Below are positions 1-32,672 of a stretch of 32,672 bases of DNA, one piece after another. The translations under genes and the position numbers were made by a program. The notes under the pieces are model-generated. The model did not search any database. It was given only the letters and a program-made list of their open reading frames with translations, and was not told the DNA's origin. The number at the start of each line of letters is the position of its first letter. The stretch's first letter is position 1. Source of the stretch: Ignavibacteriales bacterium (GTDB taxonomy: Bacteria > Bacteroidota > Ignavibacteria > Ignavibacteriales > Ignavibacteriaceae); assembly GCA_014727845.1 (NCBI GenBank), contig WJMR01000214.1, forward strand, positions 1 through 32,672, in the 5' to 3' direction.

Positions 1-906
1 GATCGTGTACACCACAAAGATGACGTTCTCGGCCATGAGGTTGCTCCACTGGAAGGCGCGTCCCTCGATCTTAACGCCCAAACCGCCGACGGTCGGATCG
101 TTCTTTTTCGGTTGGTAGTCGAACTCCCAGTTCTCGCGATCGTCCATACCCCACAAGACTTCGAGATCCGCCTGCGAGGCGCCGAGTTTCAGGTAGCCGG
201 GCCAGACGTATTCGCCGAGCGTTTCGTTGTACCATTCGCGGGGCCAACTGTCGGGCTTTCCGTCCTCGTCCTCGTCGGGCGCGGGGTTGGAAGCCATCAA
301 GTCGTTCGGGATCGTGCGATCGACGTCCTTGTATTCGGAAGCGTAGCCGGGCAGCGGTTGCCATTGCCAGAGGGTGTCTCCCGTCGGGTTCATCTCGCGC
401 TGGCTATCGTAATCCCAAATACCGTCGGAGACGATGGTGACGATCTCGGACGTGGTGTCTTCGGGATCGACGTGCACGCGCGCGCCGACGATGGGACCGA
501 ACTGGAAGACGTACGGCGTGCCGTGCCACGTTAGTCCCGTTAAGCGGAACGAGTTGGCGCCGTTGCCGACGGATCCGTAGTTATGGATCGTCGCCTTAAT
601 GCGGTTGGCGTTCATATAGTAGCTCTTTCGCAACTCGACGCCCGGCGTTGACGCCGCGCCGGCGCTCTTAAAGATCGAGTTGTTCTCGTCGAAGAACTCT
701 TGTTTCGTCATACCCGCCGGCTCGTCGGTTTGCTCGACGGCGTTCGCGTTCGCTTCGCGTTGCATCGAGCGAACATACTCCCAAAACGCTCGATGCTCGG
801 CGGCGCGGTTCGGGTTGTCGGGAAGCTTTTGCGCCAATCCCGTTCCCGCGGTCGCGACGAGCAACGCCGCCACCGAGTAAACAATGAATTTTATTCCGGA
901 TTGCAT
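1..906 (-). CDS. Secreted protein of unknown function (3' end missing)
   Basis: The reading frame is open from an ATG at 906 to the left edge (302 codons), so the C-terminus is not visible. An AGGAG sits about 10 bases before the ATG. The first ~25 residues form a signal peptide (hydrophobic run, then GLAQK), so the protein is exported. The mature part has no enzyme motif I recognise. It is rich in Asp, Asn, Trp and Tyr, and has Asp-rich loops around residues 160-170 (DGIWDYD) and 210-220 (DEDEDGKPDSWP) that look like calcium-binding thrombospondin-type or dockerin-like loops. It starts 23 bases after the stop of the TonB receptor gene upstream, so the two are very likely cotranscribed. By analogy with similar gene pairs it may be a surface partner of that receptor, but this is inference. 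A T9SS sorting domain could lie in the missing part. Confidence 0.75.
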   Translation of the reverse strand, partial: MQSGIKFIVYSVAALLVATAGTGLAQKLPDNPNRAAEHRAFWEYVRSMQREANANAVEQTDEPAGMTKQEFFDENNSIFKSAGAASTPGVELRKSYYMNANRIKATIHNYGSVGNGANSFRLTGLTWHGTPYVFQFGPIVGARVHVDPEDTTSEIVTIVSDGIWDYDSQREMNPTGDTLWQWQPLPGYASEYKDVDRTIPNDLMASNPAPDEDEDGKPDSWPREWYNETLGEYVWPGYLKLGASQADLEVLWGMDDRENWEFDYQPKKNDPTVGGLGVKIEGRAFQWSNLMAENVIFVVYTI

Positions 907-929
907 ATCGTAAACGCTCCTTTAGGTGC

Positions 930-3713
930 TTAAAAATCGACGCTTAACCCGATCCGAACCGAACGGGGCGCTTGATAATACTGCGGACGGTTGAAATATT
1001 CCGACGATGGGGAAACGTTCTCCGCGTTCTTCGCGATTTCGTCGGTCGTTTCCGCTTGAGGCGTATTCTCCAACAACGTGTAGGTCGAGCGACCCGTGTC
1101 CGTGTAAATATACCGCTCGACTAATTGATCGAAGAGGTTGTACACTCGCGCGAAGATCGTAATACCAACGTTTTCCACGAAGTAGAATTCCTTCTCGACT
1201 AAGAGATCGACCGAGTAGCGAACGGGGCGTCGCGAGCTATAGACCTCGTAAACCGCTTTGCTGTTATACACCGTCGGCGTGTAGGGGAGACCCGTGCCCA
1301 TCTGCCCGACGATCGAGGCGTGCCAATTTTTCGACTCGCCGACGGTTACCGTCGCGTTGAGTTGGTGGCGGAGGTCCCAACCGAGCGGAACGGGGATCTT
1401 CTCGGTTTGCTTGCCTTGTTGCGCGTCCACGTAGAACGCGTCGGCGTTCACCTCGTTGCCTTCGGCAACCTGGAGCGTGTAATCCAACGTCGCTCCAAAG
1501 AGGTCTTGCGCTTTGCGCTTGGTGACCGAAAACGTCACGCCCTTGATGTTCGCGTAATCTTTATTCACGTATTTGTAATAGACTTTGTCGTCGTCGATGC
1601 GAATCTTCTGCGTCGCCAACAGGTCGCGGACGTCCTTAAAGAAGGTCGTTACGTCGATGGCGAGATTCGGCATAAGCTGCTGTTGCAAGCCGATCTCGTA
1701 GGCGACCGTTTTCTCCGGGTTCAAGTTCGCGTCTCCGAACGTGGGGGAGTCGCCGACACGGAACTCGAAGTTCGGGTTGACGTAGAGATTCCGGAACGGG
1801 GGCATCTGATAAAAGTGCCCGTAGGAAAAGTGGATGACGCCTTCGTCGGTGATTGGGAACGAGATTCCGAGTCGCGGGCTCACCATATGTTTGATCGGCG
1901 CGTCGTCGAGGATGTCGTCTTCGGTAAGGTTCTCGGGTATCGTCCACCATACGTTCGGCGAAGGGAGGAACGTATTGGGAGCGTAGCGCGAATTGGACAT
2001 AAACGCGTCGTAGCGCACGCCGATATTGAGGATAATGTTCGTGTATTCAATCTTATCCTGAATATACGCCGACGCTTCCCACGGTTTCTTGGTATAAAGA
2101 TCCCGATACGGCGAGTCCGCGTCGGGAACCGTGGGGGTGGTGTAGGTGAGCGTGTCGTAGAGGATGCTGAAGCTGTCGTAGTCCATCGTGTGGAGGCGAA
2201 TCTGTCCGCCCAACTTCACTTCGTGGTTGACGTTTATCTGGCTCGTTAAATCCACCTTGCCTTGCATCGTCTGCGAGCGCTGATAGTAATGGCTCTTCGA
2301 GTCGCCGCCCGCGAGGAACGTGTAGGACGCCGCCGACGCCGTTTTGTGCGAGGGAACGTATTGGTCGCTCGCCCGCAACGAGTTCGGGTCGATGTCGTCG
2401 CGCCCGGCGTAATAGTCGATCTTCGAGCCGTCGGGTCCCAGCAACTGATAGAGATACGATTGATAGTCGTTGACGTTATAGGCGCCTTTAACCGTGTAGT
2501 AGGTGTTGTCCATCACGGCATGCGTGATCGTAAGCGCGCCCATCGCCGCCCAGCTATACCCCGTGCCTCTACCGTCGGGATTATACTTAAAGTCGTGGCT
2601 ATAGCTTTGCGACTCGCCTTGTGTGTAGAGTCCGTCAAGATGAATCTTCAACGTCGTCGTCGGTTTGAACGACAGTTTGCCCGTGGAGTTGATTCCCCAC
2701 GAGGTGCTCATCGGTACCACCTCGCCGTCGCCCCGCGCCGTCGCGCCGAGCACTTCGTTGGTCTCGTAATCGTAAACCACCGAGTCGGCGGGGATATGAC
2801 GACGTACGCCGTAGAGATAGCCGTCGCTACTTGAATACCGTCCCGAGAGGAAGAACGTGACGACGTTGTTCGTCATCGGTATCGGTCCGCCGAACGTCGC
2901 CTCGCCGACGACGTTATTGAGCGGATTGAGCGTGAGAATTTCGTCGCTCCAAATATCGTCGCGCATACTTGCGTAGTCGCCTACGTAGGCGCTCACGTTT
3001 CCGCTATATTCCTTGCCGCCCTCTTTGGTAACCGAATTAACGACGCCGGAAAGCGCGTTGCCGTACTCGGCGTTAAACGTTCCGCTAACAACCGACAGTT
3101 CTTGGATGGCGTTCGTAGCTATGGAGATCGCCTGCGAGTTGCTAAACGGGTTCGCCGTGGAGATGCCGTTGATGGTGTAAAGGATCTCGCTCGAACGACC
3201 GCCGCGAATATGAAGCTCGCCGCCGACGCCTTCGGTGATGCCGGCTTGGAGCGTAAGGATTCCCGCAACGCTTTCAACGGGGAGCGCCTCGATTTCCGCG
3301 GACGTCACCGATTTGCGCGAGGACGTCAAGTCCTTCCGGACCATCTTTCGCTCGGCTTGCACCACGACCTCCTCGAGTTGCACCGACTCGCTGCCGAGTT
3401 CGATATCGAGGGGCGTTGTGAAATCGACGTTAACGACAACGTCGGTAAATTTCTTCTTGCCGTAGCCGAGCGCCGACGCGACGACCGCGTATGTGCCCGG
3501 TGGAACGTTGATGATGACGTATTCGCCGTCGATGTTCGTCGCGGCGCCCATCGTCGTGCCTTCGATTATTACGTTAACGCCGATTAGCGGTTCGCCCGTC
3601 TCGGCGTCGGTTACGCGCCCGGCGATCTTGCCCGTGTTTCCGCCGTACGTCGCGAAGGCCGCCAACAGAACGACGACGACCGCGCCGCCGATCCGTCGCA
3701 TAAGCTTACTCAT
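930..3713 (-). CDS. TonB-dependent outer-membrane receptor with carboxypeptidase-regulatory-like domain
   Basis: The product is 927 aa from the ATG at 3713, chosen because AGAGGAG lies 5 bases upstream; a longer frame to 3758 adds 15 residues with no ribosome site. Order of parts: signal peptide (residues 1-~25); a CarboxypepD_reg-like beta-sandwich (~27-110; GRVTDAETGEPLIGVNV, then NVPPGTY); a plug domain (~115-245; SVTSAEIEALPVESVAGIL, later IRGGRSSEILYTING); and a long beta-barrel ending in a C-terminal Phe (GLSVDF), the usual BAM recognition end. The layout is that of SusC-like or Oar-like receptors, which import or bind large substrates at the outer membrane using TonB energy. The substrate is unknown. 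It is the first gene of a two-gene unit with the secreted protein downstream. Length is normal for the family. The family call is firm. Confidence 0.95.
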   Translation of the reverse strand: MSKLMRRIGGAVVVVLLAAFATYGGNTGKIAGRVTDAETGEPLIGVNVIIEGTTMGAATNIDGEYVIINVPPGTYAVVASALGYGKKKFTDVVVNVDFTTPLDIELGSESVQLEEVVVQAERKMVRKDLTSSRKSVTSAEIEALPVESVAGILTLQAGITEGVGGELHIRGGRSSEILYTINGISTANPFSNSQAISIATNAIQELSVVSGTFNAEYGNALSGVVNSVTKEGGKEYSGNVSAYVGDYASMRDDIWSDEILTLNPLNNVVGEATFGGPIPMTNNVVTFFLSGRYSSSDGYLYGVRRHIPADSVVYDYETNEVLGATARGDGEVVPMSTSWGINSTGKLSFKPTTTLKIHLDGLYTQGESQSYSHDFKYNPDGRGTGYSWAAMGALTITHAVMDNTYYTVKGAYNVNDYQSYLYQLLGPDGSKIDYYAGRDDIDPNSLRASDQYVPSHKTASAASYTFLAGGDSKSHYYQRSQTMQGKVDLTSQINVNHEVKLGGQIRLHTMDYDSFSILYDTLTYTTPTVPDADSPYRDLYTKKPWEASAYIQDKIEYTNIILNIGVRYDAFMSNSRYAPNTFLPSPNVWWTIPENLTEDDILDDAPIKHMVSPRLGISFPITDEGVIHFSYGHFYQMPPFRNLYVNPNFEFRVGDSPTFGDANLNPEKTVAYEIGLQQQLMPNLAIDVTTFFKDVRDLLATQKIRIDDDKVYYKYVNKDYANIKGVTFSVTKRKAQDLFGATLDYTLQVAEGNEVNADAFYVDAQQGKQTEKIPVPLGWDLRHQLNATVTVGESKNWHASIVGQMGTGLPYTPTVYNSKAVYEVYSSRRPVRYSVDLLVEKEFYFVENVGITIFARVYNLFDQLVERYIYTDTGRSTYTLLENTPQAETTDEIAKNAENVSPSSEYFNRPQYYQAPRSVRIGLSVDF

Positions 3714-3758
3714 AGCGTCTCCTCTGTTCGCTGTGGTGAACGGTGTTGTGTTGCGCAA

Positions 3759-3787
3759 ATTATATTATTACTCTGTATCGAGAAAAA
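3759..3787 (-). promoter_or_regulatory. Candidate promoter of the TonB receptor unit
   Basis: Reading on the minus strand, a TTTTTCT (3787-3781) is followed 16 bases later by a perfect TATAAT (3764-3759), which lies 45 bases before the ATG at 3713. The surrounding 60 bases are much more AT-rich than the flanking genes. The spacing from a classical -35 is not satisfied; the T-rich box may play that part (see the finding on the recurrent TTTTCT box). Confidence 0.35.
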
Positions 3788-3821
3788 CGCCCCTAAACGC
3801 TTTACCGATTTGACCGTCGTT

Positions 3822-3866
3822 AAAACGCGCCGCCGTGAGCTTCTCGACGAAGGGCGCGGCGACGCG
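3822..3866 (-). terminator. Probable rho-independent terminator after the serine hydrolase gene
   Basis: On the minus strand a 10-bp GC-rich stem (3866-3857 with 3835-3826, one U-G wobble) encloses a 21-base loop and is followed by TTTT. It lies 70 bases beyond the stop codon of the hydrolase gene and before the promoter of the TonB receptor. The T-run is short, so confidence is moderate. Confidence 0.45.
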
Positions 3867-3936
3867 CAGACGATATTAAAAACAATTTAGATATTCCGAC
3901 GGCGCTATGCAAGAAAAATAATGGATCGTATTACTT

Positions 3937-5982
3937 TTAATTTTTGTCCGCGTCGTTCGTGAAGTAGTCGAGCGCTCGGCGCATTATTTCGCGTCTCGAT
4001 TCCGCCGTCGAAATCGTCTCGAACGGGAAGCCGAGGAAGATCGACGCCCCATTTCCTTCGGCGAATCGACGGACCGCCACGCCCGCGCCGCGCTCGTTGC
4101 CATATTCCAAACACAACGCGCCGTCGTTCGTCGGGGCGATGAAATCCGGAAAGCCGACACGGTAGAGCGCCGACTCGTTTCCAAAGGCGAAGCTCGTTCC
4201 CTCGAATGGCGAACCCGACGCGCCGACGACCTCGTTGGATTCGGCGGCGTCCCCCGAGTAGGCGATTCCCAGCGTCTCGTCGAGGAATTGAACAAGGGCG
4301 GAGTCTCGACCCGGTTTGCCCAACGACCACGCGATCTCCGATCCGCTAATAAAGAGCGAGCCGTTTTGCGCGAGGCGTCTCGCTAACGCGAGGCGAACTG
4401 CTCGCGGCGCCGTTTGCCGTTCCGAGTTGTCCTCCGAGCAGAAGTAGAGCAGGACGGGGTAACGCTCGGCGAGCGCTTGGTCTTCGACGAACACGTCGGC
4501 GTCAACCGTCGCGAAAGAGGCGTCCTCGGGCAGCGCCTCGGCATGGATTCGAGCCGCCTCCCAATACGGGTAGCGTTCGCTCCCCTCGAGGTCCGAGCCG
4601 TCCACGATGAGAACGTCGCGCCCCGCGCCCCGCGCTCCGAGAACCGAGGAGGGAACGCTCGGCGTTCCGTTCAAATAGTTGACGGCGTGGGCGTAAACGG
4701 CGGCGTCGGTCGGTTCGGAAATAAATCGGTAGCTCGCGTAGGGCGACTCGAATTCGTGGCTCGCCGCGCGTTCGGCGCCTTCTCCGTAATCGACGAAGAC
4801 GACGGTCGAATCGACGGAACCGTAGCCGGGCGTGGCGCGGAAAGTAAAGAGAGTTCCCCCCTCCTCGGCGGGTAGCGCGGCGCGAGCGAGCGGCGCGGGC
4901 GGAATTCCCATCGCCGCCGAGAACGCCGCGTCGGCGACGGCGCGCCTTATATTATAGATAGAAACTCGGTCGTCGGGATAGACGCGGTTGGTCAGCAGTA
5001 TCACGAAGAAGTCGTTCTCGGGGTCGCACCAGATCGACGTTCCCGTATAGCCCGTGTGCCCGAAGGATCGCGAGGAGACGAGCGTGCCCGCCGAGGTTCC
5101 GCCTTGGGCGTTGGATTGCCAGCCCAAGAAGCGGGAGCAATCCTCCGTTATGCACGAGGTGAACGTCTCGACCGTCTCGGCGCTCACGAGTCGCTTACCG
5201 TCGATCTCGCCCTTGCCGAGCATAAGTCGGGCGAGTTTCGCCACGTCGCCCGCCGTCGAGAATAAGCCCGCGTTTCCGCTATGGCCCTCGAGCCCGCGCG
5301 CCAGCGGGTCGTGCACGACGCCTTGCAACTGTTCCATCGTCGGGGCGCATTCCTCGCGGATCTCCTCCGCGGGCATAAACGTCGTGCGCGTCATCCCGAG
5401 AGGTTGGACAACTTCGCGTTCGTAAAAATCGGGCATCGGTTCCTCGGCTATCGCCTCGACGACGAGCATCAGCGTCACGAAGTGGAGGCAGCTATAGAGC
5501 GTTTTCGTTCCCGTCTCATATTGCAAAGGGAGCGCGAGAATCGCGTCGAGGATCTCGTCGCGTGATTGCCCCTCCTTGGGAGAGTAATAGCCGGGCAATC
5601 CGCTATTGTGTAGGAGTAGATGCTTCACGAGGACGTTTTCCTTCCCGCTTTGCGCAAAGTCGGGAACGTAGCGGGCGACGGGCGCGTCGAGATCGAGTAC
5701 GCCCTCGTCGTAGAGTTTCATGGCGCTCATCGTCGTGGCGCACACCTTAGTGAGCGAGGCGAGATCGTAGCGCGTATCGAGCGAGACGGCGGGGGCGCCC
5801 GCCTCGTAGGTGTGGGCTCCGAACGCGTCTTGATAGAGGACGGTATCCGCCGAACCGACGACGACCGCGGCCCCGGGGAAATAGCGATCCTCGATCGCCT
5901 CGGTAACGACGCGCGCCACGCCGCCAAATTGCTGAGCGAGTCCGACGCCGACGAGCGCGAGAAACGCGAGGAGGGTTTTCAT
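3937..5982 (-). CDS. Secreted serine hydrolase (beta-lactamase/CubicO family) with extra C-terminal domain
   Basis: The product is 681 aa with a short signal peptide (MKTLLAFLALVGVGLAQ). Residues ~22-370 form the serine beta-lactamase-like fold. The catalytic SxxK is S76-L-T-K79, and the third motif is the HTG of FGHTGYTGTSIW near residue 310. The second motif, normally Y-x-N, reads Y163-S-C165, which is unusual. Residues ~450-681 form a separate alpha/beta domain starting RDVLIVDGSDLEGSERYPYW and containing LLYFCSEDN and GSLFISGSEIAWSL. This resembles the GATase-like domain found C-terminal in some secreted amidases and xanthan-lyase-like proteins of FCB bacteria. Such hydrolases act on peptidoglycan peptides, D-amino-acid esters or other esters in the envelope; the substrate cannot be told. 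It stands alone between a divergent gene and a terminator. The ATG at 5982 has a weak GAGG upstream. Confidence 0.88.
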   Translation of the reverse strand: MKTLLAFLALVGVGLAQQFGGVARVVTEAIEDRYFPGAAVVVGSADTVLYQDAFGAHTYEAGAPAVSLDTRYDLASLTKVCATTMSAMKLYDEGVLDLDAPVARYVPDFAQSGKENVLVKHLLLHNSGLPGYYSPKEGQSRDEILDAILALPLQYETGTKTLYSCLHFVTLMLVVEAIAEEPMPDFYEREVVQPLGMTRTTFMPAEEIREECAPTMEQLQGVVHDPLARGLEGHSGNAGLFSTAGDVAKLARLMLGKGEIDGKRLVSAETVETFTSCITEDCSRFLGWQSNAQGGTSAGTLVSSRSFGHTGYTGTSIWCDPENDFFVILLTNRVYPDDRVSIYNIRRAVADAAFSAAMGIPPAPLARAALPAEEGGTLFTFRATPGYGSVDSTVVFVDYGEGAERAASHEFESPYASYRFISEPTDAAVYAHAVNYLNGTPSVPSSVLGARGAGRDVLIVDGSDLEGSERYPYWEAARIHAEALPEDASFATVDADVFVEDQALAERYPVLLYFCSEDNSERQTAPRAVRLALARRLAQNGSLFISGSEIAWSLGKPGRDSALVQFLDETLGIAYSGDAAESNEVVGASGSPFEGTSFAFGNESALYRVGFPDFIAPTNDGALCLEYGNERGAGVAVRRFAEGNGASIFLGFPFETISTAESRREIMRRALDYFTNDADKN

Positions 5983-6082
5983 AGTTGCTTCGCCTCGATT
6001 GAAGGTTTTAGATGACTCATAAGTTTTCGATTTCCCGCCATAAATTCAAGGGGGGGCGAAGAAACGGCGACGGCGCCGAGTC

Positions 6083-6111
6083 TTGATTTTCTTAAACGCT
6101 TATGATAACTT
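6083..6111 (+). promoter_or_regulatory. Candidate promoter of the T9SS-exported protein
   Basis: TTGATT (6083-6088) and TAACTT (6106-6111) are separated by 17 bases and lie 66 bases before the ATG at 6178. The sequence TCTTGATTTTCT here recurs exactly in the intergenic region before the ATPase gene (7831-7842), which supports a functional element. Confidence 0.4.
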
Positions 6112-6177
6112 AACGCAAAAATTAAGGTTCTTGGGAACGGAAAGAACACGACTCATAACCAAAGGAAGGAACCACAG

Positions 6178-7671
6178 ATGAAAAGGGCTACTATATTATT
6201 CGCGTTCGCGTTAATGCTCGCGTTCGGCGTCGGCGCCTCGGCGCAAACGTTCGACGGCGAGTGGTCGTGCGAATACGCGTTATGGGACGACGAGACTAAC
6301 GGAACGGGATACGCGACGATTGGCGTCGCCGTTTTAGGCGAGAACCAGTTTGTCGCGATGGTCAACGACGACAATCCTTCATATTATCTTGTTCCTTATT
6401 CCGACGCCGATTCGAGTTCGGGGAGAATGGTCGAGGTTCCCTATACGCCAGATATGACGGAATATTCGACGCCATGGTCGGACGTCTTCGAGTCGATCGA
6501 GCTTAACTACGCTCTCGATTTGGCGGTAAATGTTAACTCGCCGAATCCGACGTATATTTACGTCGCCAACAACGACGAGGACGACCCGGTGATCACCGGA
6601 CCCGGCGGCAACATTCTCGTCTATAATTTCGGCTTGCTCGGTCTCGAATCCTCAGAATACCGTCTCGCGACGGGCGACAAACTGTGGGCGATCGACGTGG
6701 ACGACAGCGGTCGGGTTTACGTGACGACCAACAACGACGACGATCCCGTACCGGAGGTGGTCGTGTACGACAACGTCGTTAACGAACTGGCTTGGAGCGA
6801 TCAAGCGCAGACGCCGACGCCGTTGCAAACTATCGCCGTCCCCGACACGGGCGACCTTCGCGGCGTCGCCGTTAATTCGGACGGTTCCGCGCTTTACGTC
6901 TCCAACTGGCACAGCAAGAAAGTCTATCGCTACAACGGTTCCCCGAGCGAAGGGTACGTTTTGGACGACAATTTTGTGTGCGAGGTAACCGACTCGGCGG
7001 ACACGCTCTACGTTCAAAATCAATATCCCGGTCCATGGGGTATGAACCTTATGACGGATAAAGGGCTGTTGTTTGTCGCCGCCGACTACGACTTCCTCCT
7101 GGGCGACGCGTATAAATACGGCTCGATGTTCGTCGTCGATCCGAATACGGGCGATTTGCTCGACACCATCGACGTGGCGGCGTGGAATTACAAAATGGCA
7201 GACGGGTCGTATTATAGGCCCTCGACCACTTCGCCCGGCAATATGGGCGGCTACACTTCGACGTACAATCTCGATTTCGACGACGCCGGCAACGTCTATT
7301 CGGTGGCGTATTGGGGATGGACGGTTGAGAAATGGGTCTATTCCGGCGAGCTTCCCTCGATTGAAATCGTCGGCGTGGAGCTGGAAAGCCGCGAGACGAC
7401 CCCGAACGAATTCGCGCTCGCGCAGAACTATCCGAACCCGTTTAACCCTTCGACGACGATCGCCTTCGAGATTCCCGAGCCGGCGAACGTCTCCCTGAAG
7501 ATCTACTCGATCAACGGCGAGTTGCTCGCGACGGTACTCGACAATCGCGCGCTCGCGCAAGGCGCCCACGAAGTCTCCTTCGACGCGCTCAACCTCGCCT
7601 CGGGCGTTTACCTCTACGCGCTCGAAGCCGACGGCGTTACCCTCACGAAGAAAATGACCGTGATGAAGTAA
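6178..7671 (+). CDS. Secreted beta-propeller-like protein with type IX (Por) secretion C-terminal sorting domain
   Basis: The product is 497 aa; the ATG at 6178 has AAGGAAGG 8 bases upstream. Residues 1-22 are a signal peptide (AFGVGASAQ). Residues ~25-400 contain repeats of the form 'WAIDVDDSGRVYVTTN', 'RGVAVNSDGSALYVSN', 'YNLDFDDAGNVYSVAY', typical of NHL/SMP-30-like beta-propeller blades. The last ~90 residues are a classic T9SS type A sorting domain: FALAQNYPNPFNPSTTI, then FEIPEPANVSLKIYSINGE, then LASGVYLYALEADG, ending KKMTVMK. The protein is therefore exported by Sec, then taken across the outer membrane by the type IX system and kept at the surface or released. No catalytic residues are evident. 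The gene is monocistronic, with its own promoter region and a strong terminator. Confidence 0.93.
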   Translation: MKRATILFAFALMLAFGVGASAQTFDGEWSCEYALWDDETNGTGYATIGVAVLGENQFVAMVNDDNPSYYLVPYSDADSSSGRMVEVPYTPDMTEYSTPWSDVFESIELNYALDLAVNVNSPNPTYIYVANNDEDDPVITGPGGNILVYNFGLLGLESSEYRLATGDKLWAIDVDDSGRVYVTTNNDDDPVPEVVVYDNVVNELAWSDQAQTPTPLQTIAVPDTGDLRGVAVNSDGSALYVSNWHSKKVYRYNGSPSEGYVLDDNFVCEVTDSADTLYVQNQYPGPWGMNLMTDKGLLFVAADYDFLLGDAYKYGSMFVVDPNTGDLLDTIDVAAWNYKMADGSYYRPSTTSPGNMGGYTSTYNLDFDDAGNVYSVAYWGWTVEKWVYSGELPSIEIVGVELESRETTPNEFALAQNYPNPFNPSTTIAFEIPEPANVSLKIYSINGELLATVLDNRALAQGAHEVSFDALNLASGVYLYALEADGVTLTKKMTVMK

Positions 7672-7696
7672 AACTCTTAACGCCGAAACACTTTAC

Positions 7697-7733
7697 AGCC
7701 GACGTGATCCGCGAGGTCTCGTCGGCTTTTTTT
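7697..7733 (+). terminator. Rho-independent terminator after the T9SS-exported protein
   Basis: A perfect 8-bp stem AGCCGACG (7697-7704) / CGTCGGCT (7720-7727) with a 15-base loop is followed directly by a run of seven T (7727-7733). It lies 25 bases after the stop codon. Confidence 0.9.
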
Positions 7734-7770
7734 ATGGAATCTTAAGCGAGATTTGATTCGAGCTTGCGAA

Positions 7771-7808
7771 CGATAACAGAAAACGTTATTATTATGTGAT
7801 CGATAACA
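7771..7808 (+). repeat. Paired CGATAACA direct repeats in the ATPase upstream region
   Basis: CGATAACA occurs at 7771-7778 and 7801-7808, 30 bases start to start, about three helical turns. The first copy also forms a short inverted repeat (ATAAC 7773-7777 / GTTAT 7785-7789). They sit about 30-60 bases upstream of the candidate promoter at 7833, so they could be activator or regulator sites. The motif is short and chance is possible. Confidence 0.3.
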
Positions 7809-7832
7809 ATCGAAATTGATTTACCCTGAATC

Positions 7833-7861
7833 TTGATTTTCTCTAATATATTAATTAGAAT
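7833..7861 (+). promoter_or_regulatory. Candidate promoter of the ATPase gene
   Basis: TTGATT (7833-7838), a 17-base spacer and TAGAAT (7856-7861) lie 31 bases before the ATG at 7893 in a very AT-rich stretch. The -10 is part of an imperfect palindrome (TCTAAT 7842-7847 / ATTAGA 7854-7859). The TCTTGATTTTCT at 7831-7842 repeats the sequence upstream of the gene at 6178. Confidence 0.4.
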
Positions 7862-7892
7862 CATAAGGGCATTAATTATTATTGGATAGTCG

Positions 7893-9383
7893 ATGAAAGT
7901 TTATTTCCGGGACAGCTATCTCTCGCGACTCAACGAGTTGCACAACGCGGACGAGTCAACCTTTACGGTTATCCGAGGTCCTCGGCAAGTGGGGAAAACC
8001 ACCCTCGTTAAGCAATACCTGAAGAAGAACAAGGGCGTGTATCTCACTATTAGCTCCAAATCCACCTACCTCCAGCTTCGCGACATCGCCGACCACCTCA
8101 AACACTTTCCGTTTATCGAGGACGTTGCGACCGAATTCGCGTCGTGGCGAGAATTTTTCGACTATATCTTTACGCTCTCTCGGGAAAAATCGGTCGATGT
8201 GATTATCGACGAATTGCAGAATCTCGAACTCGTCGAGCCGGAGGCGTACGAAGACCTCCGCGACTCGTGGCGGAAGCATTCTAAAGAAGGCGTTGTGCGC
8301 GTGATGGCGCTCCTCTCGGACGGCGATTTCGTGAAAGCCGCCTTCGACGATCAGGAAAGTCCGCTCTATCGAATCAACACCCACGAAATCGCCCTTAAAC
8401 CGTTTCGCCTCTCCGAGGTGATGGCGATCTTTCGGCATAACGGCTCCACGCTCTCCTCGCGGGACGTCGCCACGCTCTACCTCGTTTTCGGAGGATTGCC
8501 GAAATACTATTTCCTCATCGAGCGCTTCGGCTTATGGAAACGCGGCGTCGTCGATATCCTCAAAGAACTCGTTTTCATGGATTTTGCGCCGCTCGGCTAC
8601 GAACTCAAAGAGCTCGTCATCAACGATTTCTCGCGCGGCAACAAGATCTACCTCTCCATCCTCCAAGCCATAGCCAACGGCAAAACGAGGATGTCCGAAA
8701 TCGCGCGCGCCATCGACATCCCCGTCACCAATCTCACCAAATACCTTTTCGAGCTGGAGAAAAAAAAGAGTATCATCCGACGCGAGCTTCCCGTCTCCGC
8801 CGATCGCGAGGCGTACTCAAAGTTCGGACGCTACGCCCTCAACAACGCGTTTCACAATTTCTGGTTCCGCTTCGTCCAACCCGAGATCATCTCCTACGAG
8901 ATGGGAATGTACGAGCGTATCACGGATGGCTTGGGCGAAAAGCTGCATGACTACTACGACGAACGCCTGCCGAGATTGATCCGCGAGATCGTCGAGGACT
9001 ACGCCGACGCCGAGTTGATCGCCGATCTCTTCCCGCATCCGATCGACAAAGTCGGCGGCGTGTGGAATCGGAAGGAGACGATCGACCTGGCGGTGGTAAG
9101 CGAGAAGGATAAAGCCGTCTTGCTTGGCGTCGCGCACGATAAGCGCGAGGCGGTTACGGGCTCCGAAGCCGAGAAATACATCGACGCGCTCGAACGATTC
9201 GCGTCGCAGTTCGACAAGTATCAACGCCGGCTCATACTCGTCGCGAGGAACGGACTGCAACCCGAAGCCGAGACCCAATGCCGCGATCGAGGCGTCGAGG
9301 TGGCGCCCGCCGCCTACTTCACCGAGCGCGTTATCAATTCCGAAACGCCCGCCCGCGACGAGATGGTCGAGATCGGCGTCTGA
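7893..9383 (+). CDS. Archaeal-type AAA ATPase with C-terminal DUF234
   Basis: The product is 496 aa. The N-terminal P-loop ATPase has Walker A GPRQVGKTT (residues 29-37) and Walker B VDVIIDELQNL (Asp106-Glu107). A middle winged-helix segment follows (~255-310: ILQAIANGKTRMSEIARAI, then TNLTKYLFELEKK). The C-terminal ~330-480 region is a DUF234-type, nuclease-fold-like domain (KYGRYALNNAFHNFWFRF-type motif, later DLAVVSEKDKAVLLGVAHDKREA). This is the archaeal ATPase (PF01637) plus DUF234 (PF03008) architecture, of unknown biological role and often found as scattered paralogues. The ribosome site is weak (GGATAG just before the ATG). A small acidic gene starts 7 bases after its stop and is probably cotranslated. 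No mobile-element features flank it, although its upstream region is unusually AT-rich. Confidence 0.88.
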   Translation: MKVYFRDSYLSRLNELHNADESTFTVIRGPRQVGKTTLVKQYLKKNKGVYLTISSKSTYLQLRDIADHLKHFPFIEDVATEFASWREFFDYIFTLSREKSVDVIIDELQNLELVEPEAYEDLRDSWRKHSKEGVVRVMALLSDGDFVKAAFDDQESPLYRINTHEIALKPFRLSEVMAIFRHNGSTLSSRDVATLYLVFGGLPKYYFLIERFGLWKRGVVDILKELVFMDFAPLGYELKELVINDFSRGNKIYLSILQAIANGKTRMSEIARAIDIPVTNLTKYLFELEKKKSIIRRELPVSADREAYSKFGRYALNNAFHNFWFRFVQPEIISYEMGMYERITDGLGEKLHDYYDERLPRLIREIVEDYADAELIADLFPHPIDKVGGVWNRKETIDLAVVSEKDKAVLLGVAHDKREAVTGSEAEKYIDALERFASQFDKYQRRLILVARNGLQPEAETQCRDRGVEVAPAAYFTERVINSETPARDEMVEIGV

Positions 9384-9390
9384 GCCCGCT

Positions 9391-9822
9391 ATGGATTTCG
9401 CCGACGACGATCGCGGAATATCCCCCGACGACCGACGAGAGGTCTATCGCTTGTTCGCCGAAGAGGGCGAGGCGACGATGGCGAGCTTTCTCGAACGTCG
9501 CGACGACGAAATCGACGACCCCGACCTCTTCTGCGACGAACTCCTCGCCGATCTAAAAACCCTCAAAGACGTCGCCGAATTCCTCGAACTCTACCTCCTC
9601 TCCACCGTCGCTTACGAGCTCGCCCAAACGCTCGATCTCGCGCGGCAAAAACGGCGTACGCTCGAGCGCGACGACGTCGAGTTCGTCTTCGCCCCGCTCG
9701 CGTTTCTCGTCGAGGCGCTCGGGACGATCGCCGAAACGCAAACGGACGTCGATCTCGTCGAGCGCGCGCAACCTGTCGCCGACCGACTCCGCGAGGTGTT
9801 TGTCGAGTTGATGTACGAGTAG
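9391..9822 (+). CDS. Small acidic helical protein of unknown function
   Basis: The product is 143 aa from the ATG at 9391; the frame is open further upstream but overlaps the ATPase gene, so this start, 7 bases after its stop codon, is preferred. The protein is very acidic (runs such as DDDRGISPDD, RRDDEIDDPDLFCDE) and predicted almost wholly helical, with no signal peptide, membrane segment or recognisable motif. No ribosome site is clear, which fits translational coupling to the ATPase gene. Its stop codon directly abuts the stop of the convergent permease gene. I do not recognise the family. The tight pairing suggests it works with the ATPase, but this is inference. Confidence 0.7.
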   Translation: MDFADDDRGISPDDRREVYRLFAEEGEATMASFLERRDDEIDDPDLFCDELLADLKTLKDVAEFLELYLLSTVAYELAQTLDLARQKRRTLERDDVEFVFAPLAFLVEALGTIAETQTDVDLVERAQPVADRLREVFVELMYE

Positions 9823-11073
9823 CTAACCCTTCAGCCCCGTCGTCGCGACGCCGCCCATAATGTATCGTTGGAAGATCACGAAGAGGATCGCCACGGGCAG
9901 CATGCTCAACGTCGCGCCCGTCATCAAAAGGTGGCGGTTATCAACATAGGGCGAGCGGAAGTACTCCAAGCCGAGCGGAACGGTGCGGAGCTCGGGGGAG
10001 TCGAGATAGATCAGCGGACCCATCACGTCCTGCCACGTTCCGACGAACGTGAACAGCCCGGCGACGATGAGCGCGGGAACGCAGTTCGGAAGCACGACGC
10101 TCCAATAGGTGCGGAGCACGCCGCACCCGTCTATCGCCGCCGACTCGTCCAGCTCGCGCGGCAAACCGAGCATATATTGCCGAAGGAGGAAGACGTTGAA
10201 CGCGCCCGCGGTGAAGTGCGGCACGATTAGCGGCAGAAACGTGTCCAACCAGCCGAGCGATTTATAAATGCCGAAGAGAGGGACGAGCGTCACCTGCGCC
10301 GGCACCATCAGCGTCGCCAGCACGAGCGTGAAGAGGAGCTCGCGACCCTTGAAGCGCAAACGCGCGAAGCCGTACGCCACCAACGACGCCGACAGTATCT
10401 CGCCGATCACCGCCAACGCCGCGACGAAAAAACTGTTCCACAAATAGCGCAGGAAGCCGATCGACTTCTCGCCGTAGCTCGCTTCGGGTCCCGCGAGCGT
10501 CTCCTCGTAGTTTTCCCACCGAGCGTGGAATACGCGCTTCGGCTCGTGCTCGACGTTCCGCAACATTTCGGGATTCCCGCCTCCCGCGCGCTCGACGAAG
10601 AGGAGCTCCTCGTATCGGTCGTCGGATTGCCGCGCCATTCGCGCTATAACGCGAACCTCCCGCTCGGACGCGAGCAGAACGTGGGTCGGCGCGTCTGCGA
10701 AGACGATGGAATCCGAGGGAGGCGGAACGCGGCGGACCGAATCGAACGCGCGCCACGAGACGAACTGCGTCGGCTCGGCGCCGTCGAGGCGGAGGAAGTA
10801 GCCGCCGTCGTCATCGCGGCTTCCCAACAGATCCTCCGAGGGGAGGAGGAGGAACGCCGTGTCGGACGCGGTCGCGAACGTTCTCCCGTCCGCCGAATAA
10901 GCGAGCCGCGAGGTCGCCGTCTTCGCGGGATAGAACTCCGGCGGGGTCGCCGAGATCGCCTCGCGCGACTTCACCGACGAGGAGAGCACCCAGTAGAAAG
11001 GAAACAGCAACGCGACGCCGACGGGAATCAGCGCGGCGTACGTCAGTATGTTGCGCGTCGTAGGCGTTCGCAC
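9823..11073 (-). CDS. Sugar ABC transporter permease (MalG/CUT1 type) with large extracytoplasmic insertion
   Basis: The product is 416 aa from a GTG at 11073, one base after the stop of the fusion gene upstream. The family is the MalG-like inner-membrane subunit of carbohydrate importers. TM1 is ~9-33; the remaining membrane segments lie between ~207 and the end (FVAALAVIGEILSASLVAYGF, LLFTLVLATLMVPAQVTLVPL, ALIVAGLFTFVGTW, MLPVAILFVIF). The EAA loop that contacts the ATPase is DESAAIDGCG-VLRTYWSVVLP near 305-330. MalG-type proteins normally have ~280 residues. Here about 135 extra residues (~51-185) lie between TM1 and TM2, on the periplasmic side, rich in beta-type sequence. No ATPase gene is nearby; CUT1 systems often share a distant one. 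Third gene of the GH38-transporter operon. Confidence 0.92.
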   Translation of the reverse strand: MRTPTTRNILTYAALIPVGVALLFPFYWVLSSSVKSREAISATPPEFYPAKTATSRLAYSADGRTFATASDTAFLLLPSEDLLGSRDDDGGYFLRLDGAEPTQFVSWRAFDSVRRVPPPSDSIVFADAPTHVLLASEREVRVIARMARQSDDRYEELLFVERAGGGNPEMLRNVEHEPKRVFHARWENYEETLAGPEASYGEKSIGFLRYLWNSFFVAALAVIGEILSASLVAYGFARLRFKGRELLFTLVLATLMVPAQVTLVPLFGIYKSLGWLDTFLPLIVPHFTAGAFNVFLLRQYMLGLPRELDESAAIDGCGVLRTYWSVVLPNCVPALIVAGLFTFVGTWQDVMGPLIYLDSPELRTVPLGLEYFRSPYVDNRHLLMTGATLSMLPVAILFVIFQRYIMGGVATTGLKG

Positions 11074-11074
11074 G

Positions 11075-13486
11075 TTACTCGTCGTAGTAGGTTAAGCGTT
11101 TGGAAAGTTTCATCTGCAACGAGGTGACGGCGAAAATGACGAGGAAGAGGATCATCGCGTAGCTGCACGCCCTCCCCATATGCAGTTTGTTGAACGCTTC
11201 GTCGTAGATGTTCACGGCGTAGAATCGGAGCGCGTCTCCCGGTTCGCCGATCGCCGAACTGCTCTGCGCGAAAAAGAGCGCGGGCGTGAACACCTGAAAC
11301 GCCATGATCGTCGTAATCACCAAAGTAAAGACGACGACCGGACCGAGTAGGGGAATCGTGACGAAGACGAATCGTCGCAGGAAGCCCGCCCCGTCTATCT
11401 CCGCCGCCTCGTAGAGTGATTGCGGAATCTGCTTCATTCCCGCGTAGTAGATGATCATCGAGTTGCCGATCCAGAAAAGGTTCATCAACACCACGGCGTA
11501 GAAGGCGTGCGCCTCGTCCAACCAATTAACCGCCTCGAAGCCGAGCGTCGTCAGGAAGTGGTTGATCACCCCGTAGTCTTTGTTGAACATATTGATCCAC
11601 ACGATCGCCGCGGCGGCGCCCGTGAAGAGCGAGGGGAAGTAGAAGACCGCCTTAAAGAAGTTCGACCCGCGAACCCCCGCCGTGAGCAAGGCGGCGGTGA
11701 AGAGTCCGCCGAACATCGCGATCGGCACGGCAAACGCGGCGTAACGGATTGTGCGCTCCAAACCGATCAGGAAGTTCTCGTCCTCCGCCAAACTCAAGTA
11801 GTGCGCCACGCCGATCCACCGCGGCGGCTCGATCAGGTTCCACTCGGTGAACGAGAGAACGACCGACGCGAGTATGGGTCCGACGAGGAACGCCGTGAAG
11901 CCGATCAGCCACGGCGAGATGACCGCGTAGCCCTTCGCTCCGCCGCCGCGACCGCCGCCGCGACCGCCGCCCGATTTCGCCTCCGTCTTGCGGTTCGAGC
12001 GCACGTAGCGGAAGTAGAGCCATCCGAGAAGTCCGAAGAAAAACAGTAGCGCCGCGGGAAAGACGTACTTCACCGTCGCGTCGGGGTCGATCGGTTTGCC
12101 CCGCTCGAACGCCTCGTCGAAGTCGGCTTGGAGTTCGGGGATTCGCTCGCGGATCTTCGCCTCGATAAACTCGTTCATATGCGCGACGAAGCGCTCGTAC
12201 GCTTCGGGCGGAATCTCGCCGTTCACGCGCGGCAATTCGGCGAGGCGGTCGTTGTATTCCTTCTCCAACTCGCGCTCGACGCGCAGCCGCCATTTATCCA
12301 ACACGGGCACGAGGTAGTTGTTGTCGGTCACCATGTTCGGCGCGGCGATCGGGAGATCGTGGAGGAACGCCTCGACGTCCGCGGCGCCGTAGTCGTTGTT
12401 GACGAGCGCGTCGGAGGCGGCTTTGAGCGAGGGAACGCCCCGCAGGCGCCTACCGTAAATCCGTTGCGCCCCGAGCGAGGCGAGATGCTCGACGAAGAGC
12501 CACGCCTCCTCTTTGTGCGCGCTTCCGCTGAAGACGGCGACGGCGTTGACGTCCGCCAGTTGCGAGGGACGCGGTCCGCGCGGCATCGGCGTCAATCCGT
12601 AGCGGACGCCGCGCTCCTCCAAGTTACGCAGCGTCCACGGTCCGTCGATTCCCATCGCGAATTGGTCGTCGAAGAGAATCGAGCTCAAGTTCACGTTGCC
12701 GGATTGCAGCGGCGCGTCCCCGAGATGAACGCGATCGCCGTACTGGAGTCGAAAGACCTCGACCATCGCGGCGATCAACGAATCGTTCCCGACGACCGTC
12801 GCCTTCGTCGGATTGATCTGACGATCCAACACGTCGCCGCCGAACATCCGCCACATCGGTTCGTTCCAACTCAATCCGCCGACCATGCCGTATTGCGCGA
12901 AGGAGCCGTCGGGGTTGCGGTGCGTGAGGCGGGCGGCGAGCGCGGCGAACTCCCCCCACGTCAACGGCTCGTCCACGCGCGGGAATTCGGATTCGGGAAC
13001 GCCGCTCTGCTCGAGAACGTCCTTCTTATAGATGACGGCGCGGACGGCGACGTCCAGCGGAAAGGCGTAGAGCTTGTCGTCCCACGTGCACGCCTCGACC
13101 GCGATCCCGTGATAATCGTCGAGCGAGGTCTCGGAATTATCCACGAACTCGTCGAGCGGGGTCAGCGCGCCGCGCGCCGCCCACACGCCGATCACGCCGG
13201 AGTAGAGCGTGATGACGTCCGGCGCCAAACCCGATCCGGACTGCACTTGTAGCTTCGCCCAATACTGTCCCCACGGATAGACCGACACCTCGACGCGGAT
13301 GTGCGGATACCGCTCGACGAACTCGCGCGCGATGTCGCGAATATACTTCACCTCGCCCGCCTCGCCGTACATCGCGTATCGGAGCGTGACTTTCTCGCCT
13401 TGATACTCCTCGTTCTCGACGATCACGCCGGGGCGCGCGTCGAACGCGACGAGGAGAACGAGGGCGAGCGCGAGTCGCCGCGTCAT
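11075..13486 (-). CDS. Fusion of sugar-binding protein and ABC permease (MalE-like + MalF-like)
   Basis: The product is 803 aa. Start ATG at 13486 forms ATGA with the stop of the GH38 gene upstream, which indicates translational coupling; an in-frame codon at 13516 would overlap that gene more deeply and is less likely. Residues 1-~17 are a signal peptide or anchor. Residues ~30-465 are an extracellular solute-binding protein of family 1 (LRYAMYGEAGEVKYIRDIAREFVERYP start, WGQYWAKLQVQSGSGLAPDV hinge region, GIDGPW). Residues ~473-496 are a membrane segment followed by a basic, Gly-rich cytoplasmic linker (RSNRK, then three GGG blocks, ~497-520). Residues ~520-803 are a six-helix MalF-type permease with EAA loop QSLYEAAEIDGAG near 700. 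The topology is consistent: binding domain outside, linker inside. It permits one tethered binding domain per transporter. Confidence 0.93.
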   Translation of the reverse strand: MTRRLALALVLLVAFDARPGVIVENEEYQGEKVTLRYAMYGEAGEVKYIRDIAREFVERYPHIRVEVSVYPWGQYWAKLQVQSGSGLAPDVITLYSGVIGVWAARGALTPLDEFVDNSETSLDDYHGIAVEACTWDDKLYAFPLDVAVRAVIYKKDVLEQSGVPESEFPRVDEPLTWGEFAALAARLTHRNPDGSFAQYGMVGGLSWNEPMWRMFGGDVLDRQINPTKATVVGNDSLIAAMVEVFRLQYGDRVHLGDAPLQSGNVNLSSILFDDQFAMGIDGPWTLRNLEERGVRYGLTPMPRGPRPSQLADVNAVAVFSGSAHKEEAWLFVEHLASLGAQRIYGRRLRGVPSLKAASDALVNNDYGAADVEAFLHDLPIAAPNMVTDNNYLVPVLDKWRLRVERELEKEYNDRLAELPRVNGEIPPEAYERFVAHMNEFIEAKIRERIPELQADFDEAFERGKPIDPDATVKYVFPAALLFFFGLLGWLYFRYVRSNRKTEAKSGGGRGGGRGGGAKGYAVISPWLIGFTAFLVGPILASVVLSFTEWNLIEPPRWIGVAHYLSLAEDENFLIGLERTIRYAAFAVPIAMFGGLFTAALLTAGVRGSNFFKAVFYFPSLFTGAAAAIVWINMFNKDYGVINHFLTTLGFEAVNWLDEAHAFYAVVLMNLFWIGNSMIIYYAGMKQIPQSLYEAAEIDGAGFLRRFVFVTIPLLGPVVVFTLVITTIMAFQVFTPALFFAQSSSAIGEPGDALRFYAVNIYDEAFNKLHMGRACSYAMILFLVIFAVTSLQMKLSKRLTYYDE
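11940..11971. repeat. 12-bp tandem repeat coding the Gly-Arg linker
   Basis: CCGCCGCCGCGA is repeated at 11940-11951 and 11952-11963, with a partial third copy to 11971. It encodes the GGGR repeats joining the anchored binding domain to the permease. Replication slippage could change linker length. Confidence 0.85.
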
Positions 13487-16400
13487 ACGGGTTTGAAGTC
13501 GTGGCGCTTTTTCCAAGCGAAAGATGCTCGTTTAATCTTGAATGTTTTAATCTCGTAAGGATCGAAGCGCGCGACGAACGCGTTATTGTCGATCGGCGTC
13601 GGGTCCTCGGTTGTCGGACGCTCGAGCATATCCGTCGCGCGTAAATTTTCGACGTCGAAGCCGAGCGTAATCGTCGCGTCGGTTTTCTCGCCGCTCGTCT
13701 CGTAGGCGCGGAGGATAAGGTCGTCGTCGTCCTCGGCTTTCTTGAGAGTCGAGAAGGCGACGTTGGGATTGTCGATGGAAACGAAGGAGCGGCTTATCGG
13801 GAGGTCGCCCGCTTTCTTGAATACCGAGATCGCTCGGAGCCCTCGGTTAAACGCCTCGCCGAATTGTCTCGCCACGTTCGCGGTTCGGCTCGGCTTGACG
13901 GCGAAACGGAAGCGATGAACGCCGCGGTCGGGTTCGGGGTCGGGGTCGTAGGAGGCGCGGAGCAACGAGAGACGAACCGTCGCGCCGTTCGCGTCGCAAC
14001 CGTACTTCGCGTCGTTCGCGACGGTCAACCCTCGCTCGTCGTCGGCGACGCGCGTCCATCGTTGGGTGGGATATTCGGCGCCGTTCGGATCCCGAGCGAC
14101 GTCGCCAAAGGGAACCTCGCAACGCGCCAATATCTTGTCGGGCGCGAGCGACGAGGGGAACGCCGCTTTGAGAAACTTACCGCCTCGGTTCCGGTCGCCC
14201 GTTTCGTTCCACTCGACGACGACGCGACTCTCGAGATAGTCCGCGTCCTTGATGAGAGAAACGCGCTGGATAAGGCGAGATCCCTCCCACTCGTGGACGA
14301 TCTCGACCGTCGCGCGAACGGGACCCCGCTCGACAATCGCGACGCGCGTCGGGGAGGCGAGCGTCGTCGTCTCGGCGATCTCGCCGATCTCCCACGCCGA
14401 CATCTCGACGGGCTTCTCGGAGAGGAGTTGAAAGCCGTTGAATCCCGCGCCGCCGACGTAGTCAAATCCGTCGCGCTTATCGACGAACGAAGAGACCGCG
14501 CCCGTCGTCGCGTCGATCGCGACGGAGAGACGCTCGTTTTCCAAGCGGAGGTCGTCGTCGATCAAATTTGCGCCCGCGTTGTCGGACTTACGTGAACGCC
14601 GCCACTGATAAGCGCGATAGCCGATAGATGGAACGTTCTCCGCGACAAACGCGACCGTCGCCGCGCCTACATTCCGAGAAACGATTTGGCTCGGAACGAC
14701 GGCGCCCGTCTCGTCGAGGATCTCTACGCCCTCCTCCCCCGCGAGGGGAAGCGACGTCTCGACGAGATCCGTCCGCGCGGCGCTTGCGGGATTAAAAACG
14801 ACGAGCGGCGTCTCGGCGAAACCCGAACAGTCGATTTGCTCGGCGATCGCCTCGAATGATTTTTCCGTCGCCGAGCGAGCGCCCGTTATCGCCGCCTCGG
14901 CGGCGGGAACGGCTTCCTCGTACACGGCGTGAATGGCGGAGCCGGGGAGGATGTCGTGAAATTGATTGAAGCAGACGCGCTCCCATCCGCGCTTCAGAAC
15001 TTGGCGCGGGTAGGGGAGCTCGTACGGTTCGGCGATCGCGCAAAACGTCTCCGCCGCGACGAGCGCGTTCTCACCCTCGCGGTTGACGCGCTTGATATCC
15101 GCGTGCGTCGTGTAGCATCCCTCGAATATGAACTGTAACTCGTCGTCCACGACGGGGAGCTCGGGGCGTTTGGCTTCGACGGTTCTGAAATACTCTTCGA
15201 CGGTCGAGAAGCGGGCGGAGACGGCGAACGGGTCGTCGATCAACTCCAAGCCGCGGTTAATGTCTCGGATCGTCGGACCGCCGCCGTGATCGCCGACGCC
15301 GTAGCAGTGGAGGTAGTCCTTCAGCCCTTGGCGCTCGTCGAGTTCGAGGGGACGGTAACGCGTTTCGGGTCCCATCGTTCCGTTGTAATCGGGCGTCGCC
15401 GCGGCGATCACCTCCGAGCCGTCGGGGCCGCGCCACCGAACGACGCTCGGGTTTTCCTTCGCGCAACGCATATGGTAGTAGTACTTCACGCCGCATTGTC
15501 GGAGGATTTGCGGCATCGTGCGGACGTGCCCGAAGAGATCGGGTTGCCAGCAGACTTCCGGTTCGACGCCGAAGTGGCGCTTGACGAACCGATTGGCGAG
15601 GAGAAACTGCCGCGCGAGCGACTCGCCCGAGGCCATGTTCTCGTCCCCCTCCACCCACATCGAGGCGGAGACTTCCCACTGTCCCGCCGCGACGAACTTC
15701 TTCACGCGCTCGAACAACTCCGGGTCGCGCTTACGGATGACGTCGTATATCGCCGCCTGGCTCTGCGAGAACTTGAAGAACGGAAAACGCTCCATCAGCG
15801 AGACGATGGTGCGCGCGTCGCGGAGGATCACCTCCTCGGTTTCCGCCCACACCCAAAGCCAATTCATATCGATGTGCGCGTGACCGATTAGGTGCGTGGT
15901 GTAATCCTTGGCGCGGACGAGCAGGGGCGCGAGGATCTCTTGCGCGCGCCTGACGCTCGCATGGTAACGCTTGTCGTCGTTGTCGCGGAATGCGTCGAAG
16001 TCGAGCGCGGCGATCGCCTCGTCGATCAAGGGCGCCAAGCGGTCGCGTTCGTCGGCGAGCGTCTCCACGAGGCGTTGAGCGAATTGTACGTCGGGAGAAA
16101 TTCTCGGCGGATCGACGGCGCGAAGGAGCGCGGCGCGGTATTCCTCTTGGCGGATCGGCTCGACGACGTTCTTCGAGAACCCCATTTGCAACGCCTCCTC
16201 CCGGCGCTCCGGTTCGCCCGACTCGTAGAAGGACGCGACGACCTCTCCGTTCCGCGTAATCACCAATCGCTTGAAGCACGCGACGTACACGCCCGCGAGC
16301 GGCGCGACGATCGCGATCTCGACGCTCGAAAGTTTCTCGCCGGCGAGGGAGCTTAGATCCATCCGACGGTGAAACCACGACCCCGCCGCGTCGAGGAGGT

Positions 16401-16653
16401 AGGCGTACGGTTTCGACGTCTGCCAGTATTGATCGACGATGTTCAAGTCTCGTAGCGCGCGTCCCGAAGCGAACGTAATGTCCGCGCCCGCTTGAATGCG
16501 CGGCGAAGCGACGTCGATGAAAATCTCATACTCGAAGACGTCGCCTTCTTGGAGGACGTAATCGGATTTCGCTATCGTGATGTAACTGTAGCCGCGCGGG
16601 TTGCCGTCGGATTCGCTTTTAAAGAACAGAACGTCGGGGGAGTCGTGCGTCAT
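13483..16653 (-). CDS. Alpha-mannosidase, glycoside hydrolase family 38
   Basis: The product is 1056 aa from the ATG at 16653; the frame extends to a TTG at 16707, but that start is weak. The enzyme removes alpha-linked mannose using zinc and a retaining mechanism. Zinc ligands are H260 and D262 in GHAHIDMNWLW, the nucleophile is D372 in CWQPDLFGH, and the distal His is H566 in FNQFHDILPGS; GDHGGGPT (454-461) is also typical. The N-terminal ~145 residues look like a beta-sandwich, carbohydrate-binding-like module before the usual helical pre-domain. The C-terminal ~600-1056 is the beta-sandwich region of the family. No signal peptide is present, so it is cytoplasmic. It is the first gene of an operon: its stop overlaps the start of the transporter fusion by 4 bases. 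Divergent from the GH130 gene. Confidence 0.95.
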   Translation of the reverse strand: MTHDSPDVLFFKSESDGNPRGYSYITIAKSDYVLQEGDVFEYEIFIDVASPRIQAGADITFASGRALRDLNIVDQYWQTSKPYAYLLDAAGSWFHRRMDLSSLAGEKLSSVEIAIVAPLAGVYVACFKRLVITRNGEVVASFYESGEPERREEALQMGFSKNVVEPIRQEEYRAALLRAVDPPRISPDVQFAQRLVETLADERDRLAPLIDEAIAALDFDAFRDNDDKRYHASVRRAQEILAPLLVRAKDYTTHLIGHAHIDMNWLWVWAETEEVILRDARTIVSLMERFPFFKFSQSQAAIYDVIRKRDPELFERVKKFVAAGQWEVSASMWVEGDENMASGESLARQFLLANRFVKRHFGVEPEVCWQPDLFGHVRTMPQILRQCGVKYYYHMRCAKENPSVVRWRGPDGSEVIAAATPDYNGTMGPETRYRPLELDERQGLKDYLHCYGVGDHGGGPTIRDINRGLELIDDPFAVSARFSTVEEYFRTVEAKRPELPVVDDELQFIFEGCYTTHADIKRVNREGENALVAAETFCAIAEPYELPYPRQVLKRGWERVCFNQFHDILPGSAIHAVYEEAVPAAEAAITGARSATEKSFEAIAEQIDCSGFAETPLVVFNPASAARTDLVETSLPLAGEEGVEILDETGAVVPSQIVSRNVGAATVAFVAENVPSIGYRAYQWRRSRKSDNAGANLIDDDLRLENERLSVAIDATTGAVSSFVDKRDGFDYVGGAGFNGFQLLSEKPVEMSAWEIGEIAETTTLASPTRVAIVERGPVRATVEIVHEWEGSRLIQRVSLIKDADYLESRVVVEWNETGDRNRGGKFLKAAFPSSLAPDKILARCEVPFGDVARDPNGAEYPTQRWTRVADDERGLTVANDAKYGCDANGATVRLSLLRASYDPDPEPDRGVHRFRFAVKPSRTANVARQFGEAFNRGLRAISVFKKAGDLPISRSFVSIDNPNVAFSTLKKAEDDDDLILRAYETSGEKTDATITLGFDVENLRATDMLERPTTEDPTPIDNNAFVARFDPYEIKTFKIKRASFAWKKRHDFKPV

Positions 16654-16690
16654 AACGTGGATTTCGTCTTGTCGGGTTACCGGATTATTG

Positions 16691-16704
16691 CGTAAGTTAA
16701 CCGG
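16691..16704 (-). promoter_or_regulatory. Shared promoter-region motif, copy 1 (GH38 operon)
   Basis: On the minus strand CCGGTTAACTTACG lies 37 bases before the ATG at 16653. It matches 12 of 14 positions with CGGGTTAACTAACG upstream of the second GH38 gene, in the same orientation to its gene. It may be an operator or an extended -10 region; a TTTTTCT box precedes it at 16722-16716. Confidence 0.4.
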
Positions 16705-16771
16705 CAACGTTATTCAGAAAAACGGTAAGGTTCAAGGGCGAACCGATATTCTCCATCAAGGACGCACGACG

Positions 16772-17692
16772 ATGACAAGCGAACTCCTGCGCCGACACGG
16801 GCGCAATCCCATCTTGACGAGCGACGACCTCCCGTTCCTCTGCAACGCGATTTACAATCCCGGCGCTACGAAATTCGGCGACGAGTATATACTTCTTGCG
16901 CGCGTCGAGGACGGACGACGCGACAACAAGCTGCATGTTTGCCGCTCCCGAGACGGCGTCGATTTCACGGTCGAGCCGACGCCGATCGCGATTACCAACC
17001 CGATCGACGACGGAATGCCCGAGAAGCATCTCTACGATCCGCGGATCACCCTTCTGGAGAATTCCTACTATATAACATACTGCTCGCAGGGCTTCGACGA
17101 GACCGTCCGCATCGGGTTGCTTAAGACGGACGACTTCGCCACGTTCGAGCGCGTCGCCTACATCGCCGAACCGTGGAACCGCAACTGCGCGATCTTCCCC
17201 GAAAAAATCGGCGGCGGATACGCGCGCTTCGACCGACCGATGAGCGGCGACGACGTGATCAACGTCGTCTCCTACTCGCCCGATCTCGTGCATTGGGGCG
17301 AGTCGAAGGCGATCGAGTTGGAACCCGTCACGTGGTTCCGGCAGAAGTGGGGCGTCGGTCCGACGCCGATCAAAACGGACGCGGGCTGGCTGACGATCTT
17401 CCACGGCGTTTGGCTCGCGGTTAACTATGTGTATCGCCTCGGCGTCGTGTTGTTGGATTTGGAGGACCCGTCGAAAGTCGTCGGGCAGTCTCCCGAGTTC
17501 ATCCTCACGCCGCGCGAGCCGTACGAGCGGACGGGAGAGACGATCAATTGCGTCTTCTCGAATGGCGCGATCGTTGAACCGAACGGCGAGGTGAAAGTGT
17601 ACTACGGCGCGGCGGATTCCTGTATCGGTCTCGCGACGACGACGATCGACGAACTCGTGGAGGCGTGTCTCAGAAACGGGAGAGCGAGATGA
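16772..17692 (+). CDS. Glycoside phosphorylase family GH130 (beta-mannoside phosphorylase)
   Basis: The product is 306 aa from the ATG at 16772 (AAGGA nine bases upstream); the open frame further upstream runs across the divergent promoter and is not used. The five-bladed propeller family is recognised by NPGATKFGDEYILLARVEDGRR (as two adjoining blocks at 29-50), the catalytic Asp in HLYDPRIT (D89), the phosphate-site motif NRNCAIFPEKIGGGYARF and DRP (~160-185), and GWLTIFHGV. GH130 enzymes cleave Man-beta-1,4-Man, Man-beta-1,4-Glc or Man-beta-1,4-GlcNAc with phosphate, giving alpha-mannose-1-phosphate. Which acceptor is used cannot be read from the sequence. No signal peptide, so cytoplasmic. 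It overlaps the next gene by ATGA (4 bases). Context with two alpha-mannosidases favours a mannoside or N-glycan-core substrate. Confidence 0.92.
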   Translation: MTSELLRRHGRNPILTSDDLPFLCNAIYNPGATKFGDEYILLARVEDGRRDNKLHVCRSRDGVDFTVEPTPIAITNPIDDGMPEKHLYDPRITLLENSYYITYCSQGFDETVRIGLLKTDDFATFERVAYIAEPWNRNCAIFPEKIGGGYARFDRPMSGDDVINVVSYSPDLVHWGESKAIELEPVTWFRQKWGVGPTPIKTDAGWLTIFHGVWLAVNYVYRLGVVLLDLEDPSKVVGQSPEFILTPREPYERTGETINCVFSNGAIVEPNGEVKVYYGAADSCIGLATTTIDELVEACLRNGRAR

Positions 17693-18888
17693 GCGAGGAG
17701 AAGGGCGGGCGCGTCGCGTCCATCGACGTCTTCCGCGGCTTGACGATTTTCGTGATGGTCTTCGTCAACGAGCTGGCGCGCCACGAGGGAATACCCGCGT
17801 GGATGAAGCACGCCCCGTCCGAGCAAGACTGGATGTCGTTCGTGGACGTCGTCTTTCCCGCGTTCCTCTTCATCGTCGGAATGTCCATCCCGCTCGCGCT
17901 TGGCAAGCGGATGGAGCGGGGCGCGAGCGCCGCCGACCTGTGGTCGCACATCCTACTCCGCACGGGCGCGCTCCTCATACTCGGCGTGTTTATGGTGAAC
18001 ATGCACGGCTTCCGCGAGGACGCCATGCCGCTGAGCGGCGATTGGTGGACCTTCCTCGTCTTCGTCGCCGTGATGTTCGCGTGGAACGTCTATCCGAAAA
18101 CGCTCGACTCGAAACTCGCGAACGGCTTAAAGATTTTCGGAGCGATCGTGTTGATCGTCTTGGCGATTCTCTACCGAGGCGACGAGGAGGGGAGCGTTCG
18201 TTGGATGCGCACGTATTGGTGGGGGATCCTCGGCTTAATCGGATGGGCGTATCTAACCGCGAGCGCGACGTACCTCGCGTTCCGTAACCGGCTCCCCGCG
18301 CTTCTCGGCGCGCAGGCGCTCCTCACGCTCCTCTTTATCGGCGATCAACAAGGCGCGCTGGATTTCTTCGGCGTCGTGCGCGACTATGTGTGGCTCGGCG
18401 GGCAGATCGGCACGCATTCCTCGATGGTCGTCGCGGGCGTCGTCGTCTCGACGCTCTTCCTTAAGGACGCGCCGACGAAAACGCCGAAGGAGCGGATCGT
18501 ATGGGCGCTCGCCTACGCCGCCTTTCTCTTCGTCGCGGGCTACTTGTTGGCGGACGCGTTCGGAATCTCGAAGACTCGCGCCACACCCGGATGGGCGCTC
18601 TACTCGCTTTCGATTTGCGCGGCGCTCTTTGCGTTCTTCTATTGGCTCGTCGATCTTCGGGATAAGGAGGGATGGTTCGCGTTCCTCCGACCCGCGGGCG
18701 TCAATCCGCTACTCGCGTACATTCTTCCATACACGCTCTACGCCCTTTTCGGAGCGTTGGGCGTTGCCGCATGGTTGGATCAATTTCATCAAGGCGTTCC
18801 CGCGATTCTTTGGTCGATCGTCTTCTCGTTCGCCATACTTGGCGCAACGGCCGCGCTTACAAAGTGGGGCGTGCGACTTAAGCTTTAG
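17689..18888 (+). CDS. DUF5009/NagX-like multi-pass membrane protein
   Basis: The product is 399 aa from the ATG at 17689, which overlaps the GH130 stop as ATGA and has GGGAGAG upstream. The N-terminus RVASIDVFRGLTIFVMVFVN is the hallmark of the COG4299/DUF5009 family, related to heparan-alpha-glucosaminide N-acetyltransferase and to NagX of N-acetylglucosamine clusters. About ten membrane helices can be seen, including FPAFLFIVGMSIPLAL, TGALLILGVFMVNMHGF and the C-terminal pair. A conserved His-containing loop (NMHGF, ~110) fits the acyltransferase family. It is likely an inner-membrane protein that transports or acylates an amino sugar. Its presence beside GH130 and GH38 suggests the substrate contains GlcNAc, an inference. 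Confidence 0.85.
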   Translation: MSEEKGGRVASIDVFRGLTIFVMVFVNELARHEGIPAWMKHAPSEQDWMSFVDVVFPAFLFIVGMSIPLALGKRMERGASAADLWSHILLRTGALLILGVFMVNMHGFREDAMPLSGDWWTFLVFVAVMFAWNVYPKTLDSKLANGLKIFGAIVLIVLAILYRGDEEGSVRWMRTYWWGILGLIGWAYLTASATYLAFRNRLPALLGAQALLTLLFIGDQQGALDFFGVVRDYVWLGGQIGTHSSMVVAGVVVSTLFLKDAPTKTPKERIVWALAYAAFLFVAGYLLADAFGISKTRATPGWALYSLSICAALFAFFYWLVDLRDKEGWFAFLRPAGVNPLLAYILPYTLYALFGALGVAAWLDQFHQGVPAILWSIVFSFAILGATAALTKWGVRLKL

Positions 18889-18907
18889 CCGCTTGGTTCT
18901 TAATTAA

Positions 18908-18921
18908 CGGGTTAACTAACG
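18908..18921 (+). promoter_or_regulatory. Shared promoter-region motif, copy 2 (second GH38 gene)
   Basis: CGGGTTAACTAACG lies 26 bases before the ATG at 18948 and matches the motif before the first GH38 gene at 12 of 14 positions. The 59-base gap between the DUF5009 gene and this GH38 gene is AT-rich (TTAATTAA just upstream), so the second GH38 gene may have its own promoter. Confidence 0.4.
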
Positions 18922-18947
18922 ACTATTTAACTATTACGATAGCTCCT

Positions 18948-21674
18948 ATGCCGAATAACGCATCCAAACCGTTTCGCGCGCACTACATTTCGGGAACCCA
19001 CTGGGATCGCGAGTGGTATCGCCCGTTCCAAGAATTCCGCCTTCTCCTCGTCGAGGTGATGGACGACCTCCTCGATCTTCTCGACCGCGACCCCGAGTTC
19101 GCGCACTTTCATCTCGACGGACAAACGTGCGTTCTTAAAGACTACCTTGAAATCCGACCCGAGGAAGAGCCGCGATTGAAGCGGCACGTCGCCGACGGAC
19201 GCATCCTCATCGGTCCGTGGCACACGATGCCCGATCTTTTCGCGACGGGGCAGGAGGCGCTCGTTCGCAATCTCCTCTTCGGGAAAATGATTTGCGAGGA
19301 GTGGGGCGTCGAACCGATGGCGGTCGGTTACGTCTGCGATATGTTTGGCCATACCTCGCAGGCGCCGCAACTCTTCCGCCGCTTCGGAATAACCCGCGCG
19401 GTGATGGGGCGGGGCGCGAACGAACACACGACCCCGATGTATTTCACGTGGCGCGCGCCGAACGGGGACGAGACGTTTACGTTCAAGTTGCAGGATCGAT
19501 ACGGCTACGCCGCCTTCGCGCAGGCGCGACACATCCTCGAGGCGCCCGACGCCGAGGAGGATTCGACCGCCGAGGAACGAGCGACCAAGACGATGGAGGA
19601 CTATGCGAGGCACGAAACGAGTCGGGCGAACGGTTCGACGATCGCGCTCTTCGACTCGATGGATCATATGCCCCCCGCATCGAATCCGAAGCGTTATCTC
19701 GATCTTCTGCGCGGCGCCTATCCGGAACTCGACACGACGCACTCCTCATTGCCCGCCTTCTTCGACGAAGCCGAGCGAACGGCGATCAATCTTCCGACGC
19801 GCGTCGGCGAACTACGAGAACCCGCGAAAGGGACGTATCCTTACTTGTGGCTTATCCCGAACTGCGGCTCCTCGCGCGTCCGACTGAAGCAAGCGAACGA
19901 TCGATGCGAGCGTCTCCTCGCGAGCGAGGCGGAACCCTTCGCGGCGTTCGCGCGCGCGCTCGGCGACAAGACGCCGCGACGACTCTTCCGAACCGCGTGG
20001 GAGTACACGCTTCTCAATCACGCGCACGACAGTGTGTGCGGATGCTCGATAGACCAAACGCATCGGGATATGAGCTATCGCTACGATCAGGCGGAGATCC
20101 TCGCGAAGCAGTTGCGCAATCGCGCCGTCGGTTTCCTCGCCGCGACTCGCAAAGACCCCTCGGAAGGGGAGCGAGAATTCGCGGTCGTCCTCTCGAATCC
20201 CTTGCCGCGAGCGCGTAAGGAGACGGTCGTCTTTCCCGTCGATCTTCCGCCCGATTACCCGACGCAATTCACCGAAGGGTTCCCGGGTTCGCAGAACGTC
20301 AAGTCCTTCACGCTTCACACGATCGAGGGGGAGGAGATTCCCTACCTGCGCTTGTCGATCGATCCACGTCATCAAGAGCGGACGCGCTACGCCTTAACCA
20401 CAACCGAGGGGGGCGACGGCGTCGTCTCGCGTTATATGGTCGCCGCCGAGATCGACCTGCCCGCGTTGGGGTTCGTCGCCGTGCGCGCGCGTCAGAGCGA
20501 CTCGCCCGTCCGATACGCCGGATCGTTGCGCACGGGACCCGCCTCCGCCGAGAACGACCGCGTCGCGCTCGCGATCAATCCAAACGGGACGTTGCGCCTG
20601 CTCGACAAGGCGACGGGGGAGACGTACGACGACTTATTGATTTACGAGGACGATAGCGAGATCGGCAGCGGATGGTTCCACTCCTTCACCGTGAACGACG
20701 AGACGGTCTCGACCGCCGCGGGCGACGCCCGGCTCTCCGTGATCGACGACGGTCCCGAGCTCGTACGCTTTGCGATTCGAAGGACCCTCTCGCTTCCGAA
20801 ACGCTACGATTGGCGCGGCGAACGGCGAACCGACGAGCGCGTCGAGACGAATATCACGGACTTCGTGACGTTGACGAAAACGGCGAGCTACGTCGAGATC
20901 GAGACGGTCGTCGAGAACGTCGCGGAGGATCACCGTTTGCGCGCGCTTTTCCCGACCGACGTCGAGGCGGATACCTACCTCGCCCACACGGCGTTCGACG
21001 TCGTCGAGCGACCGATCGCGAGGGACCGCGAGACGTTTAAGTGGCAAGAGTACGAGCTTGTTCAAAAACCGTTTCTTGGATTTATGGCGATTGGCGGGGG
21101 CGAACGGGGGTTGGCGTTCGTCTCGGGCGGCGGCTTCCGCGAGGGGGGCGTCCGCGAGGACGAGCGGCGCACGATGGAAACGACGCTGTTGCGCTCCTTC
21201 CGACGGACGGTGGGAACGCCCGGGGAGCGCGACGGACTCGAGCTTGGCGAGATTCGGTACCGATACGCGATTATGCCGTTCGCGGGCGAGCGGGCGAGGC
21301 AACGGGCGTTGGAGGCGCACGATATCCTCTCGACGGAAATCGTCGCCTCGCAAACGGGAACGATCCGTTCGGGATTTCCGCCGCTTGCGGGCGAGGAGCC
21401 GGCGCGGGCGAGTTTCCTACGGTTGGAGTCGGGCGCGCTCTCGCTCGCGGCGATAAAGACGAGCGAAGACGGCGAGGCGATCGTGGCGCGGATGTGGAAT
21501 CCGACCGAAGAGGCGCAAACCGAAAGGCTACGTTTTTACGCGGAGGTGAAAGAGGCGCGTTACGTCGATCTCGCGGAACGCCCGTCGGATAAGGGCGTGC
21601 CGAGAATCGACGGCGCCGTCGTCGAGATCGCGGCGGACGGTAAGGAGATTGTAACGGTTCGCGTCGAGTTGTGA
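18948..21674 (+). CDS. Alpha-mannosidase, glycoside hydrolase family 38 (MngB-like branch)
   Basis: The product is 908 aa from the ATG at 18948. Zinc ligands H18 and D20 are in SGTHWDREWY at the very N-terminus, the nucleophile D131 is in VCDMFGH, and the distal His H360 is in LLNHAHDSVCGCSID. This N-terminal start and the motif spellings resemble the E. coli MngB/2-O-mannosylglycerate-hydrolase branch rather than the first GH38 in this window, so the two are not recent duplicates. Cytoplasmic (no signal peptide). No ribosome site is evident before the ATG. It likely cleaves a different alpha-mannosidic linkage from its partner. Its stop TGA and the stop of the convergent WG-repeat gene form the palindrome TGACGCGTCA (21672-21681). 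Confidence 0.94.
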   Translation: MPNNASKPFRAHYISGTHWDREWYRPFQEFRLLLVEVMDDLLDLLDRDPEFAHFHLDGQTCVLKDYLEIRPEEEPRLKRHVADGRILIGPWHTMPDLFATGQEALVRNLLFGKMICEEWGVEPMAVGYVCDMFGHTSQAPQLFRRFGITRAVMGRGANEHTTPMYFTWRAPNGDETFTFKLQDRYGYAAFAQARHILEAPDAEEDSTAEERATKTMEDYARHETSRANGSTIALFDSMDHMPPASNPKRYLDLLRGAYPELDTTHSSLPAFFDEAERTAINLPTRVGELREPAKGTYPYLWLIPNCGSSRVRLKQANDRCERLLASEAEPFAAFARALGDKTPRRLFRTAWEYTLLNHAHDSVCGCSIDQTHRDMSYRYDQAEILAKQLRNRAVGFLAATRKDPSEGEREFAVVLSNPLPRARKETVVFPVDLPPDYPTQFTEGFPGSQNVKSFTLHTIEGEEIPYLRLSIDPRHQERTRYALTTTEGGDGVVSRYMVAAEIDLPALGFVAVRARQSDSPVRYAGSLRTGPASAENDRVALAINPNGTLRLLDKATGETYDDLLIYEDDSEIGSGWFHSFTVNDETVSTAAGDARLSVIDDGPELVRFAIRRTLSLPKRYDWRGERRTDERVETNITDFVTLTKTASYVEIETVVENVAEDHRLRALFPTDVEADTYLAHTAFDVVERPIARDRETFKWQEYELVQKPFLGFMAIGGGERGLAFVSGGGFREGGVREDERRTMETTLLRSFRRTVGTPGERDGLELGEIRYRYAIMPFAGERARQRALEAHDILSTEIVASQTGTIRSGFPPLAGEEPARASFLRLESGALSLAAIKTSEDGEAIVARMWNPTEEAQTERLRFYAEVKEARYVDLAERPSDKGVPRIDGAVVEIAADGKEIVTVRVEL

Positions 21675-21678
21675 CGCG

Positions 21679-22743
21679 TCACTCCTCGATGTAGAGCGTT
21701 CCGTCTTTGCCGAGATAACCCCACAAACCGTCGTAGTTGACGTACGCCAATCCTCGGTAAAATCCTTCGGCGTGTTTGAAGTCGTTGTCGAAAATCATTT
21801 CGCCCGTCGGTTTGAGAAAGCCGAACTCTTTGCCGTCCTTCACCAAGCCGCGCTCGTCTTGGAACGGGTAGGCGAACTCGTACTCCGGCTCGACGACGAA
21901 CTCGGCGTAGCCGTTAATGTATCCCCACTCGAAGGTTTCGACGGACATTGCGGGCGCGAGTCCGCCGTTAAACGAACCGACTTCGAGGAATTGAAAATCG
22001 ATCACCATCTCGCCCGCGCGGTTGACGAATCCCCACATCCCGTCCTTCATCACCGCGGCGACGCCCTGGCTGAACGGCGACGCATCCTCGAATTGGAACT
22101 CGATCGCGAGGAACCCCTCGTCGGATAGGTAGCCCCAGCGCTCGTTCTGTTTCACGGGCGCCAATCCGGAACTGAAGTGACCGAAATCCTCGTACTCGAA
22201 GGGAATAACCGGATTGCCGTCTCGGTCGATAAATCCGCAGAGACCGTTGTGGCGCACGCCCGCCAAGCCCTCGTGGAAGTCGCCCGCGTCTTCATACATC
22301 GCGGGAACGACCATCTCGCCTTTGTCGTCCACGAATCCGACGAGAGATTTTTTCTCCACTCTGCCTCGTCCCTCGATGAATCGTTGCGCGAAGTCGAACT
22401 CGAACGGCGTGAGTAGCTCGCCTTTATTCGAGAGATAGGCGTTCTGGTGGTAGCGACGCACGATGGCGACGCCTTCATAGAAATTCTCGACCTCGTCGAA
22501 GCTCGGCTCGACGACCATGCTGTCGGCTTCGTTGATGTAGCCCCAAAGGTCGCCGACGCGAACCGCCGCCAATCCTTCGTTGAAGGGTTTCGCTTCGTCG
22601 TATTTATGCGCGATGACGAGTTCTTTGTCGGGCGCGGTGAATCCCCACTTTCCCTCGTAGTTGAACGGTATCAGGTGCGGCGTTTGCGCGGAGGTCGTCG
22701 CGACGAGCGTCGCGATTACGAGAAGTGCGCGTAGCGTTTTCAT
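21679..22743 (-). CDS. Secreted WG-repeat protein
   Basis: The product is 354 aa from the ATG at 22743 (GGAG five bases before). A signal peptide (residues 1-19, ending TTSAQ) is followed by about nine WG repeats of ~35 residues: KWGFTAPDKELVIAHKYDEA, LWGYINEADSMVVEPSFDEV, LCGFIDRDGNPVIPFEYEDF, RWGYLSDEGFLAIEFQFEDA, MWGFVNRAGEMVIDFQFLEV and so on, ending LWGYLGKDGTLYIEE. WG repeats (PF14903) form beta-propeller or beta-rich scaffolds found in many secreted bacterial proteins; no enzymatic role is known. One unit (residues ~90-115, around AYLSNKGELLTPFEF) lacks the WG pair. Single gene, transcribed convergently with the GH38 gene. Confidence 0.92.
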   Translation of the reverse strand: MKTLRALLVIATLVATTSAQTPHLIPFNYEGKWGFTAPDKELVIAHKYDEAKPFNEGLAAVRVGDLWGYINEADSMVVEPSFDEVENFYEGVAIVRRYHQNAYLSNKGELLTPFEFDFAQRFIEGRGRVEKKSLVGFVDDKGEMVVPAMYEDAGDFHEGLAGVRHNGLCGFIDRDGNPVIPFEYEDFGHFSSGLAPVKQNERWGYLSDEGFLAIEFQFEDASPFSQGVAAVMKDGMWGFVNRAGEMVIDFQFLEVGSFNGGLAPAMSVETFEWGYINGYAEFVVEPEYEFAYPFQDERGLVKDGKEFGFLKPTGEMIFDNDFKHAEGFYRGLAYVNYDGLWGYLGKDGTLYIEE

Positions 22744-22785
22744 ATCGTCTCCGGAGTTCTGTGCGTCCGTGCGCTGATTTGGAAA

Positions 22786-22812
22786 ATATTAAAACTTTGC
22801 ATTAATAGAAAG
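22786..22812 (-). promoter_or_regulatory. Candidate promoter of the WG-repeat gene
   Basis: On the minus strand CTTTCT (22812-22807) is followed after 15 bases by TAATAT (22791-22786), 42 bases before the ATG. The region is AT-rich. The T-rich box resembles those of four other promoters in the window. Confidence 0.3.
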
Positions 22813-22838
22813 CCGCGAAAACGTCGCCTCTCGTTGCC

Positions 22839-22852
22839 TTTGGAATTCCAAA
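22839..22852. promoter_or_regulatory. Perfect 14-bp palindrome upstream of methylglyoxal synthase
   Basis: TTTGGAATTCCAAA is a perfect inverted repeat 37 bases before the ATG at 22890. It overlaps the space between a possible TTGCCT (22834) and CATATT (22857), so it could be an operator that controls the gene. Confidence 0.4.
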
Positions 22853-22889
22853 CGGGCATATTACGTGGCTATTTTCACGGGAGCGAACT

Positions 22890-23357
22890 ATGCGACGAAA
22901 ACTACGACTCGGGCTCATCGCCCACGATAATAAGAAGCGCGACTTGCTTGAGTGGGTCTATTTCAACCGCGACGCGCTGACGCGCCATCGGCTAATCGCG
23001 ACGGGTACGACCGGAACGGTCGTCGAAAAAATGCTCGGCGTGGAGGTGGAAAAGGTGCGATCCGGACCGCTCGGCGGCGATCAAGAGATCGGGGCGATGT
23101 TGGTCAACGACAAGATCGACGCGCTCTTTTTTTTCTGGGACGGCCTCGACGCCCACCCGCACGACCCCGACGTGAAGGCGTTGTTGCGGCTTAGCGTGGT
23201 GTGGAACGTCCCGACCGCATGCAATCGCTCGACCGCCGATATGATCATCTCGAGTCCGCTCTTCGAGGGGAAGTACGAACGCACGCCGCCCGACCTCGCG
23301 GAGTACTCGCGAAATCGTCCGCTGGATATTTCTTTCGACACGGGCGAGGACGGCTAA
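22890..23357 (+). CDS. mgsA: Methylglyoxal synthase
   Basis: The product is 155 aa, the normal length. The enzyme converts dihydroxyacetone phosphate to methylglyoxal and phosphate in the cytoplasm, a bypass that relieves build-up of sugar phosphates. Family motifs are all present: LIAHDNKK (9-16), TGTTG (39-43), SGPLGGDQEIGA with the catalytic Asp (D64), and PHDPDVKALLRL with the active-site His (H91), then NRSTADMIISSP. One small difference from E. coli is WDGL in place of WDPL before the His motif. GGGAG lies 7 bases before the ATG. The stop codon interlocks with the stop of the convergent kinase gene (4 bases shared). It could limit phosphate trapping when mannoside use is fast, but the link to the cluster is only proximity. 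Confidence 0.97.
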   Translation: MRRKLRLGLIAHDNKKRDLLEWVYFNRDALTRHRLIATGTTGTVVEKMLGVEVEKVRSGPLGGDQEIGAMLVNDKIDALFFFWDGLDAHPHDPDVKALLRLSVVWNVPTACNRSTADMIISSPLFEGKYERTPPDLAEYSRNRPLDISFDTGEDG

Positions 23358-26300
23358 CCCGCTCCGTTCGCCGCGTCGCGGATGCGTTCGACGAGCGCCT
23401 CGAATTCGTCGAGCCGCGCGCCCATCTTCTCGACGTCGAAACTCTCGACATGAAAGCGCAAGTCGTCGGCGTATTCCTTCAGCGCCGCGAGCTCGGTTTC
23501 CTTGGCGACGCCGTCGAGCCGATCGCAGAAATCGGCGACGTCCCGCAAAAAGTGGTTCTTCGCCGCCTTCTCGTGCAGCGCGAACAACTCGTCGTCGAAT
23601 AGTTCGAGCGCGTCGTTCGCCGCCTTTGGGGGAATCTCCCTTCGCTCCGACGTCTCCGCCGCTTCTCGCGCATCCTCCGCCGCCTCGGTTTCCACGTACG
23701 ACAGATATTTCTTAAGCGTCCCGATGAGTCCTTCGAGTTGCACGGGTTTGACGAGGTAGTCGTCGAATCCCGATCCGAGTATCTTGTCTTCGTCGCCCTT
23801 CATTGCCGACGCGGTGACGGCGACGATCGGCGTTTGGTCAAGCTCCGGAATAGCGCGAATGCGGCGCGTCGCTTCGTAACCGTCCATCACGGGCATACGG
23901 ATGTCCATAAGAATCGCGTCGGGTTTGGACGCCTTCGCCGTCTCGATCGCTTCCGCGCCGTTCTCGGCGGTCACGGTTGTAACGGCGGTTGTCGCGAAGA
24001 ACTCGACGATAAGGTCGCGATTGGTTTTTATGTCGTCCACCACGAGCACGGTCGCCTCGTCGAACACGATCCGATCGAGCCGTTCCTCCGCCTTGACGAG
24101 CGCCGAGCGTTGAATCGACGCGGCCGCGACGTCGCGGAGGCGCATCAAGAACGCGCTACCGACGCCCGGCTCGCTCTCGACGGAAATATCGCCGCCCATC
24201 ATTTCCACCAGGCGCTTGGTGATCGCCAAGCCCAAGCCCGTGCCGCCGTACTTCCTCGCGCTTTGTCCTTCTTGCTGTTTGAAGGATTCGAATATTTCCT
24301 TTTGCGATTCCTTCGGAATGCCGACGCCCGTGTCCTCGACGGTGAAGAGGAGATCGACCTTGCTCCGATCCTCGGCTTTATACACGTTCTCGACGCGGAG
24401 CTTCACGCCGCCCTCGTCGGTGAACTTGACCGCGTTGCCGATAAGATTGAACAGCGCTTGGCGGAGGCGAACCTCGTCCAGCAGCAAGCCCTCGGGTAGT
24501 TCGGGATCGATCCGCACGTCGAACTCGAGATTCTTCTCGGCGATGCGCGCGGAAAAAATCTGTCGGACTTCCTCGATGAGCGCGCGCGGATCTACGGGTT
24601 CGTAGTTAAGCTCGAATTTCCCCGCCTCGATTTTCGAGAGGTCGAGGATGTCGTTGATGAGCGTGAGGAGATTCTTTCCCGCCGTTTTAATCGCGTCGAG
24701 TCGAGACTTCTGCTTCCGATCTTCGAGCGAGGCGTTGATCAAGTCGGTGAAGCCGAGGATGGCGTTCATCGGCGTGCGGATCTCGTGGCTCATGTTCGCG
24801 AGGAACTCCGACTTCAGTCGCGACGCCTCGAGCGCCTTTTCCTTCGCCGCGATGAGCGCGCGCTCGTTTTCCTTGAGCTGCGTGATGTCCCGCGCCGACG
24901 CGAGCGCCGTTTTCACGCGCTCCTCCTTCGAGAATTCGGGCGAGATGATAAGGTCGATCCACACCCCCTCGGTCGTTTGGAACTCGACGCGACGCTCCAC
25001 GCCGCGATCGAACACCTTCTCCAGCGCGCCGCTCCACACCTTCACAATGGAAGCGGCGAACCCGATCTCGGTCATCGTTTTGCCGACGAACTCGTCCGCG
25101 GGCACGTCCATAATCGCCTCGGAGGCGCGGTTGGCGTAGAGGATTTTGAAGTCGCGATCGAATCGCATAATCACGTCGTTCGAGTATTCCGCGAGCGCCT
25201 TGAATTTCTCCTCGCTGTCCCGCAACGACTCCTCGAACTGCTTCCGTTCCTCGATCTCTTTTTGCAGAAGCTCGACGGCTTGCGAGAGTTCGGACGTTCG
25301 TTCGGCGATGCCCCGCTCGAGCTCCTCGTTGACGCGCTTAAGCTTCTCCTCGAACTTCTTTCGATCCTCGATGTTGACGATGACGTTGAGGATCGCGGGT
25401 CTGCCGCCGTACGCGATAACCGCGCCGCGCACCTCGACGGGCAACAAGCTTCCGTCCTTCTTCACGATCTCGATCTCGAAACTCTTCACGTCCTCGCCCG
25501 CCAAGCGCCGCTCGATTTGCTCGACGACGCGCGGACGATCCTCCGGCTTGAGCATATCGAAGATGTCCCGCTCCGCCGCCTCGTTGGGAGTAAAGCCCGT
25601 GATCTCCTCGACGACCTGATTGGCGAAGACGACTTTCCCGCCTTGATGCACGATCACCATATCGGGTAGCTCGGCGACGAGACCCTTGTAGCGCTCCTCG
25701 CTTTCTTTGAGGACGCGCGCGGTGCGGCGCTCCTCGGTTACGTCCGCGCCGACGGAGACGACGTGCGTTATCCGACGGTGTTCGTCGTAGTAGGGGTAGA
25801 GGCGAAAGTGGACCGTCCGCTCCTCGTCGAAGCCGGGCAAGACGATGCCGAGTTCCAACGAAAGCTCGCCCCCCTCGAAGCACGCGTCGATGGAGGATTT
25901 CATCTCCTCGCGGAAGCGTTTCTCGGTGAACGCCCGCGAGAGTGTCGAGCCAAGGAGCTCCTCGCGTTCGCGGTCGAGCGCGCGACAGAACGACTCGTTG
26001 ACCGCCTCGAAGCGATACTCGCGATTGACGAGCGCCATAAACTCGCGAGAAGAGTTGACGATGAAGTCGTACTTCCTGCCGCTCTCCTCGAGCGCCTTCT
26101 GCTCGGTGATGTTTTCCTTAACGGTGACGTAGTGCGTTACGACGCCGCGCTCGTCGGTGATGGGCGAGATCGACGCGATCTCCCAATACTCGTTTCCTTC
26201 CTTGTCGCGGTTCAAGAACTCGCCTTTCCACTCGTCGCCCGCCGCCAGCGTTTTACCGAGACCGTTGAACGCCTCGGGGTCCTCCTTGGCGTTCGCGAGG

Positions 26301-27232
26301 AAGTCCGACTTCGTCCCGACAATCTCCTCCTCGCGAAACCCCGTCGCTTGGAGGTATTTCGGATTGACGTACTCGATAGTGAGATCGACGTTCGTCAGCA
26401 TAATGGATACGGGGGATTGGACGATGGCTTGCGTTAGCTTGCGGAGCTCGGCTTCGGCGCGTTCGCGGTCGGCGATCTCGGTTTTGAGCTGCGAGTTGAA
26501 ATCCTCGAGCGAGTTGTAGGCGAGCTCCAACGATTCGACCATCACGTTGAACGAGCGCGCCATCAACCCCACTTCGTCGCTTCTTTCGACGTCCACGCGT
26601 TTGGTGAGGTCGCCGTCGGCGATCTGCCCGAACGTTTTGGACATTTCGCGCATCGGGGCGGTGGTCGCGCGTCCGATGCCGATAGCCGCGAGGACGCCGA
26701 TGACCGAGAAGCCGAGGGCGATGAATATCATCGTCGTCTGGAAGTTCTCGATGTCGCGATAGACGCCCGCGAGCGAGAGTCCGAGATAGAGCGCGCCGAC
26801 GTCGCGATCGTCCACCGCGATGGCTTTGCGGATTTGGTAGATCTCCTCCTCCTCCAACTCGTGGCGCTCGTTCGCCGTTCGGAAACCGACCCGATCGGCG
26901 AGCGCTTGGTTGAACGCGTCCACGATCTCGCCGTCCGAATCCACGACGACGATGAAGGCGACGTCTTCGTTCTGGAGCGCCGTTTCAATCGCCTCTTGGA
27001 TTTGGTCGTGCAGTCCGAAGTCCAACGCGGCGCGCGCGGTGTAGGCGGTCATCGTCGCGATGCTCGCCGCCTTGTCGCGCGTCATATCGAGCGACCTGCT
27101 ATGCATCACGTCGGGCACGATGAAGTAGATGTTGAGCGAGACGAAGATCATCAGCGCGGCGATCGGGATGGCCATTTTCGCGGCGAGGGAGCCGACCCGG
27201 TGATGATAGAATGATTTGAGAGCGTCGAGCAT
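23354..27232 (-). CDS. Hybrid sensor histidine kinase (periplasmic sensor-HAMP-4xPAS-HisKA-HATPase-REC)
   Basis: The product is 1292 aa. TM1 is ~18-40; the periplasmic sensor ~41-165 resembles CHASE8-type domains of YfiN (RAALDFGLHDQIQEAIETAL, then VAFIVVVDSDGEIVDAF); TM2 is ~168-192; HAMP ~190-245. Four PAS domains follow (~262-380, 385-500, 512-630, 672-795) with a coiled coil at ~632-672. HisKA holds the phosphorylated H816 in FLANMSHEIRTPMNAIL; the HATPase has DTGVGIPKE and GGTGLGLAI. A receiver (~1058-1175) has D1110 in LMDIRMPVMDG and the Lys of DDYLVKPV. The last ~80 residues are a helical bundle that resembles the degenerate Hpt-like tail of related kinases but has no obvious phosphorylatable His. 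Its gene starts 6 bases after the YfiR-like gene, so both are in one operon. It autophosphorylates and passes phosphate to its receiver; the final target is unknown. Confidence 0.95.
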   Translation of the reverse strand: MLDALKSFYHHRVGSLAAKMAIPIAALMIFVSLNIYFIVPDVMHSRSLDMTRDKAASIATMTAYTARAALDFGLHDQIQEAIETALQNEDVAFIVVVDSDGEIVDAFNQALADRVGFRTANERHELEEEEIYQIRKAIAVDDRDVGALYLGLSLAGVYRDIENFQTTMIFIALGFSVIGVLAAIGIGRATTAPMREMSKTFGQIADGDLTKRVDVERSDEVGLMARSFNVMVESLELAYNSLEDFNSQLKTEIADRERAEAELRKLTQAIVQSPVSIMLTNVDLTIEYVNPKYLQATGFREEEIVGTKSDFLANAKEDPEAFNGLGKTLAAGDEWKGEFLNRDKEGNEYWEIASISPITDERGVVTHYVTVKENITEQKALEESGRKYDFIVNSSREFMALVNREYRFEAVNESFCRALDREREELLGSTLSRAFTEKRFREEMKSSIDACFEGGELSLELGIVLPGFDEERTVHFRLYPYYDEHRRITHVVSVGADVTEERRTARVLKESEERYKGLVAELPDMVIVHQGGKVVFANQVVEEITGFTPNEAAERDIFDMLKPEDRPRVVEQIERRLAGEDVKSFEIEIVKKDGSLLPVEVRGAVIAYGGRPAILNVIVNIEDRKKFEEKLKRVNEELERGIAERTSELSQAVELLQKEIEERKQFEESLRDSEEKFKALAEYSNDVIMRFDRDFKILYANRASEAIMDVPADEFVGKTMTEIGFAASIVKVWSGALEKVFDRGVERRVEFQTTEGVWIDLIISPEFSKEERVKTALASARDITQLKENERALIAAKEKALEASRLKSEFLANMSHEIRTPMNAILGFTDLINASLEDRKQKSRLDAIKTAGKNLLTLINDILDLSKIEAGKFELNYEPVDPRALIEEVRQIFSARIAEKNLEFDVRIDPELPEGLLLDEVRLRQALFNLIGNAVKFTDEGGVKLRVENVYKAEDRSKVDLLFTVEDTGVGIPKESQKEIFESFKQQEGQSARKYGGTGLGLAITKRLVEMMGGDISVESEPGVGSAFLMRLRDVAAASIQRSALVKAEERLDRIVFDEATVLVVDDIKTNRDLIVEFFATTAVTTVTAENGAEAIETAKASKPDAILMDIRMPVMDGYEATRRIRAIPELDQTPIVAVTASAMKGDEDKILGSGFDDYLVKPVQLEGLIGTLKKYLSYVETEAAEDAREAAETSERREIPPKAANDALELFDDELFALHEKAAKNHFLRDVADFCDRLDGVAKETELAALKEYADDLRFHVESFDVEKMGARLDEFEALVERIRDAANGAG

Positions 27233-27238
27233 ACGCGC

Positions 27239-27781
27239 CTACCGATAGACGATGGCGAGGTTCATAAGCTCGGAGGATATCTTGTGTCGCTCGGCTTCGA
27301 GGCGGGGGAGGTTGATGAGAATCTTCGCCTTTCGGTTTTGGAGTCCCACCCCGATCGCCGCGTCGCCGCGCTCCACGGCGGAGGGATCGCCGGAGAGCGA
27401 GAGCGCGCCGTTGCGCTCCAACGTTTCTCGGAAACCCCGCGACTCGACGCCCGAAGGGAAGTACACAATCGAGCCGGCGCCGATCGCCTTAAGCGCCTCC
27501 TCCGGGTTGCGGCTCCCCGCGTCGATCTTCTCGTTCTCGAACGCCTCGACGATCGCTTCGGCGTCCTCGACCTCGGGCGTGACGACGATCAGCACCGACA
27601 CGCGCGCGGGGTCGTCTATCGTCTTGACATAGGAGAAAATCTTAGAGAACATAATCGCCTGAACGCCCGGCGTTAGCGGCAACATCTGCGCCGAGGCCGC
27701 GCCGCCGAACGCCAACGCGCACACGACCGTCAGCGCGGCGAAGCGAAGTGGCGGACGATATGACGACGACGAACGGTTCAA
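27239..27781 (-). CDS. YfiR-like periplasmic protein (DUF4154)
   Basis: The product is 180 aa. I place the start at TTG 27781, whose second and third bases are the first two of the receptor's TGA stop, giving a TTGA overlap; the frame is open upstream but lies inside the receptor gene, and no ATG precedes the signal peptide. Residues 1-~33 are a signal peptide (FAALTVVCALAFGGAASAQ). The mature part carries the DUF4154/YfiR signature: AIMFSKIFSYVKTI near the start, VSVLIVVTPEVEDAEAIVEAF, then at the end GVGLQNRKAKILINLPRLEA and SSELMNLAIVYR. YfiR in Pseudomonas binds the periplasmic domain of the inner-membrane protein YfiN and represses it. Here it lies between a TonB receptor and a kinase, so it probably passes the receptor's state to the kinase. 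Confidence 0.85.
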   Translation of the reverse strand: MNRSSSSYRPPLRFAALTVVCALAFGGAASAQMLPLTPGVQAIMFSKIFSYVKTIDDPARVSVLIVVTPEVEDAEAIVEAFENEKIDAGSRNPEEALKAIGAGSIVYFPSGVESRGFRETLERNGALSLSGDPSAVERGDAAIGVGLQNRKAKILINLPRLEAERHKISSELMNLAIVYR

Positions 27782-29808
27782 AACGGCAACTCGTAGTAAA
27801 CGCGCAACGTCGCCGACATGGTGGGCGCGGGGAGGGGAGACATATAGCCGCGGAACGGCTGCAAGTATTCGTAGTATTGGTTCAACAGGTTGCGGATCCC
27901 GATATCGACGTCCAACCCGTCGGCGACGAGATCCTTGGTGTTGAAGTTGAGGTTGAGCAGGAACGTCGAGCCGAACTCTTTGATTTGATCGTCCACTTCG
28001 ATGCCCGCGGGCGTTTCGTGCAACTCGCCGCCGATGTAGCCGTAACGCTCGCCGAAGTAGGTGAAGGACGGCGTGATGGCGACGTCGTCCTCGAGTTTGA
28101 TCGTCGCGTAGGCGTTGAAGGTGAGGTGCGGAAATCCGAGCGCGCGTTTGCCCTCGTCGGGCACGGCGATCAGCGCGTTCGAGTTGTCCGAAAGAACCGA
28201 CCACCCCGCGTTCATTCCCAAGCGGAAATTCGAGGTAACCATCCGATGCTCGATCTCGAAGCCGCGCGACCCGATTCGCTCGAAATTATCGTAGTAGTTG
28301 TAGCCCGTCGTTTCGTTCAAGCGGAAGCCGATCACGTCGCGGAAGTCGATCATATATCCGTTGAGCAGAAACTGGTTGGACTCGGAAATTTGGTAGCCGA
28401 CCTCGAACTCGTAGATCTCGCCCTTCTCCGACGTGAGCGCGGAGTTGTAGTATTTCGAACCGGGTAGCGTCACCGATTGACTGTACATCAGTTTGGCGTG
28501 GAACGGGTCGAGGATTTTCGTGAGCGCGACGCGCGGCACAAAGGATTGATCAAAAAGCGAGTGGGTGAAATATCTTCCGCCGACGACGAGATTGCCGATT
28601 TCCGATTGATAGATGATTTGCGCGAAGGCGACGTACTCCTCGGCTTCGATCCGGTCGGTCGAGTCGGTTCCGCCGAAGGAGATCTCCATATAGCCGCGCT
28701 TCCGCTCGTTCACTTTGGTTACGGCGCTCGCCGCCTCGGCGCCGGCGAGAAGGTGAAAGCCCTGAAAGATCTCGCAGGCGTACTCGACGCCGAGCCGTCG
28801 GTGAATCACGTCCTTATCGTTCCGGTACGCCGTGTCGCGGTAGGCGACGCCGTCCATCAAGAGGGGACCTTCCCCCTCGATTTGCCATGGTCGTTGCCAC
28901 TTATATTCGAGGTAGGGGCGGAGGGTCGAGGATTCCGAAAGCTCGTAGCGATATTGCAACAACGCCGTGAGCATATCGTTGGCGAAGGTTTCCTCGAGGT
29001 CGTAGTCGTAGCGATCGTAGAGGAGACGAAGATCGAAATCGTCGTAGCGAACGTCGAGGTTGGCGTGGAGGGGGCGGAACTCGATGTGCTTGGCGCCGAA
29101 GGATTGCATCCCCTTGAAGTAGGGGACGTACTCGCGGTCGCTGAGTTTACCTTTACCCGTGAAGCCCGTAAGCGAGACGTCGAAGTCGCCGATCTGGTCG
29201 CCGTAGCCGAACGCGACGTCGCGATGCGAGAACGCGTCGGACATCCGCGAGAGATTGCCCGAAACGTAGGCGCCGTCGATGGATGCGAAATCTCGCGTAA
29301 CGACGTTGATTACGGCGAGCCCCGCGTAGCCGCCGTGGATGACCGAACCGGGACCGCGGATCACCTCGATCCGCTCGATGTTCTCGGGGTTGACGCGGTT
29401 GCCGAAGATGAATCCGCCGTACGCCTCGTCGTTGACGGTCATCCCGTCGATCATAATCTTCATCTTGCCCTCGTAGGCGAAAACGCCGCGCGAGCCGAGG
29501 CCGATGGGACCGTATTCGGATTGGAGGAAGTGGAAGCCGGGAACGAGGAGCGTGAGCGCGTCGATCAAGTCGCGCGCGCCCGTGTTGATTAAATCCTCGC
29601 GCGTGATGACCGTGACGATGCCCGGCGCCTCGCGCGTCGAGAGGGGAACGTGCGAGGCGACGCTAATCTTTTCGTCGAGAATATCTTCGAGCGACATTTG
29701 GCGGAGTTGCTCGAGCAACTCGTCGTCCACCTCGTCGCCTTCGAATTGCGCGAAGAGGGGCGCCGCGAACGCCGTGAGTAGTATCGCTATACGCGCGAGA
29801 TGGTTCAT
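27778..29808 (-). CDS. TonB-dependent outer-membrane receptor, signalling operon
   Basis: The product is 676 aa from the ATG at 29808. A signal peptide (~1-20, ending PLFAQ) is followed by an acidic helix (LEQLRQMSLEDILDEKISVAS, ~33-53), a plug domain (~55-165: EAPGIVTVITREDLINTGA, PGFHFLQSEYG, ERIEVIRGPGSVIHGGYAG) and a 22-strand-type barrel ending in Phe (VYYELPF). Receptors with the 'SLEDIL...ISVAS' N-terminus often sit next to DUF4154 and sensor genes, which suggests ligand sensing as well as, or instead of, import. No additional N-terminal signalling (STN) domain is evident. The mRNA leader holds a strong hairpin containing GGAGG (29824-29839). The gene overlaps the YfiR-like gene by 4 bases. 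Confidence 0.94.
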   Translation of the reverse strand: MNHLARIAILLTAFAAPLFAQFEGDEVDDELLEQLRQMSLEDILDEKISVASHVPLSTREAPGIVTVITREDLINTGARDLIDALTLLVPGFHFLQSEYGPIGLGSRGVFAYEGKMKIMIDGMTVNDEAYGGFIFGNRVNPENIERIEVIRGPGSVIHGGYAGLAVINVVTRDFASIDGAYVSGNLSRMSDAFSHRDVAFGYGDQIGDFDVSLTGFTGKGKLSDREYVPYFKGMQSFGAKHIEFRPLHANLDVRYDDFDLRLLYDRYDYDLEETFANDMLTALLQYRYELSESSTLRPYLEYKWQRPWQIEGEGPLLMDGVAYRDTAYRNDKDVIHRRLGVEYACEIFQGFHLLAGAEAASAVTKVNERKRGYMEISFGGTDSTDRIEAEEYVAFAQIIYQSEIGNLVVGGRYFTHSLFDQSFVPRVALTKILDPFHAKLMYSQSVTLPGSKYYNSALTSEKGEIYEFEVGYQISESNQFLLNGYMIDFRDVIGFRLNETTGYNYYDNFERIGSRGFEIEHRMVTSNFRLGMNAGWSVLSDNSNALIAVPDEGKRALGFPHLTFNAYATIKLEDDVAITPSFTYFGERYGYIGGELHETPAGIEVDDQIKEFGSTFLLNLNFNTKDLVADGLDVDIGIRNLLNQYYEYLQPFRGYMSPLPAPTMSATLRVYYELPF

Positions 29809-29823
29809 AATCGTCGGGCGCGT

Positions 29824-29839
29824 CCTCCGTTCTCGGAGG
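29824..29839 (-). promoter_or_regulatory. Hairpin containing the GGAGG site before the TonB receptor gene
   Basis: In the 48-base gap before the receptor gene, a perfect 6-bp stem CCTCCG/CGGAGG with an AGAA tetraloop (minus strand) includes the only GGAGG in the leader, 15 bases before the ATG. It could block ribosome binding or protect the distal transcript end. There is no T-run, so it is not a terminator. Confidence 0.5.
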
Positions 29840-29856
29840 GCGTCGTCGGCTTCTCC

Positions 29857-30477
29857 TTAAAATACTCCGAATTTCAGTCCGAACTGCGTTTCCATACCGC
29901 TTAACTCCGAGGCGCGTAAGCCGGAGAGTCTGCCGCCTTCCACCGCCCGATAACCGACGCCCGCGAAGGCGCGGACAAACTTAAAGAGATTAACCTCGAC
30001 GGAGACGACGTTCGAGAACATGAAGAACGCCGTGCCTTCGGCGTCCTCCAAGGAATATTGGTTCCTCAAGGAGTAGGTCAACCCTCCGGCCGCCAGGAGC
30101 GAGCGGATCCGCAGATGAACGAGCCGCTCGGGAAAGACGGTGAACTCCAGAAAGACGCCGCCGTAACCCGACTTAACGAAATACTCGCCGTCGGGGTTGG
30201 TTTGCGCCACCTCGGGCGCCTTTATATCGGTCGCCAACGCGCCGCCCATACCGCCGAGGGCGACATTGCGGTTGATTTGCCACGCGCCGCCGCCGCCGGG
30301 GAAGAGACACGGCTCGCCCATAAACGACGCGACGGTGAAGGTGGGTCCGCCGTAGCCGCCGCCGCCGCCGCCGGGAAACAGCAGGTCCGGCTCGTCGGAT
30401 TGCCCGCGCGCCGCGGTTCCGAGCGCGAGCGCCACAAGCATAAGCGGGGTTGCCGCGAGCGTCGCGGGGCTACGCAT
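29857..30477 (-). CDS. Secreted glycine-rich protein, probably outer-membrane beta-barrel
   Basis: The product is 206 aa; the ATG at 30477 lies inside the end of the cyclase gene (8-base overlap) and has GGAGG five bases upstream. A signal peptide (1-~25) is followed by two Gly-rich motifs, LLFPGGGGGGYGGP (32-45) and CLFPGGGGAWQINR (57-70), then amphipathic strands (VFLEFTVFPERLVHLRI, FAGVGYRAVEGGR) and a terminal FGLKFGVF. The final Phe and strand pattern suggest a small barrel. I know similar GGGGGGYGGP-containing proteins in FCB genomes, but no function. Lying between the cyclase and the receptor genes, it is part of the same operon and may be an outer-membrane partner of the receptor. Confidence 0.8.
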   Translation of the reverse strand: MRSPATLAATPLMLVALALGTAARGQSDEPDLLFPGGGGGGYGGPTFTVASFMGEPCLFPGGGGAWQINRNVALGGMGGALATDIKAPEVAQTNPDGEYFVKSGYGGVFLEFTVFPERLVHLRIRSLLAAGGLTYSLRNQYSLEDAEGTAFFMFSNVVSVEVNLFKFVRAFAGVGYRAVEGGRLSGLRASELSGMETQFGLKFGVF

Positions 30478-31924
30478 CGGCGCCTCCGTTTTGTTTTCCC
30501 GAAACGAGATCGGCGACGCGCCGCTTGACGTCGTCGGGCATGTAAGTGAAGTGAACGACGCACGTTCCGTCGTTCTCGAGCGTTTCGACGACCTTGGCGT
30601 AGATCGCCTCCGAATCGTGGTCGTGGAGCGTGATCTTCAAATTCGTGAACGCGGTCGTCGCGCGCTTCAACTCGACGAGCGCCCGCCGTTTCGAGACTTC
30701 CATCATCCTCCCCTCGAACGCCACGTGGTCCGCGCTCTTCTCGTCCAATTCGACGTAGGAGAGCGCGAGCGGTTCTTTGAGCGCGACGAGCGGCTCCTCG
30801 AACGTCGGGACGCGTAGGTTATACGGCTCCTTCATCCCCGCCAAGTCGTAGAGTTCGATGGGGCGGCGCACGCCTTTGGGATTGACCTTGATCGACTTCT
30901 TGATGATCGCCTTATCCTTCACGGCTTGGTAGGCGCCTTCGGAAACGAGAATCTGTCCGCCGACGGTGTAGGACTCGATGCGCGAGGTGATGTTGACGTT
31001 CCTCCCGACGACGCCGTATTTGGCGCGCTTCATCGAGCCGATGTTCCCGACGATCACCTCGCCGGTGTTGACGGCGACGCCCATCCACGCCTCGGGCAAG
31101 CCCTGCTCGCGGTTCGCCTCGTTAAAGCGGGTCATCGCCAGTTGCATATCCGCGGCGCAGGCGGCGGCGCGTTCGGCGTGGTCGTCCTTCCAAATCGGCG
31201 CGCCGAAGATGACCAGAATCGCGTCGCCGATGAACTCGTCGATCGTCCCGTCGTATTTGAGGATCACGTCGGTCATTACGCCGAGATAGTTGTTGAGGTA
31301 GGCGACCACTTGCTCGGGTCGCATATGCTCGGTGACGGATGAGAAGCCGCGGAGGTCGGACATCAGGATCGAGACGACGCGCTTCTCGCCGCCCATCCGC
31401 ACGCCCTCGGGATGTTCGAGCAAGCTCTCGACGATGTCGTCGGATAGATAGCGCCCGAACGTGCGGCGAATGAAGTTGTTGCGGATCTCGAGCTCGTCCA
31501 CGCGTTTGCGGAGGTTCTGCTCGAGCTTGCGGATGGTGAGATGCGTCTCGACGCGCGCGGTGATCTCTTCGGCTTCGTAGGGCTTGGTTACGTAGTCCAC
31601 CGCGCCGGCTTTGAACCCGGTGATTTTATCCGACGTGTCGGCGAGCGCCGTCATAAAAATAACGGGAACCTCGGCGGTCTTCTCGTCGCCTTTGAGTCGG
31701 CGGCACGTCTCGAAGCCGTCGATGCCGGGCATCATTACGTCGAGGAGAATAAGATCCAGTTCGTTCTCCGAGGCGATCTTCAGCGCGTCCTCGCCGTTCG
31801 AGGCGAACGTGAGGTTGTATTCGCGTTCCATAAGGATGTTGCCCAGCACTTGGATGTTCTTCGGCTGGTCGTCCACGATCAGTATCTTACAATCGCGGTT
31901 CTCGAAGCGTCGTTCGTCGCTCAT
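30470..31924 (-). CDS. Response regulator-class III nucleotide cyclase with C-terminal PilZ-like region
   Basis: The product is 484 aa. REC domain ~11-130: acidic pair D18-D19, phospho-accepting D62 (LLDVMMPGIDG), K114 (VTKP). A coiled coil (~131-165) leads to a class III cyclase (~180-365): metal-binding D190 (MSDLRGFS) and D234 (FIGDAILVIFGAP), transition-state N311 and R315 (NITSR). The base-recognition position before FIGD is E230, where adenylate cyclases usually have Lys and guanylate cyclases Glu. The second position (KYGVVG) is Gly rather than Asp or Thr. The enzyme may therefore make cGMP, or both products. Residues ~384-475 form a small beta-rich domain with a PilZ-like profile but without a clear RxxxR. 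The kinase downstream in the operon could phosphorylate it. Start: GAGGA just before the ATG at 31924. Confidence 0.93.
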   Translation of the reverse strand: MSDERRFENRDCKILIVDDQPKNIQVLGNILMEREYNLTFASNGEDALKIASENELDLILLDVMMPGIDGFETCRRLKGDEKTAEVPVIFMTALADTSDKITGFKAGAVDYVTKPYEAEEITARVETHLTIRKLEQNLRKRVDELEIRNNFIRRTFGRYLSDDIVESLLEHPEGVRMGGEKRVVSILMSDLRGFSSVTEHMRPEQVVAYLNNYLGVMTDVILKYDGTIDEFIGDAILVIFGAPIWKDDHAERAAACAADMQLAMTRFNEANREQGLPEAWMGVAVNTGEVIVGNIGSMKRAKYGVVGRNVNITSRIESYTVGGQILVSEGAYQAVKDKAIIKKSIKVNPKGVRRPIELYDLAGMKEPYNLRVPTFEEPLVALKEPLALSYVELDEKSADHVAFEGRMMEVSKRRALVELKRATTAFTNLKITLHDHDSEAIYAKVVETLENDGTCVVHFTYMPDDVKRRVADLVSGKQNGGADA

Positions 31925-31959
31925 ATCCTCGTGGCGAATCTCAATCGCAAAATAGCTAT

Positions 31960-31972
31960 CTATATAATATAG
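31960..31972 (-). promoter_or_regulatory. AT-rich palindrome before the cyclase gene
   Basis: CTATATTATATAG (minus strand) is a perfect 13-bp palindrome around a central base, nested in GCTAT...ATAGC. It lies 35 bases before the ATG at 31924 and includes a TATATT that could serve as -10; a T-rich stretch (TTTTTTCG) is upstream. It suggests a promoter or operator for the signalling operon. Confidence 0.35.
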
Positions 31973-31999
31973 CGAAACTCGACGAAAAAACGGCGTCCG

Positions 32000-32672
32000 C
32001 TATTTGTCGTCCTCGTCGGATTTCTCGTCGATTCCCCGCGTAAACTTCGTCCGATCCTCGTCGGTCGCGTCCGCCGAATCCGAGTCGGCTTGCGGCGCGT
32101 CGGCGAGAGCGTCGTCGGCGAGAGCGTCGTCGTCCTCGGAAGCGTATTCATCCCGGTCGTCGTACTCGTCCTCGCGCCTCTTGCGACTACGAGCGCGGAG
32201 GAAGAGGATGATCGCGACGACCGCGACCAACACGCCGCCGGCTACGAGATAGTACCACACGGGAACGGGGGCGGGCGGTTCGGGTTCGCCGACGGCGGCT
32301 TTCCAATCGGCGACGCGATTCTCCATCCGATTCATCTGCTCCTCGTCGATCAAGCGGAACTCGAGCAAGAGCGGCGCCCACTCCTCGACGATCAGCGGCG
32401 TCCAGACCGTGTCGGCGAAATAGACGTACTCGTCGTATTGCCCCGGCGCGGCCGCCGAGTCGATTTCGGGATCGACGTAGGCGACGATGGCGGCGGTGAA
32501 CGATTCGCCGTCGGCAAAGTGGAGCAGCTCGAGGTCCGTCGTATCCAGCGCCTTCGTTACGCCCGTCCAGATTCGCGCATCGACAAGCTCCGCCCATTTC
32601 TTGATGCCGTCGTTGATTTCCCGCAGCTCCTCCTCGCTCTTGCCGGACGTCACGTAGATCTCCGTCATCAAC
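32000..32672 (-). CDS. Single-pass membrane protein of unknown function (5' end missing)
   Basis: The frame is open to the right edge. An ATG at 32668 exists, but the sequence around it reads like the middle of a protein, so I treat the gene as cut at its 5' end. The visible ~223 residues are mainly helical and extracytoplasmic (EEELREINDGIKKWAELVD, VEEWAPLLLEFRLIDEEQ), followed by a proline hinge (GEPEPPAPVP), one membrane helix (~138-160, WYYLVAGGVLVAVVAIILFL), a basic stop-transfer stretch (RARSRKRRE), and a very acidic cytoplasmic tail with a DDALA repeat. No family is recognised. It precedes the cyclase gene by 75 bases on the same strand, but that gap has its own promoter-like signal, so cotranscription is uncertain. 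Confidence 0.7.
   Translation of the reverse strand, partial: LMTEIYVTSGKSEEELREINDGIKKWAELVDARIWTGVTKALDTTDLELLHFADGESFTAAIVAYVDPEIDSAAAPGQYDEYVYFADTVWTPLIVEEWAPLLLEFRLIDEEQMNRMENRVADWKAAVGEPEPPAPVPVWYYLVAGGVLVAVVAIILFLRARSRKRREDEYDDRDEYASEDDDALADDALADAPQADSDSADATDEDRTKFTRGIDEKSDEDDK
32099..32128. repeat. Perfect 15-bp tandem repeat in the acidic tail
   Basis: GTCGGCGAGAGCGTC occurs twice in tandem (32099-32113 and 32114-32128). It encodes two copies of DALAD in the acidic tail of the membrane protein. Being a multiple of three, gain or loss of a copy keeps the frame. Confidence 0.9.

Follow-up and report, generated by a model that had tools for sequence, protein, structure and literature searches.

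A CUT1-type substrate-binding protein fused to a MalF-type permease in an Ignavibacteriales genome

In their 2002 review, van der Heide and Poolman reportedly confine fusions of a substrate-binding protein (SBP) to a permease to two non-sugar families. Covalent tethering of substrate-binding domains (SBDs) is established in GlnPQ and OpuA (excerpts of PMC8025302 and PMC11065425), the former with four binding domains per transporter (PMC8025302) and the latter with two (PMC11065425), and for TRAP transporters, cases in which binding protein P is fused to the small membrane domain Q are described as rare (PMC8276074, excerpt). For sugar importers of the CUT1 family, the CUT1 table in PMC3654945 lists permeases of 6-8 helices and names no fusion, and a literature search that covered few subscription papers turned up no account of an SBP-permease fusion in a CUT1 system.

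Here, we analyse a window of 32,672 nucleotides, which is one whole contig (G000:C154) of a 3.4-Mb Ignavibacteriales draft genome (429 contigs, 98.6% complete) and which carries a gene, here called MalEF, for a binding protein and a MalF-type permease in a single chain. The GC content of the window (0.599) lies inside the 0.548-0.623 range of the 18 contigs read from 20 sampled. A search of the genome for 16S rRNA gave no match.

One gene for a binding protein and a permease

A sequence-only reading of this DNA had placed a binding domain and a MalF-type permease in one 803-aa chain at 11075-13486. The coordinates are correct and the strand, which that reading did not give, is minus: from 13486 to 11075 there is a single open frame, and the plus strand of the same coordinates is interrupted by stops (Table 1). 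An alternative start, TTG at 13516, would give 813 aa. The reading had also proposed looking for both domains in one protein, and Pfam located SBP_bac_1 (1.8e-30), SBP_bac_8 (residues 52-359, 4.4e-29) and BPD_transp_1 (2.4e-11) in MalEF, all three matches exceeding the curated cut-offs; this search and the orthologues described below agree with the two-domain chain. Among solved structures, the closest by sequence to residues 29-375 are free sugar-binding proteins, and those closest to residues 519-797 are MalF/AlgM1/SugA-type permeases; the best NCBIfam resemblance of MalEF is to UgpA, far under the equivalog cut-off.

Table 1. Features of the fused gene and its neighbourhood, in window coordinates
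Feature	Position	Strand	Basis or remark
MalEF, CUT1 substrate-binding protein joined to a MalF-type permease, 803 aa	11075..13486	-	open frame; Pfam; three full-length orthologues
Substrate-binding domain, SBP_bac_1 match, residues 48-341	12464..13345	-	Pfam
TM0, extra membrane helix joining both domains, residues 472-490	12017..12073	-	Kyte-Doolittle
Gly-Arg tract GGGRGGGRGGG in the TM0-TM1 loop, residues 506-516	11939..11971	-	without conservation in orthologues
Permease domain, BPD_transp_1 match, residues 593-798; EAA-loop sequence EAAEIDGAGFLRRFVFVTIPLL	11093..11710	-	Pfam
MalG-type partner permease, 416 aa	9823..11073	-	begins 1 nt past the MalEF stop
Extra periplasmic stretch of ~140 aa in MalG, TM1-TM2, residues about 46-190	10504..10938	-	hydropathy, alignments
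GH38 alpha-mannosidase, first operon gene	13483..16707	-	4-nt overlap (ATGA) of its stop with the MalEF start
GH130 (mannoside phosphorylase family), divergent	16601..17692	+	
Second GH38-family protein	18948..21674	+	

Kyte-Doolittle hydropathy finds a signal-like, hydrophobic N-terminal segment, then TM0 and then six further helices, which bears out the membrane helix between the domains and the six-helix permease of the earlier reading. Its basic Gly-Arg linker held up only in part, since the tract is present but is not a conserved element, the orthologues having a different TM0-TM1 loop that is three residues shorter. The only internal start codons near the junction are GTG at codons 472, 495 and 560, none of which has, by our reading, an evident ribosome-binding site. 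AlphaFold models of MalEF (alignment of the window protein with two Paenibacillus rows of locus L004, mean pLDDT 39.4) and of MalG (window protein with one Paenibacillus row of L004, mean pLDDT 31.9) were discarded.

Full-length, uninterrupted matches to MalEF occur in four of 395 genomes of the phylum, namely the window's own and three of another family (G052, G071 and G160), whose stop-free proteins are 43-45% identical to MalEF across residues 7-800 in an alignment that spans the junction. Among these three orthologues, the junction has a pN/pS of 0.067 and the other segments have values of 0.041-0.128, the highest belonging to the spacer; in seven proteins of group C (see below) the junction value is 0.40. 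Judged by these ratios, the junction is evolving as coding DNA under purifying selection, and on the comparison of sequences the MalEF fusion is real.

Fused proteins elsewhere in the phylum

We called a fusion from the DNA only, as the open-frame length reported by the searches is unreliable; eight loci with reported open frames of 724-789 aa had a stop between the domains in all cases but one (L034). Truly fused proteins number 16 among the 56 loci inspected at the DNA level, a ratio that is no prevalence, the loci having been picked by rank and suspected fusion, and Pfam confirms both domains in ten of them besides the window's. In the tree, these 16 proteins form three separate clades: group A, with MalEF and its three orthologues; group B, with L034 (from the window's own genome), L115, L117, L118 and L120; and group C, with seven proteins (L042-L047 and L124) that all come from the family to which the window genome belongs. 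The first tree, of all 56 rows, gave the same three groups as the second, which omits the long or short rows L130, L004 and L056. One clade for all 16 proteins is rejected (p-AU 2.8e-89), as is one clade for groups A and B (p-AU 0.0165, tested post hoc with the groups already seen). On this phylogenetic evidence two origins of the fusion are firm and three are likely, the third being only likely because of long branches in the tree. The earlier statement that fused binding domains are uncommon for sugar importers fits these findings; however, the fusion arose more than once in this phylum, and the window genome alone holds two separately fused systems.

Full-length, uninterrupted matches were found in 5 of 390 genomes for group B and likewise in 5 of 390 for group C, the latter all in family f1; two more group-C genomes are G006 and G014. 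In 33 further genomes the group-C query matched as two separate pieces, as a single piece interrupted by stops, or only partially. The large scans, those with MalEF and MalG included, scored two to four candidates per genome, so that their counts are lower bounds, and sampling was concentrated on this phylum, with other phyla barely covered. Group C is 50-61% identical to its two-gene relatives, which were found in other families. At L042, an alpha-amylase gene lies directly upstream of the fused gene. A search of viral contigs gave no match, and a scan of genome contigs with MalEF as the single query returned one locus, unfused, from Paenibacillus. Of 1508 plasmid records, 18 had a single place spanning at least 80% of the query; eight of these were checked and rejected as fusions, two (L132 and L133, read as DNA) having a stop that separates the SBP from the permease and six (H8-H13) being annotated as separate genes.

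By simple hydropathy, TM0 is present between the SBP and the permease in all 16 fused proteins, and the loop that follows it carries a net charge of +2 to +7 in every one. The same method, with L130 excluded from the count, found no helix upstream of the matched region in any of 39 separate permeases and no C-terminal helix in the last 120 residues of any of 36 separate SBPs. The intergenic DNA of L125 and L126, two close relatives without the fusion, encodes no TM0-like helix in the frame read. The fusions are not simple stop losses, because each needed an added helix. The gained helix would place the SBP on the outer side of the membrane and the start of the permease on the inner side, solving this topology problem with a single helix gain.

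Partners, probable substrate and probable mode of action

MalEF lies in an operon with the order GH38 mannosidase, MalEF, MalG, the mannosidase gene being translationally coupled to MalEF, and this operon is one which the GH130 gene and the second GH38 gene adjoin on the opposite strand. The neighbouring genes, taken alone, suggest a mannoside as the substrate, potentially an N-glycan-derived oligosaccharide, and from the same neighbours the MalEF importer probably takes up mannose-containing oligosaccharides. At the orthologue loci L111 and L112, the four genes scanned are without mannosidases. The mannoside cluster of the window also includes a DUF5009/HGSNAT-like acyltransferase (17665-18888, +), and L112 likewise has a DUF5009 protein (13263-14723) close to its fused orthologue. 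Elsewhere in the window are a 354-aa protein of nine WG repeats (21679-22743, -) and a hybrid histidine kinase of 1292 aa (23354-27232, -) that contains CHASE8-like, HAMP and several PAS domains. The kinase adjoins a YfiR-like/TonB-plug cluster and also a response regulator (30470-31924) that has a nucleotide cyclase domain.

The partner permease MalG (P0002) has a BPD_transp_1 match, and its best NCBIfam resemblance is to UgpE/MalG, far under the equivalog cut-offs. It aligned full-length in only four of 395 genomes, the same four that match MalEF in full, at 55-56% identity. The remaining rows of that search align from residue 183 or later and most of their frames are too short for the periplasmic insert; a few of these rows have longer frames (e.g. 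G165:C70, 401 aa; G264:C1, 503 aa). The MalG partners of groups B and C are without the insert. One further MalG, of 409 aa (L130, G409:C64), has an insert of similar size without a MalEF-type fusion; comparison of its insert with that of the window MalG gives an hhalign probability of 16.8%, and the best BLASTP hit (E 0.008) covers the flank. The L130 contig, which appears foreign to its bin (13% contamination), also codes for a MalF of 423 aa that has additional helices at its N-terminus. Reception of the tethered SBP may be assisted by the MalG insert, although the insert's association with the fusion may be chance, because one clade is one event.

The genome has a single OB_MalK match, in a 373-aa ORF outside the operon (G000:C429), and this MalK-type ATPase carries Walker A and LSGGQ. 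PF01547 and PF13416 each match at two genomic places, MalEF and a gene on G000:C332, both permease-fused, and a search with these two models found no separate SBP of the SBP_bac_1/SBP_bac_8 families in this draft assembly. BPD_transp_1 matches at five places, comprising two MalF, two MalG and one PstA-like protein that adjoins PstB- and PhoU-like genes (names by reading). The gene on C332 (L034:8014-10371) is the second, separately fused SBP-permease, and a MalG gene and a TonB-receptor-like gene adjoin it.

We consider it probable that MalEF belongs to a CUT1 (type I) sugar importer whose MalF subunit includes the binding protein in its own chain. The SBP domain would be positioned in the periplasm, TM0 would return the chain and leave the permease N-terminus in the cytoplasm, where an ordinary MalF has it, and the SBP would dock in cis onto MalEF-MalG. 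A shared MalK, encoded elsewhere and predicted to pair with MalEF-MalG, would power transport, and GH38, perhaps together with GH130, would cleave the imported mannose-containing oligosaccharide once it is in the cytoplasm. CUT1 permeases are heterodimers, and with the fusion to one half, and a separate MalG encoded beside MalEF, exactly one binding domain per transporter is therefore expected. From the architecture it is sound to infer, with the earlier reading, that the one-chain arrangement would fix the SBP stoichiometry. Neither the MalG insert nor the mannoside context had been noticed in that reading.

It is unlikely that the chain is made whole, is then cleaved after export into an SBP freed from the membrane and a permease that keeps one additional helix at its N-terminus, and so works like an ordinary CUT1 system. 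Residues about 380-470, the long stretch separating the SBP match from TM0, could be accessible to such cleavage; however, the entire stretch is kept in three relatives under purifying selection (spacer and junction ratios above), and from the C-terminal SBP helix TM0 is reached within about 10 residues in group C. We give very little credence to a sensor in which the tethered SBP and permease would report the presence of substrate and not import it, a reading with no specific support, as the EAA-loop sequence is intact in both MalEF and MalG, a MalG partner and a MalK-type ATPase are encoded, and catabolic enzymes adjoin. An assembly or sequencing error that fused two neighbouring genes might be entertained in a draft of 429 contigs where the window is one entire contig, where unfused relatives have adjoining SBP and permease genes, often in one frame, and where the junction contains a GC-rich Gly-Arg repeat, but such an artefact is very unlikely as the source of MalEF, and close to negligible, because three further genomes hold the same full-length, stop-free fusion, which largely refutes an error, and purifying selection acts on the junction in these relatives; moreover, the join is more than a lost stop, with a new helix and loop separating the domains.

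Comparison with known systems

By every feature tested, MalEF and its partners would form a CUT1 importer, distinguished by the fusion of the SBP to MalF, fusions being already known for non-sugar importers. Periplasmic binding proteins usually outnumber their transporters (PMC9045158, excerpt). A single binding domain in cis would bring a high local concentration at the cost of scavenging by many free copies, and the likely three origins in one phylum, together with unfused close relatives, offer a natural experiment on what is gained and lost by tethering. It is a tentative and rather unlikely proposal that tethering has been selected repeatedly in the phylum; it draws on three independent CUT1 fusions each gaining a helix, on one genome without a free sugar-family SBP, and on a MalG of the window clade that would have gained a periplasmic domain receiving the single SBP, as the P2 loop of E. 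coli MalF does.

The components found are those of a CUT1 system, with a binding protein of SBP_bac_1/SBP_bac_8 type, two different six-helix BPD_transp_1 permeases and an OB-domain MalK-type ATPase. The importer thus resembles E. coli MalEFGK2 and the UgpA/UgpE-type systems in its SBP_bac_1 domain, its MalF/UgpA-like and MalG/UgpE-like permeases and its MalK-type ATPase; however, SBP and MalF here form one chain with TM0, and the large periplasmic insert is in MalG, not in MalF. Groups B and C share with MalEF the architecture of SBP, TM0, positive loop and six-helix permease, although the clades are separate; they differ from the window clade in their insert-free MalG partners and, for group C, in a lipobox-like N-terminus that, by our reading, is kept across one family. 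TRAP fusions are alike in joining SBP and permease but are not ABC transporters. What GlnPQ and OpuA have in common with MalEF is the covalent link between a binding domain and the translocator (PMC8025302, excerpt). Those systems belong to other SBP and permease families, for amino acids and glycine betaine, while Pfam and NCBIfam place MalEF among sugar families, and their homodimeric fused permease brings two or four SBDs, where one is expected here.

Follow-up and report, generated by a model that had tools for sequence, protein, structure and literature searches.

A TonB-dependent receptor, a YfiR-like protein and a hybrid histidine kinase in a putative envelope-spanning signaling operon of an Ignavibacteriales bacterium

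The window analyzed here, a 32,672-nucleotide stretch of an Ignavibacteriales draft genome (3.4 Mb, 98.6% complete), encodes what is well supported as a Yfi-type signaling chain, with a TonB-dependent receptor (TBDR) in the place of YfiB and a histidine kinase in the place of the GGDEF output. The support comes from recurrent gene triplets, from YfiR::kinase fusions encoded behind TBDRs, and from a conserved docking motif, and it sustains the same pair of substitutions proposed in an earlier, sequence-only reading of this DNA.

Five genes follow one another along the minus strand: a receiver (REC) plus class III nucleotidyl cyclase (30470..31924; 484 aa; Pfam PF00072 and PF00211); a 206-aa secreted protein with a signal peptide, a terminal Phe, and no Pfam or NCBIfam match (29857..30477); the TBDR (27778..29808; 676 aa); a YfiR-like periplasmic protein (27239..27781; 180 aa, TTG start); and a hybrid histidine kinase (23354..27232; 1292 aa). 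The cyclase and 206-aa genes overlap by 8 bases, 48 bases separate the latter from the TBDR gene, the TBDR stop and the YfiR-like start share a 4-base overlap (TTGA), and 6 bases lie between the YfiR-like gene and the kinase gene. These are very probably one operon with its upstream end at 31924. The last three genes had been read as tightly joined, with open reading frames, overlap, and gap exactly as found here, and as probably made together; co-expression remains very probable, but that reading took in only the last three of five genes. Elsewhere in the window are a mannan- or mannoside-use cluster (9823-21674) with two GH38 alpha-mannosidases, a GH130 mannooligosaccharide phosphorylase, an 813-aa fusion of a substrate-binding protein (SBP) with an ABC permease, and one more permease; a nine-repeat WG protein (21679-22743); a small MGS-like protein of the methylglyoxal synthase fold (22890-23357), the end of which overlaps the opposite-strand kinase stop by 4 bases; and a 223-aa protein (32000-32671) whose transmembrane region resembles GGIII-CTERM (NCBIfam NF041738, 22.9 bits).

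The 180-aa protein is assigned to DUF4154, as had been proposed for 27239-27781, at 27.2 bits against a Pfam cut-off of 24.9; a profile search without DUF4154 at this gene, the result named in the earlier reading as a refutation, was thus not what was obtained. Given this narrow pass, the assignment was checked independently with a structure model. The AlphaFold2 model (four-sequence alignment; pLDDT 93.9, pTM 0.90) has YfiR as its best PDB match in Foldseek (4zhu_B, E 7.6e-6, TM 0.67) and also matches the YfiR structures 4yna, 4yn7, and 5eb1; a Rhodothermus single-domain "substrate-binding protein" (5Z6V/8WGL) is among the top three matches. Fold comparison was used because a profile of the window-type YfiR had no match among PDB sequences; aligned to the canonical YfiR profile with hhalign, the same profile scores 98.3%. 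The model points to a YfiR fold. The protein has a signal peptide at about residues 1-31 and a mature part free of cysteine (none after residue 35). P. aeruginosa YfiR, in contrast, carries two cysteine pairs (PMC4655355), and disulfide control as described there cannot apply to the window protein. The Phe of the YfiR binding patch (V-x-F) is likewise replaced, by Ile, in 15/15 aligned window-type proteins.

The missing cysteines bear on an alternative in which the operon is a conventional stress or redox sensor of the YfiBNR kind and the TBDR a bystander. It has some precedent in P. aeruginosa, where YfiR is sensitive to redox conditions and reacts to the state of the envelope (PMC4655355, PMC3375315). 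However, besides the cysteine-free mature protein, most loci include a linked TBDR, and the PAL-type lipoprotein YfiB of the YfiBNR system has no counterpart here: Pfam detected no PAL domain in seven proteins scanned around the locus. We consider this alternative very improbable.

Pfam recognizes HAMP (7.8e-16), four PAS domains, HisKA, HATPase_c, and Response_reg in the kinase, together with a CHASE8 domain that scores 25.1 bits in hmmscan (cut-off 27) yet 30.2 bits in a six-frame search of the genome. This agrees with the architecture previously read from the letters—a CHASE8-like sensor plus HAMP, four PAS domains, a kinase, and a receiver. By hydropathy and Pfam, a transmembrane helix (residues 21-39) precedes CHASE8 (52-150) and a second helix (168-186) precedes HAMP; the periplasmic part between the two is modelled as a PAS-like sensor. 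The phospho-accepting His of the H-box SHEIRTPMN (24764..24790, minus strand) is intact, the kinase receiver has its phospho-accepting Asp in ILMDIRMP (23891..23914, minus strand), and Pfam recognized no Hpt domain in the C-terminal tail.

YfiR docking on YfiN has been mapped to the motif AAVVF (Malone et al., 2012; PMC3375315). Its counterpart in the window kinase is AALDF (residues 68-72; 27017..27031, minus strand), which aligns with residues 66-70 of E. coli DgcN and is the predicted YfiR-docking patch, with the Phe conserved. This Phe is kept in 47/48 CHASE8 domains linked to YfiR versus 15/22 unlinked ones (Fisher p 9e-4), so that it is also frequent in domains lacking a YfiR neighbor; the unlinked set began as 23 controls, one of which was dropped as its YfiR had been overlooked by the gene caller. 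The change from AAVVF to AALDF, together with the Phe-to-Ile change on the YfiR side, suggests that the YfiR–kinase interface has been altered or has drifted, while remaining hydrophobic.

For the TBDR, the plug domain alone is recognized (PF07715, 1.6e-17) and PF00593 finds no barrel, but the length of the protein and its nearest solved match, the colicin I receptor Cir (4.5e-10), fit the TonB-dependent receptor named in the earlier reading. Pfam found no STN signaling domain on it, only Plug. A short N-terminal element, MSLEDILD (29674-29697, minus strand), directly precedes a TonB-box-like stretch, KISVASH (29650-29670, minus strand). Motifs of the MSLEDILD type are present in most YfiR-linked TBDRs; an LSLEEL pattern, chosen post hoc, occurs in 47/61 of them versus 9/22 unlinked TBDRs (p 0.003), and most of the unlinked receptors that carry it sit in YfiR loci. 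LSLEEL-like N-termini also occur on TBDRs without YfiR, and the element is not, for that reason, claimed as a YfiR-binding site. A further TBDR in the window (930-3758) belongs to the common type in which a carboxypeptidase-regulatory-like domain lies at the N-terminus; most other TBDR N-termini read in this genome look similar, whereas the two YfiR-linked TBDRs differ. The 206-aa protein encoded between the cyclase and the YfiR-linked TBDR is Gly-rich and, judging from its sequence, a probable small outer-membrane beta-barrel. A homolog occupies the same place in one related locus (L051; phmmer 2.4e-29), and the gene is absent from another (L067).

The association of these genes extends well beyond the window. 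Searches for DUF4154 covered 396 genomes from the phylum and 164 from the order, and the neighborhoods were scored with purpose-built profiles. The phylum yielded 87 DUF4154-type genes, a few of them spurious (e.g., L058); the counts that follow depend on a basic gene caller and on genomes sampled unevenly across the phylogeny. TBDR-YfiR-CHASE8/HAMP-kinase triplets, the arrangement that the earlier reading would have the genomes searched for, account for 33/87 genes, and their components co-occur far above chance: DUF4154 and CHASE8 are found together in 30/396 genomes where 3.9 would be expected (40 and 39 genomes positive, respectively; hypergeometric 1.4e-28, with the relatedness of the genomes ignored). 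Nine of the 87 are TBDR-(YfiR::kinase) fusions, and in 4/87 the third gene is a CHASE8/HAMP chemoreceptor (MCP), one of these triplets being truncated where its contig stops. One such locus lies in the window's own genome (L039; G000:C308:1-8998), with a TBDR (749 aa), a YfiR (171 aa), and a CHASE8/HAMP chemoreceptor (592 aa) whose docking motif is atypical, having an insertion and no Phe; L059 and L070 likewise join a TBDR-YfiR module to an MCP output.

A wide genome scan with a 5-sequence YfiR alignment returned only three loci, in Melioribacteraceae and Ignavibacteriaceae; one MAG of each family is the nearest named carrier of this operon. A tblastn search of plasmids with the window YfiR gave zero matches. 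The wider gene set is seen in one phylum plus the alpha-, beta-, and gammaproteobacteria. Among proteobacterial plasmid loci with annotation, 5/5 inspected have a TBDR-YfiR-effector order, and a sixth match lies without gene annotation: a Sphingobium indicum plasmid encodes an ATP-binding protein after TBDR and YfiR; a Sphingobium TomTYG65 plasmid has two hypothetical proteins after its TBDR, in the corresponding positions, and the first of them is the YfiR match; and plasmids of Pseudoalteromonas, Caballeronia, and Paraburkholderia encode an EAL protein in third place. Operon genes need not interact, and chance adjacency or mere co-expression of unrelated genes could in principle produce a locus like that in the window; however, recurrence in many families and in Proteobacteria, the fusions, and the docking motif leave this explanation scarcely credible.

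In 11 fusion proteins (loci L032-L036, L068, L069, L075, and L079-L081), YfiR and a kinase or kinase-like part that lacks CHASE8 form one chain, and 10/11 are encoded directly behind a TBDR, often with separate REC and second kinase genes next. In all 11, YfiR is followed by a linker of 133-147 residues, proline-free and with a 3.5-residue hydrophobic period, and then by one transmembrane helix. As a coiled coil, this linker would span ~20-22 nm, close to the width of the periplasm. On the simplest reading, the fused YfiR would be anchored at the outer membrane, in contact with the TBDR; a bystander TBDR is hard to reconcile with an arm of such constant length.

A different role for the receptor should nonetheless be weighed. 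YfiR might be a single-domain periplasmic binding protein, with the TBDR doing no more than importing a compound, making no contact with YfiR, and the YfiR–ligand complex being read by CHASE8 in the manner of LuxP-LuxQ. The YfiR fold resembles one lobe of amino-acid-binding SBPs, and the YfiR-like model also matches the Rhodothermus 5Z6V/8WGL protein, a single-domain SBP whose gene often lies near a chemoreceptor gene (PMC10805632). However, neither any YfiR nor the Rhodothermus protein has a known ligand, and the constant ~20-nm fusion linker, needless for sensing a soluble ligand, suits reaching a TBDR. We regard such a binding-protein role as unlikely, though deserving of attention. Conversely, the Rhodothermus marinus protein, which shares the fold and a gene position near a chemoreceptor, was published as an SBP of unknown function with neither YfiR nor TBDRs mentioned, and may instead be a YfiR-type signaling protein.

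The likely output of the operon is the receiver-cyclase, the best candidate for this role and one that the sequence-only reading overlooked. That reading's chain is well supported in its Yfi-type core but incomplete, missing both this protein and the second, chemoreceptor-linked TBDR-YfiR locus of the genome. The receiver Asp (LLDVMMPG, 31724-31747, minus strand) is intact, as are all catalytic residues of the cyclase, including the Asp pair for metal, with a metal Asp in SDLRGF, and the Asn/Arg; the motif NVNITSR is present. A Glu in DEFIGD (31223-31240, minus strand) occupies the purine-specifying position and a Gly in KYGVVG (31004-31021, minus strand) the second specificity position, the E-G pair described in PMC4215837. 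Among natural proteins of solved structure, the best match, Synechocystis Cya2 (2W01, 4.1e-64), is a guanylate cyclase and shares the pair; the top solved match overall, 6FHT, a chimera of a phytochrome with the same cyclase domain, is named an adenylate cyclase and has Lys where the window cyclase has the specificity Glu. On the basis of these two residues, the protein is predicted to make cGMP from GTP. Unlike Cya2, it is fused to a receiver and encoded in a TBDR-YfiR-kinase operon. The genome encodes 7 cNMP-binding domains, possible readers of cGMP or cAMP. In another bacterial family of the same class, other class III cyclases with the adenylate-type motif YDLWGDTVN lie near TBDR-YfiR loci (L037, L052, L053, and L059), and two of these cyclases have CHASE8/HAMP.

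Four further full-length orthologs of the receiver-cyclase (62, 52, 51, and 46% identity) were recovered from 160 genomes of the order, so that five genomes, the window's included, carry the gene. All four adjoin a TBDR and/or a CHASE8 kinase. The order is cyclase-201 aa-TBDR-YfiR-kinase in G066 and cyclase-TBDR-YfiR-kinase in G441, while in G396 a contig ends after cyclase-TBDR; the cyclase-containing operon thus has only three complete copies among the genomes examined. In G460 (L109:1-2970), the cyclase gene stands directly before that for a CHASE8-HAMP-PAS kinase with neither TBDR nor YfiR between, and the docking motif of this kinase is degraded to APLNL, its Phe lost. That the cyclase stays with a CHASE8 kinase even here argues that it is the kinase's partner. 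It is conceivable, but rather improbable, that the TBDR, YfiR, and kinase act as proposed while the receiver-cyclase answers to a different kinase or is in fact an adenylate cyclase. In favor of this are the receiver that the hybrid kinase itself carries, the confinement of the ortholog to so few genomes, and a specificity judged from two residues; against this stand the adjacency of every full-length ortholog to the system, the match to Cya2, and the Lys of 6FHT at the specificity site.

Taken as a whole, the full envelope-spanning chain from TBDR through YfiR and kinase to cyclase, built on the YfiR–YfiN[PAS/HAMP] core, is somewhat more probable than its alternatives combined. The TBDR would stand in for YfiB at the outer membrane, and ligand binding or transport would alter how its periplasmic face (the MSLEDILD element or the plug) holds the YfiR-like protein. 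YfiR would dock on the AALDF patch of the kinase CHASE8 domain, probably locking one state as in YfiBNR, and its release or rebinding would shift the state of HAMP and kinase; the kinase would then pass phosphate to the receiver of the cyclase encoded in the same operon, which would make cGMP. The scheme builds on observed genes, domains, phosphotransfer and cyclase residues, docking motif, and recurrence of the gene set, and on a modelled YfiR fold; within it we infer the contacts, the direction of control, phosphotransfer to the cyclase, and the GTP substrate. Against the full chain weigh the altered YfiR–kinase interface, the frequency of the docking Phe in CHASE8 domains that lack a YfiR neighbor, and the small number of complete cyclase-containing operons; moreover, the kinase has a receiver of its own and no Hpt, and the route of the phosphate is not obvious.

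Compared with YfiBNR of P. aeruginosa and E. coli, the operon shares a YfiR-fold gene beside a CHASE8/PAS-HAMP protein with the docking Phe, but a TBDR is found in place of the PAL-type lipoprotein, and a HisKA/HATPase/REC hybrid kinase plus a REC-cyclase in place of a GGDEF output. With the divergent YfiR–YfiN[PAS/HAMP] modules, which mostly lack YfiB, it shares the core and a kinase output. Malone et al. (2012; PMC3375315) proposed that this core is modular and can drive HK, Hpt, GGDEF-EAL, or MCP outputs, and found almost all divergent Yfi operons to be without YfiB; the term "tonb" has 0 occurrences in that paper, and its list of outputs includes no cyclase response regulator. As in FecA/FecR/FecI, a TonB receptor would report to the inner membrane, but the window receptor has no STN domain, and the neighboring genes examined include no FecR or ECF sigma factor. 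That the YfiR–YfiN core can have kinase and chemoreceptor outputs has thus been described since 2012. Looking in the literature for papers that combine DUF4154 or YfiR with TonB receptors, with most subscription papers outside the reach of the search, returned nothing relevant; within the searchable literature, the TBDR linkage and the cGMP output appear undescribed.

Many Yfi-type systems are without YfiB, their usual outer-membrane input; a TonB receptor in that place would offer them a testable one, and the fused YfiR-kinases with their constant-length arm are natural constructs for tests of receptor–YfiR contact. It is possible, if still tentative, that TBDR plus YfiR represents a general and so far undescribed mode of cell-surface signaling, in which YfiR, either free or carried at the outer membrane by a ~20-nm coiled-coil arm of the kinase, relays the receptor's state to interchangeable inner-membrane outputs, and that in this lineage the relay ends in a dedicated receiver-guanylate-cyclase, by which ligand occupancy at the outer membrane would set cytoplasmic cGMP. 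If true, this would constitute a route of TonB-receptor signaling that needs neither sigma nor anti-sigma factor, and whose outputs can be swapped among kinases, chemoreceptors, c-di-GMP enzymes, and, here, probably cGMP.
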